A model generated the notes under the pieces. The model had not been told where the DNA came from and did no database searches. It saw nothing but the letters and a program-made list of their open reading frames with translations. DNA of 64,000 nt from Halomonas rhizosphaerae (GTDB taxonomy: Bacteria; Pseudomonadota; Gammaproteobacteria; Pseudomonadales; Halomonadaceae): assembly GCF_030010555.1 (NCBI RefSeq), contig NZ_JASCQP010000007.1, forward strand, positions 62,001-126,000, in the 5' to 3' direction. Shown here piece after piece: positions 1 to 64,000 of the stretch (its first letter is position 1; every line of letters begins with the position of its first letter). Both the position numbers and the translations under genes were made by a program.

Positions 1-7
1 GGAAGAA

Positions 8-36
8 TTGCACCGCGAGGCTGAAATCACTACAAT
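8..36 (+). promoter_or_regulatory. Predicted sigma-70 promoter of rpmH
   Basis: A TTGCAC -35 box (8-13), a 17-bp spacer and a TACAAT -10 box (31-36) make a near-consensus promoter about 100 bp upstream of rpmH. It would drive rpmH and rnpA. The long leader (about 43-133) contains no recognisable gene. Inferred from sequence only. Confidence 0.65.
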
Positions 37-133
37 TTCCGGTCTTGAACCGAATACCCCCGGGTCCGCCAGCGGCATCCGGATGTCTCCGAATGATCGA
101 TTCGTTCCGAAAACCACGTGGGAATAACCAGTT

Positions 134-268
134 ATGAAACGTACTTTTCAACCCAGCGTCCTCAAGCGCAAGCGCGTGCATGGCTTCCGCGCGCGCATGG
201 CCACCAAGAATGGTCGTGCCGTTCTGGCCCGTCGCCGTGCCAAGGGCCGCAAGCGCCTGAGCGCCTGA
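134..268 (+). CDS. rpmH: 50S ribosomal protein L34
   Basis: Encodes a 44-residue, very basic protein of the large ribosomal subunit. It begins MKRTFQPS and ends KGRKRLSA, matching bacterial L34 over its whole length; the family is normally 44-46 residues. L34 binds 23S rRNA. The ATG at 134 is the only reasonable start. The gene is followed after 13 bp by rnpA, the near-universal rpmH-rnpA pair, and is preceded by a good promoter at 8-36. In many gammaproteobacteria dnaA lies just upstream on the other strand; that region is outside this window. Confidence 0.98.
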
Positions 269-281
269 CCGCGGCCCTCGC

Positions 282-698
282 GTGTCCAGTCAGGGCTATC
301 CCCGGCAGTTGCGACTGCTGACCGCCGGGGATTATCGACGTGTCTTCGAAACGGCTGCATTCAAGGTCCACGGCAAGGGGCTGATGGCCCTCGCCTCGCC
401 CAATGAGCGAGGTCATCCGCGTCTCGGCCTGATCTTCAGCAAGAAGAACGTCCGCAGAGCCGTCGACCGAAACCGCCTCAAGCGCATCGTGCGTGAATCC
501 ATCCGGCTTCAGCAGTATCGCCTGCCCTCGGTGGATATCGTGGTGCTGGCAAGACGAGGAGTCCATGAACTGGACAATGCCACCGTGCATCGTCAGCTCC
601 ACGGGATGTGGCGTCGCCTGGAGCGAGAGGCGCGCAGGTCGTCCTACGGGACGGACTTGCTCAGCCCGGAAAGCGGTGACGCGGGCCGCGAACGATGA
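282..698 (+). CDS. rnpA: Ribonuclease P protein component
   Basis: Protein cofactor of RNase P, which removes 5' leaders from precursor tRNAs. The 138-residue product carries the basic RNase P protein signature around residues 55-75, including KKNVRRAVDRNRLKRIVRES with the RNR core. Family length is about 115-140. The start is a GTG at 282; no better upstream start exists because rpmH ends at 268. The C-terminal 20 residues are probably disordered. It is translated from the rpmH transcript. A yidD gene usually follows rnpA but none is recognisable here. Confidence 0.96.
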   Translation: MSSQGYPRQLRLLTAGDYRRVFETAAFKVHGKGLMALASPNERGHPRLGLIFSKKNVRRAVDRNRLKRIVRESIRLQQYRLPSVDIVVLARRGVHELDNATVHRQLHGMWRRLEREARRSSYGTDLLSPESGDAGRER

Positions 699-813
699 CC
701 GGCACCCCTGCGTGCCGGTCCGTCCCGGCGCCGGCATGGGCATGACCACTGCCATCCTCGTTGCGCCCCTCCATGCTGACGCCTCGGATGCAGCCAGCCT
801 GCACGCGTTGTCC

Positions 814-835
814 AGCCTGCCTCCGGCAGGCTTTC
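814..835 (+). terminator. Possible rho-independent terminator after rnpA
   Basis: An 8-bp perfect stem (814-821 with 825-832, loop TCC) is followed by a short T run (TTTCGT). It lies in the 204-bp gap between rnpA and yidC and would end the rpmH-rnpA transcript. The gap otherwise holds no convincing gene. Confidence 0.5.
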
Positions 836-902
836 GTGTATCTCGGGTGGGCGACCTGCGTTGCACCATCGGAATGTTCACTACCCATCGGGCAGACCCC
901 TC

Positions 903-2600
903 ATGGACGTAAAACGACTTCTCCTCGTGATTCCCCTGGCGGTACTCGCCTACCTGCTGATCGTCCAGTGGAATCAGGACTACGGACAGGTGACCCCTGA
1001 GCCGCAAGCTCCCGCCATCACAAGCAGTGCCCAGGAAGGGGCTCGCCAGGACCAGGCGTCATCGGGCAGCGATGACCTCTCGGTCCCCGCGACCGCCGGC
1101 CCGGCGGACGACATGACCGGCGAGATCCCCGGCGAGGCCGCCTCTACCTCGGGCAGCCGTGACCTGGTGGCCGTCGTCACCGACGTGCTCGATGTCCGCA
1201 TCGACCCCCAGGGCGGGGACATCGTCTATGCGGCGCTGCCCCAGCACCGCTTCAGCCTCGACTCCGACCGACCCTATGTGCTGCTCTCCGACAGCGAGGG
1301 TCGCAGCTATGTGGCACGCTCAGGGCTTCAGCTCGAGGGCCACGAGGGACGCATCACCTTCACCCCCGAGTCGACCGAATACCGGCTGGGCGGGAACGAC
1401 GAGCGACTCGAGGTCGACCTGGCTGCCGAGGTGAATGGCGTGGAGGTGATCAAGCGCTTCACCTTCGAGCGTGACAGCTACGCGGTGGACGTGGACTACT
1501 TCCTGGCCAACAACACCGAGGAGCCGGTCACGGCCCGCTTCATCGGCCAGCTGGCCCGCGACAACAGCAGCGACCCCTCCAGCGGTCCGGCCCTGGGCAT
1601 GCAGTCCTTCCTCGGCGCCGCCTACTCGACCCCGGAGGATCGCTACCTGAAGGTCGACTTCGAGGAGATCCAGGAAGGCGCTTTCAACAACCGCGACGTC
1701 GAGGGGGGCTGGGTCGCCATCATCCAGCACTACTTCACCTCGGCCTGGGCCCCTGCCCAGAACCAGCAGAACCTCTTCTACGCCACCACCGACTCCCGCG
1801 GCCGCAACGTGGCCGCCTTCGCCGGCCCCACCAGCAGTGTGGCCGCCAACAGCGAGGCAGCGCTGGGGGCAACCCTCTACATGGGGCCCAAGGTGCAGGA
1901 GCGACTGGAGGCCGTGGCCCCCCACCTGGAGCTGACGGTGGACTTCGGCTGGCTGTGGTTCATCGCCAACCCGCTGTTCTGGTTGCTGGACCAGATCCAC
2001 GACCTGATCGGCAACTGGGGCTGGTCCATCGTCCTGCTGACCCTGCTGGTGAAGCTGGCCCTGTGGCCGCTCTCCGCCAAGGCCTACAAGTCCATGGCCC
2101 GCATGCGCAAGCTGGGCCCGGAGATGCAGCGCCTCAAGGAGCAGTTCGGCGACGACCGCCAGAAGATGTCCCAGGAGATGATGAAGTTCTACCAGAAGGA
2201 GAAGATCAATCCCCTGGGCGGCTGCCTGCCGATCCTGGTGCAGATGCCGGTATTCATCGCCCTCTACTGGATGCTGCTGGAATCCGTGGAGCTGCGCCAC
2301 GCACCCTTCATGTTCTGGATCCAGGACCTGTCGGTGAAGGATCCGTACTTCATCCTGCCGATCCTGATGGGCGCCTCGATGTTCGTCCAGCAGATGCTCA
2401 ACCCGACGCCTCCGGACCCCATGCAGGCGAAGATCATGAAGATGCTGCCGATCGTCTTCACCTTCTTCTTCCTGTGGTTCCCGGCCGGCCTGGTCATCTA
2501 CTGGGTGGTCAACAACTGCATCTCCATCGTTCAGCAGTATGCGATTACCCGCAAGATCGAGGCCGACCCGAGTATCGGCAAGGGCATGAAGACCAAGTAA
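903..2600 (+). CDS. yidC: Membrane protein insertase YidC
   Basis: Inner-membrane insertase that works with or without SecYEG, for example for ATP synthase subunits a and c, which are also encoded in this window. The 565-residue product has an N-terminal signal-anchor (about residues 4-21), a large periplasmic domain with an acidic low-complexity linker (about 25-90) and a C-terminal 60KD_IMP/Oxa1 core from about residue 345 with five membrane segments and a conserved cytoplasmic loop (KMSQEMMKFYQKEKINPLGGC). The ATG at 903 gives the typical MDVKRLLL start. A strong hairpin follows the stop codon. Length is normal for gammaproteobacteria (540-570). Confidence 0.97.
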   Translation: MDVKRLLLVIPLAVLAYLLIVQWNQDYGQVTPEPQAPAITSSAQEGARQDQASSGSDDLSVPATAGPADDMTGEIPGEAASTSGSRDLVAVVTDVLDVRIDPQGGDIVYAALPQHRFSLDSDRPYVLLSDSEGRSYVARSGLQLEGHEGRITFTPESTEYRLGGNDERLEVDLAAEVNGVEVIKRFTFERDSYAVDVDYFLANNTEEPVTARFIGQLARDNSSDPSSGPALGMQSFLGAAYSTPEDRYLKVDFEEIQEGAFNNRDVEGGWVAIIQHYFTSAWAPAQNQQNLFYATTDSRGRNVAAFAGPTSSVAANSEAALGATLYMGPKVQERLEAVAPHLELTVDFGWLWFIANPLFWLLDQIHDLIGNWGWSIVLLTLLVKLALWPLSAKAYKSMARMRKLGPEMQRLKEQFGDDRQKMSQEMMKFYQKEKINPLGGCLPILVQMPVFIALYWMLLESVELRHAPFMFWIQDLSVKDPYFILPILMGASMFVQQMLNPTPPDPMQAKIMKMLPIVFTFFFLWFPAGLVIYWVVNNCISIVQQYAITRKIEADPSIGKGMKTK

Positions 2601-2621
2601 CGCGGTGCTTCTCCCCGACAC

Positions 2622-2655
2622 CCAGACCCCCGCCCCGGCGGGGGTCTGGCGTTTG
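2622..2655 (+). terminator. Terminator hairpin after yidC
   Basis: A GC-rich perfect 13-bp inverted repeat (2622-2634 with 2637-2649) lies 21 bp after the yidC stop codon. The following GTTT is a weak T tract, so termination may be partial, with some read-through into mnmE. Confidence 0.6.
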
Positions 2656-2702
2656 CGGGGCCCGACCCGGACAATGTTTCCCTTCCAGCAGAGGTGCCGC
2701 CG

Positions 2703-4073
2703 ATGACCGCCAGTCTCCATGATCAGGACACCATCACCGCCCTGGCCACCCCTCCGGGACGCGGCGGCGTGGGCATCATCCGCGTCTCCGGGCCCGCCTG
2801 CACGACGATCGCCGAGGCCATGGTGGGCCACTGCCCGGCCCCGCGATACGCCCACTACGGCCCCTTCCACGGCGAATCCGCGGTAATCGACGAGGGCATC
2901 GCGCTGTTCTTCCCGGGGCCCCACTCCTTCACCGGCGAAGATGTCCTGGAACTGCAGGGGCATGGTGGCACGATGATCATGGACCTGCTGCTCGAGCGCT
3001 GCGTGCAGCTGGGGGCACGGCTCGCCCGCCCGGGGGAGTTCTCGGAGCGCGCCTTCCTCAACGACAAGCTGGACCTGGCCCAGGCCGAGGCCATTGCCGA
3101 CCTGATCGAGGCCAGTTCCCGGGGGGCGGCCGAGAACGCCCTGCGCTCCCTGCAGGGCGAGTTCTCGCGTCGCGTGGCGTCGCTGGTCCAGCGGCTGATC
3201 GAGCTGCGCATGTACGTCGAGGCGGCCATCGACTTCCCGGAGGAGGAGATCGACTTTCTCGCCGACGGGCATGTCGCCATCCGGCTGGCGGCGGTCCAGT
3301 CGGAACTGGCCGAGGTGCGGGCCGCCGCGGGTCAGGGGGCCCTGATGCGGGAAGGCATGAGCGTGGTGATCGCCGGGCGCCCCAATGCCGGCAAGTCGAG
3401 TCTGCTCAATGCGCTGACCGAGCAGGACACCGCCATCGTCACCGACATCGAGGGCACCACCCGGGACGTCCTCCGCGAGCATATCCACCTGGATGGCATG
3501 CCCCTGCACGTCATCGACACGGCCGGGCTGCGCGATACCCCGGACGCGGTGGAGAAGATCGGGGTGGCCCGGGCCTGGGAGGAGATCGAGAAGGCCGATC
3601 GCGTGCTGCTGATGGTGGATGCGGCTACCACCGAGGCCATCGACCCCATGGCCATCTGGCCCGAATTCGTCGCACGCCTTCGGGACCCCTCGCGGCTGAC
3701 GCTCGTGCGCAACAAGATTGACGCCAGCCACGAAGCCCCCGGCATCGATGCTGACGCCGCCACCCCGGTGATCCGGCTTTCGGCCAGGAGCGGCGCAGGG
3801 GTGGATGGCCTCAGGGAGCACCTCAAGGCGGTGATGGGCTATGCCGCCACCACAGAAGGGCGTTTCTCGGCCCGACGCCGGCATCTGGAGGCCCTGGACC
3901 GGGCCCGACAGGCCCTCGCCAACGGCGAGGCGCAGCTCGCCGGCTATGGGGCCGGTGAGCTGCTTGCCGAAGACCTGCGCGACGCCCAGCAGGCGCTGGG
4001 CGAGATCACCGGGGAGTTCAGCGCGGACGACCTGCTGGGTGAGATCTTCGGTAGCTTCTGTATCGGCAAGTAG
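2703..4073 (+). CDS. mnmE: tRNA uridine-5-carboxymethylaminomethyl(34) synthesis GTPase MnmE
   Basis: GTPase that, with MnmG (encoded at 19346-21250), modifies the wobble uridine of several tRNAs. The 456-residue product has the N-terminal tetrahydrofolate-binding domain, then a G domain with the P-loop GRPNAGKSS (about 224-232), TTRD, DTAGLRD and NKID motifs, and ends with the invariant CIGK needed for catalysis. The ATG at 2703 is chosen because GAGG at 2691-2694 is well spaced from it; a GTG at 2694 is in frame but overlaps that Shine-Dalgarno sequence. The last 13 codons and trailer are repeated downstream (see the repeat entry). The 3' end of this gene (thdF/trmE) is a known insertion site for genomic islands. 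Confidence 0.97.
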
Positions 4074-4347
4074 CCCCTTCCCGCAGGGCCGCGCCGACAG
4101 CGCGGTCGATACCACCCCCGCTGGGTGAGATCTTCGGCAGTTTCTGCATCGGCAAGTAGCCCCTTCCCGCAGGGCCGCGCTGACAGCGCGGTCGATACCA
4201 CCCCGCTGGGTGAGATCTTCGGTAGCTTCTGTATCGGCAAGTAGCCCCTTCCCGCAGGGCCGCGCTGACAGCGCGGTCGTTACCACCCCGCTGGGCGAGA
4301 TCTTCGGCAGTTTCTGTATCGGCAAGTAGCCCCTTCCCGCAGGGCCG
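4034..4347. repeat. Tandem array of four mnmE 3'-end units (85-86 bp)
   Basis: The last 13 codons of mnmE ([12 protein letters not shown] plus stop) and the following 46 bp recur in tandem: unit 1 at 4034-4119 (the real gene end), unit 2 at 4120-4204, unit 3 at 4205-4289 and a partial unit 4 at 4290-4347. The 40-bp coding part differs between copies only at third codon positions (GGT/GGC, AGC/AGT, TGT/TGC), so every copy still encodes the same peptide. Each spacer has a hairpin (CCGCGCT/AGCGCGG). The array fills the whole gap between mnmE and the convergent rlmJ. No integrase lies nearby. Confidence 0.95.
4056..4329 (+). other. Four attachment-site-like 18-mers
   Basis: Within the array an 18-bp core, TTCTGTATCGGCAAGTAG, occurs at 4056-4073, 4142-4159 (one C/T change), 4227-4244 and 4312-4329. 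It covers the final codons FCIGK and stop of mnmE. From memory it closely resembles the 18-bp direct repeats that bound SGI1-family integrative islands at the 3' end of thdF/mnmE. The likeness is an inference and cannot be aligned here; part of it is expected because the site lies in conserved coding sequence. Confidence 0.55.
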
Positions 4348-4352
4348 TCACC

Positions 4353-5201
4353 CTACTCCCCGACCCACCAGTCGCCATGATGGCGGCAGGTCGCGCCCAG
4401 CAGCGGCGTGACCTGCCGCATGGCCGCTTCCAGCCGCGTATCGAGCCCCCAGGGCGGATTGATCACCAACATGCCGCTGCCGACCATGCCACGCTCGCCC
4501 TCCTGGGGCTCGCGCAGCCTCAGCTCACTACGCCAGATCTTGCGCAGGCCGCCCTCGCGCAGGCCCTCCAGCAGCTCCCGATGGCGGCCGGCCGGCAGCA
4601 GGGGGTACCAGACCAGCACGACGGCATGGCGTGCCCTGCGCATGGCCTTGAGCACCGCATCAACCACCTCGCCATACTCCGCCTTGCGCTCGTAGCTGGG
4701 GTCGACCAGCACACAGAGCCGCGGGGTGGCCACCGGCAGGCACTTCACCAGCCCCTCGAGACCGTCACCATGGATGCGCTGAACATTGTCAGGCAGTGCC
4801 TGACGGGTCAGGTGGCCATGCTCTCCGGGGTGCAGCTCGAAGAGCATCAGCCGGTCACTGGCACGCAACCGGTCCGACAGCCACCATGGCGAGCCAGGAT
4901 AGTGGTCGAGAGTGCCGTCCCGTGCCTGGACCCGCCCGACCGCCGCGAGCCAGTCGCCGAGCAGCGGGTCGTCAGCCACGTGCGTTCTCGCCTGCCATAG
5001 CCGAGCAAAGCCCTTACGGTACTCCCCGAGCCTCGCGGTCTCCTCCGCCGCCAGCGGGTAGAGGCCGCGACCGGCATGGGTATCCATGTACGTAACAGGT
5101 GATTCCTTACGTAACAAATGATCGATGACCGCAAAAAGCGTCAGATGCTTGTGAACGTCGGCGAAATTGCCTGCATGATAGGCATGCTGATAGGAAAGCA
5201 T
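4353..5201 (-). CDS. rlmJ: 23S rRNA (adenine(2030)-N(6))-methyltransferase RlmJ
   Basis: S-adenosylmethionine-dependent methylation of A2030 in 23S rRNA. The 282-residue product starts MLSYQHAYHAGNFADVHKH, the hallmark N-terminus of the YhiR/RlmJ family, and ends with the family's INPPW segment. The ATG at 5201 is chosen over an in-frame codon 42 bp upstream because it restores this N-terminus. The catalytic motif, normally DPPYE, reads DPSYE here (about residue 166). No Shine-Dalgarno sequence precedes the start; the leader even reads TCTCCTT. It converges on mnmE, the repeat array lying between. Confidence 0.93.
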   Translation of the reverse strand: MLSYQHAYHAGNFADVHKHLTLFAVIDHLLRKESPVTYMDTHAGRGLYPLAAEETARLGEYRKGFARLWQARTHVADDPLLGDWLAAVGRVQARDGTLDHYPGSPWWLSDRLRASDRLMLFELHPGEHGHLTRQALPDNVQRIHGDGLEGLVKCLPVATPRLCVLVDPSYERKAEYGEVVDAVLKAMRRARHAVVLVWYPLLPAGRHRELLEGLREGGLRKIWRSELRLREPQEGERGMVGSGMLVINPPWGLDTRLEAAMRQVTPLLGATCRHHGDWWVGE

Positions 5202-5220
5202 GGAAGGAGATCCGTGAGTC

Positions 5221-5263
5221 GGCAAGACAAAAGGGCCCGTCACTGCCTTGCAGTGACGGGCCC
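5221..5263 (-). terminator. Rho-independent terminator of the OmpA-like gene
   Basis: A 13-bp perfect stem (5233-5245 with 5251-5263, loop CCTTG) is followed, read on the minus strand, by a T-rich run (TTTTGTCTT). It sits between the OmpA-like lipoprotein gene and rlmJ and should end the lipoprotein transcript. Confidence 0.85.
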
Positions 5264-5288
5264 GGGGTAAGGGCTTAAGGAAGCTTGC

Positions 5289-5972
5289 TTACTGCTCCTG
5301 GAAGCGGTCCTCGATGGGTGACAGGGTAACCTCCACCCGCCGGTTCTGAGCCCGGCCCTGCTCGGTGTCGTTGCTCGCCACCGGCTGGTTCTCACCATAG
5401 CCGCGCATGTTCAAGCGGTTGCGCGACACGCCGGACTGGGCCAGATAGTTGCCCACCGAATCGGCACGACGCTCGGAGAGCCGCTGGTTGTAACCGGCAT
5501 CACCGGTGCTGTCGGTATGGCCGGCGATATTGACCCGGGTGTCGGGATACTGCTGCAGCACCGAGGCCACGTCATTGAGGGCATTGCGCGCACCGGACGT
5601 CAGATCACTGGAGTCGAAATCGAAGGTTACCTCGCTCGGCATGTTGAGCACGATATCGTCACCGCGGCGATCAACGCCGATGCCGGTGCCTTGGGTGCTC
5701 TGACGCAGTTGCTCCTCCTGACGATCCATGTAGGCGCCGATGCCACCGCCGGCGGCGGCCCCCACGGCGGCGCCGATCAGGGCGCGATCGCGCCGGCTGG
5801 TGCTTCCGTCACCACTGAGGGCACCGGCAGCAGCGCCAACGGCGGCGCCGATGGCCGCCCCCGTCCCGGTCTGGCTACGCTGGGTCTCCCCGCTATAGGG
5901 GTCGGTGGTGGTACAGCCTACCAGCAGCGCGGCGGCGGCCAGGGGTGCAATCAGTCGGATCGATCTGCTCAT
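5289..5972 (-). CDS. OmpA-family lipoprotein (YiaD-like)
   Basis: Probable outer-membrane lipoprotein that binds peptidoglycan. The 227-residue product has a lipoprotein signal peptide with lipobox LVGC (Cys20), two glycine-zipper-like segments (GAAIGAAVGAAAGAL near 40 and ALIGAAVGAAAGGGIGA near 65), and a C-terminal OmpA domain from about 110 with the peptidoglycan-binding pattern (GHTDSTG, NQRLSERRA, NRRVEV). Layout and length match E. coli YiaD. It follows hemW by 30 bp on the same strand and has its own terminator. A purine-rich AAGAGGA Shine-Dalgarno precedes the ATG. Confidence 0.9.
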   Translation of the reverse strand: MSRSIRLIAPLAAAALLVGCTTTDPYSGETQRSQTGTGAAIGAAVGAAAGALSGDGSTSRRDRALIGAAVGAAAGGGIGAYMDRQEEQLRQSTQGTGIGVDRRGDDIVLNMPSEVTFDFDSSDLTSGARNALNDVASVLQQYPDTRVNIAGHTDSTGDAGYNQRLSERRADSVGNYLAQSGVSRNRLNMRGYGENQPVASNDTEQGRAQNRRVEVTLSPIEDRFQEQ

Positions 5973-6002
5973 GGTGTCCTCTTCTCCTTGGGTTGAGGAA
6001 TA

Positions 6003-7205
6003 TCATCCTTCACTGGCCCGCTCATCATCGATCAGAGCCAGCAGCTCGTTCAAGAATAGTAGACCTTGAGGTGATGCCCTAAGCCAGTCGGCATCTTCCA
6101 CAAGAAGTCCTTTTTCACGGGCCGCGACCAGCCTGGAGAGCAACGCCCGCGTCCCGCGACCCGTATGGGCCTTCCAGATCGACAGGGGTACCCCCTCCAC
6201 CAGGCGCAGGGCATTCATGGCGAATTCCAGCGGCAGCTCCCGCTCATCGATGTCGAATCGACCGGCAACGAATCCCCTCGGGTCATCGAGCCGGCGCAGG
6301 TAGGCATCGGGCAGTCGCGATTTCCAGCGGCGCTGGATCTGCAGGCCTTCGGCTCCCGGGACGCTGAGCTTGCCATGGGCACCGGCCCCGATCCCCAGAT
6401 AGTCGCCGAAGCGCCAGTAGTTGAGGTTGTGTCGCGAGCCCCGACCAGAACGGGCATAGGCGGAAATCTCGTAGCGCTCCAGGCCGGCGGCCTCCAGGCG
6501 CTCGTGTCCCAGGTCCTGGATGTCCCACAGGACCTCCTCCACGGGCAGCTCAGGCGGAAAGGCGTGGAATTCGGTATTGGGCTCCAAGGTCAGCTGGTAC
6601 CAGGACAGGTGCTCCGGGGAGAGCGAAAGGGCCTGGTCGAGATCGGCCAGCGCCAATGCCGGCGTCTGTTGGGGAAGGCCGTGCATCAGGTCGAGGTTGA
6701 GGTTGTCAAACCCCGCTTGACGCGCCTCCTCGACAGCCGCCACGGCATCGTCACCGCCATGGATACGTCCCAGGGCCGCCAGTTGCGCATCCTGGAAGCT
6801 CTGCACGCCCAGCGACAGGCGGTTGATCCCCGCCGCCCGGTAGCCGGCGAAACGTCCCCGCTCCAGGGTACCGGGGTTCGCTTCCAGGGTAATCTCGATG
6901 TCTGCTGCCAGCGGAAGCCGGCTCGCCACGGCCTGCAGCAGTCTCTCGTAGAAACCGGACGACATCAGGCTCGGAGTACCACCGCCGATGAAGATGCTCA
7001 CCAGCTCACGCTCCGCGGCCAGCGGCAGGTCGGCCTCGAGATCCGCGATCAGCGCCTCGAGGTAGCTCGCCTCGGGAAGTTCGGCGCTCCGCCCTACCCC
7101 GTGGGAGTTGAAATCGCAGTAGGGGCACTTGCGCACGCACCAGGGGACATGGACATAGAGCGAGAGCGGCGGCACTGCACGCGCAGACTCGTTAAGGGCG
7201 CTCAT
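6003..7205 (-). CDS. hemW: Radical SAM haem chaperone HemW (coproporphyrinogen III oxidase-like)
   Basis: Radical SAM protein related to HemN. The family is now viewed as haem chaperones rather than true coproporphyrinogen oxidases. The 400-residue product has the CxxxCxxC iron-sulphur motif at Cys23, Cys27 and Cys30 (CVRKCPYC), the GGGTPS motif, the ENxP-like segment (EANPGTL) and a C-terminal HemN domain. Its ATG overlaps the rdgB stop codon by 4 bp, so the two are translationally coupled, an arrangement shared with many gammaproteobacteria. Confidence 0.95.
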   Translation of the reverse strand: MSALNESARAVPPLSLYVHVPWCVRKCPYCDFNSHGVGRSAELPEASYLEALIADLEADLPLAAERELVSIFIGGGTPSLMSSGFYERLLQAVASRLPLAADIEITLEANPGTLERGRFAGYRAAGINRLSLGVQSFQDAQLAALGRIHGGDDAVAAVEEARQAGFDNLNLDLMHGLPQQTPALALADLDQALSLSPEHLSWYQLTLEPNTEFHAFPPELPVEEVLWDIQDLGHERLEAAGLERYEISAYARSGRGSRHNLNYWRFGDYLGIGAGAHGKLSVPGAEGLQIQRRWKSRLPDAYLRRLDDPRGFVAGRFDIDERELPLEFAMNALRLVEGVPLSIWKAHTGRGTRALLSRLVAAREKGLLVEDADWLRASPQGLLFLNELLALIDDERASEG

Positions 7206-7813
7206 GGACGATCTCGTCCGGCATCCATCGCCGCCACCAGCGCCTGCAGGGCCCGCCCGCGGTGGCTAAGCCGGTTCTTCTGCTCGGCGGTGAGCTCGGC
7301 GGCACTCGCTCCCTGGTCCGGGAGCCAGAAGAGCGGGTCATAGCCGAAGCCCCCCTCTCCACGGGGAGCCTGCAGGATCTCGCCTTCCCAGCTACGCTGC
7401 ACGATCAGCGGCACCGGGTCGTCGGCATGACGCAGCAGCACCAGCACGCACCAGTAGCGGGCCCGGCGACGCCCCTCCGGCACCTCGGCCAGGGACGCCA
7501 GCAGCTGGGCGTTATTGCGCGCATCGCTCTTCGGCTCACCCGCAAAGCGCGCGGAGTAGATGCCGGGCGCCCCGTTCAGGGCATCAACCTCCAGGCCGGA
7601 ATCATCAGCCAGGGCAGGCAGACCGCTCAGGCGACTGGCTTCCCGGGCCTTGAGGAGGGCGTTCTCGACGAAGGTCAGGCCGGTCTCCTCGACGTCGGCA
7701 ACGCCGTAGTCGGCCTGGGGCCGTACGTCGAAGCCCAGCGGCGCGAGCAGCTGATGAAACTCGCGCAGCTTGCCGGCATTGCCACTGGCCAGGACCAGCA
7801 GGGCTGGGGTCAT
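7202..7813 (-). CDS. rdgB: XTP/dITP diphosphatase (RdgB/HAM1 family)
   Basis: House-cleaning pyrophosphatase that removes non-canonical purine nucleotides (XTP, dITP) from the pool. The 203-residue product carries the substrate-binding SGNAGK motif (residues 10-15), FVENALLKAR, the acidic DDSGLEVDALNGAPG loop, GYDPLF and the C-terminal SHRGRA signature. Length matches the family (about 200). It is the first gene of a minus-strand pair with hemW, and perhaps a trio with the OmpA-like gene. Confidence 0.96.
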   Translation of the reverse strand: MTPALLVLASGNAGKLREFHQLLAPLGFDVRPQADYGVADVEETGLTFVENALLKAREASRLSGLPALADDSGLEVDALNGAPGIYSARFAGEPKSDARNNAQLLASLAEVPEGRRRARYWCVLVLLRHADDPVPLIVQRSWEGEILQAPRGEGGFGYDPLFWLPDQGASAAELTAEQKNRLSHRGRALQALVAAMDAGRDRP

Positions 7814-8219
7814 GGTCGGTTCTCCAGACGGTCAGGGGTCGCCCATTCTACGAGCCGACACCACAAGGGGGAACGGCTGGGCCAAGGAGTTGAAAGTATG
7901 TCATCCACAACAACTACTTTTCTCATTCTTAATTATGAGAAATTAAGTCGTTAAACCGCGAGCACCAGGATGAATTTCCTTGGCAGGCGGTATCGACGGC
8001 AGGGGTAGCCGAGCCCTCTTCCGGCGCCAAGTCATTGATCGCGCTAGGTGGCGGCCCAACTATAAACAAACGAAAACAAAAAAGCACATATTTATAACCA
8101 AAAGTTAGTAACGAAAAATTACATTATGCCCAAGACTAAGAGCCAGTGTGGCGCTTATGCCACAAATGGCTGATTGCCTCATAATGAAAGTTAACCGCGC
8201 CTTGCGAAGGGGTCGCACC
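7814..8219. promoter_or_regulatory. AT-rich intergenic region with nested palindromes
   Basis: This 406-bp gap between divergent rdgB and the CsgD/VpsT-like regulator is strikingly AT-rich from about 7890 to 8130 compared with the surrounding GC-rich DNA. It contains two interlocked inverted repeats: TTTCTCAT (7919-7926) with ATGAGAAA (7935-7942), and CTTAATT (7928-7934) with AATTAAG (7941-7947). No gene is evident. CsgD-type promoters in other bacteria have long, AT-rich, multi-regulator control regions; a comparable role is inferred. Confidence 0.5.
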
Positions 8220-8918
8220 ATGGAACAGGGGAAGAGCCTGGTGTTGCTGGTCACCGCCAACAACCCTCAGTCACAACTCTTCATCAACTATCTCCACGAT
8301 CAGCTCGACTGTCCGGTCTCGGTCGTCGCGCCGGGAACGGAGTGGAAGGGCAAGGATGCCTCGCCGACCGTGGTGCTGCTCGATGCGGATCATATCGACG
8401 AGGCCACCATGCAGCAGTGGCATGTCAGGGCGGCCGAGGCCGGCGACATGTCGCTGGCCGCCTTCAACCTGCGGGACGAGGAGCATGCCGTCGAGGTCCT
8501 CTCGGCCATGAACCTGCAGGGCGTCTTCTACCGCAGCGACTCGCTGGACATGATCTGCAAGGGGCTGAAGATCCTGCTGGAAGGCAACCTGTGGATGTCA
8601 CGCACGTTGATGACGCGGATGATCCAGTTCTTTCGCCGCCAGCAACTCAACTCCTATCGGCCGGTCTGCGGCCTGACCCACCGGGAACTGGAGATCATCG
8701 CCATGCTGGGTACGGGGGCCTCGAACATCGAGATCGCCGACCAGCTGTTCGTCAGCGAGCACACCGTCAAGTCCCATCTTTACAACATCTTCCGCAAGAT
8801 CAAGGTGCACAACCGCCTGCAGGCGGTGAACTGGGCCCGCCAGAACCTCGGTGCCCCGCCGCCGCTGGTGGGTCGCCGCCAGCGCGAGGCCAGTCACCAA
8901 CCACCCAACGGCACCTGA
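8220..8918 (+). CDS. LuxR-type regulator, CsgD/VpsT-like
   Basis: Probable master regulator of biofilm matrix genes. The 232-residue product has an N-terminal receiver-like domain (about 5-120), a linker with W125-M-S-R128 and a C-terminal LuxR helix-turn-helix (about 150-210; LTHRELEIIAML, IADQLFVSEHTVKSHL). W[F/L/M][T/S]R is the c-di-GMP-binding motif described for Vibrio VpsT, so this protein probably senses c-di-GMP rather than phosphorylation. The ATG at 8220 has AAGGGG about 8 bp upstream; a longer in-frame start at 8148 lacks support. No matrix operon lies nearby, so targets are probably elsewhere. It ends 7 bp from the convergent kinase gene. Confidence 0.85.
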   Translation: MEQGKSLVLLVTANNPQSQLFINYLHDQLDCPVSVVAPGTEWKGKDASPTVVLLDADHIDEATMQQWHVRAAEAGDMSLAAFNLRDEEHAVEVLSAMNLQGVFYRSDSLDMICKGLKILLEGNLWMSRTLMTRMIQFFRRQQLNSYRPVCGLTHRELEIIAMLGTGASNIEIADQLFVSEHTVKSHLYNIFRKIKVHNRLQAVNWARQNLGAPPPLVGRRQREASHQPPNGT

Positions 8919-8925
8919 GAGGTCC

Positions 8926-10173
8926 TCAGATCAGTCGCACGTGATCCTGGATCAGACCCGCCAGGGTCTCGGCGGCATTGTCCGCCGTGGTATCGAGGTG
9001 CAGCAGGTGCAGGCGCTCCTCGTCGCCGAAGGCCTCGAAGTCGGCCTGCTGGCGCGCCAGTATGGCGAGACTGTCCTCCACCGGGACGCTGTGACGCCGG
9101 GCGCGCTTGTCGATGCGCCGGTGCAGCGTGACGTCATCGGCCTCGAAGCTGACCAGCAGCACCGGCAGGCCACGGGCCTCGGCTTGCTGGCGCAGGAGAT
9201 CCCGCTGCTCCCGCTTCAGGAAGGTGCCATCGACGCAGGTCGGGAAACCCGCCTCCAGAAGCGTGCCGGCACATTCGGCCAGTCGACGATAGGTCCGCTC
9301 GGTGGCTTCCCGGGCAAAGATGTCCACAGGCGATTCCCTCACGACCGCCTGTGGATCGATGCCGTGAAGCCGTCGGCGCTCCACATCCGAACAGAGGCGA
9401 ACGGCCCCCAGACGACCGACGAGGGTCCGGGTGAAGCGGCTCTTGCCACTGCCCGAGACACCGATGCCGATGATCAGCGGCGGGAAGCGGAACTCGGCAT
9501 AGGCCTCGGCCAGGTCCAGGTACCCACGGCACTCCCGCATGGTCTCGGCCAGCAGGGCAGGGCGTTCGCCGTCCTCACCGGCAGCCTGATGGCGCTGCAG
9601 GGCGCGGCGCGCACCGGCCAGGGCCTCGACGACACGGAAGGCCGAGAGCAGGCGAGCCAGCCCATAGTCCCCGGACCGCCGCAGGTAGCCATCGAGGGCC
9701 TGGCGTGCCAGGCCGGTCTCGCCATGGGATTCCAGTCCCACCAGCAGCGAGGCCAGGTCGCTGCCCGGGTCGACGATGCCCTCCCACCCGGGCCCCTGGA
9801 GGTCCCGACCGATGGCATTGGCCAGCAGCACCCGACCCTGGTCGCAGAGCCGACTGTCGGGATGCGCGACGGCCCAGCTGGCCGCCAGCACGCGCTCCCG
9901 GCGTGCCAGGAAGACCGGCGCCAGTCGCGCGAGGTCCTGTTCGAGCCACTGCCGAAGACAGGCCAGACGCTGGCGATCCTCCTCCCCGGCGAGCAGCGGC
10001 TCGATGGCCGCCACTTCCCCGTCGAGGCGTTCCCGGAAGGCAGCCAGCCCGGCATCTTCGGGCCCAGCCGCGCCGCGCGAGCGGCGATGGAAGGCCACCA
10101 GCCGGTCGACCAGCTCCTCCAGCTGCAGCGCCTCCTCGCAGGAGGCCGCTTGATCGGCATCTGTCTGGCTCAT
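8926..10173 (-). CDS. P-loop kinase-like protein with degenerate phosphotransferase domain
   Basis: A 415-residue two-part protein. The C-terminal half (from about 232) is a zeta-toxin/gluconokinase-like P-loop kinase with Walker A GVSGSGKS (238-245). The N-terminal half resembles the aminoglycoside phosphotransferase-like domain of the bifunctional APH/ATP-binding family (usually about 500 residues) but is shorter. Where relatives have HGDLHxxN, this protein reads LCDQGRVLLAN (about 109-119), so the N-terminal domain is probably not catalytic. The substrate is unknown. It follows hemL by 29 bp and may be cotranscribed with it. GGGAG precedes the ATG. Confidence 0.75.
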   Translation of the reverse strand: MSQTDADQAASCEEALQLEELVDRLVAFHRRSRGAAGPEDAGLAAFRERLDGEVAAIEPLLAGEEDRQRLACLRQWLEQDLARLAPVFLARRERVLAASWAVAHPDSRLCDQGRVLLANAIGRDLQGPGWEGIVDPGSDLASLLVGLESHGETGLARQALDGYLRRSGDYGLARLLSAFRVVEALAGARRALQRHQAAGEDGERPALLAETMRECRGYLDLAEAYAEFRFPPLIIGIGVSGSGKSRFTRTLVGRLGAVRLCSDVERRRLHGIDPQAVVRESPVDIFAREATERTYRRLAECAGTLLEAGFPTCVDGTFLKREQRDLLRQQAEARGLPVLLVSFEADDVTLHRRIDKRARRHSVPVEDSLAILARQQADFEAFGDEERLHLLHLDTTADNAAETLAGLIQDHVRLI

Positions 10174-10202
10174 CTGGGGTCTCCCGTTATGGAGGTGGAG
10201 TC

Positions 10203-11492
10203 TCAGGCCGGCTTCATCGCCGCGAATGCCTTCTCGGCAGCGTCCAGGGTCAGCTGGATGTCCTCCGGGGCATGGGCACTGGACATGAAGCCCGCCTCGA
10301 AGGCCGACGGCGCCAGGTAGACCCCCTGGTCGAGCATCAGGGAGAAGAAGCGACGGAAGGCATCGGCATCGCAGGCGGTGGCCTGGGCGAAGTTGTCGAC
10401 CCGGCTCTGGCCGGTGAAGAAGATCCCGAACATGCCGCCGGCACGCTGGGTGATCATGTCGATACCCGCGGCATCGGCCCTCTCCTGAAGACCGTGGCAG
10501 AGGGTCTCGACCCGCTGCGCCAGGGCATCGTGAAAGCCCGGCTGGCGAAGCTTCCCGAGCAGGGTGATGCCGGCCGCCATGGCCAGCGGATTGCCGGAGA
10601 GGGTGCCGGCCTGGTAGACGGGACCGAGCGGCGAGATCACCTCCATGATCTCGCTACGACCGCCGAAGGCACCCACCGGCATGCCACCGCCGACGATCTT
10701 GCCCAGGCAGGTGAGGTCCGGCTCGATGCCGTAATGGGCCTGGGCGCCCCCCATCGCCACGCGGAAGCCGGTCATCACCTCGTCGAAGATCAGCACGCTG
10801 CCGTGCTGGTCGCAGACGCGCCGCAGGGTCTCCAGAAAGCCCGGCTGCGGCGGGATGCAGTTCATGTTGCCGGCCACCGGCTCGACGATGATGCAGGCCA
10901 CCTCGCTGCCGATCTCCTCGAAGCACTGCTCCACGGCATCGGGATCGTTGAAGGAGAGGGTCACGGTGTGCTCGGCCAGGGAGGCCGGCACCCCGGGGGA
11001 ACTGGGCTCACCGTGAGTGAGGGCGCCCGAGCCGGCCTTGACCAGCAGCGAGTCGGAGTGGCCGTGGTAGTTGCCCTCGAACTTGACGATCTTGTCGCGG
11101 CCGGTATAGCCGCGTGCCAGGCGAATCGCTGACATGGTGGCCTCGGTACCGGAATTGACCATGCGTACCATCTCGATGGTGGGGATCATCTCGCAGATCA
11201 GGTCGGCCATGGTGGTCTCGATGGCCGTGGGGGTGCCGAAGGAGAGGCCGCTGTCGAGCCGCTCACGCACCGCGCCCAGCACCTCGGGGTCGGCGTGACC
11301 GGTGATCATGGGCCCCCAGGAACCGACGTAGTCGACATAGCGCTTGCCCTCCACATCGAAGAGATAGGCGCCGCGGGCACGCTCCATGAACACCGGGGGA
11401 CGGTCCATCCCCTTGAAGGCGCGAACCGGCGAGTTGACCCCGCCGGGAATGTGGCGGCAGGCCTGCTCGAAGAGCTGTGCGGATGTGGTCAT
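10203..11492 (-). CDS. hemL: Glutamate-1-semialdehyde 2,1-aminomutase
   Basis: PLP enzyme converting glutamate-1-semialdehyde to 5-aminolevulinate, the C5 route to haem. The 429-residue product shows [10 protein letters not shown] near the N-terminus, the substrate-gating loop region, DEVMTGFR and the PLP lysine in [17 protein letters not shown]. The ATG at 11492 has AAGAGG upstream; the frame stays open further upstream but that extension is not family-like. Downstream on the same strand is the P-loop kinase-like gene; upstream are thiD and hemJ, the latter another haem gene. Confidence 0.97.
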
Positions 11493-11667
11493 GTCAACCT
11501 CTTGCCCTGTTGATGCGTGCCCGGCCAGGCGGGCTGTGGATAGATCTCTGGATAACCTCGTGACGGACAGTGAAGCGTCGGTGAATGTCGTCGAACGACG
11601 CTTGACCGCGCCTCTGCCGGTTCCGCCCCATTCTCGTCTGCCGGGGAAGCGATGACCAGCCCGCCCG

Positions 11668-12528
11668 TCATCCCGGCGGCGTCGCGGCGTCGATGGCGAG
11701 AAAGGCGGGCCGCGCCGGCAACTGCCAGAGGCGCCGCGGCAGCCGCTGGTCCTGCCCCGGCTGCCAGCCATGGGCCAGCGCCTGCCAGGTGAAGGCCTGC
11801 GCCTGCTCGCAGGCCGTGACCAGTGACTCGCCCGATGCCAGGCGCGCCGCCAGCGCACTCGCCAGGGTACAGCCGGAACCGTGGAAGCGCCCCCCGAGTC
11901 GCGGCCAGGTCCACTGCCGGCTGGTCTCCGGTGCATGCAGGGTATGTTCCACCCGGTCGGCCGGCACCCGTCCCGCGGGGTGGTCGGTGCCGGTGACCAG
12001 CAGGGCCTGGCAGCCGAGGGACATCAGCCTCACCGCCCGCTCGGTGTCATCGTCGAATTCGTCTCCCGCCAGCCGGGCCAGCTCCTGGCGGTTGGGTGTC
12101 AGGATATCCACATGCGGCAGCAGGTGACGGCACATGGCGTCGATGAGCTCGGCTGTGGACAAGTCACTGCCACCGCCGGCCCTCAGTACCGGATCCATCA
12201 CCACCGGTACCCCCGGCCGGCGCCGCATGATATCCACCACGGCATCCAGCACGGCGCCATCCGGCACCAGGCCAATCTTGATCGCGGCGATCTCGAAGTC
12301 GTCCAGGGCCGCCGCCATGGCGTACAGGTCAGCGGCGGACACGGGCCTCACCGCGCTCACGTCCCGGCAGTTCTGCACCGTCAGTGCCGTGGGCACGGTC
12401 AGCGCCCAACCGCCGCAGGCCGCCACCGCCTCGCTGTCGGCGACCAGGCCGGCACCGCCGGTGGGGTCGTGGCCGGACAGCACCAGCACCGTCGGCAGGT
12501 GGGGGGAGAGTTCAGGGGAATCGGCCAT
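11668..12528 (-). CDS. thiD: Hydroxymethylpyrimidine/phosphomethylpyrimidine kinase family protein
   Basis: Thiamine-pathway kinase family (ribokinase fold) acting on the HMP moiety. The 286-residue product has GHDPTGGAG near the N-terminus, LTVQN, the KIG motif, [16 protein letters not shown] and the anion hole/catalytic [12 protein letters not shown]. All are ThiD family signatures. The ATG at 12528 overlaps the hemJ stop codon by one base (TGATG), which implies coupling. The N-terminal extension and C-terminal tail are slightly long. No other thi gene is near, so the salvage role is inferred. Confidence 0.93.
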
Positions 12529-12959
12529 CAGAAGGGCTTCAGCACGGCCAGGAAGATGATCAGCAGCAGGGCGATCACCGGTAGCTCGTTGAACCAGCGA
12601 AAGAACACATGGCCGCGCCGACAGCGCGCTTCGGCGAACTGCTTCAGGTAGATCAGGCAGACATGGTGATAGCCCACCAGCAATACCACCAGCAGCAGCT
12701 TGGCATGGATCCAGCCCTGAGCGAACCAGGCGGGATTGAGCACCAGCAGGGCACCCCCGAACAGCAGCACGGCGATCATCGACGGCGTCATGATCCCGCG
12801 GTAGAGCTTGCGCTCCATCACCAGGAAGTGATCGATGGCCTGCTGTTCGCCCCTGTCCCGCGCCATGGCGTGGTAGACATAGAGGCGCGGCAGATAGAAC
12901 AGGGCGGCGAACCAGGTCACCATGGCCACCAGGTGCAGGGCCTTCATCCACAGATACAT
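12528..12959 (-). CDS. hemJ: Protoporphyrinogen IX oxidase HemJ
   Basis: Small integral membrane protein catalysing oxidation of protoporphyrinogen IX late in haem synthesis. The 143-residue product has four hydrophobic segments and the family landmarks: an early His in MKALHLVAMVTWFAALFYLPRLYVYHA and the conserved KLYRGIMTPSM segment. It was formerly annotated as UPF0093. It lies 9 bp downstream of the CLC gene and is one-base overlapped with thiD, within a minus-strand run that also holds hemL. Confidence 0.93.
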   Translation of the reverse strand: MYLWMKALHLVAMVTWFAALFYLPRLYVYHAMARDRGEQQAIDHFLVMERKLYRGIMTPSMIAVLLFGGALLVLNPAWFAQGWIHAKLLLVVLLVGYHHVCLIYLKQFAEARCRRGHVFFRWFNELPVIALLLIIFLAVLKPF

Positions 12960-12968
12960 GACGACTCC

Positions 12969-14741
12969 TCAGCCGTGGGTCGAATCGGAAAAGCGGTAGT
13001 AGCGCTCGATGGCGTCGCGGGTGATGATACCGGAAATCCGCTTCTGCTTCGGCCGGTGACCGTGCTCGACGTAGAGGGCATCCAGCGCCTTGTCGTTGAG
13101 CCGCTCGAAGGCCTCGGAGAGCGTCGCCTGCAGGTGGATCGGTGCCATGTCCAGGCGCTGGCCGGGGATCTCCAGCAGGTCCAGCAGGGCGCTGTCCTCC
13201 TCCGACTCGGGCGCATCATGCTCCAGCAGCCAGCGGGCCAGGTCGGCCGCCTTGAGCGCCAGGGTCGGCTTGTCGTCCGTGGAACGCTCGATCAGCACCC
13301 AGGCAGGATTGGACTCGAGCAGGACGCTGGCCTGATCACGGGTCACCATGCGCGAGGTCCGCACCAGGCTGCGCTCCATCACCGCCGGCACCGAGACCCG
13401 GGACAGTGCCTGCATCAGGGGCTGCTGCAGCGGGTGCAGCCCCTGACGGGTCTGGGTGAGGAAAAACCCCTGGCTGCGGCTCAGCTGCCGCGCCGTGAGG
13501 CCGGCCACCACCACCGCCAGCATCCCCGGCATGATGATGCCGGGATTGTGGGTGAGCTCGAGCAGGGCCATCAGGGCCGCCAGGGGCGCCTGCAGCACGG
13601 CCCCCATCATGGCGGCCATGCCGAGCAGGGCATAGACCTCGGGGGCCGAGGCCCCCACCGGCAGCAGGGCCTGGCCCGCCAGGCCGCACAGGGCACCGGC
13701 CGCACCGCCGACCACCAGGATGGGGCCGATGATGCTGATCGGGATGCCGCAGGCCACGGTGAAGGCCGTGAGCAGCAGCTTGCCGATGGCCACCGCCAGC
13801 AGCACGTCCACGGCGGCGGCCCCGCCCAGCGCCCGCTGCAGCGTGTCATAGCCCATCCCCTGCACCTCGGGGTACCACCAGGCGACCCCTGCCACCGCCA
13901 GCGCCGCCAGGGCGAAGCGCAGCGCCATGGGCAGCCGCTGAAGCCGTTCATGCCCCCGGGCCACGCGCACGAAGAGTGCCGCCAGCAGCCCGATCAGCAG
14001 GGCGCTGGCAAGGATCCAGGGTAGGTCCAGCAGGGATCTCAGGTGCAGGTCGGGGATGCCGATGGCGGGTTCGGGTCCGTAGACCAGCTGGGCCACCACG
14101 GCGCCCATGGACGACGCCAGGATCACCGGCATGAAGCCGATGATGGTGTACTCCATCATCACCACTTCCATGGCGAAGATGACGCCGGCGATGGGCGTAT
14201 TGAACGAGGCCGAAATGCCCGCTGCCGTGCCGCAGGCCACCAGCACCCTGAGACTGTTGTGGGGCAGGCGCAGGTACTGTCCCAGGCCGGTGGAGGCCGC
14301 CGCCCCCAGGTGGATGGCCGGCCCCTCGCGTCCGGCGGAAAGGCCACCGATCACCGACACCACGCCCACCCACCACTGGGCCAGCCAGTTGCGCAGCGGG
14401 AAGCGACCCTGATGATAGGTCAGCCGGTCGATGACGTGGACCACGCCGATACGCCGTCCCTCCGGCGGCAGGCGTATGAGCCACAGGCCGATCAGGGCCG
14501 CCGCAACCAGGGGCATCAGCACCCGCAGGGCCGACGGCAGGGCCTCGAAGGCCTCGGGGTCGCCGTCGGGAAACAGCAGCATGCCCCCCAGGGAAAGCAG
14601 CAGGCGGAATACCACCATCAGCCCGCCCGTCACCAGGCCCGACACCACACCCAGCACGCAGAGCTGCGGCAGGGCATCGACGTTGGCCAGCTGGCGACGG
14701 AAGCCTTCCAGGCTCAAGTCGGGTAGCGAGAGACGCGGCAC
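12969..14741 (-). CDS. CLC-family chloride channel/transporter with CBS domains
   Basis: Anion channel or Cl-/H+ exchanger of the inner membrane. The 590-residue product has about ten hydrophobic helices, the gating-glutamate motif [11 protein letters not shown] (about 140) and [22 protein letters not shown], then a cytoplasmic tail with two CBS-like halves (about 445-590). The helix-D motif that coordinates chloride in E. coli ClcA (GSGIP) is not present; the equivalent reads GVVHVI. The GGIFAP-type motif is replaced by [12 protein letters not shown]. Anion selectivity may therefore differ. It is the first gene of the run CLC-hemJ-thiD and divergent from argC. Confidence 0.9.
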
Positions 14742-14870
14742 GGCGACGATCCTGTTCGGCCTTGCTGGGGAAGACCCGCCAGGCTGGGCCTGGGTAGGTC
14801 GCGTCTCTCTTGTGTATCATATCCGGGGACACAGGTCCCAGCATCACGTCACCAATCCCAGGAGGCCATC

Positions 14871-15905
14871 GTGATCAAGGTCGGAATCGTCGGCGGCACC
14901 GGTTACACCGGCGTCGAACTGCTCAGGCTGCTGGCCCGTCACCCGGACGTGGCGGTGGACGCCATCACCTCGCGCTCCGAGGCCGGCATGGCCGTCAGCG
15001 AGCTCTATCCCAACCTGCGCGGCCACTACGATGACCTGGCCTTCAGCGAGCCCGATGCCGACCGGCTGGCCCGCTGCGATGCCGTCTTCTTCGCCACCCC
15101 CCACGGCGTGGCCCATGCCCTCGCCGGCGAGCTGCTCGACAGGGGCACCCGGGTCATCGACCTCTCGGCCGACTTCCGGCTGCGGGACACCGAGGAGTGG
15201 GCCCATTGGTACGGCCAGCCCCACGGCGCCCCCGAGCTGCTCGGCGAGGCGATCTACGGCCTGCCCGAAGTCAACCGCGAACGCATCCGCCAGGCGCGAC
15301 TGATCGCCGTGCCGGGCTGCTACCCCACCGCCGTGCAGCTCGGCCTGCTGCCGCTGCTGGAGGCGGGCGTGATCGATGCCGACCGGGTCATCGCCGACTG
15401 CAAGTCCGGGGTTACCGGGGCCGGCCGCGGCGCCAAGGTACCCTCGCTGCTGGCCGAGGCCAGCGAGTCCATGAAGGCCTATGGCGCCTCGGGCCACCGC
15501 CACCTGCCGGAGATCCGCCAGGGACTGGCGGATGCCGCCGGGGGCCCGGTGGAGGTGACCTTCGTGCCCCACCTGACGCCGATGATCCGCGGCATCCACG
15601 CCACCCTCTACGGCCGCCTGACCGCCGACCCCGGCGACCTCCAGGCGCTCTTCGAGCGGCGCTTCGCCAGTGAGCCCTTCGTCGACGTGATGCCGGCGGG
15701 CAGCCATCCCGAGACACGCAGCGTGAAGGGAGCCAACGTATGCCGCCTGGCCGTCCACCGTCCCGGTGACGGCGACACCGTGGTGGTGCTCTCGGTGATC
15801 GACAACCTGGTCAAGGGCGCCTCCGGTCAGGCCGTGCACAACCTCAACCTGATGTTCGGCCTCGACGAGTCGGCCGGCCTCGACGCCCCGGCCATCATGC
15901 CCTGA
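14871..15905 (+). CDS. argC: N-acetyl-gamma-glutamyl-phosphate reductase
   Basis: Third step of arginine synthesis: NADPH-dependent reduction of N-acetylglutamyl phosphate. The 344-residue product has the N-terminal nucleotide-binding [14 protein letters not shown], the catalytic cysteine in [12 protein letters not shown] and the family's C-terminal [15 protein letters not shown]. The start is GTG at 14871 with CAGGAGG 6 bp upstream. It is monocistronic or shares read-through with erpA about 100 bp downstream. A possible -10 element TATCAT lies at 14815-14820. Confidence 0.97.
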
Positions 15906-15936
15906 TACCCTCATCCAGGACACCCCCCCAACAAAG

Positions 15937-15966
15937 TTGACCCTTTTGCTGGGGATTGTGGATAAT
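15937..15966 (+). promoter_or_regulatory. Predicted erpA promoter
   Basis: TTGACC (15937-15942), an 18-bp spacer and GATAAT (15961-15966) lie 42 bp upstream of the erpA start. erpA is under IscR control in E. coli; no clear IscR site could be picked out by eye. Confidence 0.6.
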
Positions 15967-16007
15967 CCCCCCTGGCAAGACATTCATCGATCCAGGGGAG
16001 GTCACCC

Positions 16008-16361
16008 ATGAGCGGTGCCGAATCCTTCGTTCCCACCCCCTTGATGCTCTCGGATGGGGCCCGTGCCCGTCTCGCGGCGCTCATCGAGGAACAGGGCAAT
16101 CCCCGGCTCAAGCTGCGGGTCTACGTCACCGGTGGAGGCTGCTCGGGCTTCCAGTACGGCTTCGACTTCGCCGATGAGGTCGCCGACGACGACACCCTCG
16201 TCGAATTCGGCCGGGTGGCCCTGGTGGTCGACCCCCTCTCCTACCAGTATCTCGTCGGCTCCACCGTCGACTACGAGGAGGGGCTGGCCGGTGCCCGCTT
16301 CCTGGTGCAGAACCCCAACGCCACCACCACCTGCGGCTGCGGCGCCTCCTTCATGGTCTGA
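16008..16361 (+). CDS. erpA: Iron-sulphur cluster insertion protein ErpA
   Basis: A-type carrier that delivers [4Fe-4S] clusters to target proteins such as the isoprenoid enzymes. The 117-residue product has the three invariant cysteines in the family spacing: Cys45 in [11 protein letters not shown] and Cys109/Cys111 in [10 protein letters not shown]. The ATG at 16008 is preceded by AGGGGAGG. It stands alone between argC and an ABC transporter operon, as in many relatives. Confidence 0.97.
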
Positions 16362-16475
16362 CCGCCAGCGTTGGCTCAGCGACGACCGCACGCTTTTCCC
16401 TCCACTTGACGCTTCCCCGGGAACTCGCCATGGTTTAAGGCGTAATCCACAACAAATTCTTCCATGGGGAATCGT

Positions 16476-17246
16476 ATGAAACGCCAACTGAAGACCGCCT
16501 CCCTGGCCGCCAGCGTCGCTTTCGGGCTGGGGCTTGTCGGCGCAGCCAGCGCCGATGACCATGTCCTCGAGGTCGTCACCGACCCGAGCTTCGTGCCCTT
16601 CGAGATGATGGACCAGGAAACCGGCGAGATGGTCGGCTTCGACATGGACATCCTCGCCGAGTTGGCCGAGCGTGCCGGCTTCGAGTACAACCTGCGCACC
16701 ATGGACTTCAACGGCATCATCCCCGCCGTGCAGACCGGAAACGTCGACATCGCCATCGCCGGCATCACGATCACCGAGGAGCGAGCCGAGATCGTCGACT
16801 TCTCCGATCCCTACTACGACAGCGGCCTGCGGATCCTGGTCGGCGCCAATGACGACAGCGTCGAGGAGCTCGAGGACCTCGAGGGCAAGAAGATCGGCAC
16901 CAAGGTCGGCTCCACCAGCTACGACTTCCTCGAGGAGAACCTGGGCGACGAGGCCGACATCACCCCCTACCCGGGCTCCAGCGACATGTACATGGCGCTG
17001 CTCGGTGGCAGCGTCGACGCCGTCTTCTACGACGCCCCCAACGTCGGCTACTTCGCGCAGACTCGCGGCGAGGGCCGCGTCAAGGTCGTGGGGGACCTCT
17101 ACGAGGGCCAGCAGTACGGCATCGTCTTCGTCAAGGACAGCGAATGGGTCGAGCCCGTCAACGAGGCCCTGGCCGAGATGAAGGAGGATGGCACCTACGA
17201 CGAGATCTACAAGGAATGGTTCGGCGAGGCGCCCAGCGACGAATGA
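16476..17246 (+). CDS. Polar amino acid ABC transporter, periplasmic binding protein
   Basis: Class-3 solute-binding protein (SBP_bac_3), closest in features to glutamine-type binding proteins (GlnH). The 256-residue product has a Sec signal peptide (about 1-25, cleavage after AASA), the family motif GFDMDILAELAERAG, GIIPAVQTGNVDIAIAGITIT and the hinge region. It is acidic, as expected for a periplasmic protein of a halophile. The ATG at 16476 is chosen because GGGGA sits 6-7 bp upstream; an in-frame ATG at 16464 overlaps it. It heads a binding protein-permease-ATPase operon. The ligand is inferred, not shown. Confidence 0.92.
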   Translation: MKRQLKTASLAASVAFGLGLVGAASADDHVLEVVTDPSFVPFEMMDQETGEMVGFDMDILAELAERAGFEYNLRTMDFNGIIPAVQTGNVDIAIAGITITEERAEIVDFSDPYYDSGLRILVGANDDSVEELEDLEGKKIGTKVGSTSYDFLEENLGDEADITPYPGSSDMYMALLGGSVDAVFYDAPNVGYFAQTRGEGRVKVVGDLYEGQQYGIVFVKDSEWVEPVNEALAEMKEDGTYDEIYKEWFGEAPSDE

Positions 17247-17355
17247 GGGCCTTCGCTTCCTGATCACGGGGTCGGGTCGAGTGCCCGGCCCCGTTGCGTT
17301 GCGAACCCGGCACGCTCCCCCTGTCGCTACCCCCGCGTCTTGACGGAGAAACCTT

Positions 17356-18027
17356 GTGGACGTCACCTTCCAATTCGACTGGCAGGCGGCCTTTGCCTCC
17401 ATTCCCTTCCTGCTCAAGGGCATTCCCTACACCCTGCTGATCTCCTTCGGCGGCCTGGCCATCGGGTTCCTGATCGGCATCCTCTTCGGGCTGCTCCGAA
17501 TCAGCCCCATCACCTGGCTGCGCATCCCGGCCGTGGCCTACATCGAGATCTTCCGTGGCACCCCGGTCCTGGTCCAGGTGCTGTTCATCTTCTACGGTCT
17601 GCCGCAAATCCTCGGCGGACCGATCAATGCCCTGGTGGCCGGCATCGCCGCCATCGCCGTCAACTCCGGTGCCTACATCTCGGAAATCGTGCGCGGTGGC
17701 GTGCAGTCCATCGAGCGCGGCCAGCGTGAGGCGGGTCTGTCGCTCGGCCTGTCGCGACGCCAGACCTTCCGCTACATCATCTGGCCCCAGGCCTTCCGGC
17801 GCATGATTCCGGCGCTGGGTAACCAGGGCATCATCAGCATCAAGGACACCTCGCTGTTCTCGGTGATCGGGGTCGGCGAGCTGGTCCGCCAGGGCCAGGT
17901 CTACATCGCTACCACCTTCAACGCCCTGGAGGTCTACCTGATGGTCGCCCTGCTCTACCTGGTGATCACCCTGAGCCTCTCGTTTGCGCTGCGCCAGCTG
18001 GAGCGCAGGGGCCTGGTCGGACAATAA
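17356..18027 (+). CDS. Polar amino acid ABC transporter, permease
   Basis: Single integral-membrane subunit of a His/Glu/Gln/Arg-type importer, probably acting as a homodimer. The 223-residue product has about five hydrophobic segments, the family start FLLKGIPYTLLIS, the FRGTP motif and the EAA loop (EAGLSLGLSRRQTFRYIIWP) that contacts the ATPase. The start is a GTG at 17356 with ACGGAG upstream. It lies 109 bp after the binding-protein gene and 12 bp before the ATPase gene. Confidence 0.93.
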   Translation: MDVTFQFDWQAAFASIPFLLKGIPYTLLISFGGLAIGFLIGILFGLLRISPITWLRIPAVAYIEIFRGTPVLVQVLFIFYGLPQILGGPINALVAGIAAIAVNSGAYISEIVRGGVQSIERGQREAGLSLGLSRRQTFRYIIWPQAFRRMIPALGNQGIISIKDTSLFSVIGVGELVRQGQVYIATTFNALEVYLMVALLYLVITLSLSFALRQLERRGLVGQ

Positions 18028-18039
18028 GGAAAGCGTGAC

Positions 18040-18813
18040 ATGAACCAAGACAAGTCCCCTTCCGGTGCCGACCCCATCGTGCGCCTGGACAAGGTCAACA
18101 AGTTCTTCGGCGACCTGCATGTGCTGAAGGACATCGATCTGGCGGTCTCGCCCGGGGAAGTGGTGGTAATCGTCGGCGCCAGCGGCTCGGGCAAGTCGAC
18201 GCTGATCCGCTGCATCAATGGTCTCGAGGAGTTCCAGCAGGGCCATATCGAGGTCGATGGCAACGAGTTGCTGCCCCATGGCAAGGCCGGCCAGGCGCTG
18301 CAGAAGATCCGCACCGAGGTCGGCATGGTCTTCCAGCAGTTCAACCTTTTCCCGCACCTGAGCGTGCTCGACAACGTGACCCTGGCGCCCATGAAGGTAC
18401 GTGGCTGGAGCCGTGCGGATGCCACCGAGACGGCCGAGCGACTGCTCGAGCGGGTGGGCATCAGCGACCAGGCCGCCAAGCATCCCGGACAGCTCTCCGG
18501 CGGTCAGCAGCAGCGTGTGGCCCTGGCCCGTGCCCTGGCCATGGAGCCGCGCCTGATGCTGTTCGATGAGCCGACCTCGGCGCTCGACCCGGAGATGATC
18601 GGCGAGGTCCTCGATGCCATGCGTGAGCTGGCGCGAGAGGGCATGACCATGATGATCGTGACCCACGAGATGGGCTTCGCCCGGGAGGTGGCCGACCGGG
18701 TGATCTTCATCCACCAGGGCGAGATCGCCGAGGAGGGGCCTCCCGGAGAGGTCCTGGATCATCCCCGCAACCAGCCGACCCAGCAGTTCCTGTCGAGGGT
18801 ACTCAAGCACTGA
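18040..18813 (+). CDS. Polar amino acid ABC transporter, ATP-binding protein (GlnQ-like)
   Basis: ATPase that energises the amino acid importer encoded just upstream. The 257-residue product has Walker [10 protein letters not shown] (about 47-55), Q-loop [11 protein letters not shown], signature LSGGQQQR, Walker B LMLFDEP and the H-loop VTHEM. The N-terminal extension of about 10 residues is unremarkable. A strong terminator follows 25 bp after the stop codon, ending the operon. Confidence 0.95.
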
Positions 18814-18837
18814 TCCCGCTCACGTGCACCCTCCCGG

Positions 18838-18871
18838 AAAGGCCCTGTCGTTATCGACAGGGCCTTTTTTT
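18838..18871 (+). terminator. Rho-independent terminator of the amino acid ABC operon
   Basis: A hairpin AGGCCCTGTCG/CGACAGGGCCT with loop TTAT is followed by seven T residues. It ends the binding protein-permease-ATPase transcript and insulates the non-coding region downstream. Confidence 0.92.
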
Positions 18872-19345
18872 GCCTGTGGACAGAAATTCCGAGAAACCGG
18901 GCTCGAACGGCCTGTAACCCCCGTCACAGAGGCAATGGATGAATCAGGGCAGGTTGTTCACAGTCACGGTGACAAGCCGGGTAGGCGACGGTGGACAAGC
19001 GGTGAGCGAGTCTCGCTGTGGACAAGCGAGCTTTCCGTCCACAGGCTCCCGACACCTCGTCCGCAGGCAGTCACCCTCATGTCCCGCCAGGAGTCAACAC
19101 CTCAAGGTATTGAAAAAATTGAGCTTCATACGGTTATCCACCGAAAATGTCCACACCAGTAGTTACTACCACAACAGAACTTCTCTTTTATATTCTGTTT
19201 TATTGTTTAGCAGTGAAGAGATGACCATCGGCAGGGACAATCGAGGTGTGGAAAACCCTGACGATTACCCACAGGGGGGGTTATACTGCCCCGCTGATTT
19301 CCACTCCTGACTGCAATATCGGCGCCATGCGCCAAGAGGTGACCC
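18872..19345. other. Candidate replication origin (DnaA-box cluster) upstream of mnmG
   Basis: This 474-bp gap without a gene holds several sequences close to the DnaA box TTATCCACA. One-mismatch sites: 19017-19025 (minus), 19134-19142, 19247-19255 (minus), 19265-19273. Two-mismatch sites: 18875-18883 (minus), 18954-18962, 18990-18998 (minus), 19147-19155. AT-rich stretches at about 19108-19131 and 19162-19215 could serve as the unwinding element. In E. coli oriC lies next to mnmG (gidA), and parAB, usually origin-proximal, follows here. The region must also hold the mnmG promoter. Confidence 0.5.
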
Positions 19346-21246
<1,901 letters not shown>

Positions 21247-21250
<4 letters not shown>

Positions 21251-21903
21251 CGTCGGACGAGCAGATCGTCGAGGCGCGCCTCGATGGTGGACTGGCGGCA
21301 CTGAACATCGGCGTGGATGACGAGCAGCGGCGTCGGCTGTTGGCGCTGGTGGGACTGTTGCACAAGTGGAACCGCGCCTATAACCTCACCGCGGTACGCA
21401 CGCCGGAGGAGATGGTGACCCGCCACCTCCTCGACAGCGCCGCGGTGTTGCCCTTCGTCCGTGGCCCGGAACTGCTCGACGTGGGCTCGGGGCCGGGCCT
21501 GCCGGGACTGGTACTGGCGATCCTCGAGCCGAGTCTCTCGGTCACGCTGCTCGACAGCAACGGCAAGAAGGTACGCTTCCAGCGCCAGGCCGTGATGGAG
21601 CTGGGCCTCGGCAACGCCACGCCGGTACAGGCCAGGGTCGAAGCCTTCGAGCCCGTCGCCGGGGGCTATGCCCAGGTGATCTCGCGGGCCTTCTCCAGCC
21701 TGGGCGATTTCATCGCGCTGACCGCGCCCCTGGTGGCACCCGATGGCGAATGGCTGGCCATGAAGGGGCCCGCCGTGGATGATGAACTGGCCGGACTGCC
21801 CGAGGAGATCGCCGTGACGGCACGACACGACCTCGCGGTGCCCTACGAGGACGGCAGGCGGCAGCTCGTGGTCCTTCGGCACCGGGATGTGACCCAGGCC
21901 TGA
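21247..21903 (+). CDS. rsmG: 16S rRNA (guanine(527)-N(7))-methyltransferase RsmG
   Basis: Methylates G527 of 16S rRNA; loss gives low-level streptomycin resistance in other bacteria. The 218-residue product has the GidB fold with N-terminal [12 protein letters not shown], the DSAAVLPF segment and the SAM-binding [17 protein letters not shown]. The ATG overlaps the mnmG stop (ATGA), so the two are translationally coupled, the classic gidA-gidB pair. Confidence 0.96.
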
Positions 21904-21940
21904 CCCAGAGGCGTCTGTTTCCCCAGCAAGGGAGTTGCCC

Positions 21941-22711
21941 GTGACCAAGATCATAGCCTTGACCAACCAGAAGGGCGGCGTGGGAAAGACCACCACCGCC
22001 GTCAACCTCGCCGCCAGCCTGGCCGCCCTGGACCGCCGCGTGCTGCTGGTCGACCTGGACCCCCAGGGACATGCCACCATGGGCAGTGGCGCCGACAAGC
22101 ATGATCTGGATGGCAGCGTGCTCGACGTGGTGCTGGGCGAGAAGCGGCCCACCGAGGTGATCCTCGACTGCCCGCAGGCAGGCTATGCGCTGCTGCCCGG
22201 CAACGGCGACCTGACCGCCGCCGAGGTGGAACTGCTCGACGGGCATGAGGGGCGCGAGCGCTGCCTGGTCAAGGCCCTGGAGGAGGTGGCCGGCGAATAT
22301 GACGTGGTGCTGATCGACTGCCCGCCGTCGCTGAACATGCTCACCGTCAATGCCCTGACCGCCGCCGACGGCGTGCTGATCCCGCTGCAGTGCGAATTCT
22401 ATGCCCTGGAGGGCCTGTCCGCGCTGCTCGATACCGTGGAGCAGATCAAGGACAGCGTGAACCCCCAGATCGAGATCTACGGGATCCTGCGGACCATGTT
22501 CGATGCCCGCAACAGCCTCACCCGCGATGTCAGCAAGCAGCTGCGCGACTACTTCGGCGATGCGCTGCTCAAGACCACCATCCCGCGTAACGTGCGGGTC
22601 GCCGAGGCACCGAGCCACGGGCTGCCGGTGACCAAGTACGCCCGCTTCTCGCGGGGCAGCCAGGCCCATCGGGTGCTGGCCAAGGAACTGATCCGGCGCC
22701 TGTCGCTGTAG
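21941..22711 (+). CDS. parA: Chromosome partitioning ATPase ParA (Soj)
   Basis: Walker-type ATPase that positions origin regions with ParB and parS. The 256-residue product starts MTKIIALTNQKGGVGKTTTAVNLAASL with the deviant Walker A KGGVGKTT, then VDLDPQGHAT and DCPPSLNMLTVNAL. The GTG at 21941 is chosen because AAGGGAG at 21928-21934 is correctly spaced; a TTG at 21935 is in frame but abuts that site. It lies in the conserved order mnmG-rsmG-parA-parB. Confidence 0.96.
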   Translation: MTKIIALTNQKGGVGKTTTAVNLAASLAALDRRVLLVDLDPQGHATMGSGADKHDLDGSVLDVVLGEKRPTEVILDCPQAGYALLPGNGDLTAAEVELLDGHEGRERCLVKALEEVAGEYDVVLIDCPPSLNMLTVNALTAADGVLIPLQCEFYALEGLSALLDTVEQIKDSVNPQIEIYGILRTMFDARNSLTRDVSKQLRDYFGDALLKTTIPRNVRVAEAPSHGLPVTKYARFSRGSQAHRVLAKELIRRLSL

Positions 22712-22752
22712 GCCGGCCGCCGAATACCGCTGGTAGTGATGAGGGAATGTCG

Positions 22753-23667
22753 ATGACGCGTAAACGCGCCCTGGGACGTGGCCTGGATGCCCTGATCGGT
22801 GCCAATGCCCGCCGACGTGAAAGCCTGGACCTGCCCGAGGTCGATACGAGCGAGGCCACGCCGGCCGCGGAATCGCCGGAGAGCCCTGCCGAGGAGCGCC
22901 TCGAGCGGCTACCGCTGGGGCAGCTCTCCCGCGGCAAGTATCAGCCGCGCCGTGACATCCAGCCCGAGGCCCTCGAGGAACTGGCCGATTCGATTCGCGC
23001 CCAGGGCGTGATGCAGCCCATCGTGGTCCGTCCCGTCGGCGAGGCGCGCTACGAGATCATCGCCGGCGAGCGTCGCTGGCGCGCCGCCCAGCTCGCCGAG
23101 CTCGACGTGATCCCCGCGGTGATCCGCGAGGTCAGCGACGAGGTCGCGCTGGCGCTGGCGCTGATCGAGAACATCCAGCGCGAGGACCTCAACCCCGTCG
23201 AGGAGGCGATGGCCCTCAAGCGGCTGCTCGAGGAGTTCGCCCTGACCCAGCAGCAGGTGGCCGATGCCGTGGGCCGCTCCCGTGCCCAGGTGGCCAACCT
23301 GCTGAGGCTGCTGACGCTGGACCCCGAGGTGCAGACCCTGCTCGAGCGCGGTGACCTGGACATGGGCCATGCCCGGGCGCTGCTGGCACTCTCCGGTGCC
23401 AAGCAACGCAAGGCCGCCCATGAGGTGGTCAACAAGGACCTCACCGTCCGAGACACCGAGGCGCTGGTCAAGCGCCTGGCCAGCGGGGAGCCCGCCAGGC
23501 AACGGCGCGAGGCGCCGTCCGCGGACGTGGCCGGCCTCGAGACGCGGCTCGCCGAGGTGCTCGGGGCGCCCGTCAAGATCCAGCACGGGCGCGGGGGCAA
23601 GGGGCGGGTGACCATCCGCTATGCCAGCCTCGACGAGCTCGATGGCATCCTGGAGCATATCCGGTGA
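22753..23667 (+). CDS. parB: Chromosome partitioning protein ParB (Spo0J)
   Basis: DNA-binding CTPase that loads on parS and recruits ParA and SMC. The 304-residue product starts MTRKRALGRGLDALIG and has the ParB/Srx CTPase domain with GERRWRAA and ENIQREDLNP, a helix-turn-helix (about 165-190, TQQQVADAVGRSRAQVANLLRL) and a C-terminal dimerisation domain. The ATG at 22753 is chosen over one at 22747 because GAGGG at 22741-22745 is 7 bp from it. No clear parS was seen in this window. Confidence 0.96.
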   Translation: MTRKRALGRGLDALIGANARRRESLDLPEVDTSEATPAAESPESPAEERLERLPLGQLSRGKYQPRRDIQPEALEELADSIRAQGVMQPIVVRPVGEARYEIIAGERRWRAAQLAELDVIPAVIREVSDEVALALALIENIQREDLNPVEEAMALKRLLEEFALTQQQVADAVGRSRAQVANLLRLLTLDPEVQTLLERGDLDMGHARALLALSGAKQRKAAHEVVNKDLTVRDTEALVKRLASGEPARQRREAPSADVAGLETRLAEVLGAPVKIQHGRGGKGRVTIRYASLDELDGILEHIR

Positions 23668-23762
23668 GACTCTCCATCACGGGCCGTCGTCGCCGCTGTC
23701 GACAATCCGTCCCCCTTTGGTCGAAGACGGATCCTATATCACCGGAATCGCCGTCGCTCTGG

Positions 23763-23791
23763 TTGAAGGGGCGGGGGGGGTTCCCTATAAT
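23763..23791 (+). promoter_or_regulatory. Predicted promoter of the atp operon
   Basis: TTGAAG (23763-23768), a 17-bp spacer and a perfect TATAAT (23786-23791) lie 56 bp upstream of atpI. The spacer is unusual, containing an eight-G run. This is the only strong promoter seen between parB and atpI. Confidence 0.75.
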
Positions 23792-23847
23792 CCGCCGTTG
23801 TTTGCCTGTGGGTCGGGGCCCTATGCGAGGGGCATGGCGAGTGGCAC

Positions 23848-24231
23848 ATGGCTAGCCTCCCGGCGATGAGACGGCGTCCGAACTATCGCCGACTGCTGCA
23901 GGCTCAGGCAGGCGTGGTCGTGGTCATGACGCTCCTCGGCCTGGTGGCAGACGGGCAGAAGGCAGCCATCTCGGCAGTGACCGGTGGGCTCGTCTGTCTT
24001 CTTCCCAATCTGTACTTCGTCTGGCGACTCGGCGTTCTGGGGGATGGCCGACAGGCAAGGCGCTTCGTGTCCAGCTTCTATCGGGCCGAAGCGGGCAAGC
24101 TCGGTTTGACGGTGGCACTGTTCGCCCTGGTCTTCGCGTCAGTACCCCCCTCAAACCTGGCTTTTTTCTTTGGCGCATACGTGGCGGTCCACTTCATGCA
24201 CTGGCTGGCTCCCTGGCTGCTGCGTGGATGA
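23848..24231 (+). CDS. atpI: ATP synthase subunit I
   Basis: Small membrane protein thought to help assemble the c-ring or supply magnesium. The 127-residue product has four hydrophobic segments, with the typical basic start (MRRRPNYRRLLQAQ) after six residues. The ATG at 23848 has only a weak Shine-Dalgarno; an ATG at 23866 would give a start at MRRRPN and is a fair alternative. It is the first gene of the full operon atpIBEFHAGDC. Confidence 0.88.
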   Translation: MASLPAMRRRPNYRRLLQAQAGVVVVMTLLGLVADGQKAAISAVTGGLVCLLPNLYFVWRLGVLGDGRQARRFVSSFYRAEAGKLGLTVALFALVFASVPPSNLAFFFGAYVAVHFMHWLAPWLLRG

Positions 24232-25080
<849 letters not shown>

Positions 25081-25113
25081 AACGCGCAACACTTGATCAA
25101 CCCCCAACCTTGA

Positions 25114-25371
<258 letters not shown>

Positions 25372-25446
25372 CGTGCCGCATACCGGGCGCCCTGCGCTCG
25401 GTTTGCCTGTTTCCGGTCGCCACGAACCAGTCAGAGGTACATCCCT

Positions 25447-25917
25447 GTGAATATCAACATGACGCTTATCGGGCAGACGATCGCCTTCGCGATCTTTGTC
25501 TGGTTCTGCATAAAGTTTGTGTGGCCGCCGATCAGCAACGCGCTCCACGAACGGCAGCGCAAGATCGCCGATGGCCTCGATGCGGCCAGCCGGGCTTCAC
25601 GCGACCTCGAGCTCGCCCAGGAGAAGGCGGATGCCACCCTGCGCGAGAGCAAGGAGCAGGCTTCCCAGATCCTCGAGCAGGCCAACAAGCGCTCCTCGCA
25701 GATGATCGAGGAGGCCCGCGAGCAGGCCCGCGCCGAAGGTGAGCGCATCGTGGCTTCCGCGCGTGCCGAGATCGACCAGGAAGTCCAGCGTGCCAAGGAT
25801 GAACTGCGCGCCCAGGTATCGCACCTGGCGGTCTCCGGGGCCGAGCGGGTTCTTGAAGCCTCCGTCGACGAGAAGGCACATCGCAAGCTGCTCGACAAGC
25901 TTGCGGCCGAACTGTGA
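25447..25917 (+). CDS. atpF: F0F1 ATP synthase subunit b
   Basis: Peripheral stalk subunit. The 156-residue product has one N-terminal membrane helix (about 5-25) and a long charged coiled coil, matching the 156 residues of E. coli b. The start is GTG at 25447, giving [19 protein letters not shown]. It is followed 11 bp later by atpH. Confidence 0.96.
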
Positions 25918-25928
25918 GGAGGTGACCC

Positions 25929-26465
25929 ATGGCGGAACTGTCTACCGTCGCACGACCCTATGCCAAGGCAGCGTTCGACTATGCCCGTGACCAGCAGGCA
26001 CTGGATGCCTGGTCCGGCTGGCTGGTCACGCTGGGTCGCGTCGTCGCCGTGCGTGATGTCGAGAAGCTTCTGACCCATCCGGGCCTGACCGCCGAGCGCA
26101 AGGTGGCCCTGCTGCTGGAGCTGGCGGAAGTCGACATCGACGAGGCGTCGCGTCGCTTCCTCGACACCCTGGGCGAGAAGGGCCGCCTGCCGGCCCTGCC
26201 GGCCATCGCCGCACAGTTCGAGCGGCTGCGCGCCGAGCTCGAGAAGCGCGTCGATGTCACCGTGGTCTCGGCCTTCCCGCTCGACGACAAGCAGCAGAAC
26301 AAGCTCGCCGGTGCGCTCAAGAAGCGCCTGAATCGCGAAATCTCCATTACCACTCAGGTGGACTCCGCGCTTCTCGGTGGCGTCATCCTGCGTGCCGGCG
26401 ACACCGTCATCGACGGGTCGGTACGCGGTCGACTGACGCGCCTCTCCGAAGCCCTTACCGCCTGA
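25929..26465 (+). CDS. atpH: F0F1 ATP synthase subunit delta
   Basis: Connects the F1 head to the b stalk. The 178-residue product starts [19 protein letters not shown] and ends with the OSCP-family segment [27 protein letters not shown] lies 5 bp upstream of the ATG. It is followed 16 bp later by atpA. Confidence 0.96.
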
Positions 26466-26481
26466 GTCTGAGGGACATGGC

Positions 26482-28026
<1,545 letters not shown>

Positions 28027-28033
28027 TCCCGTT

Positions 28034-28059
28034 GGCCCGCCCCGCGTGCGGGGCGGGCC
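28034..28059 (+). promoter_or_regulatory. Strong hairpin between atpA and atpG
   Basis: A perfect 12-bp GC-rich inverted repeat (28034-28045 with 28048-28059, two-base spacer) lies in the 71-bp gap after atpA. There is no T tract, so it is more likely an mRNA stabiliser or partial attenuator that tunes subunit ratios than a full terminator. Confidence 0.6.
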
Positions 28060-28097
28060 CTGGAGCTTTCTGAGTGCCACGAACGGAGTAGATCGCT

Positions 28098-28979
28098 ATG
28101 GCAGCTGCAAAAGAGATACGCACCCAGATCGGGAGCATCAAGAACACGCAGAAGATCACCAGCGCCATGGAAATGGTCGCGGCGTCGAAGATGCGCAAGG
28201 CCCAGGACCTGATGAAGGCCAGCCAGCCCTATGCGCGTCAGATCCGCAACGTGGTCTCGCATGTCGCCGATGCTAACCCGGAGTACCGCCACCCCTGGAT
28301 GGTCGAGCGCGACGCCAAGCGGGTCGGCTACATCGTGGTGTCCACCGACCGTGGCCTGTGCGGCGGCCTGAACGTGAACCTGTTCAAGGCCGTGGTCACG
28401 GATGCCAAGGCGTGGCGCGACCAGGGGGCGGAGCTCGACTTCTGTGCCCTGGGCAGCAAGGCCGGCACCTTCTTCAAGAGCTACGGGGGCAACCTCGTCG
28501 CGGCGAAGAGCGGCCTGGGCGAGTCACCCGAGGTCGAGGACCTGATCGGCAGCGTGAAGGTGATGCTGGATGCCTATGACGAGGGCCAGCTGGACCGGCT
28601 GTACGTGGTGTACAACGAGTTCATCAACACCATGACCCAGAAGCCGGTCGTCCGTCAGCTGTTGCCACTGTCGCCCGACATGGGTGCGGAATCGCACGAC
28701 GAAGAAGATAAGCGTCCCGGTAGCTGGGACTACCTGTATGAGCCGGATGCCAAGGCGCTGCTGGATAGCCTGCTGGTGCGTTTCATCGAATCGCAGGTCT
28801 ATCAGGCGGTGGTCGAGAACGGGGCCTGCGAGCAGGCCGCGCGGATGATCGCCATGAAGAGTGCCACCGACAACGCCGGCAACCTGATCGACGACCTGGA
28901 GATGGTCTACAACAAGGCCCGTCAGGCGGCCATTACCCAGGAAATCTCCGAGATCGTCGGTGGTGCCGCCGCCGTATAG
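28098..28979 (+). CDS. atpG: F0F1 ATP synthase subunit gamma
   Basis: Central rotating shaft of F1. The 293-residue product has the N-terminal coiled-coil [22 protein letters not shown], the [11 protein letters not shown] segment and the C-terminal helix [32 protein letters not shown] split across about residues 250-285. It also carries a small acidic loop ([11 protein letters not shown]) typical of gammaproteobacterial forms. Confidence 0.97.
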
Positions 28980-30422
<1,443 letters not shown>

Positions 30423-30447
30423 TCCCGTCTACCTGGGAGACGTCGTC

Positions 30448-30876
30448 ATGACGAAAAGCTTCAAGTGCGAGATCGTCAGCGCCGAAGAAGGGATCTTCTC
30501 CGGCCAGATCGAGCGCATCATCGCCACCGGGCGCATGGGCGAGCTGGGGATCCTCCCCGGCCACGCTCCGCTGCTGACCGAGCTCAAGCCGGGTCCGGTG
30601 CGCGTGCTTCATGATGGCGGCCAGGAGGAGAACTACTACGTCTCGGGAGGCTTCCTGGAAGTCCAGCCGGACGTGGTGACCATCCTGGCCGACGCGGCCA
30701 CCCGCGCCCATGACCTCGATGAGGCGGCGGCCGAAGAGGCACGCCAGCATGCGCTGAAGAACCTGAACGACAAATCCGCCGAGCTGGACTACACCCGGGC
30801 ATCGGCCGAGCTGGCCGAGGCCGTGGCCCAGCTGCGCACGATCCAGCAACTGCGCAAGAAGGCCGGCAAGGGCTGA
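30448..30876 (+). CDS. atpC: F0F1 ATP synthase subunit epsilon
   Basis: Regulatory subunit that couples and can inhibit F1. The 142-residue product has the N-terminal beta-sandwich (VSAEEGIFSGQIERI, GELGILPGHAPLLTELKPG) and a C-terminal alpha-helical hairpin. It is the last gene of the atp operon and is followed by a hairpin at 30899-30927. Confidence 0.96.
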   Translation: MTKSFKCEIVSAEEGIFSGQIERIIATGRMGELGILPGHAPLLTELKPGPVRVLHDGGQEENYYVSGGFLEVQPDVVTILADAATRAHDLDEAAAEEARQHALKNLNDKSAELDYTRASAELAEAVAQLRTIQQLRKKAGKG

Positions 30877-30898
30877 TCCCGCCTCGTGCCGTCGACCG

Positions 30899-30933
30899 CG
30901 CCCCCCGAACCCAGCGTCCGGGGGGCGTTGTCG
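30899..30933 (+). terminator. Terminator of the atp operon
   Basis: A perfect 9-bp stem (30899-30907 with 30919-30927) with an 11-base loop is followed by TTGTCGTCT. It lies 22 bp after atpC and separates the atp operon from mgtE. Confidence 0.7.
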
Positions 30934-30999
30934 TCTCTGGCCGGCGCCCGACCCTGCCCCGCTTCCGGCTGACGACACGGCGCGCACAGGAGGATAGCC

Positions 31000-32376
31000 A
31001 TGTCCCTCGATGACACCCTCAAACCGCATCGTGCGGCGCTGCTGGCCGCCCTGGAGGAAGAGGACGCCGAGCGGCTCGGCGTGCTGCTACGTGAGCTGCG
31101 TTCGGCGGACATCGGCGAGATCGTCGAGGACGCCCTGGGCGAGGACGAGGAGGGCCTGCCGGTGGCCCTGTCCCTGCTCGACGGCCTGCCCCTCGAGCGT
31201 CGCGCCAATGTGCTGGGTTACCTGCCCGGCGAGGAGCAGCTGGCCGTCGCCGAGGCGATGGAGGACAAGGCGCTGCTGCTGTTGCTCGAGGAGATGGGAT
31301 CCGACGAGCGTACCGACCTGTTCAAGGTGCTGGACGAGGATCGTCGCGAGGCACTGCTGCGGCGCATGGCCCACCGCGAGCGGGAGGAGCTCAAGCGGCT
31401 GGCGAGCTACGAGGAGGGCACCGCCGGCGCGATCATGACCGCGGACTACGTGGCCATCCCGACCGGGATGACCGTCTCCCGTGCGCTGATGCGGGTGCGA
31501 CAGACGGCCCCGGATGCCGAGACGGTCTACCAGCTCTATATCGTCGACCCCGAGGGGCGCCTGGCCGGCACCCTGTCACTGCGCCAGCTGATGGTGGCGC
31601 GCCCCGGGGCCCTGATCGACGACCTAATGATCAAGGACGTGATCAGCGCCGGCGTGGACGAGGCCCAGGAGGAGGTGGCGCGGACCGTCGCCCGCTACGA
31701 CCTGCTGGCCCTGCCGGTGGTCGACGCCGAGCGGCGCCTGGTGGGCATCGTCACCCATGACGACGCCATGGACGTGGTCGAGTCCGAGGCCACCGAGGAT
31801 ATCCACAAGGGGATGTCCATCGGCGCGCTGGAGGACGGGGTCAGCCGGGTGCCGCTGTGGAGCCTCTACCGCAAGCGGGTCACCTGGCTGGTACTGCTGG
31901 TGTTCGGCAACCTCTTCTCCGGGGCCGGCATCGCCTATTTCGAGGAGACCATCGCCGCCCAGGTGGCACTGGTCTTCTTCCTGCCGCTACTGATCGGCAG
32001 CGGTGGCAACGCCGGCGCCCAGGCCGCCACCCTGATGGTGCGCGGCATGGCCACCGGCGACGTGGGCGTCAAAGACTGGGGCAAGCTGCTGGGACGCGAG
32101 CTGCTGGTGGCGGGCTCCCTGGGGCTGACCATGGCGCTGGCCGTGGCCCCCATCGGGGTGATCCGCGGTGGCGAGGCGGTGGCGATGGTGGTGGCGGTGA
32201 GCATGATCTGCATCGTGCTGTTCGGCAGCCTGCTGGGCATGTGCCTGCCCTTCGTGCTCGACCGCCTGGGCTGGGACCCGGCCACCGCCTCGGCGCCGCT
32301 GGTGACCACCGTGATCGATGCCTCGGGGGTGGTGATCTACTTCGGCTTCGCCACCGTCATGCTCTCGGGGCTGTGA
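31000..32376 (+). CDS. mgtE: Magnesium transporter MgtE
   Basis: Mg2+ channel gated by its own cytoplasmic magnesium sensor. The 458-residue product has the N-terminal superhelical domain (about 1-130), two CBS domains (about 140-260), a plug helix and five membrane helices with the family's SGGNAGAQAATLMVRG and the pore segment PLVTTVIDASG containing the key aspartate. AGGAGG precedes the ATG. It sits between the atp operon and uppP. Confidence 0.95.
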   Translation: MSLDDTLKPHRAALLAALEEEDAERLGVLLRELRSADIGEIVEDALGEDEEGLPVALSLLDGLPLERRANVLGYLPGEEQLAVAEAMEDKALLLLLEEMGSDERTDLFKVLDEDRREALLRRMAHREREELKRLASYEEGTAGAIMTADYVAIPTGMTVSRALMRVRQTAPDAETVYQLYIVDPEGRLAGTLSLRQLMVARPGALIDDLMIKDVISAGVDEAQEEVARTVARYDLLALPVVDAERRLVGIVTHDDAMDVVESEATEDIHKGMSIGALEDGVSRVPLWSLYRKRVTWLVLLVFGNLFSGAGIAYFEETIAAQVALVFFLPLLIGSGGNAGAQAATLMVRGMATGDVGVKDWGKLLGRELLVAGSLGLTMALAVAPIGVIRGGEAVAMVVAVSMICIVLFGSLLGMCLPFVLDRLGWDPATASAPLVTTVIDASGVVIYFGFATVMLSGL

Positions 32377-32463
32377 CCCCCTGACGGCGGACAGCCGGGC
32401 CGCGGATGTGTATCCTCTGTTTCCGCCGAGGTGCCGGCGCCTTCCACCCACACGGACCGTTAC

Positions 32464-33273
32464 ATGGACTGGCTACAGATCGTTGTCCTCTCGATCGTTC
32501 AGGGATTGACCGAGTTCCTGCCGATCTCCAGCTCTGCCCACCTGATCCTGGTGCCGGTCTTCACCGACTGGTACGACCAGGGCCTGGTCTTCGACGTCGC
32601 CCTGCACATCGGCAGCCTGAGTGCGGTGGTACTCTACTTCCGCAATGAGCTGGTCGGCATGACCGTCAGCTGGTGTCGCAGCGTGGCGGGAAAGGGCTGT
32701 GACGAGGACGCGCGACTGGCCTGGTGGGTGATCCTCGCCACCATCCCTGTGGGGCTCGCGGGACTGGCCTTCCAGGACGCCATCGAGGGAATCATGCGCT
32801 CGCCGCTGGTCATCGCCGGCGGCCTGATCGGTTTCGGCCTGCTGCTCGCCTACGCCGACTGGCGCCGTCGCGGAACACGCAACGAGTACCAGCTGAGCTG
32901 GCAGGATGCCCTCTGGATCGGGCTGGCCCAGGCCCTGGCGCTGATTCCCGGCACCTCTCGTTCCGGCATCACCATGACCGCTGGGCTGCTGCTGGGCCTG
33001 AACCGGGAGGGTGCGGCGCGCTTCTCCTTCCTGCTGTCGATCCCGGTGATCGTGCTGGCCGGCGGCCTGGAGATCGTCGGGCTCGCCGGCTCCGCCGGGC
33101 CGGTGGACTGGGGCGCCCTGATCATGGGAGCGCTGCTCTCGGGCCTCAGTGCCTATCTCTGCATTCATTTCTTCCTGGTCTTCATCAAGCGCATCGGCAT
33201 GCAGCCCTTCGTGGTCTACCGCCTGGTGCTGGGTGTTGCCCTGATCTGGCTATTCGGAGGTTCCCCGTCATGA
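32464..33273 (+). CDS. uppP: Undecaprenyl-diphosphatase UppP (BacA)
   Basis: Recycles the lipid carrier for peptidoglycan and other envelope polymers and gives bacitracin tolerance. The 269-residue membrane protein has the two BacA motifs: EFLPISSSAHLIL near residue 17 and PGTSRSGITM near 163. The ATG at 32464 gives the family start MDWLQIVVLSIVQGLTEF; an in-frame start at 32431 adds 11 unlikely residues. It overlaps apbE by 4 bp (ATGA). Confidence 0.95.
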   Translation: MDWLQIVVLSIVQGLTEFLPISSSAHLILVPVFTDWYDQGLVFDVALHIGSLSAVVLYFRNELVGMTVSWCRSVAGKGCDEDARLAWWVILATIPVGLAGLAFQDAIEGIMRSPLVIAGGLIGFGLLLAYADWRRRGTRNEYQLSWQDALWIGLAQALALIPGTSRSGITMTAGLLLGLNREGAARFSFLLSIPVIVLAGGLEIVGLAGSAGPVDWGALIMGALLSGLSAYLCIHFFLVFIKRIGMQPFVVYRLVLGVALIWLFGGSPS

Positions 33274-34379
33274 GCGTGTGGCGTCCCCTGTGGCTGCTCC
33301 TGTTGATCATTCCGCTGGCGGGCTGTTCCGAACGCGACCGCCCGCTGGACTCCCCGGTGACCCTCGAGGGAGAGACCTTCGGCACCTTCTACCAGGTGAC
33401 CATCGCTGATTCCCTGACGCGCCGGGAGGCCGACGAGCTCGAAGAGGGGATCCTCACCGAACTCGAGGCGGTGGATGCGGCCATGTCCACCTGGCGCGAG
33501 GATTCCGAGCTCATGGCCTTCAATGAGGCCCCGCTGGGCGAGTGGCAGCCGCTCTCCGACGAGCTGGTCGAGGTGCTGGCCATCGGCCAGTCGGTGGCCG
33601 AGGCCAGCGACGGGGCCTTCGACATGACCATCGGCGGGCTGGTCAACCTGTGGAGCTTTGGCCCCGAGGCGCGTCCCCGGGAAGTGCCGAGTGAGGCCAC
33701 CCTGGCCGCACGACTGGCCGAGATCGGCCCCGACAGCCTGGAGGTCGACGATCAGGCGTTCCAGGCCAGGCGCCTGCGCGATGTCTTCGTCGACCTCTCC
33801 GGCGTGGCCAAGGGGCATGCCACCGACCGGGTGGCGGCTTACCTGACCCGGCAGGAGCTCGACCACTACCTGGTCAACCTGGGCGGCGAGGTCAAGGTGG
33901 CCGGCCATCGCGACACCGAGTCCGCGCCCTGGCGCATCGGCATCGAGATCCCCCGGGATGGCCCCCAGGAGGCCCAGCATGTGCTGCCCCTGGAGGACAT
34001 CGCGGTGGCCACCTCGGGCGACTATCGCAACTACTTCGAGCACGACGGCCAGCGCTATTCCCACACCCTGGACCCGCGCACCGGGCGCCCCATCGACCAT
34101 CGCCTGGCCTCGGTGACCGTCGTCCACCCCTCCGATGCCTGGGCCGACGCCTGGGCCACCGCCCTGCTGGTGCTTGGCGAGGAAGCGGGCATGGCGCTGG
34201 CCCGGGAGCGGGAACTCGCGGTGCTGATGCTGGTGCGCCAGGGCGAGGGCTGGGCGAGCCTCGCCAGCCCGGCCTTTTTGGATCACTTCGGCCGCGAGGC
34301 CGTCGATGAACTCGGCGCGACCGTGGTCGATGGACCGGCATCCGGCATGGCGGCGGAGGCGGGACGCCCCCTAGAATAG
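33270..34379 (+). CDS. apbE: FAD:protein FMN transferase (ApbE lipoprotein)
   Basis: Attaches FMN covalently to threonine of target flavoproteins such as Nqr subunits, in the periplasm. The 369-residue product has a lipoprotein signal with lipobox LAGC (about Cys18), then the ApbE domain with MGT-like TFGTFYQV, DAAMSTWREDSEL, DLSGVAKGHATDRVAAYL and the metal-binding SHTLDPRTGRP. The ATG at 33270 has GGAGG upstream and overlaps the uppP stop codon. No nqr operon is in the window. Confidence 0.93.
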   Translation: MSVWRPLWLLLLIIPLAGCSERDRPLDSPVTLEGETFGTFYQVTIADSLTRREADELEEGILTELEAVDAAMSTWREDSELMAFNEAPLGEWQPLSDELVEVLAIGQSVAEASDGAFDMTIGGLVNLWSFGPEARPREVPSEATLAARLAEIGPDSLEVDDQAFQARRLRDVFVDLSGVAKGHATDRVAAYLTRQELDHYLVNLGGEVKVAGHRDTESAPWRIGIEIPRDGPQEAQHVLPLEDIAVATSGDYRNYFEHDGQRYSHTLDPRTGRPIDHRLASVTVVHPSDAWADAWATALLVLGEEAGMALARERELAVLMLVRQGEGWASLASPAFLDHFGREAVDELGATVVDGPASGMAAEAGRPLE

Positions 34380-34412
34380 ACGGGATGAGATGAACCAGGA
34401 CAAGGAGTCATG

Positions 34413-35780
34413 ATGACGCTCGACGTGGTGATACTGGCAGCGGGGCAGGGAACCCGCATGCGCTCGACCCGGCCCAAGGTGCTCCACCGCCTGGCCGGCA
34501 AGCCGATGGTGCGTCACGTGATCGACACCGCCCGGGGGCTCGAGGCCGAGCGTACCCATGTGGTGGTCGGGCACGGGGCCGAGCAGGTCCGCGAGGCGCT
34601 GGCCGACTGCCGGGTGCACTACGCCCTGCAGGCTGAGCAGAAGGGCACCGGCCATGCGGTGGCCCAGACCCTGGAGGCGCTCGGCGAGGGCCGGGTGCTG
34701 GTGCTCTACGGCGACGTGCCGCTGATCCGCCGCGAGACCCTGGTCGAGCTGCTGGCCCACGTCGATGAGCGACACCTGGGCCTGCTCACCGTGACCCTGG
34801 AGGACCCCGCGGGCTACGGACGCATCCTGCGCAACGCCGCCGGTGAGGTGGTGGCCATCGTCGAGCACAAGGATGCCTCCGAGACCGAGCGGGCCGTTCG
34901 CGAGTGCAATACCGGCATCATGGCCATGACCGCCGCCCAGCTGCGGCGCTGGCTGCCGCGCCTCTCCGCCGACAACGCCCAGGGCGAGTACTACCTGACC
35001 GACATCATCGCCATGGCCGCCGCCGAGGGAGTGAGCATCGCCACCGCCCAGCCGGCGCGACCGCTGGAGGTCGAGGGCGTCAACAATCGCGCCCAGATGG
35101 CCCGTCTGGAGCGCGCCCACCAGCACGACATCGCCGAGCGACTGATGGAGCAGGGAGTGGCCCTCGCCGACCCGTCGCGCCTCGATGTGCGCGGCCGCCT
35201 GACCTGCGGCCATGACGTGGAGATCGACGTGGGCTGCGTCTTCGAGGGCGAGGTGGAACTGGGCGAGGGGGTGCACATCGGGCCCCACTGCGTGATCCGC
35301 GACAGCCATGTCGGCGCCGAGAGCGTGATCGAATCCCACAGCGTCCTCGACGGGGCGGTGGTGGCCGGCCGCAATCGCATCGGCCCCTTCGCCCGGCTGC
35401 GCCCCGGCTCGCGGCTGGCGGTGGGGGCCCGGGTCGGCAACTTCGTCGAGACCAAGAACGTCGAGGTGGGCGAGGGCAGCAAGATCAACCACCTCAGCTA
35501 TGTGGGCGACGCCCGGCTCGGGCACGACGTCAACATCGGCGCCGGGACCATCACCTGCAACTACGATGGCGTCAACAAGCACCTCACCGAGATCGGTGAC
35601 GAGGCCTTCATCGGCTCTAACACGGCGCTGGTGGCGCCGGTCAGTGTCGGCAAGGGCGCCACCGTGGGGGCCGGGTCGACCATCAGCAAGGATGTCGCCG
35701 ACAACGCCCTGGCCGTCTCCCGGGGCCGCCAGGTCAGCAAGGCCGACTGGCCGCGTCCCGCCAAGCGCCAGGAACCCTGA
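34413..35780 (+). CDS. glmU: Bifunctional UDP-GlcNAc pyrophosphorylase / GlcN-1-P acetyltransferase
   Basis: Makes UDP-N-acetylglucosamine for peptidoglycan and LPS. The 455-residue product has the N-terminal uridyltransferase with [18 protein letters not shown] (about 8-25) and YGDVPL, and the C-terminal left-handed beta-helix with hexapeptide repeats and NCxYDGxNK-type [11 protein letters not shown]. The second ATG (34413) is favoured because AAGGAG at 34402-34407 is 5 bp away; the ATG at 34410 is only 2 bp away. It precedes glmS by 11 bp, so the pathway is cotranscribed. Confidence 0.96.
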
Positions 35781-35791
35781 GGAGAGGTCAT

Positions 35792-37623
<1,832 letters not shown>

Positions 37624-37627
<4 letters not shown>

Positions 37628-38499
37628 GCCCGCTGGATGCCCTGCCGCGCCTGAACCTGGGCCTGCCCATGTGGGCCAATCCCGACTGGCGCGGCGGGCT
37701 CTATCCGCCCCATGGCGGCAGCGAGGGCTGGCTCGCCGACTACGCGCGGGTGTTCGCCACCGTGGAGGGCAACACCACCTTCTACAGCGGCGCACCGCGG
37801 GAGGCGACGGTGGCGACCTGGGCCCGCCAGGCGCCACCGGGCTTTCGCTTCTGCTTCAAGCTGCCGGCGAGCCTGACCCACGAGCGGCGTCTCGCCGGCA
37901 TCGAGGCCGACCTCGATGCCTTCCTCGAGGCGCTCTCTCCGCTGCATGACCGGCTCGGCCCGATGATGGTCCAGTTGCCCCGGGACTTCGGTCCCGACGA
38001 GCTGCCCCGGCTGGAACATCTGCTGGCACGCTGGCCGGCAGGGATTCCCTGTGCGGTGGAAGTGCGCCACAGGGAATTTTTCCACAAGGGGAGGGCCGAG
38101 AAGGCCCTCAACGGAATGTTGATAACTTACGGCGCGAACCGCGTGATGCTCGACGTGCGCCCGCTCTTCGCCACTGCCCCCGGCGCGCATCCGGGACTCC
38201 AGCACGCCCAGGCCGAGAAGCCGAGAGTCCCATTACACGTGCTTTCCACGGGAGACTGCCCGCTGGTGCGCTTCATCGGCCACCTGGACAGCGACCTCAA
38301 CGAGCGCTGTTTCACGCCCTGGATCGAACGTCTCATCCTGTGGATAAATCAGGGGAAAACCCCTTACCTGATGGTGCACACCCCGGACAACCACGGGGCG
38401 CCGGAACTGGCGCGCCGCCTGCATTCCCGGCTTTGTGAACGCTGTTCGCTACCTCCCCTCGAGGCCTTCGCCGGCGAGCGCCAGACGACGCTCTTCTAG
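37624..38499 (+). CDS. DUF72 family protein (YecE-like)
   Basis: TIM-barrel protein of unknown function. The 291-residue product has the DUF72 landmarks: an early GxxxWxxPxW-like [35 protein letters not shown], a VEVRHREFF segment and the C-terminal [14 protein letters not shown]. The GTG start overlaps the glmS stop codon by 4 bp, suggesting translation is coupled to glmS. Its relation to amino-sugar synthesis is unknown. Confidence 0.88.
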
Positions 38500-38859
38500 T
38501 CGCACTTCGGGCTCTCGCTCTACGCCCAAAGGGGGAGGCAATAATCTTGCCGCCGTGACTGGCCATCGAGCGTTTGATCGGATAGTTTTATGGGCCGGTG
38601 TGCCAATACCCATGGATATTGACTGGATCCTGCGCATAACCCGCGTGGATCTTGCGAGTATCGGGCACCCGGGCATCTCCCGTTCCCTGCCGCACCGGCC
38701 CGGGACGCGCGAGACGCGACACGGCAGCGATCCTGCCTGGATCCTGTCATGCTCTGGACGGCGTCGTGTGAACCATGGCGCCCTGGACGTGGCAATGACA
38801 AGCACAAGCCGTCATCGCGCCCGACCGGCCGTTGGCGACACGTACACTCAGGGTGAAAC
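38500..38859. other. Intergenic region upstream of the SNF transporter
   Basis: A 360-bp gap with no convincing gene. It contains a short AT-rich patch (about 38575-38592) and several copies of a GGATCCTG/GGATCTTG motif (about 38624, 38648, 38740). It must hold the promoter of the following transporter, but no clear -35/-10 pair was found. Confidence 0.5.
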
Positions 38860-40200
38860 ATGTCGAAACTCTCCCACGCACAGTGGTCATCGAAGATGGC
38901 CTTCATTCTGGCTGCCACCGGTTCGGCGGTGGGGCTGGGCAATATCTGGCGCTTTTCCTACATGGTGGGTGACAGCGGGGGCGCAGCCTTCGTGCTCATC
39001 TACCTGGCCTGTGTGGCCCTGGTGGGGCTGCCGATCCTGGTGGCGGAATGGCTGATCGGCCGCCGTGGCCAGGAAAACCCGATCAACTCCATGGTCGACC
39101 TGGCCCGCAAGAATGGCCGACTGCCTGCCTGGGCGCTGGTCGGGGCCAGCGGGGTGCTGGCCGCCTTCCTGATCCTCTCCTTCTACAGCGTGATCGGTGG
39201 CTGGTCGCTCTCCTATACCCTAGGGTCGGTGACCGGCGCCTTTACCGGCCAGGATGCCGATGGCGTCAGCGCGATCTTCACCGGTTTGCTGGGCAACCCG
39301 CTGGCCCTGACCCTGTGGCATACCGCCTTCATGGCGCTGGTGGTCTGGATCGTGGCGCGAGGCGTCACCAAGGGCCTGGAGGGCGCCGTGCGCACCCTGA
39401 TGCCGGCACTGGTGGTGCTGATGCTGGTGCTGGTGGGCTACGGCATGACCACCGGTCATTTCGGCGAGGCGCTGGCCTTCATGTTTAGCCCCGACTGGGG
39501 GGCGGTCACTGGCGAGGTGGTGCTGGCGGCCATGGGCCAGGCCTTCTTCACCCTGTCGCTGGGCATGGGCATCATGATGGCCTATGGCTCCTACCTGGGC
39601 GAGGACGTCAACCTGATCGGCACGGCCCGGACGGTGATCATCCTGGATACCGCCATCGCCCTGCTGGCGGGCCTGGCCATCTTCCCCATCGTCTTCGCCA
39701 ACGGTCTGAGCCCGGGCGAGGGGCCCGGCCTGATCTTCGTCACCCTGCCGCTGGCCTTCGGCAACATGACCGGTGGCATGATCCTCGGCCTGATGTTCTT
39801 CCTGCTGCTGACCTTCGCCGCACTGACCTCGGCGATCTCGCTGCTGGAGCCGGTGGTGGAGCTGATGGAGGAGCGCACCCCGCTCTCCCGCGTGTCGGCC
39901 ACCCTGGTCGGCGGCGTGGCGGTCTGGGCGCTGGGCATCGCGGCGCTGATGTCGTTCAACGTCTGGGACGACTTCCTGATCCTGGGCCTGAACGTCTTCG
40001 ACCTGCTGGATACCTTCACCAGCAAGTTCCTGCTGCCGCTGACCGGCCTGGGGGCCATCCTGTTCGTGGCCTGGCGGCTGGACCGCGACAGCGTGGCGGC
40101 CGAGCTGAACCTCTCCGGCGGGCAGGCGACGCTGTGGCATCTGGTGTCCCGCTTCGTGGCACCGGTCGGCGTGATCCTGGTCTTCGTCTCGAGCCTCTGA
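38860..40200 (+). CDS. Sodium-dependent transporter (SNF/NSS family)
   Basis: Na+-coupled symporter of the neurotransmitter:sodium symporter (LeuT-like) family, probably for an amino acid. The 446-residue product has about 11 hydrophobic helices and the family N-terminus WSSKMAFILAATGSAVGLGNIWRFSY, whose unwound TM1 binds Na+ and substrate. It also has the FSLSLGMG-like FFTLSLGMGIMMAYGSY in TM6. The substrate cannot be told from sequence. It ends at a strong bidirectional hairpin. Confidence 0.93.
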   Translation: MSKLSHAQWSSKMAFILAATGSAVGLGNIWRFSYMVGDSGGAAFVLIYLACVALVGLPILVAEWLIGRRGQENPINSMVDLARKNGRLPAWALVGASGVLAAFLILSFYSVIGGWSLSYTLGSVTGAFTGQDADGVSAIFTGLLGNPLALTLWHTAFMALVVWIVARGVTKGLEGAVRTLMPALVVLMLVLVGYGMTTGHFGEALAFMFSPDWGAVTGEVVLAAMGQAFFTLSLGMGIMMAYGSYLGEDVNLIGTARTVIILDTAIALLAGLAIFPIVFANGLSPGEGPGLIFVTLPLAFGNMTGGMILGLMFFLLLTFAALTSAISLLEPVVELMEERTPLSRVSATLVGGVAVWALGIAALMSFNVWDDFLILGLNVFDLLDTFTSKFLLPLTGLGAILFVAWRLDRDSVAAELNLSGGQATLWHLVSRFVAPVGVILVFVSSL

Positions 40201-40236
40201 GCCGGGAGCGCCGGAGGGACCGGCGCGACGTCCCCT

Positions 40237-40266
40237 CAACGAGCCCCGCTTCGGCGGGGCTCGTTG
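40237..40266. terminator. Bidirectional terminator hairpin with TTCG tetraloop
   Basis: A perfect 13-bp stem (40237-40249 with 40254-40266) closed by a TTCG tetraloop lies between the convergent SNF transporter and small minus-strand gene. It has no long T tract, but the stem and position argue for a shared terminator. Confidence 0.8.
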
Positions 40267-40278
40267 CGTGATGCGGCG

Positions 40279-40494
40279 TCAGTGCATCTCGTCTTCCGCC
40301 AGCTCCTCGTCGGGGAGCGGGGCGATGTCCCGGGTCAGGCGCTTGAATTCGTTGTGCAGTTCGATGCCGCGCCGGGCGCGCAGGTTGCGCTGGGCGGCGG
40401 TGCGTGAACGCTGTTCGTGTTCGACGACTTCCATGCTCATGAAGATGTCGAGAAGCTCACTCTTGAGGGAGGATAACCGTTCGACATTGCGCAT
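40279..40494 (-). CDS. Small hypothetical protein, 71 residues
   Basis: Starts MRNVERLSSLKSELL with AGGAGAG 8 bp upstream, which makes this start much better than the longer open frame. The product is highly charged and probably helical (SMEVVEHEQRSRTAAQRN, RARRGIELHNEFKRL) with an acidic tail, and has no membrane segment. It vaguely resembles the short charged proteins annotated as PA3496 family in pseudomonads, but this is not certain. It is divergent from hexR with 248 bp between. Function unknown. Confidence 0.7.
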   Translation of the reverse strand: MRNVERLSSLKSELLDIFMSMEVVEHEQRSRTAAQRNLRARRGIELHNEFKRLTRDIAPLPDEELAEDEMH

Positions 40495-40742
40495 GATCGA
40501 CTCTCCTGAAAGATTCGCGACACTGCATTTCTTACTATACCCCACTTGACAGAATGATGACGGCGCATGCTGCGAGCGCACAACGCTGTACCAACGCTCG
40601 CCGAATGCCATGGCATTTTGGCCCGCGCTGGCGCCCAAGTGCGCATCGGCCGTCGGCTTGGGGCATACTGTAAGCCTGAACACGCCAATGTTTCCGCCGC
40701 CTCGCCCTTGTCGCGGGGCGGCCAGCCCGCAAGGAGTCCCGC

Positions 40743-41606
40743 GTGAGCCGCGCCCTGTTCGATGAGATGAGACGTCGCATGGAGCACTTCCGCCGCTCCG
40801 AGCAGAAGGTCGCGCGCTTCGTGCTGCGCCAGCCCGAGGAAGTGATCCACATGCGCATCGTCGACCTGGCCACCGAGGCCAAGGTCAGCGAGCCTACCGT
40901 GGTGCGCTTCTGTCGCGCCCTGGGATGCAACGGCTTCCAGGACTTCAAGCTCCAGCTGGCGCAGATGCTGGCCTCAGGCAGCCAGTTCGCCCAGTTCTCG
41001 ATGAACGACAGCGACTCGGTGGCGGAATTCTCCCAGAGCATCTTCGACTCCACCGTAGGGACGCTGCTCTCGGTGCGCGACCGACTCGACAACGAGGCCC
41101 TGAGCCAGGCCATCAATGCCCTGGCCATGGCCAACCGGGTGGAGTTCTACGGCTTCGGTGCCTCCGGCGCCGTGGCCTTCGATGCCCAGCACAAGTTCTT
41201 CCGCCTGCAGATCTCCACCGCGGCCTACGCCGACCCGCACATGCAGAACATGTCGGCGGTGACCCTGAAGGAGGGTGACGTGGTGGTGGCGATCTCCCAG
41301 ACCGGCCGTACCCGGGCGCTGGTGGCCAGCGTGCGCCTGGCCCGCGAGGCCGGCGCCACGGTGATAGGCCTCTGCCCCAGCGGCTCGCCACTGGCCGAGG
41401 AGGTCACCCTGCCGCTCTACATCGATGTCCACGAGGACACCGAGATCTATACCCCGATGAGCTCGCGCATCGCCCACCTGGTGCTCATCGACGTGCTGGC
41501 GGTGGGCGTGGCCAAGACCCGTGGCCCGAAACTCGCCGAGCAGCTCCGCGAAGTGAAGAAGAGCCTCAACCCGCTGCGCTTCCCGGAGCAGGAGGGAAAG
41601 CCCTAG
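40743..41606 (+). CDS. hexR: Transcriptional regulator HexR (RpiR family)
   Basis: Regulator of central glucose metabolism, relieved by 2-keto-3-deoxy-6-phosphogluconate in Pseudomonas and Shewanella. The 287-residue product has the N-terminal RpiR helix-turn-helix (about 1-75, with VSEPTVVRFCRALGCNGFQDFKLQLA) and a C-terminal SIS sugar-phosphate domain (VEFYGFGASGAVAFDAQHKF, ISQTGRT). The GTG start has AAGGAG upstream. The Entner-Doudoroff genes often beside it are not in this window. Confidence 0.9.
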   Translation: MSRALFDEMRRRMEHFRRSEQKVARFVLRQPEEVIHMRIVDLATEAKVSEPTVVRFCRALGCNGFQDFKLQLAQMLASGSQFAQFSMNDSDSVAEFSQSIFDSTVGTLLSVRDRLDNEALSQAINALAMANRVEFYGFGASGAVAFDAQHKFFRLQISTAAYADPHMQNMSAVTLKEGDVVVAISQTGRTRALVASVRLAREAGATVIGLCPSGSPLAEEVTLPLYIDVHEDTEIYTPMSSRIAHLVLIDVLAVGVAKTRGPKLAEQLREVKKSLNPLRFPEQEGKP

Positions 41607-41693
41607 GCCTTCGGCAAGCGCCGAGCTTCAAGGAGCAAGCCGCCAAGCTGTAAGGAAGCCACCTTGTGGGCTGCCGCGAGGGGCACACACTTC

Positions 41694-41785
41694 CTTGCCC
41701 CTTGCCCCTTGCCCCTTGCCCCTTGCCCCTTGCCCCTTGCCCCTTGCCCCTTGCCCCTTGCCCCTTGCCCCTTGCCCCTTGCCCC
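41694..41785. repeat. Heptanucleotide tandem repeat (CTTGCCC)13
   Basis: Thirteen uninterrupted perfect copies of CTTGCCC (92 bp) lie 45 bp upstream of the uvrD start codon. Because 7 is not a multiple of 3, unit gain or loss shifts frame. At the present copy number a GTG at 41666 opens a frame that reads through the array (PLPLAPC heptads) into UvrD. The flank at 41616-41650 carries AAGC-rich sequence shared with 57931-58020. Confidence 0.97.
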
Positions 41786-41830
41786 TATGCTAAGCTGTCG
41801 GCCCATTTTCCGAGCAGCGATGCCTTCCCC

Positions 41831-44038
41831 ATGGACGACGTCACGGCGATTCTCGACCACATGAACCCGGCCCAGCGTGAGGCCGTCAGTGCGCCCCAGG
41901 GCAACATGCTGGTGCTGGCCGGGGCCGGGTCCGGCAAGACCCGGGTGCTGGTGCATCGCATCGCCTGGCTGATGCAGGCCGAGGGGCTGTCGCCCTACGC
42001 AGTGCTCGCCGTGACCTTCACCAACAAGGCGGCCCGCGAGATGCGCACCCGCCTGGAGGCGCTGCTGGGCATCTCATTGCGCAATGTCTGGGTGGGCACC
42101 TTCCACTCCATCGCCCACCGCCTGCTGCGGACCCACTGGCAGGATGCCCGGCTGCCCCAGCACTTCCAGATCATCGACAGCGATGACCAGCTGCGGCTGG
42201 TCAAGCGGCTGCTCAAGGACCATCGCATCGACGATGAGCGCTTCCCGCCGCGCCAGGTGCAGTCGTTCATCTCCGGCTGCAAGGAGGAGGGACTTCGCCC
42301 CCACCAGGTCGATGCCCATGGTGATGCCTACCTGGCCCAGATGGTCGAGCTCTACGAGCGCTATCAACTGACCTGCGAGCGTGGTGGCCTGGTGGACTTC
42401 GGCGAGCTCTTGCTTCGAAGCCTCGAGCTGCTGCGGGACAACCCGGCGCTGCTGGCCCACTACCAGGCACGCTTCGGCCATGTGCTGGTCGACGAGTTCC
42501 AGGACACCAATACCCTGCAGTACGCCTGGCTCAAGCTGCTCACCGGCATGAAGACCCCGATGACCGTGGTGGGCGACGACGACCAGTCGATCTATGGCTG
42601 GCGCGGGGCGCGCATCGAGAACCTCCGGCGCTTCGAGCGGGAGTTCCCGGCGACCAGCACCGTGCGACTGGAGCAGAACTACCGCTCCACCAGCGCCATC
42701 CTCGATGCCGCCAATGCCCTGATCCGCCACAACAGCGAGCGCATGGGCAAGGAGCTGTGGACCGAGGGCGCCAAGGGCGAGCCGATCTCCGTCTATTCGG
42801 GGTTCAACGATCTGGACGAGGCGCGCTTCATCGTCGACACCATCCGCGAGAAGGTCGAGGAGGGCATCAATCGGCGCGAGATCGCCATCCTCTATCGCTC
42901 CAACGCCCAGTCCCGGGTGCTGGAGGAGACCCTGATCCGCCAGGGCGTTCCCTACCGGATCTACGGCGGCCAACGCTTCTACGAGCGCCTGGAGATCAAG
43001 AATGCCCTGGCCTACCTGCGGCTGCTCCTCAACCGCGATGACGATGCCTCCCTGGAGCGGGTGATCAACGTCCCGGCCCGGGGCATCGGCACCCGCACCG
43101 TGGAGGTGCTGCGCAGCCGTGCCCGCCAGACCGAAGTCTCGCTGTGGCAGGCGCTGCACGACGCCCTGCTGGATGCCTCACTCAAGGGTCGGGCCGCCAC
43201 GGCGGTGCGGGCCTTCGCCGAGCTGATCGAGCGCCTGGACAACGATACCGCCGGCCTGGCGCTCCACGAGATCATCGACCACGTGATCGAGCGTACCGGC
43301 CTGATCGAGCACCATCGCAGCGAGAAGGGCGAGAAGGGGCAGGCCCGGGTCGAGAACCTCGAGGAACTGGTCACCGCCGCCAAGGCCTTCACCCAGGGCG
43401 AGACCTTCGACCCCCCCGAGGCCGGCGAGGGGGCGGTGGCCCTGGAAGCCTTCCTCTCCGAGGCCGCGCTGAACGCCGGCGACCACGAGGCCGACGAGTT
43501 CGAGGACTGCGTGCAGCTGATGACCCTGCACTCGGCCAAGGGCCTGGAATTTCCGGTAGTCTTCATCGCCGGGGTCGAGGAGGGCCTGTTTCCGCACAAG
43601 ATGTCCATGGAGGAGCCGGGCCGCCTGGAGGAGGAACGGCGGCTCTGCTACGTGGGCCTGACCCGTGCCATGCGCAAGCTCTACCTGACCCATGCCGAGC
43701 TGCGCCGCCTGCACGGCAAGGAGACCTTCCAGCGCGCCTCGCGCTTCCTGCGCGAGCTGCCCGCGGAGTACCTCGAGGAGGTGCGACTGCGCGGCCAGAT
43801 CTCCCGGCCCGTGACCGCCGGTCGCCCGGCCGTGGGACTCTCGCGGCAGACCTCGGTCGACGGGGGCGCTGAGCTGCCGTCGCTCTCGCTGGGCCAGCGG
43901 GTCACCCATCCGGTGTTCGGCGAGGGGGTGATCCTCAACGCCGAGGGGGAGGGCGAGCGGGCCCGGGTCCAGGTCAGCTTCGAGGGCGAGGGCGACAAGT
44001 GGCTGGTGCTGGGGTTTGCCAAGTTGACGCCCCTCTGA
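41831..44038 (+). CDS. uvrD: DNA helicase II UvrD
   Basis: 3'-5' helicase of nucleotide excision and mismatch repair. The 735-residue product has the UvrD/PcrA motifs in order: Q motif and Walker A GAGSGKT (31-37), VTFTNKAAREM (Ia), VDEFQDTN (II), GDDDQSIYGWRGA (III), LEQNYRS (IV), LMTLHSAKGLEFPVVF (V) and EERRLCYVGLTRA (VI), then a Tudor-like C-terminal tail (VTHPVFGEGVIL). The ATG at 41831 gives the expected MDDVTAILDHMN start. The leader contains a 13-unit heptamer repeat, so expression or N-terminus could vary. Confidence 0.96.
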   Translation: MDDVTAILDHMNPAQREAVSAPQGNMLVLAGAGSGKTRVLVHRIAWLMQAEGLSPYAVLAVTFTNKAAREMRTRLEALLGISLRNVWVGTFHSIAHRLLRTHWQDARLPQHFQIIDSDDQLRLVKRLLKDHRIDDERFPPRQVQSFISGCKEEGLRPHQVDAHGDAYLAQMVELYERYQLTCERGGLVDFGELLLRSLELLRDNPALLAHYQARFGHVLVDEFQDTNTLQYAWLKLLTGMKTPMTVVGDDDQSIYGWRGARIENLRRFEREFPATSTVRLEQNYRSTSAILDAANALIRHNSERMGKELWTEGAKGEPISVYSGFNDLDEARFIVDTIREKVEEGINRREIAILYRSNAQSRVLEETLIRQGVPYRIYGGQRFYERLEIKNALAYLRLLLNRDDDASLERVINVPARGIGTRTVEVLRSRARQTEVSLWQALHDALLDASLKGRAATAVRAFAELIERLDNDTAGLALHEIIDHVIERTGLIEHHRSEKGEKGQARVENLEELVTAAKAFTQGETFDPPEAGEGAVALEAFLSEAALNAGDHEADEFEDCVQLMTLHSAKGLEFPVVFIAGVEEGLFPHKMSMEEPGRLEEERRLCYVGLTRAMRKLYLTHAELRRLHGKETFQRASRFLRELPAEYLEEVRLRGQISRPVTAGRPAVGLSRQTSVDGGAELPSLSLGQRVTHPVFGEGVILNAEGEGERARVQVSFEGEGDKWLVLGFAKLTPL

Positions 44039-44167
44039 TTTTCGTTGACGTTGACGTCAGGTGCGGGTACTTGCCGGGCAATTCGGCCTTGACGCATACT
44101 CTCGAGTGGACACATCTAGAGCCCGCAGGCATTGCGGGAATAACAATCATCCTGGAGTCACGCTCGC

Positions 44168-45256
44168 ATGCAACGTCGCAAGTTTCTCAAGACCCTGGGC
44201 GCCGGTGCCGCCGCCGGCGCCGCCGTCCCCTTCCTCTCCACGGCAAGCGCCCAGGAGACCATCACCTGGGATATGGTGACCTCCTGGCCCAAGAACTTCC
44301 CGGCCCTGGGCACGGGGGCCAACGATTTCGCCGCGCGCATCGAGCGCCTCTCCGGTGGGCGCATGAAGGTTCGCGTGCACGGCGCGGGGGAGCTCGTGCC
44401 CGCCATGGAGGTGTTCGACGCGGTAGGCGAGGGCACCGCCCAGATGGGCCACTCCGCCTCTTACTACTGGCGCGGCAAGACCCTGGCCTCCCAGTTCTTC
44501 ACCGCCGTGCCCTTCGGCATGAACACCACCGAGACCAACGCCTGGCTCTACCATGGCGGTGGCCTTGAACTCTGGGACGAGGTGTACGCCAAGCACAACC
44601 TCAAGCCCTTCCCGGTGGGCAATACCGGCACCCAGATGGCCGGCTGGTTCAAGAAGGAGATCAACTCGCTGGAGGACATGCAGGGCCTCAAGCTGCGCCT
44701 GCCGGGGCTGGCTGGCGAGGCCATGAACGGCATCGGCGTGACCACCGTGAACACCCCGGGGTCCGAGATCTTCACCTCTCTGCAAACCGGCGTGCTGGAT
44801 GCCGCCGACTGGGTCGGCCCCTACAACGACCTGGCCTTCGGCCTGCACCAGGTGGCCAAGTACTACTACACCTCGGCCTGGAACGAGCCCAGCGCCATTC
44901 TCGAGGGCACGGTCAACCTGGAGGCCTGGAACGCCCTGCCCGACGACCTCAAGGCGGTGGTCAGCGAGGCGGCCATGGCCTCCAACCTGGCGATGATCAG
45001 CGAGTTCGCGGTGCGCAATGCCGAGGCGCTCGATACCCTGGTCAGCGAACACGGGGTGGAGCTGCGCACCTTCCCGGATGAGGTACTGGAAGCGCTCTAC
45101 GCCTCCTCCCAGGAGGTGCTCGAGAAGCAGGTGGAAGCCGACGAGGAGTCGCGGAAGGTCTATGACTCCTACACCGCCTTCCAGCAGAAGGTACGGCGCT
45201 TCACCGACGTGGGCGAATTCGCCTACCTGAAGACGCGGGAGAAGGTCGGCGTCTGA
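44168..45256 (+). CDS. TRAP transporter periplasmic binding protein (DctP family)
   Basis: Solute receptor of a tripartite ATP-independent transporter. The 362-residue product has a twin-arginine signal (QRRKFLKTLGAGAAAGAA), with cleavage near ASAQ, and the DctP fold with MVTSWPKNFPALGTGANDFA and the ligand arginine region LKLRLPGLAGEAM. It most resembles TakP-type receptors for 2-oxo acids. No DctQ or DctM membrane gene is adjacent, so the receptor is orphaned here. The leader has a small hairpin (44122-44138) and GGAG upstream of the ATG. Confidence 0.88.
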   Translation: MQRRKFLKTLGAGAAAGAAVPFLSTASAQETITWDMVTSWPKNFPALGTGANDFAARIERLSGGRMKVRVHGAGELVPAMEVFDAVGEGTAQMGHSASYYWRGKTLASQFFTAVPFGMNTTETNAWLYHGGGLELWDEVYAKHNLKPFPVGNTGTQMAGWFKKEINSLEDMQGLKLRLPGLAGEAMNGIGVTTVNTPGSEIFTSLQTGVLDAADWVGPYNDLAFGLHQVAKYYYTSAWNEPSAILEGTVNLEAWNALPDDLKAVVSEAAMASNLAMISEFAVRNAEALDTLVSEHGVELRTFPDEVLEALYASSQEVLEKQVEADEESRKVYDSYTAFQQKVRRFTDVGEFAYLKTREKVGV

Positions 45257-45341
45257 GGCCTGGCGGTCACTCGCCATTCTGCCATGGGCGCCCTGCGGCG
45301 CCCATCGTCGCTTCTGGGGCGCGATGTCGCTGGATGCGGCA

Positions 45342-45749
45342 TCAGTCGCCCTGGCGGGCGGCCCGGATCCGCCCGTTGTCGTCCAGGGCGACCATCACGA
45401 AGCGGGCCTCGGTGACCTTGTGCAGCTCGTCGGGGTCGCGTTCATGGGGGGCACGGATCCACACTTCCACGTCGATCTTGATCGAGCTGTGGCCGATCTC
45501 GCTGACCCGGGTGAAGATGTTGACCATCGAGCCCACCCGCACCGGGCAGAGGAAGTCCATGGCCTCGATGGCCACCGTGGCGGTGCGGCCCCGGGCCTCG
45601 CGGCCGGCGGCCACCTCGGCGGCCTGGTCCATCCGGGCGATCAGCCAGCCGCCGGGAATGTCGCCGTGCAGGTTGGTATCCTGGCGACTGGCCAGCAGCT
45701 TGAGGGTCAGTCGACCCTGGGGGGCGGGAATATCGTCGATATCTGTCAT
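45342..45749 (-). CDS. Acyl-CoA thioesterase (YciA-like hotdog)
   Basis: Hydrolyses acyl-CoA thioesters. The 135-residue product has the hotdog-fold YciA landmarks: LTLKLLASRQDTNLHGDIPGGWL (with the catalytic D in NxxGDI), MDFLCPVRVGSMV and IDVEVWIRAPHE. Start MTDIDDIPAPQG at 45749 matches the family length (about 130); the open frame upstream is not family-like. Shine-Dalgarno is poor. It is divergent from pstS with 139 bp between. Confidence 0.9.
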   Translation of the reverse strand: MTDIDDIPAPQGRLTLKLLASRQDTNLHGDIPGGWLIARMDQAAEVAAGREARGRTATVAIEAMDFLCPVRVGSMVNIFTRVSEIGHSSIKIDVEVWIRAPHERDPDELHKVTEARFVMVALDDNGRIRAARQGD

Positions 45750-45888
45750 GGAAGGCTGAGCGACTCGGGTTGTTGTTGTGGGACGTTCATCAGCTCGCCA
45801 TGGTATACGGCGAGGCCATCGGTTCACCACCATTGCGACAGGATGTCCCATTTCCGGCCCGGTTCATCCCTTCATCGAGGAAGCTGAG

Positions 45889-46857
45889 ATGTCTGCCATC
45901 CTGCGTCATTGTTTCGCCTCCTCGCTGCTGCTGGTCATGCTCGGTGCGCCCCAGGCCCAGGCCCAGGCCCAGGCCCAGGCAGAGGAGATCGCCGGGACCC
46001 TGGGAGCGGTGGGCTCCGATACCATGGCGGGGCTGATGCTGCGCTGGGGCGAGGCGCTGACCCGGCAGCATCCCGGCATCCGCCTGCAGCTGCAGGCCAG
46101 CGGGTCGGCCAGCGCGCCGCCGGCCCTGGTCGCCGGTACCACCCGGCTGGGGCCGATGTCCCGTCCCATGAACGAGGCCGAGCGCCGGGCCTTCATCGAG
46201 CGCCACGGCTATCCGCCTCGGCAACTGGCGGTCGCCCGGGACGCCCTGGTGGTCGTGGTCCATCGGCATAACCCCCTCGAGAGCCTGGGGCATCGCGAGC
46301 TGGATGCCATCTTTTCCGACTCACGGCGCTGTGGGGCAAGCGAGGGAGTCCTACGCTGGCGACAGCTGGGGCTCGACAGGCCGGAGGGACGCATCCGCCT
46401 GCATGGTCGCAATGCGGCGTCCGGCACCCAGGGACTGTTCCGGCGGATCGCGCTGTGTGACGGTCATTTCCGTCCCGAGGTCAACGAGCACCCGGGATCC
46501 GCCGCGGTAGTGGCGGCGGTGGCCGAAGACCCGCGGGCCATCGGCTATGCCGGGCTCAACCACCTCACGCCGGGCGTGAAGGCCCTGGCGCGCCGCGAAG
46601 CCGAGGGGGTGCGCCACTTCCCCGACCCCGAGGCGGTGCGGCGCGGCGACTATGCGCTGTCCCGCGACCTCTACCTCTATCTCAACCACCCTCCCGGCGA
46701 GTCCCTGCCGGCCGCCGAGCGGGCCTTCCTCGACCTAGTGCTGTCACCGGCCGGGCAGTCGATCGTCGAGGAGCTGGGTTTCGTGGCCCTACCCGAGGCG
46801 AGGCGGCAGCGCCAGCGCCAGCGACAGGGGCTGGTGCTGGACGAGGCGGGCCGCTGA
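45889..46857 (+). CDS. pstS: Phosphate ABC transporter, periplasmic phosphate-binding protein
   Basis: Binds inorganic phosphate for the Pst importer. The 322-residue product has a signal peptide that ends in a short direct repeat encoding QAQAQAQAQA just at the cleavage region, then the PstS core VGSDTMAGLMLRWGEAL, ASGSASAPPAL, LGPMSRPMN and GRNAASGTQ, all of the Pseudomonas-type PstS. The C-terminal tail is rich in RQ dipeptides. GAGGA lies 8 bp upstream of the ATG at 45889; a longer open frame upstream is not family-like. pstC follows after a Pho box. Confidence 0.92.
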   Translation: MSAILRHCFASSLLLVMLGAPQAQAQAQAQAEEIAGTLGAVGSDTMAGLMLRWGEALTRQHPGIRLQLQASGSASAPPALVAGTTRLGPMSRPMNEAERRAFIERHGYPPRQLAVARDALVVVVHRHNPLESLGHRELDAIFSDSRRCGASEGVLRWRQLGLDRPEGRIRLHGRNAASGTQGLFRRIALCDGHFRPEVNEHPGSAAVVAAVAEDPRAIGYAGLNHLTPGVKALARREAEGVRHFPDPEAVRRGDYALSRDLYLYLNHPPGESLPAAERAFLDLVLSPAGQSIVEELGFVALPEARRQRQRQRQGLVLDEAGR

Positions 46858-46859
46858 TG

Positions 46860-46888
46860 CTGTCATCTCCCTGTCATCACACTGTCGT
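46860..46888 (+). promoter_or_regulatory. Triple Pho box upstream of pstC
   Basis: Three PhoB half-sites in perfect 11-bp register: CTGTCAT (46860-46866), CTGTCAT (46871-46877) and CTGTCGT (46882-46888). A possible -10 TACGAT follows at 46888-46893. PhoB would activate pstC-pstA-pstB-phoU from here, independently of pstS. The consensus is CTGTCAT repeated at 11-bp intervals. Confidence 0.88.
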
Positions 46889-46926
46889 ACGATTCCGCTA
46901 GCCCCCCGTTTCGCGCAGGCCCGGTC

Positions 46927-48150
46927 ATGCCCGACTCCTCCTCCCCGACTTCCGTTCGACGCCGCCTGCGTCAGGGGCGCGATCGCCTGGCCACCGTGCT
47001 GGTCACCGCGGGTGGCATCGGCGTAATCGCCGCGCTGCTGGCCATCGGCGTCTTCCTGGCGGTCGAGGTGGTGCCGCTGTTCTGGCCCACCGGCACGACG
47101 CAGGCGGTCAGCCAGCAGGCCCTCTGGCTGCCCATGGAGGGCTCGGCTGACCCGGCCCGCTATCGCTGGGATCCCACCACCACCCTGGGGACGGACGAGG
47201 CGGCCCGGGTCAGCCTGGTGCCCCTGGCCTGGGGCACCCTGGAGGCGGCGGCCTGGGCCCTGTTGATCGCCGTGCCCCTGGCCCTGGGCGCGGCCGCCCA
47301 CTCGGCCCTGTTCATGTCGCCGCGCCTGCGCAGCCGCCTGAAGCCAACGCTGGAGCTGATGGAGGCATTGCCCGGGGTGGTGATCGGCTTCGTCGCCGGC
47401 CTGGTGCTCGCCCCCTGGGTGGAACGCCACCTGGCGGACGTCCTGGCCATGCTGGTGCTGCTGGTGCCCGGGCTGCTGCTCGCGGGCGGCCTCTGGTCGC
47501 GCCTGCCCCCGCGTCTGCAGCAGGCGATGCCGCTGGGCTGGGCGGGCCTGTGGCTGGTGCCCTGGCTGCTGCTGCTGCTGTCTGCCGCCCACGCGCTCTC
47601 GCCCTGGCTCGAGGCCTGGGCGTTTGGCGGTGACCTGCGCCACTGGCTGGAGGTGCGCCTGGGGCTCGACGTCGCCGTGCGGAACGCCATCATCGTCGGC
47701 ATGGCCATGGGCTTTGCGGTGATGCCCAGCGTCTATGCGCTGGCCGAGGACGCCCTCTCGGGGGTGCCGCGAAGCCTCGCGGAGGGCGCCCAGGCACTGG
47801 GGGCGACCCGCTGGCAGACCCTGTGGCGGGTGGTGCTGCCGGCGGCGTCCCCCGGGATCTTCTCGGCGGTGATGATCGGCGCCGGGCGGGCCGTGGGCGA
47901 GACCATGATCGTGCTGATGGCCAGCGGCAATGCGGCCCTGATGACCTGGAACCCCCTGGACGGCCTGCGCTCCCTGGCGGCCACCATCGCCATCGAACTG
48001 CCCGAGGCTGGCCCAGGGGGCCTGCACTATCGACTGCTGCTGCTGGCGGCGCTGCTGCTGTTCGTCTTCACCTTCCTGGTCAATACCCTGGCCGAGCTGG
48101 TGCGGACCCGCCTGCGCCGGCGCTACCGGCGCCTGGGGGGCGGGGCATGA
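46927..48150 (+). CDS. pstC: Phosphate ABC transporter permease PstC
   Basis: One of two membrane subunits of the phosphate importer. The 407-residue product has an N-terminal membrane anchor (about 20-55) and a C-terminal permease core with about six helices, EALPGVVIGFVAGL and the EAA-like EGAQALGATRWQTLWRVVLPAASPG. In pseudomonads a PstC with this type of core carries a large insert after the first helix and exceeds 600 residues; here only about 50 residues separate TM1 from the core. The stop overlaps pstA by 4 bp. Confidence 0.9.
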   Translation: MPDSSSPTSVRRRLRQGRDRLATVLVTAGGIGVIAALLAIGVFLAVEVVPLFWPTGTTQAVSQQALWLPMEGSADPARYRWDPTTTLGTDEAARVSLVPLAWGTLEAAAWALLIAVPLALGAAAHSALFMSPRLRSRLKPTLELMEALPGVVIGFVAGLVLAPWVERHLADVLAMLVLLVPGLLLAGGLWSRLPPRLQQAMPLGWAGLWLVPWLLLLLSAAHALSPWLEAWAFGGDLRHWLEVRLGLDVAVRNAIIVGMAMGFAVMPSVYALAEDALSGVPRSLAEGAQALGATRWQTLWRVVLPAASPGIFSAVMIGAGRAVGETMIVLMASGNAALMTWNPLDGLRSLAATIAIELPEAGPGGLHYRLLLLAALLLFVFTFLVNTLAELVRTRLRRRYRRLGGGA

Positions 48151-49694
48151 GGCCGGTGTCCGGTTCACGGGCGCGTCTGCCCCGCGGTGAGGGCCCCGGC
48201 GCCTGGCTGGCGGCGGGCAGCGTGGCGCTCTCGCTGCTGGCGCTGCTGGCGCTGCTTTCGCTGCTGGCGGTTCGCGGCCTCGAACACTTCTGGCCCGCTC
48301 CCGTCGCCCTGGTGGTGCTCGAGGACGGCCGACAGCTCGCCGGCGAACGGGTCCGCGAGGTCCCGCTGCCCGAGGGAACGGGGCGCGAACGGCTCTATCG
48401 GACCGGCAACCGGGACCTTTACGGCACCCGCTGGGAGTGGGTGGCGGTGTCGGCCATCGCCGAGGTCAGCCATCCGCCCGACCTGGTGGTGCTGGAGCGC
48501 CGCCGCTGGGGGGAAGCGATCGGCCGGCTCACGGCGCTGGAGAGCGAGACGGGAGAACGGGTCGAGGGCGAGGGCGCCTGGCCGGCCCTCGAGGCGCGGC
48601 TGGCCGAGCTGACATCGCTGCGCCAGGCCCGCGACGCCCTGCGCGACGAGGTCATCCTGCCGCGGGTCCGGGCCCTCGAGGAGGGGGGTGACGTGGACCG
48701 CGAGCTGGCTACCGCCAATGCCCGGCTGCGCGCGCTGCAGGCGGCCATGGAAGGCGGCCGGCTGACCCTCGCGACCGCCGACGGCGGGCGGCTGGCGGTG
48801 CCGCTGGAGCAGGTACTGCGGGTGCGGCGTCCCAACGCCATGTCGCCGTTCGACAAGCTGGTCGCCTGGGGGGAGGGCGTCTGGCGCTTCCTCTCGGAGG
48901 GCCCGCGGGCGGCCAATACCGCCGGCGGCGTCTGGCCGGCGATCTTCGGCACCGTGCTGATGGTGATGCTGATGTCGATTCTGGTGACGCCCTTCGGGGT
49001 CCTGGCGGCCATCTACCTCAACGAGGTGGCCCACCAGGGGCGGCTGACGCGGCTGGTGCGGATCGCCGTGCGCAACCTCGCCGGGGTGCCGTCCATCGTC
49101 TACGGGGTCTTCGGTCTGGGCGTGTTCGTCTACGGCATCGGCGGCACCCTGGACGAGTGGTTCTTCGACGCGGCCCTGCCCTCGCCGACCTTCGGCACCG
49201 GCGGGCTGCTGTGGGCCTCCCTGACCCTGGCCCTGTTGACCCTGCCGGTGGTGATCGTGGCCACCGAGGAGGGGCTGGCGCGGATCCCTGACCAGCAGCG
49301 CGAGGGCGCCCTGGCCCTGGGGGCCACCCGACTGGAGATGCTCTCCCGGGTGGTGCTGCCCATGGCCACGCCGGCCATGCTCACCGGGGTGATCCTGGCC
49401 GTGGCCCGCGCCGCCGGGGAGGTAGCGCCGCTGATGCTGGTGGGCGTGGCCAAGCTGGCGCCCCAGGTGCCGGTGGACGGCGACTTCCCCTTCCTGCATC
49501 TTGACAGGAAGTTCATGCACCTCGGCTACCATATCTTCGATGCGGCCTTCCACGGCGGCGATGTCCAGGCGGCGATGCCGCTGGTCTATGCCACTGCCCT
49601 GCTGCTGGTGCTGGTGATCCTGGTGCTTAACCTGACTGCAATATTTCTGCGTCATCATCTCAGTACGCGTCACGGGGCGCTCACCCGTCGATGA
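48147..49694 (+). CDS. pstA: Phosphate ABC transporter permease PstA
   Basis: Second membrane subunit of Pst. The 515-residue product has an N-terminal anchor, a large soluble region (about 45-245) typical of the Pseudomonas-type long PstA, and a C-terminal permease with [20 protein letters not shown] and the EAA loop [27 protein letters not shown] overlaps the pstC stop (ATGA), and its own stop overlaps an in-frame ATG of pstB. Translational coupling is likely through the operon. Confidence 0.92.
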
Positions 49695-49726
49695 GCCCAG
49701 TACCGCCACGCCAACCGGGAGCCTCG

Positions 49727-50545
49727 ATGCCATTCGTCCAGGACCTGCGCCCGTCGCCCGACCCGGCGGCGGTCATCGACTTTTCCCCCGAGGCCAGCAG
49801 CCTGGCCATCCGGGGGCTGAGCCTCGCCTACGGGGACACGCCGGCGCTGCGGGATCTCACCCTGAGAATTCCCAGGCACCGCGTCACGGCCTTCATCGGG
49901 CCCTCCGGCTGTGGCAAGTCGACCCTGCTGCGGGTGCTCAATCGCCTCCACGACCTCAATGACGAGGTGGTACGCACGGGCGAGGTGAAGCTCGAGGGCG
50001 AGGACATCCACGCGCCGGAGGTGGACGTGGCCGAACTGCGTCGTCGGGTGGGGATGGTGTTCCAGGCGCCCAACCCCTTCCCCATGTCGATCCACGACAA
50101 CGTGGCCTTCGGCCTGCGCCTGCAGGGGGGGCTGAGCAAGCGCAAGCGCGACGACATCATCGAATGGGCGCTGCGCTCGGCGGCACTATGGGACGAGGTG
50201 AAGGATCGGCTGCGTGCCTCGGCCTGGTCGCTCTCCGGGGGCCAGCAGCAGCGTCTGGTGATCGCCCGCACCCTGGCGGTGGGCCCCGAGGTGCTGCTGC
50301 TCGACGAGCCCGCCTCGGCCCTCGACCCCATCTCCACGCTGAAGATCGAGGAGCTGATCGGCAACCTGAAGTCGCACCTGACCCTGGTGCTGGTCACCCA
50401 CAACATGCAGCAGGCGGCCCGGGTCTCCGACTACACCGCCTTCCTGCAGGACGGCGCGCTGGTGGAATATGGCCCCACCGACACGCTGTTCACCCACCCG
50501 CGCCTGCGGCGTACCGAGAACTACATCACCGGGCGCATGGCCTGA
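49727..50545 (+). CDS. pstB: Phosphate ABC transporter ATP-binding protein PstB
   Basis: ATPase of the Pst importer. The 272-residue product has Walker [14 protein letters not shown]-loop [11 protein letters not shown], the signature LSGGQQQR and Walker [13 protein letters not shown], and ends ENYITGRMA, with the PstB hallmark YITG. The ATG at 49727 is chosen for its GGGAG (49717-49721); an ATG at 49691 overlapping the pstA stop is in frame and would add 12 residues. phoU follows 24 bp later. Confidence 0.95.
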
Positions 50546-50569
50546 CGGCCGGCCCCAAGGAGAGATCCC

Positions 50570-51298
50570 ATGGACATTACCAGCGATATCCACAGCCAGC
50601 ATATCTCCCGGCAGTTCAACCAGGAGCTCGAGGAGCTCAAGACCCACCTGATGGCGATGGGGGGGCTGGTCGAGAAGCAGGTCCAGGACGCCGTGGCGGC
50701 CCTGCTCGAGAGTGACTCCGAACTGGGCCAGCGCGTGGTCGCCAACGACCGCGCGGTCAACGACATGCAGATCAAGATCGACGAGGAGTGCACCCAGGTG
50801 CTGGCGCGGCGCCAGCCCACCGCCTCCGACCTGCGCCTGGTCCTGGCGGTGATTCGCGCCGCGTCCGACCTGGAACGCATCGGCGACGAGGCGAGCAAGA
50901 TCGCCCGCAACGCCATCGACCTGATCGAGGCCGACAACGGCAACCGTGGCTTCGTCGAGGTGCGCATGATCAGCGAGCACGTGCGGCGCATGGTGCGCGA
51001 CGCCCTGACCTCCTTCGCCCGCCTCGACACCGAGCTGGCGCTCAAGCTGGTCCACGAGGACGAGGAGGTGGACAACGAGTACCGCAGCGCCATGCGCTCG
51101 CTGATGACCTTCATGATGGAGGATGCCCGCTCGATCTCGTCGGTCCTCAGCGTGATGTGGATCCTGCGGGCCCTCGAGCGCATCGGAGACCACGCCAACA
51201 ACCTGGCCGAGTACGTGGTCTACCTGGTCAAGGGGCTCGATATCCGCCACACCGACCCCGAGGACCTCGACAAGGATATGCTCGAGGGCAAGGGTTGA
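50570..51298 (+). CDS. phoU: Phosphate signalling protein PhoU
   Basis: Negative regulator linking Pst to PhoR: it keeps the Pho regulon off when phosphate is high. The 242-residue all-helical protein has two PhoU repeats, each with the metal-binding pattern ExxxD (IGDEASKIA around 105 and ALERIGDHANNLAEYVVYLV around 205). It is the last gene of the pst operon and is followed by a hairpin at 51328-51357. Confidence 0.95.
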   Translation: MDITSDIHSQHISRQFNQELEELKTHLMAMGGLVEKQVQDAVAALLESDSELGQRVVANDRAVNDMQIKIDEECTQVLARRQPTASDLRLVLAVIRAASDLERIGDEASKIARNAIDLIEADNGNRGFVEVRMISEHVRRMVRDALTSFARLDTELALKLVHEDEEVDNEYRSAMRSLMTFMMEDARSISSVLSVMWILRALERIGDHANNLAEYVVYLVKGLDIRHTDPEDLDKDMLEGKG

Positions 51299-51327
51299 CC
51301 GCAAACGTCGCTTGACCCTCAATGATG

Positions 51328-51357
51328 CAGGCCGCCGCCCCGTCGGGCGGCGGCCTG
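51328..51357 (+). terminator. Hairpin after phoU
   Basis: A perfect 12-bp GC-rich stem (51328-51339 with 51346-51357, loop CCGTCG) lies between phoU and cysZ. There is no T tract, so termination may be weak or may need Rho. Confidence 0.55.
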
Positions 51358-51381
51358 CCGTGTGACATGAGGACGTGACGG

Positions 51382-52134
51382 ATGCTCGATGCCTTGACGG
51401 CGCTGACCCGCGGGACCCGCCTGGTCTACTCCCGCGGCCTGCGGCGCTTCGTGTTCCTGCCGATAGTCGTCAACCTGTTGGTCTACACGGCCATGCTCTG
51501 GTACGTGCTGGGCCACTTCGGCGGCTGGCTGGAGGGCTGGATGGCCATGGTCCCCGGCTGGCTGGAGTGGCTCTCCTGGCTGATCTGGCCGCTCTTTGTG
51601 GTCAGCCTGGTGCTGATCGTCTTCTTCACCTTCACCCTGGTGACCCACCTGATCGCCGCGCCCTTCTACGGCTTCCTGGCCGCCCGGGTGGAGCTGGAGG
51701 CGACCGGGCGACCGCCGCTGGACGACCGTGGCCTGGCGAAGACGGCGATGGACGCCATGGGGCGCGAACTGGTCAAGCTGGGCTACATCCTGCCACGCAT
51801 GGCGCTGCTCTTCGTGCTCAGCTGGATCCCGGTGCTCAACCTGGTGGCGCCGCTGCTGTGGGCGGCCTTCTCGGCCTGGATCATGGCGATCACCTACCTC
51901 GACTACCCCATGGACAACAACAAGGTCAGCTTCGCCGACATGCGTCGCCGGCTGAAGGCCCGCTGGTGGCCGACCCTCACCTATGGCGGCTGGGTGACCC
52001 TGATCACCTGGATCCCCCTGGCCAACCTCTTCCTGCTGCCCGGCGCCGTGGCCGCCGCCGTCCTGATGTGGGAGCGGCACTATCGAGGTATCGAGATCGG
52101 CGCGGCGCATGGCGGGCCGCCTCAGGCGCGCTGA
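51382..52134 (+). CDS. cysZ: Sulphate transporter CysZ / EI24-domain protein
   Basis: Inner-membrane protein that in E. coli imports sulphate for cysteine synthesis. The 250-residue product has the EI24 domain with hydrophobic segments near 20-45, 65-100, 140-175 and 205-230, the PFYGFLAARVE segment and the family's YLDYPMDNNKVSF. It sits between phoU and the convergent phoR. The two coding regions overlap at their 3' ends by 13 bp (52122-52134). Confidence 0.9.
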   Translation: MLDALTALTRGTRLVYSRGLRRFVFLPIVVNLLVYTAMLWYVLGHFGGWLEGWMAMVPGWLEWLSWLIWPLFVVSLVLIVFFTFTLVTHLIAAPFYGFLAARVELEATGRPPLDDRGLAKTAMDAMGRELVKLGYILPRMALLFVLSWIPVLNLVAPLLWAAFSAWIMAITYLDYPMDNNKVSFADMRRRLKARWWPTLTYGGWVTLITWIPLANLFLLPGAVAAAVLMWERHYRGIEIGAAHGGPPQAR

Positions 52135-53435
52135 GCCCTCTCGCTCGTGTCGCGCAGGCGCTCGGCGGGGAACAGGCAGCGGAAGGTGGCGCCGCGGCCG
52201 GGGCGGGAGGCGATCTCCAGGCGGGCGTCGTGGCGCAGCAGCACGTGCTTGACGATGGCGAGCCCCAGGCCGGTGCCGCCGGTGGCGGTGCTGCGGCCCT
52301 TGTCGACCCGGTAGAAGCGCTCGGTGAGGCGCGGCAGGTGCACCGGGTCGATGCCTTCGCCGTCGTCCTCCACCTCCAGGCAGGCGCCCTCGCCATGGGG
52401 GCGCCAGCGCAGCACGATATGGCGCCCGTCCCCGGCATAGCGCACGGCATTGAAGGCCAGGTTGGAGAGCGCACTGCGGATCTCCTGCTCGCTGCCGACC
52501 AGGGCGCGGGACTCCTCGACCTCCACCGCGATCGACTGGCGGCCGGCGGAGAGCGCCGCGGCGTCGCTCTGCACGGCCTCGAGCAGCTCGCCCATCGCCA
52601 GCGGGGCGTCATCGCGCCCGCCCTGGTCGATCTCCAGCCGTGACAGCAGCAGCAGGTCGTTGACCAGGTTCTGCATGCGGTCGGTCTGGGCCTTCATCTG
52701 CGACAGGCCGCGGCCCAGTCGCGGCGGCAGCTGGCCGGCCATGTCGCCATAGGTCTCCAGGTAGCCGGCCAACACGGTCAGCGGGGTGCGCAGCTCGTGG
52801 GAGACGTTGGCCACGAAGTCGCGGCGCATCTGCTCCAGGCGGTGCAGCCGGGTGATGTCGCGGGCCATTACCAGCCGCTCGTCGTCGCCGTAGAGGGTGA
52901 TCTGGAACTGCAGGATCAGCCTCTCGTCGATGGGCGAGGGCAGGGTCAGCGGCTCGCGATAGTCGCGGCCATGAAAGTAGTCGACGAAGCGCGGGTCACG
53001 CAGCAGGTTGGTGATGTGCTGGCCGCGGTCGAGCTGGGGCTTGAGGCCCAGCATGCGTTCGGCCGCGCTGTTCCACCACTCCAGGTCGCCGTGGCGGTCG
53101 AGCATCACCACGCTGTCGCGCATCGCCTCGGAGGACTCCTGGATACGCTGCAGCGTGGCCCGCAGCCGCTGCTGGGTGAGGCGCTGGCTCTTCTGGTAGC
53201 GGTAGAGGCGGTCGAACAGCTCGCCCCACAGGCCGCTGGCGGCGGGGGGCTCCTCCTGGGGGCGCAGGGTGAGCCACTGGTAGAGGGCGTGCAGCTGGCG
53301 CAGGTGGAAGGTCAGGCAGAGCAGCAGACCGGCGGCGATGCCGGCCGGAATGGCGGAAAAGGGCCAGCCGACCAGGGCCCCGGCGGCGACCAGGGTCGCC
53401 AGGCGCCAGAGCTCGCGTCGCCAGAGCCGCCCCAC
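52122..53435 (-). CDS. phoR: Phosphate regulon sensor histidine kinase PhoR
   Basis: Membrane kinase that phosphorylates PhoB when phosphate is scarce. The 437-residue product has two N-terminal membrane helices with little periplasmic loop (as usual for PhoR), a PAS domain (about 95-195), the H box FVANVSHELRTPL and a HATPase with N box NLAFNAVRY, DDGEGID and GTGLGLAIVKH. The GTG at 53435 overlaps the region of the phoB stop codon and has AAGGG upstream; a GTG at 53471 would overlap phoB further. It overlaps cysZ by 13 bp at the 3' end. Confidence 0.94.
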   Translation of the reverse strand: MGRLWRRELWRLATLVAAGALVGWPFSAIPAGIAAGLLLCLTFHLRQLHALYQWLTLRPQEEPPAASGLWGELFDRLYRYQKSQRLTQQRLRATLQRIQESSEAMRDSVVMLDRHGDLEWWNSAAERMLGLKPQLDRGQHITNLLRDPRFVDYFHGRDYREPLTLPSPIDERLILQFQITLYGDDERLVMARDITRLHRLEQMRRDFVANVSHELRTPLTVLAGYLETYGDMAGQLPPRLGRGLSQMKAQTDRMQNLVNDLLLLSRLEIDQGGRDDAPLAMGELLEAVQSDAAALSAGRQSIAVEVEESRALVGSEQEIRSALSNLAFNAVRYAGDGRHIVLRWRPHGEGACLEVEDDGEGIDPVHLPRLTERFYRVDKGRSTATGGTGLGLAIVKHVLLRHDARLEIASRPGRGATFRCLFPAERLRDTSERAQRA

Positions 53436-53436
53436 G

Positions 53437-54126
53437 TCAGCCCTTGGTGGAGAACCGGTAGCCGGTGCCACGCACGGTCTGGATCAGCTGGTGATGAGGC
53501 TCGCCCAGCGCCTTGCGCAGGCGGCGGATATGCACGTCCACGGTACGCTCCTCGACATAGACATTGCCGCCCCACACCTGGTCGAGCAGCTGCCCGCGGG
53601 TGTAGGCGCGTTCCTGGTGGGTCATGAAGAACTGCAGCAGGCGGTACTCGGTGGGCCCCATCTCCAGCGAGCGGCCATCGACGCTGACCCGGTGGCTGAC
53701 CGGGTCGAGCAGCAGCCCGGCGACCTCCACCGGGTCCTCGATGCCCCGCGGCGTGGCGCGGCGCAGTACTGCCTTGAGGCGGGCCACCAACTCGCGCGGC
53801 GAGAAGGGCTTGGTGATGTAGTCGTCGGCCCCGGCCTCGAGCCCCTGGATCTTGTTGTCCTCCTCGCCCTTGGCGGTGAGCATGATGATCGGCAGCTCGG
53901 CGGTGGCCTCCTCGCGCTTCAGGCGACGGGCCAGCTCGATGCCGCTGGTCCCGGGCATCATCCAGTCCAGCAGCACCAGGTCGGGCTGGTGGTCGACCAC
54001 CATGGCGTGGGCATCCTGGGCATTGTCCGCCTCGAGGACGCGATAGTCGGCCATCTCCAGCGCCACCGCGATCATCTCGCGGATCGGCGCCTCATCATCG
54101 ACAATCAGTACGGTCTTGGCGGTCAT
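53437..54126 (-). CDS. phoB: Phosphate regulon response regulator PhoB
   Basis: Binds Pho boxes and activates phosphate-starvation genes. The 229-residue product has a receiver domain with acidic residues Asp10 and Asp11, phospho-acceptor Asp54 ([10 protein letters not shown]), and an OmpR/PhoB winged helix from about 130 with [15 protein letters not shown] and GTGYRF. Length equals E. coli PhoB (229). Two Pho-box pairs lie upstream, so the phoB-phoR operon is probably autoactivated. Confidence 0.96.
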
Positions 54127-54144
54127 CCCGGAGCCTCGTGGTCA

Positions 54145-54195
54145 ATGACAGATCGATGACGATGACAGCACGTCATGATGACAATAGCGTGACAG
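54145..54195 (-). promoter_or_regulatory. Two Pho boxes upstream of phoB
   Basis: Read on the minus strand there are CTGTCAC-4 bp-TTGTCAT (54195 to 54178) and TCGTCAT-4 bp-CTGTCAT (54162 to 54145), each pair in the 11-bp register of PhoB half-sites. A further CTGTCAT lies at 54162-54168, out of register. They lie 19-70 bp upstream of the phoB start. Confidence 0.78.
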
Positions 54196-54217
54196 GTTCG
54201 GCCTGTCGCCCGCCCGC

Positions 54218-55114
54218 TCAGCCGCCGTTCACCGTCGGCCACAGGGAGAGCGCGATGCCGGCGAAGACCAGCAGGCCCGACCAGTGGTTGTTGAGAAAGG
54301 CCTGGAAGCAGCGGTCCCGGTCCCGCTCGCGGATGAGGAACTGCTGGTGCACGAAGGTCGCCGCCATGGCGGCGAGCCCCAGCCAGAAGAAGCCCCCCAG
54401 CGCCAGCAGCCCGCCGGCCCAGGCCAGCAGCCCCAGGGTCAGGCCCTGCAGCAGGCCGATCATCAGCCGGTCGGCGCGGCCGAACAACACCGCGGTGGAC
54501 TTGATGCCGATCTTCAGGTCATCGTCGCGGTCGACCATGGCGTACTCGGTGTCGTAGGCCACCGTCCAGGCCACGTTGGCGGCGAACAGCAGCCAGGCGA
54601 CCGGGGGTAGCGTTCCCAGCACGGCACCGAAGGCCATGGGAATCGCCCAGGAGAAGGCCGCGCCGAGGAAGGCCTGGGGCAGGTGGGTGTAGCGCTTCAT
54701 GAAGGGGTAGATGAAGGCCAGGATGACCCCCACCACTGAGAGCATCACCGTGAAGAGGTTGGTGAACCAGACCAGCACGAAGGCGGCCATCACCAGCATC
54801 AGGAACAGCGCCTGAGCCTCCCCCTCGCTGATCCGGCCGGTGGCCAGGGGGCGGTTCCTGGTGCGCTTGACGTGGCCGTCGAAGTGGCGGTCGGCATAGT
54901 CGTTGACCACGCAGCCGGCGGCGCGCATCAGGTAGACCCCGGCCACGAAGATCAGCAGCACCTTGCGACCGGGGATGCCCTCGGCGGCGACCCACAGGGC
55001 CCAGAGGGTGGGCCACATCAGCAGCCAGGTGCCGATGGGGCGGTCGAGGCGGGTCAGGTGCAGGAAGTCGGGCACCCGGGCCAGGCCCCTGGGGTGCATC
55101 AGGGATCGATCCAT
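54218..55114 (-). CDS. ubiA: 4-hydroxybenzoate octaprenyltransferase UbiA
   Basis: Prenylates 4-hydroxybenzoate in ubiquinone synthesis, in the inner membrane. The 298-residue product has eight or so membrane helices and the two aspartate-rich motifs: [20 protein letters not shown] and the second, [19 protein letters not shown]. The ATG at 55114 gives [28 protein letters not shown]; an in-frame ATG at 55129 adds five residues. It follows ubiC by 36 bp. Confidence 0.95.
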
Positions 55115-55150
55115 CTCGGTCTCTCGCATGTGGAAGCTTGCCGGCAGAGC

Positions 55151-55687
55151 CTAGCGTGAAGGCAGCCCGAGGTCATCCGCCATGCGCTCGAGAAAGAACT
55201 CCTGGACCAGCACGGCGAAGCGCCGGTGGCGGAACAGCGAGCGGCGCGCCCAGGGGCCCGGGGCGGCGTGGAAGGGGGCCGGGTCGGCACTGACCTCCAG
55301 GGGGCCGCGCTCCAGGTCCGGCTGGCGGAACAGCCAGCTGCCCAGAGAGCGCTCGCCCAGGCGGTCGAGCCGCTGGCCGTGCAGCCCGTCCAGGGGCACC
55401 ACCGAGCGCGCCACCACCCAGGGGCGCTCGTCGAGGCACAGCGCCACTTCGCGTAGCCAGGCATGGCGGGCCGGGGGGAGGCCCAGGGCCAGCGCCTCGT
55501 CGCGACGTGGCCGGCCGAGGCGCTGGTCCAGCAGCCGGACCCTGAAGGCACGCTGGCCGCCGGCGCTGATCAGCCGGGCGGTGAGCGAGTCGCGGGAGGC
55601 GACCCACTGCCACCAGGCAGCGCTCATGGCAGGGCGCGCCGCCGCCAGGGGGCGCCAGCGGGGATCGCTTCCCGGGCCGTTGCTCAC
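55151..55687 (-). CDS. ubiC: Chorismate lyase UbiC
   Basis: Converts chorismate to 4-hydroxybenzoate, the substrate of UbiA encoded next to it. The 178-residue product has the family segments WQWVASRDSLTARL, REVALCLDERPWVVARSVVPL, LGERSLGSWLF and RRSLFRHRRFAVLVQEFFLE. GTG at 55687 has GGAG at a 7-bp spacing; a GTG two codons upstream (55693) sits too close to it. It is divergent from rubB with about 150 bp between them. Confidence 0.92.
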   Translation of the reverse strand: MSNGPGSDPRWRPLAAARPAMSAAWWQWVASRDSLTARLISAGGQRAFRVRLLDQRLGRPRRDEALALGLPPARHAWLREVALCLDERPWVVARSVVPLDGLHGQRLDRLGERSLGSWLFRQPDLERGPLEVSADPAPFHAAPGPWARRSLFRHRRFAVLVQEFFLERMADDLGLPSR

Positions 55688-55840
55688 CGTCACTCTCCGC
55701 GTCGATTTCGGGGGCGGCTAGTGTACCATGGCGACCGGAAACGCTTATCGTGGCCGGCCGCGAGAGCCAGGAAAACTCCAGTCAGCCCCGATCAAAAGAA
55801 GACAAATCTGATCTCGACGGCCCCTGCAGGAAGGATTGCC

Positions 55841-57001
55841 ATGGCTGCACCCCTGACCATCATCGGTTCCGGCATGGCGGGCCTGGGCCTGCTGCGCCAG
55901 CTGCGCGGGCAGGACCCGGCACGACCGATGACGCTGATCACCGCCGACAGCGGCGATGACTATTCCAAGCCGCTGCTCTCCACCGGTTTCGCCAAGCGCC
56001 TGCCGCCGGAGCACCTGGCGGCACGCTCGGCCCTGGAGGTCGCAGCCGATCTCGGGGCCGTGGTGCGCACCCACACCCGGGTGGAGGCCATCGACCCGGT
56101 GGAGCGCACCCTGACCATCGGCACCGAGACCCTGCCCTGGAGCGAGCTGGTGCTGGCCACCGGCGCCGCGCCGGTGCGCCCTTTCACGGTACCCGACGCC
56201 GTGGCCGACCGGGTCTTCAGCGTCAATGACCTGGACGACTATCGCGCCTTCCACGCGGCTCTGGAGGCGCTGGGCAGGCCGGCACGCGTGGCGATCATCG
56301 GCGTTGGCCTGGTGGGCTGCGAGTTCGCCAACGACCTCGCCGCCGGCGGCCACGCCGTCGAGCTGATAGCCCCGGAGCCGGCCCCCCTGCCGCGCCTGGT
56401 GCCGGAGCCCCTGGGACGCGCCCTGGGCGAGGCTTTCCGGGAGGCGGGCATGGTGCTGCACAGCGGACGCCAGCTGGTGGCCCTGGGGGCGGATGGCGCC
56501 TCCGTCGGCCTGGAACTCGACGATGGCGCCTCGCTCTCGGCCGACCTGGTGCTGGTGGCCACGGGGCTGCGGCCGCGTACCGCCCTGGCCGAATCGGCCG
56601 GGCTCAGGGTCAGCGAGGCGGGCATCCACACCGACCGGCACCTGGCCACCTCGGCGCCGGGCATCCATGCCCTGGGCGATGCGGCCTGCGTCGACGGCGT
56701 CAATGCCATGTACGTGCAGCCGCTGCTGGCCAGTGCCAAGGCCCTGGCCAGCACCCTGACCGGCACGCCCACCGCGGTGACCTATGGCCCCTGGCCGGTG
56801 CTGGTCAAGACCCCCTTGCTGCCGGTGGTGGCCCTTCCGCCGGCCCGTCCCCCGTCCCGCTGGCGCCTCGAGGGCGAGGGCGGTGACCTGACCGCCCTGG
56901 CCGAGGCCGAGGACGGACGTTTGATCGGATTTGCGTTGACAGGACGCTGCGTCCGTCGGAAAGTCGAACTGGCGCGAGCCGCGCCGCCGTTGCTAGGCTA
57001 G
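55841..57001 (+). CDS. rubB: Rubredoxin-NAD(+) reductase / FAD-dependent oxidoreductase
   Basis: Flavoprotein that in pseudomonads reduces rubredoxin with NADH, in alkane oxidation or oxidative stress. The 386-residue product has the FAD-binding IGSGMAGLGLLRQLR near the start, the ATGAAP motif, a second nucleotide site IGVGLVGCEFANDLA and the FAD signature IHALGDAA. AGGAAGG precedes the ATG at 55841. In P. aeruginosa the neighbouring genes encode rubredoxins; none is present within the window, so the electron acceptor is unknown. Confidence 0.88.
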   Translation: MAAPLTIIGSGMAGLGLLRQLRGQDPARPMTLITADSGDDYSKPLLSTGFAKRLPPEHLAARSALEVAADLGAVVRTHTRVEAIDPVERTLTIGTETLPWSELVLATGAAPVRPFTVPDAVADRVFSVNDLDDYRAFHAALEALGRPARVAIIGVGLVGCEFANDLAAGGHAVELIAPEPAPLPRLVPEPLGRALGEAFREAGMVLHSGRQLVALGADGASVGLELDDGASLSADLVLVATGLRPRTALAESAGLRVSEAGIHTDRHLATSAPGIHALGDAACVDGVNAMYVQPLLASAKALASTLTGTPTAVTYGPWPVLVKTPLLPVVALPPARPPSRWRLEGEGGDLTALAEAEDGRLIGFALTGRCVRRKVELARAAPPLLG

Positions 57002-57223
57002 TCTCGTCAACGACGGGGCCTGCAGCGGATAGCGAGCCGGCAAGGCAGCGGCGTTGAGGACCGGTATCATCCGCATGTCGTTTCCCGAGATCTCCCCGTC
57101 TGCGGCACGAGGCCCCGGGATCGAGTCAGCCGGCATGCGCGTGATCCACTGACAGGTCATATGCCATAACAACACCGCCGGTGGTGATCGCCGGCAACAT
57201 GATGCCAATACCAGGAGGGCTGT

Positions 57224-57499
57224 ATGCGCAAGCCAGAACTCGCCGCGGCGATTGCCGAGCGTGCCGATCTTTCCAAGGACAAGGCGAGCCAGGTGCTCAA
57301 TGTGATCCTCGACGAGATTACCGGTAGCGTTTCCCAGGGTCAGGATGTCACCCTGATCGGCTTCGGTACCTTCAGCGTGCGCGAGCGAGCCGCGCGCACC
57401 GGCAAGAACCCCCAGACCGGCCAGCCGCTGACCATTCCGGCCAGCAAGACCGTCGCCTTCAAGCCGGGCAAGGGCCTCAAGGACGCCGTCGCGAAGTAA
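57224..57499 (+). CDS. DNA-binding protein HU family
   Basis: Small histone-like protein that bends and compacts DNA. The 91-residue product has the helical dimer body (MRKPELAAAIAERADLSKDKAS), the beta arms and the family signature with GFGTFSVRERAARTGKNPQTGQ, ending in a basic tail (KPGKGLKDAVAK). It follows rubB after 222 bp without a gene and has AGGAGGG 6 bp upstream of the ATG. The order recG-hypothetical-HU-rubB recalls the P. aeruginosa locus. Confidence 0.94.
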   Translation: MRKPELAAAIAERADLSKDKASQVLNVILDEITGSVSQGQDVTLIGFGTFSVRERAARTGKNPQTGQPLTIPASKTVAFKPGKGLKDAVAK

Positions 57500-57562
57500 G
57501 GCATTGCGGCCCGTCCCGTGCGGGTCGCCCAACCACTCCCTGTTCCCGGTGGCGGAGCCGAT

Positions 57563-57919
57563 ATGAAGCTGCGAATGATGTTGTGGCTGCTCGGGCTGAT
57601 GCTCAAGCGTGCCCTGCGCCGCAAGGCGCGGTTCCGCGAACTGCTCGGCGAGATGCGTGGCCTCGACTGGGGCATCGCCACCGAGGACCTCTCCATCGCC
57701 CGCCACTACCGCATGTCGCCCCGCGGTATCCGCGCGGGCCGCGGCCTGCCGGTGGACCTTGACCTGGAGCTGCGCTTCGAGGACGAGGCAACGGCCATCA
57801 AGGTCCTCAAGAAGCCCACCCAGCAGGCCTTTCTCGACGGCATGATGGCCGGCAGCGTGCGCCTGGTCGGCGACTCAGGCGACCTGCAGAAGCTGCAGAA
57901 GCTTCTCAAGCATTTGTAA
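57563..57919 (+). CDS. Hypothetical protein, possible SCP2-like domain
   Basis: A 118-residue product beginning MKLRMMLWLLGLMLKRALRRK, a hydrophobic then strongly basic segment that could associate with the membrane surface. The rest (LDLELRFEDEATAIKVLKKPTQQ, GSVRLVGDSGDLQKLQKLLKHL) resembles an SCP2-type lipid-binding pattern, only weakly recognised. The ATG at 57563 has CGGAG upstream. Neighbours are HU and recG. Function unknown. Confidence 0.75.
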   Translation: MKLRMMLWLLGLMLKRALRRKARFRELLGEMRGLDWGIATEDLSIARHYRMSPRGIRAGRGLPVDLDLELRFEDEATAIKVLKKPTQQAFLDGMMAGSVRLVGDSGDLQKLQKLLKHL

Positions 57920-57930
57920 GCACGAGCTGA

Positions 57931-58020
57931 AAGCGCCGAGCGCCAAGCAAGACGTTGCCCCTTCCCGCCCGTTACGCCCAGCCCCTTATACGCGGATCCT
58001 CTGCTTGGCAGCTTGGCGCT
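57931..58020. repeat. AAGC-rich inverted repeat between the hypothetical gene and recG
   Basis: AGCGCCAAGC (57939-57948) is repeated inverted as GCTTGGCGCT (58011-58020) at the two edges of this gap, with GCTTGGC again at 58003-58009. Its left part (AAGCGCCGAGC then GCCAAGC then TTGCCCCTT) is shared with the region 41616-41705 upstream of uvrD, so both may be copies of one dispersed element. Confidence 0.6.
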
Positions 58021-58021
58021 G

Positions 58022-60103
58022 TCACACCTGCCCGTAGCGTCCCGCTTCCTCCCCCAGCCAGCGCCTGATCAGCGGGCGGCTGGCCTGGGGATGCTCGTCG
58101 AGTAGCGCCTCGGCCAACGGGGCGACGCGGTCCAGCAGGTCGGCGTCGCGCTCCAGGTCGGCGACCTTCATCTGCGCAAGCCCCGTCTGGCGAGTGCCCA
58201 GCACCTCGCCGGGACCCCGGATCTCGAGGTCCTTCTCGGCGATGCGAAAGCCGTCGGTGGTCTCGCGCATCACCGCCAGGCGCTCCCGGGAGTGGGCGGA
58301 CAGCGGCGGGTGATAGAGCAGCACGCAGAAGCTCTCGACGGCGCCGCGTCCCACCCGCCCGCGCAGCTGGTGGAGCTGGGAGAGGCCCAGGCGCTCGGGG
58401 TTCTCGATGATCATCAGGCTGGCATTGGGCACGTCGACCCCCACCTCGATCACCGTGGTGGCAACCAGCAGGTCCAGCTCGCCGGCCTTGAAGGCCTCCA
58501 TCACCGCGGCCTTCTCGCTGGCCTTCATGCGCCCGTGGACCAGGCCGATGGCCAGTTCCGGCAGGGTCTCGACGAGCTCGTCGCGGGTCGCCTCGGCGGC
58601 CTGGCACTCCAGTACCTCGGACTCCTCGATCAGGGTGCAGACCCAGTAGGCCTGGCGCCCCTCGGCGCAGGCGTGGCGGATGCGCGCCATCACCTCGGGG
58701 CGCCGCTCATCGGGCATCACCACCGTCTTCACCGGGGTCCGGCCCGGGGGTAGCTCGTCGATCACCGAGACGTCCAGGTCGGCATAGGCGCTCATCGCCA
58801 GGGTGCGCGGGATCGGGGTGGCGGTCATCACCAGCTGGTGGGGCGTCAGGCCGCCGGCCTCGCCCTTCTCGCGCAGCGCGAGGCGCTGGTGGACGCCGAA
58901 GCGGTGCTGCTCGTCGATGATTGCCAGGCCCAGGCGCTGGAAGTGCACGTCGCCCTGGAAGAGCGCGTGGGTCCCCACCACCATGCGGGCCCGGCCGTCC
59001 TGGATGGCCGCCTTGGTGTCGAGTCGCGCCTTGCCCTTGAGCTTGCCGGACAGCCAGGCCACCTCGATGCCCAGCGGCTCGAACCAGGCGCTGAAGGTGC
59101 GGTAGTGCTGCTCGGCGAGGATCTCGGTCGGGGCCATCATCGCCGCCTGGCAGTCGGCGGCGATGGCCGAGAGCGCCGCCATGGCGGCGACCACCGTCTT
59201 GCCCGAGCCCACGTCGCCCTGAACCAGGCGCAGCATTGGCACCTGGCGTGCCTGGTCGGCGGCGATCTCGTCGAGCACCCGGCGCTGGGCGCCGGTCAGC
59301 GAGAAGGGCAGCTGGGTCAGGAAGCGCGCCTGAAGGCTGCGGCCGCCGGGCAGGGCCGGGGCGCCGTCCTCCTGGATGCGCTGGCGCACCTCCTGCAGGC
59401 TGAGCCGGTGGGCGAGCAGCTCCTCAAGAGCCAGGCGGCGCCGCGCCGGGTGCCGGCCGGCCGCCAGCTGCTCCGCGTCGGCCTCCGGCGGCGGCCGGTG
59501 CAGGGTGTCCAGGCAGTGGTGAAGCTCGGGCAGGCCGAAGCGCTGGCGCAGGGGCGCGGGAATGCCGTCGGGGAGGGCGTCCGGAGCGGCATCCAGGCGG
59601 GCCAGGGCCTGGTCGATCAGCGCCCGCAGGCGGGTCTGGTGGAGGCCCTCGGTGGCCGGGTAGATGGGCGTCAGGTGGTCCTCCACCGGCGCCTCGCCAC
59701 CGGCCAGCAGGCGGTACTCCGGGTGATAGAGCTCCAGGCCGGTGGCGCCGGCGCGGGCCTCGCCGAAGGCGCGCACTCTCGCCCCGGTCTGGAATTGCTG
59801 CTGCTGTGCCGGGGAGAAGTGGAAGAAGCGCAGGCTGAGGATCCCGGAGCCGTCGCGCAGGCGCACCAGCAGGCTGCGCCGGCGGCCGCGCACCACCTCG
59901 CCGGCCACCACCTCGCCCTCCACCACGGCCTCGTGGCCCGCGCGCAGGGTGGCGATGGGAGTGATGCGGGTACGGTCCTGGTAGCGCAGCGGCAGGTGAA
60001 ACAGCAGGTCGCTGACGCGCTCGATGCCCAGCCGGGCCAGCTTGAGCGACAGCGCCTCGCCGACGCCCTTGAGCTCCGTGACGGGCGCGTCGAGCTCGTT
60101 CAT
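58022..60103 (-). CDS. recG: ATP-dependent DNA helicase RecG
   Basis: Helicase that remodels stalled forks and Holliday junctions. The 693-residue product has the N-terminal wedge/OB domain (about 1-230), Walker A GDVGSGKTVVAAM, the DEQH box variant IIDEQHRFGVHQR, TATPIPRT and the C-terminal QLRGRVGRG. Length matches E. coli (693). Its ATG overlaps the oxyR stop by 4 bp, so recG is probably cotranscribed with oxyR. Confidence 0.97.
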   Translation of the reverse strand: MNELDAPVTELKGVGEALSLKLARLGIERVSDLLFHLPLRYQDRTRITPIATLRAGHEAVVEGEVVAGEVVRGRRRSLLVRLRDGSGILSLRFFHFSPAQQQQFQTGARVRAFGEARAGATGLELYHPEYRLLAGGEAPVEDHLTPIYPATEGLHQTRLRALIDQALARLDAAPDALPDGIPAPLRQRFGLPELHHCLDTLHRPPPEADAEQLAAGRHPARRRLALEELLAHRLSLQEVRQRIQEDGAPALPGGRSLQARFLTQLPFSLTGAQRRVLDEIAADQARQVPMLRLVQGDVGSGKTVVAAMAALSAIAADCQAAMMAPTEILAEQHYRTFSAWFEPLGIEVAWLSGKLKGKARLDTKAAIQDGRARMVVGTHALFQGDVHFQRLGLAIIDEQHRFGVHQRLALREKGEAGGLTPHQLVMTATPIPRTLAMSAYADLDVSVIDELPPGRTPVKTVVMPDERRPEVMARIRHACAEGRQAYWVCTLIEESEVLECQAAEATRDELVETLPELAIGLVHGRMKASEKAAVMEAFKAGELDLLVATTVIEVGVDVPNASLMIIENPERLGLSQLHQLRGRVGRGAVESFCVLLYHPPLSAHSRERLAVMRETTDGFRIAEKDLEIRGPGEVLGTRQTGLAQMKVADLERDADLLDRVAPLAEALLDEHPQASRPLIRRWLGEEAGRYGQV

Positions 60104-61020
60104 GCCGGCTCGAGCTCTGCCTGACGGCAGTGCGCGATGGCCTCGGTGACGGCATCGATGGCCCGGGGCCGGGGGAAGCTGGCGCGCCAGGCGATGGCCA
60201 CGGTCCGTGCGGGTGCCGGGGCGGTGAAGGGGCGGCTGATCAGCATGCCGCTCTCGTAATGGCCGGTGCCGATGGCCGAGTGGGGCAGTACGGTGATGCC
60301 GAGCCGTGAGGCCACCATGTGGCGAATGGTCTCCAGCGACCCGCCCTCGGCGGTGAGGGTGTTGGAGGGGCTGTTGAGCTGGTGGCTGATGGCCGGGCAG
60401 GCCTCGAGGATCTGGTCACGGAAGCAGTGGCCCTCGCCGAGCAGCAGCAGGCGCTCCTCCAGCAGGTCCTCCTTGTCGATGCTCTCCCGGGAGGCCCAGC
60501 GGTGGTCGGCCGGCAGCAGCACTTCGAAGGCCTCCTCGTAGAGCGGCTTGGTGACCACGTCGGTCTCGGTGAAGGGCAGCGCGATGATGATGGCGTCGAG
60601 CTCGCCGCTGCGCAGCTTGCGGCGCAGGTTGCCGGTGAAGCCCTCCTCGATGTAGAGCGGCATCTGCGGCGCACGCCGGGAGAGCTCCGGGATCAGGTGA
60701 GGGAAGAGGTAGGGGCCGATGGTGTAGATGGCGCCGATGCGCAGGGGGCTCGCCAGCTGGTCGCGACCGGCCGTGGCGAGTTCCTTGATGACGCTGCTCT
60801 GTTCCAGTACGCGCTGGGCCTGCTCGACGATCTTCTCGCCCAGCGGGGTGACCTGCACGGTGGATTTCGAGCGTTCGAACAGCGCCACGCCCAACTCCTC
60901 CTCGAGCTTCTTGACGGCCACCGACAGGGTCGGCTGGGAGACGAAGCAGCGCTCCGCCGCGCGTCCGAAATGGCGCTCCTGGGCCAGTGTCACGATGTAG
61001 CGGAGTTCTGTTAGAGTCAT
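60100..61020 (-). CDS. oxyR: Hydrogen peroxide-sensing regulator OxyR
   Basis: LysR-type activator of peroxide defence. The 306-residue product has the N-terminal helix-turn-helix (about 1-60) and the redox pair Cys199 and Cys208 in GHCFRDQILEAC, with numbering and spacing identical to E. coli OxyR. The ATG at 61020 gives MTLTELRYIVTLAQERHF; a longer open frame upstream is not family-like. Its stop overlaps recG. It is divergent from an epimerase-like gene with about 114 bp between. Confidence 0.96.
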   Translation of the reverse strand: MTLTELRYIVTLAQERHFGRAAERCFVSQPTLSVAVKKLEEELGVALFERSKSTVQVTPLGEKIVEQAQRVLEQSSVIKELATAGRDQLASPLRIGAIYTIGPYLFPHLIPELSRRAPQMPLYIEEGFTGNLRRKLRSGELDAIIIALPFTETDVVTKPLYEEAFEVLLPADHRWASRESIDKEDLLEERLLLLGEGHCFRDQILEACPAISHQLNSPSNTLTAEGGSLETIRHMVASRLGITVLPHSAIGTGHYESGMLISRPFTAPAPARTVAIAWRASFPRPRAIDAVTEAIAHCRQAELEPA

Positions 61021-61134
61021 TGTGGTGCCGGCAGGCATCCTCTTCCGAATCGGGTGAAGGTCCCAGTGATCTCGCCCGATACACAGGGACACAATAATGC
61101 CAATAGGGACTTTTTATCAGGGGGCGAGGGAAAG

Positions 61135-62007
61135 GTGAAGACAACGACACTGATTCTGGGCTGTGGCGACATCGGCATGGCCCTGGGACGCGAGCTGCGC
61201 GAGGCGGGGCACCGGGTGATCGGGGCGCGCCGCAACCCTCGCGCGCTGGAAGGCAGCGGACTGGAGGCCGTCGCGGTCGACCTGACCGACCCGGCCACCC
61301 TGGCCGGGCTGCCGGACGCCGATACGCTGGTCTACGTGGTCAGCGCCGACCGCTTCGATGAGGCGGCCTATCGTGCCGCCTACCTCGATGGCCTGACCGC
61401 GGTGCTGGCCGAGTTCGCCGGTCGCGACAAGGCGCCCGGACGGGTGTTCTTCGTCTCCTCGACCAGCGTCTACGCCCAGCGCGATGGCGAGGTGGTCGAC
61501 GAGACCAGCCCCGCCGAGCCCTCGGGCTTCTCGGGCCTGCTGATGTGCGAGGCCGAGCAGGCGCTGATCGACCATGACCTTCCGGGTACCGTGGTGCGCT
61601 TCTCGGGCATCTACGGCCCGGGTCGAGATCGCTTGATTCACCAGGTCGGCGAGGGGCGCATCGCCCCCTCGAGCCCCGTCATGTACTCCAACCGCATCCA
61701 CCGTGACGACTGCGCCGGGGTGCTGGCACACCTGATCGGTCGGCACCTGGCCGGCGAGTCGCTCGAGGCGCTCTACCTCGCCAGCGACTGCGAGCCGGCC
61801 CCCCTGCACGAGGTGATGGCCTGGCTGGCGAAGCAGTTGAAGGTCGAGGCCACCGAGACCATCCAGTCGCCGCTGCGCCGCCGCGCCAGCAAGCGCTGCG
61901 ACAACACCCGGCTGCTCGAGAGCGGCTATCGCTTCCGCTATCCCAGCTTCCGCGAGGGCTATGCCCAGGTGCTGAAGCAAGGGGGCTTCCTGCCAGAAAG
62001 GGCCTGA
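61135..62007 (+). CDS. NAD(P)-binding epimerase-like (extended SDR) protein
   Basis: Probable NAD(P)-dependent oxidoreductase of the extended SDR/atypical epimerase type. The 290-residue product has the N-terminal nucleotide-binding GCGDIGMALGRELREAG (about 9-25), FFVSSTSVYAQRDGEVVDE, and VVRFSGIYGPGRDRLIHQVGEG. The usual YxxxK catalytic tyrosine-lysine is not evident, which is common in the YeeZ-like group it resembles. The GTG at 61135 has GAGGG upstream. Substrate unknown. Confidence 0.85.
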   Translation: MKTTTLILGCGDIGMALGRELREAGHRVIGARRNPRALEGSGLEAVAVDLTDPATLAGLPDADTLVYVVSADRFDEAAYRAAYLDGLTAVLAEFAGRDKAPGRVFFVSSTSVYAQRDGEVVDETSPAEPSGFSGLLMCEAEQALIDHDLPGTVVRFSGIYGPGRDRLIHQVGEGRIAPSSPVMYSNRIHRDDCAGVLAHLIGRHLAGESLEALYLASDCEPAPLHEVMAWLAKQLKVEATETIQSPLRRRASKRCDNTRLLESGYRFRYPSFREGYAQVLKQGGFLPERA

Positions 62008-62019
62008 TGGAGACCCGAG

Positions 62020-62056
62020 AGAAAGACGGCCCGCTCAGGCCGACGACGAGCGGGCC
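62020..62056 (-). terminator. Terminator at the 3' end of thpR
   Basis: A perfect 9-bp stem (62028-62036 with 62048-62056) overlaps the thpR stop codon and, read on the minus strand, is followed by a T-rich run (GTCTTTCTC). It lies between the convergent thpR and SDR genes. Confidence 0.6.
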
Positions 62057-62550
62057 AGGGTCGCGTAGCGGGCCCCGTCCTTCTCGGTGAAGGAGCGCAC
62101 CAGCGAGAGCCGCCGCCAGGGCCAGACCAGGTCGAGCGAGGGCAGTCCCCGAGTCTCCAGGTGGTGGGCGCGGCGCAGCAGGGTAACGTGGGGCACGAAG
62201 TGCCCCGGCCTGTGGTTGAAGCCGAACGCTGCCAGCTCTTTCCACAGTGCTTCATGGAGGCGCACCAGCTCAGGGTCCGGCGTCTGGCCGCCGACCCAGA
62301 CGATGCCGGGGCGACGGAAAGCCCCCCAGGCATCGAGTCGCCACTCCCCCGCCGGGATCGACCGCTCGCCGACCCAGGCCGCGAGCGCCGCTGCTCGCTC
62401 CTCGGCCACCTCGCCGAGGAAGGCCAGCGTCAGGTGCAGGCTATCGTCGGGCATGCGGCGCCCACCGCAGCGGGCCTGGGCGAGCTCGGCCAGCTCGCCG
62501 AGCTGCTGGCGCAGCGTCTCGGGAGGCTCCAGCGCCAGAAATAATCTCAT
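62035..62550 (-). CDS. thpR: RNA 2',3'-cyclic phosphodiesterase ThpR
   Basis: 2H phosphoesterase family protein that opens cyclic phosphates on RNA or related nucleotides. The 171-residue product has the two HxTx catalytic motifs: HLTL (His39) and HVTL (about residue 125), and starts MRLFLALEPPETLRQQL as in the LigT family. The open frame upstream to 62658 is not family-like. It ends in a terminator overlapping its stop codon. Confidence 0.92.
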   Translation of the reverse strand: MRLFLALEPPETLRQQLGELAELAQARCGGRRMPDDSLHLTLAFLGEVAEERAAALAAWVGERSIPAGEWRLDAWGAFRRPGIVWVGGQTPDPELVRLHEALWKELAAFGFNHRPGHFVPHVTLLRRAHHLETRGLPSLDLVWPWRRLSLVRSFTEKDGARYATLARSSSA

Positions 62551-62593
62551 AGAAGTGGCCGAATCAATCGCCGAGCGGGATGAAGCACAAGGC

Positions 62594-62631
62594 GCACAGC
62601 GCGCAGGAACTGAGGATTCCGAGCGCTGTGC
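62594..62631. repeat. REP-like inverted repeat between ridA and thpR
   Basis: GCACAGCGC (62594-62602) pairs with GCGCTGTGC (62623-62631) across a 20-base loop in the 123-bp gap between ridA and thpR. It could be a transcript-stabilising or REP-type element. Only one copy is seen in the window. Confidence 0.4.
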
Positions 62632-62673
62632 AACGCAGTGATTCGCCCGCGCAGGCATTTATTCGGATGCTTA

Positions 62674-63063
62674 TCAGTCGCCGATGACCATTATGCCCTC
62701 GGCCTCGAACTGCGCCCCCTTGGGCAGCGCCTTGACGCCGATGGCGGCTCGGGCCGGGTAGGGTTTGTCGAAGAACTCCTCCATCACCTCGTTGACCACG
62801 GCGAAGTGCTCCAGGTCGACCAGGTAGAGGTTGAGCTTGACCACGTCCTGCAGGGTGCCGGCGGCCTCCTCGCAGACGGCCTTGAGATTGGTGAAGACCT
62901 GGCGTGCCTGGGCCTCGAAGTCATCGGAGACGAGCGCCATGGTGGCCGGGTCCAGCGGGATCTGCCCGGACAGGTAGACGGTGTTGCCGGCCTTGATGGC
63001 CTGGGAGTAGGGGCCGATGGCGGCGGGGGCCTGGTCGGTGTTGATCACGGCCTTGTTGCTCAT
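62674..63063 (-). CDS. ridA: Enamine/imine deaminase RidA
   Basis: Hydrolyses reactive 2-aminoacrylate and similar imines. The 129-residue product matches the YjgF/RidA family in length and motifs: [22 protein letters not shown] near residue 15, the catalytic-site arginine in [26 protein letters not shown] lies 8 bp upstream of the ATG at 63063. It follows spoT by 83 bp, the order seen in P. aeruginosa. Confidence 0.96.
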
Positions 63064-63146
63064 GGTGGTGCTCCTTTCAGTCCAGCGTCGTGAAATGGGA
63101 AAGCCGCCCGCCCACCGCCCCATGCGGCTGGCGGGACGGCATGGGT

Positions 63147-64000
63147 TCAGTTGCCGAGGCGGGTGATGCGGCCCACGTGGGCGAGGTTGCGCAGGCGCTT
63201 GATGATCCGCGCCAGGTGCACGCGGTTGCGTACCGAGAGGATGAGGTTGACGATCGACAGCCGCGCGTCGCGCTCCTCGATGCCGATGCGTTCGATGTTG
63301 GCGCCGGCGTCGGTGACCAGGGCGGCGAGCTCCGCCACCAGGCCGCGGCGGCTTTCCACCTCCAGGCGCAGGGCGGCCGGGAAGTCCTCGTCGATGTCGT
63401 CGGACCATTCCAGGGCGAACAGCTTGTCCGGGTCGTTCCTGAGCTCGGCGAGGTTACGGCACTCGGCGCGGTGGACCACGATGCCCTTGCCCGCGGACAG
63501 GTGGCCGATCACCGGGTCGCCGGGCAGCGGGCGACAGCAGCGGGCGAACTTGATCACCATGCCCTCGGCGCCGCTGATCACGATCGGCCCCTGGGCGCGC
63601 TGCGGGTCCTCCGTGGTATCGCCCGACTCGCCCTGCTGCAGGTCGAGCAGCCGGCGGGCCACCACATGGGCGACCCGGGTGCCCAGCCCGATGGATTCCA
63701 GCAGGCTCTCCTCCCCCTTCAGCGAATGCTCCCTGAGCAGGCTGGCAAGCAGGCCCTCCGGCAACTCCTCCAGGCTGGTCTCGAACGGCGCCAGGGCCTT
63801 GTTGAGCAGGCGCCGACCGAGCTGCACCGCCTCGGTGTGCTGCTGGTGCTTCAGCGCATGGCGGATCGCCGAGCGCGCCTTGGCGGTGACCACGAAATTG
63901 AGCCAGGCCAGGTTGGGTCGCGCCCCCGGGGCGGTGATGATCTCCAGCGTCTGGCCGCTCTCCAGGCGGGTCGAGAGCGGGGCCAGGTGCCGGTCGATGC
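63147..64000 (-). CDS. spoT: SpoT, (p)ppGpp synthetase/hydrolase (C-terminal part, gene runs off window)
   Basis: C-terminal 283 codons of the RelA/SpoT homologue that makes and breaks (p)ppGpp in the stringent response. The visible part begins in the TGS domain ([24 protein letters not shown]), passes through helical and conserved-cysteine regions ([26 protein letters not shown]) and ends in a C-terminal ACT domain ([29 protein letters not shown]). The synthetase and hydrolase domains lie beyond 64000. It is upstream of ridA on the same strand. Confidence 0.95.

Follow-up and report, generated by a model that had tools for sequence, protein, structure and literature searches.

A recurrent tandem array of mnmE gene ends in Halomonas, a candidate variable-copy minisatellite at an integration hotspot

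Why would a bacterial genome carry the end of one gene four times in a row? In Halomonas rhizosphaerae, the last 39 nt of mnmE occur at positions 4035-4073, 4121-4159, 4206-4244, and 4291-4329 of the 64,000-nt stretch of contig NZ_JASCQP010000007.1 that was analysed here (the window). All four copies give an identical 12-residue translation followed by a stop. The array lies behind mnmE (4035-4329), its units separated by three hairpin spacers of 47, 46, and 46 nt, and comprises the following features:

2703-4073, plus strand: mnmE (trmE, thdF), encoding the tRNA modification GTPase, with its true 3' end in unit 1 (Pfam TrmE_N, MMR_HSR1, MnmE_helical)
4035-4073, plus strand: unit 1, the final 13 mnmE codons with the stop (sequence)
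4074-4120, plus strand: spacer 1, 47 nt, hairpin at 4087-4107 (sequence, folding)
4121-4159, plus strand: unit 2, an mnmE-end copy with three synonymous differences from unit 1 (sequence)
4160-4205, plus strand: spacer 2, 46 nt, hairpin at 4173-4193 (sequence, folding)
4206-4244, plus strand: unit 3, coding part equal to that of unit 1 (sequence)
4245-4290, plus strand: spacer 3, 46 nt, hairpin at 4258-4278 (sequence, folding)
4291-4329, plus strand: unit 4, 39 nt equal to the true mnmE end of H. ventosae (G087) and also found in G067, with no hairpin after it
4330-4347, plus strand: post-stop stretch in common with the spacer starts, unique DNA beyond (sequence, TRF)
4353-5243, minus strand: rlmJ, convergent, its stop 23 nt past unit 4 (Pfam RsmJ/RlmJ on 4356-5201)

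TRF reported the array as 4034-4347, with a period of 85, 3.7 copies, 94% matches, and a score of 563. The original prediction had described four units, each with a hairpin spacer. All four 39-nt copies are present, but there are only three spacers; the fourth unit breaks off at about 57 nt, with no hairpin behind it. Differences between the spacers consist of C/T and A/T changes and one extra C. Each spacer forms a GC-rich hairpin, with folding z-scores of -2.05 to -2.37 for three spacer stretches and -1.06 for the stretch of unit 1 plus most of spacer 1. A second repeat in the window, a perfect heptamer array (CCTTGCC, 13.4 copies, 41693-41786), is likely a length-variable tract.

Within its own genome, the window unit gave four matches at E<=0.001, every one at mnmE. 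TRF analysis of 46 mnmE-region sequences (957,444 bases) returned three arrays of period 38-130 and score at least 90, two of them at mnmE; the two-copy arrays of L034 and L037 fell below this cut, so the base rate is rough. For the draft contig of the window taken by itself, an assembly artefact is possible, but similar arrays are present in single-contig genomes (G002, G036, and G074). The mnmE-end array is real and recurrent.

To delineate its distribution, we searched 90 genomes of the same genus, one per species, and obtained the mnmE end from 88. Two incomplete genomes in which the mnmE end was not found (G063, G082) and the duplicate loci of one genome were left out of the counts. Units were called at up to 11 mismatches in 36 nt, with a chance expectation of about 0.014 hits. 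Two to five mnmE-end copies were present in 21 of the 88 genomes; G050 and G013, with one decayed copy each, stand outside these 21. Remnants were sought in the 28 genomes that have 25 nt or more behind mnmE; signals were clear for the same two (p 0.002) and weak for G021, G001, G033, and G007 (p 0.006-0.018, uncorrected for 28 tests). Repeat periods ranged from 77 to 111 nt, with an additional compact form of 43 nt. Most arrays begin at the same codon and most have a hairpin spacer. Among 36 downstream copies, the first 6 nt showed at most one mismatch to the genome's own unit 1 in 26, two in 4, and four in 6, and similarity upstream of this common start was rarely present.

A 27-nt end pattern searched with up to two mismatches matched at mnmE, except for one match on another contig of G079, where an apparent IS splits the array across two contig ends. 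At these ends (L161 and L190), an insertion element apparently interrupts unit 2. At the level of the order, several genomes had at least two matches to the exact 18-nt end pattern on one strand. Other DNA also lies between mnmE and rlmJ in the genus. An EAL-like gene (by eye) follows the last mnmE-end copy in G014 (L125/L191), and a repeat of about 175 bp in G054 and G076 (L008, L136) is a dispersed Halomonas repeat, with related pieces in L197, L203, L204, L178, and L198.

Unit number varied among relatives, one of the checks attached to the original prediction. Four units here compare with two in H. ventosae (G000, the window genome, and G087; tree distance 0.14) and with a single copy in the close species G030 and G076. 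Similar differences separate G020 from G064 (four and one, distance 0.10) and G036 from G058 (two and one, distance 0.07). In single-copy G058, the 13 nt past the mnmE stop match the sequence after the last unit of G036 at 12 of 13 positions. Longer islands between units, which were to be looked for as well, were not seen in the genus, the single insert being the IS-like element that splits a G079 unit.

We then considered the coding part of the units. Their differences had been described as confined to third codon positions, and this was borne out: all four sites that vary are synonymous (two GGT/GGC codons, one AGC/AGT, and one TGT/TGC). Unit 1 equals unit 3, while units 2 and 4 have the linked pair GGC-AGT in common, giving an ABAB pattern. 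Given a neutral synonymous fraction of 0.21-0.36, the probability of this outcome is 0.002-0.017, so the argument that drift would not keep the peptide holds within the window. It fails genus-wide. Set against unit 1 of the same array, the 36 downstream copies carry 65 synonymous and 91 non-synonymous changes in total, and nine of them no longer have the stop. The average pair of real mnmE ends among the 88 genomes is separated by 3.47 synonymous changes and 0.11 non-synonymous ones. The peptide in downstream copies is not under selection in general. We infer that young copies look intact through recent service as the real end, or through copying from it.

Sequence identities between species bear on this point. 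The 39 nt of unit 4 are exactly those that close the real mnmE gene of H. ventosae (G087/L034), which makes the units look like real ends that were once in use or were exchanged, as had been proposed; this identity possibly reflects homoplasy, since G067, a distant genome, has the same 39 nt. A 27-nt stretch of unit 2 agrees with the real end of G076. The arrays can be accounted for without the further proposal, repeated capture of ends from different alleles. Within one array, spacers are of one type (by eye), and downstream units averaged 4.3 mismatches to their own unit 1 and 5.7 to the unit 1 of other species, a comparison that includes units of the same array, which are not independent. 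A median of 14% of other genomes were closer to a downstream unit than its own unit 1. One spacer type per array and copies nearer their own gene end indicate local amplification. In G074 and in G035, units 2 and 3 are identical including their spacers, as after recent duplication. An exception is unit 2 of G014, with 10 mismatches to its own gene end and 98% of other genomes closer.

Our preferred reading, which we hold at a probability of roughly 0.55, is that the array is a scar-seeded, variable-copy minisatellite whose unit contains the functional mnmE end and is gained or lost by recombination between ends. First, on one or a few occasions among the ancestors of Halomonas, a short hairpin-bearing stretch would have come between two mnmE ends. 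An insertion at the mnmE 3' end, which is a known attachment site, may have left it there, any cargo being lost later. Second, recombination or slippage between the 39-nt repeats would add or remove whole units in each lineage, as the copy patterns suggest. The first unit would stay intact if the exchanged copies are intact, and mnmE would then keep working. Third, the real end and the downstream units would keep exchanging, and downstream units would decay where exchange stops. Such exchange would explain why young arrays differ only synonymously and yet hold more than one form of the end. The identical adjacent units, the single spacer type per array, and the closeness of copies to their own end argue for the recombination step. 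The relaxed state of the copies, set against the constraint on real ends, counts for a minisatellite.

Several observations fit this reading less well. The distance of G014 unit 2 from its own gene end is unexplained by a neutral repeat. A general decay gradient along arrays was looked for and is not evident; of 10 arrays with at least three units, 5 have a last unit more distant from unit 1 than the inner units are, 4 show no difference, and in 1 the last unit is the nearer. As a separate question, a duplication extending upstream into the codons for ADDL was examined because type-A spacers end in CCCGAYGGCTG; only G074 gave a signal (p 0.017-0.04) among 19 arrays with hairpin-length spacers, and we make no such claim.

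We next turned to the spacers. Across the genus they measure 38-72 nt, except in the 43-nt units, where they are 4 nt long, and the hairpin mostly lies about 16 nt upstream of the next copy. We sorted hairpin spacers by eye into four types. Type A is the most widespread and is common to distant clades, while types B and C are each confined to one clade. Among 19 spacers, hairpin pairing was kept in 85.4% of cells, compared to 80.0% after shuffling (1 of 500 shuffles as high), and three pairs had changed on both sides. These values would suit an array kept for function, with the hairpin as a terminator between mnmE and rlmJ or the copies as spare attachment sites that absorb islands. We consider this very improbable. 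Covariation is weak, as 138 of 500 shuffles reach three such pairs and 28 of 500 reach the observed score. The two terminator-like sites fall in mnmE ends (4032-4054 and 4290-4308), away from the spacer hairpins. A second unit is absent from 67 of the 88 genomes, and the 4-nt spacers of G068 and G077 have no hairpin. No Rfam match at gathering scores was found in window positions 1-20,000.

Two other origins of short hairpin DNA were rejected. A dispersed hairpin repeat (REP) is contradicted by strong unit and spacer matches occurring only at mnmE; for type-A spacers, this applied to all matches below 1e-5 in the 90 genomes. An integron cassette would carry attC core sites, with the motif GTTRRRY. 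The 3,085-base stretch around the array contains none, with 2.2 expected by chance.

How arrays are distributed among hosts bears on whether one ancestral event could suffice. We placed presence on an mnmE-rlmJ tree of the 88 genomes, built by a quick method with 12 rows represented by mnmE only; 23 rows counted as array-present, including the decayed G050 and G013. Presence required 15 changes, and well-supported branches force 11 of these. Shuffled labels required a mean of 20.6, with 0 of 500 as low, and this clustering indicates a vertical component. Spacer distance also tracked host distance (20 genomes; Mantel r 0.33, p 0.002). Mean spacer identity was 0.89 below a host distance of 0.15 and about 0.68, with wide spread, beyond 0.3. 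Such clustering and correlation, together with the single-clade types B and C, would be expected from plain tandem duplication, that is, slippage at a hairpin in a Halomonas ancestor followed by descent, decay, and loss without mobile DNA.

We regard this explanation as possible but doubtful. Of the 67 genomes that lack a second unit, 39 have the stops of mnmE and rlmJ 3-21 nt apart, leaving no room for a unit; the hairpin thus belongs to the added unit rather than to the native gene end and needs a source. The common unit start would be explained by one origin, but a single gain costs 22 losses on the tree as drawn. Type A, moreover, occurs in distant clades at identities of up to 92-93%. Its cores are 69-92% identical between hosts that agree at 49-60% of 4-fold sites, and between G074 and G086 the core is identical at 36 of 39 positions compared to 0.53 at 4-fold sites. 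For some type-A spacers, identity was 0.93 at a host distance of 0.78 and again at 0.14. This conservation could stem from selection, horizontal transfer, or both, and in asking for either it also speaks against a neutral repeat. The main weaknesses of the minisatellite reading are the conserved type-A spacer, the many gains and losses, and the lack of a clear decay gradient.

The location of the arrays suggests where a first hairpin-bearing stretch may have come from. Passages of PMC3285670 and PMC9035990 give the attB of SGI1-type elements as the last 18 bp of trmE/mnmE. The corresponding 18-nt core, TTYTGYATHGGNAARTRR, is present in all four window units, which counts for the seeding step. 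Tandem integrations at trmE/mnmE are documented in parts of the same two papers, and a section of the review PMC5704250 describes how decayed mobilizable elements retain their two att sites and how incoming elements add to them.

To see what occupies this site outside the genus, we counted the exact 18-nt end pattern in 275 genomes of the family, a search that decayed copies would escape. At least 13 genomes of other genera had two or more matches, with the second copy at least 1.5 kb off or on another contig. Inserts of 2-23 kb in G118, G154, G155, G156, G197, and G238 repeat only the 18-bp core. As these inserts in sister genera do not repeat 39 nt, they leave the seeding step weak. An integrase in a sister genus was confirmed for L041 only (P0001, Pfam Phage_integrase). 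There, in Modicisalibacter xianhensis, a tyrosine integrase gene lies directly behind mnmE (L041:11539-12726); relatives 99% identical, one of them partial, occur in G184 and G187 of another genus.

A gene-bearing insert was found in the Salinicola group. In G178 and G191, a 1.5-kb insert at mnmE consists of a Fic/DUF4172 gene, a hairpin, and a 50-52-bp mnmE-end copy:

L221:1527-2765 (G191) and L231 (G178): Fic/DUF4172 insert flanked by 50-52-bp mnmE ends (Pfam for G191, tblastn for G178)

The genus code of these genomes (g20) includes genomes that match named Salinicola loci in the sequence behind mnmE. In the relative G179 (L278) the site is empty, and the DNA that follows it is closely similar. 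In G180, G184, G188, and G189, the fetched stretch holds the Fic gene and no second mnmE-end copy; in G183 and G190, similar DNA lies right behind mnmE and the Fic gene is absent from the fetched stretch. A second mnmE-end copy flanking a gene was present in 2 of 43 testable family loci (L221 and L231; 44 given, with a reach of up to 1.5 kb). Swapped halves of the two mnmE ends at the G191 insert were considered, but the case is weak, as only G189 among the Fic-bearing relatives ends in TAA like the first G191 copy; G180, G184, and G188 end in TGA. This insert shows that gene end, payload, hairpin, and gene end can arise in this order at the mnmE site, and with its empty site it counts for the seeding step. 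For the Halomonas unit, it offers a parallel rather than proof of origin.

The same insert would also suit a mobile unit. The original prediction had raised a tiny cassette with a target-restoring 3' end, which may be pictured as a non-autonomous element of 77-111 bp, made of the hairpin and an mnmE-end copy and inserted at the mnmE attachment site by an integrase acting in trans. We judge this unlikely. It is improbable, too, that each entry restored the gene end and pushed older units downstream as a record of past entries. That the Salinicola-group insert is the same kind of cassette with cargo, the Halomonas unit being an exceptionally small integrating version, would likewise surprise us. 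Patchy presence (the 15 changes, 11 forced), some type-A spacers as alike at long as at short host distance, an established attB at which tandem islands and accretion have been described, and the gene-bearing version with its empty site all agree with such an element. Against it, units are nearer to their own host's codons than to those of others, arrays with mixed spacer types were not seen, and units do not generally decay with distance from the gene. A DNA circle of 85 bp is also mechanically awkward.

A carrier or integrase was also sought. The window array had no match in plasmids or phages, and two exact patterns (the mnmE end and the type-A hairpin) had none in viral contigs, results that suit plain duplication and speak against a cassette. 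Relatives of P0001, one mnmE-site integrase, were found in 0 of the 90 genus genomes at E<=1e-30, a further point against it. At E<=1e-20, the same query was found in 5 of 10 listed family genomes; G156 and G090, whose matches have equal coordinates, look like a single genome, and the match in G197 covers only 55 residues, too few to pass at 1e-30. No integrase was seen by eye among the first ORFs, up to five each, of 19 mnmE-downstream stretches of the genus (7-20 kb). Overall, the original prediction was supported in part.

In these arrays the functional end of a conserved gene is the repeated element, and they recur at one integration hotspot across the genus. If recombination drives them, the last mnmE codons are reshuffled repeatedly without harm, and the locus offers a simple system in which to measure how bacteria recombine short repeats. 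Were they driven by an integrase acting in trans, the mobile unit would be far smaller than the kb-sized islands known at mnmE. In either case, gene-end repeats at integration hotspots are not necessarily island boundaries. Among the open-licence papers listed, none described mnmE-end arrays in Halomonas in its title or opening abstract lines.

Among known systems, the SGI1-related integrative mobilizable elements SGI1, PGI1, PGI2, and AGI1 use the same target, and their attB lies inside every window unit. They are kb-sized, carry an integrase, and are bounded by 18-bp repeats, whereas the array has 39-nt repeats and spacers below 75 nt, too short for an internal integrase. REP and REPIN sequences are, like the array spacers, short hairpin DNA adjoining gene ends; the array spacers differ in not being dispersed. 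The likeness to CIMEs and accretion, as portrayed in part of PMC5704250, lies in cargo-less stretches between gene-end copies, arranged in tandem. CIMEs are remnants of ICEs or IMEs; for the array, whose architecture would fit, an origin by decay of an island is hypothetical. Like a minisatellite or VNTR, it consists of head-to-tail repeats of about 85 bp (TRF score 563) whose number varies between close relatives, from 1 to 5 between species. It departs from this class in that its unit holds a functional gene end and mostly a hairpin spacer, and in occupying one site genus-wide.
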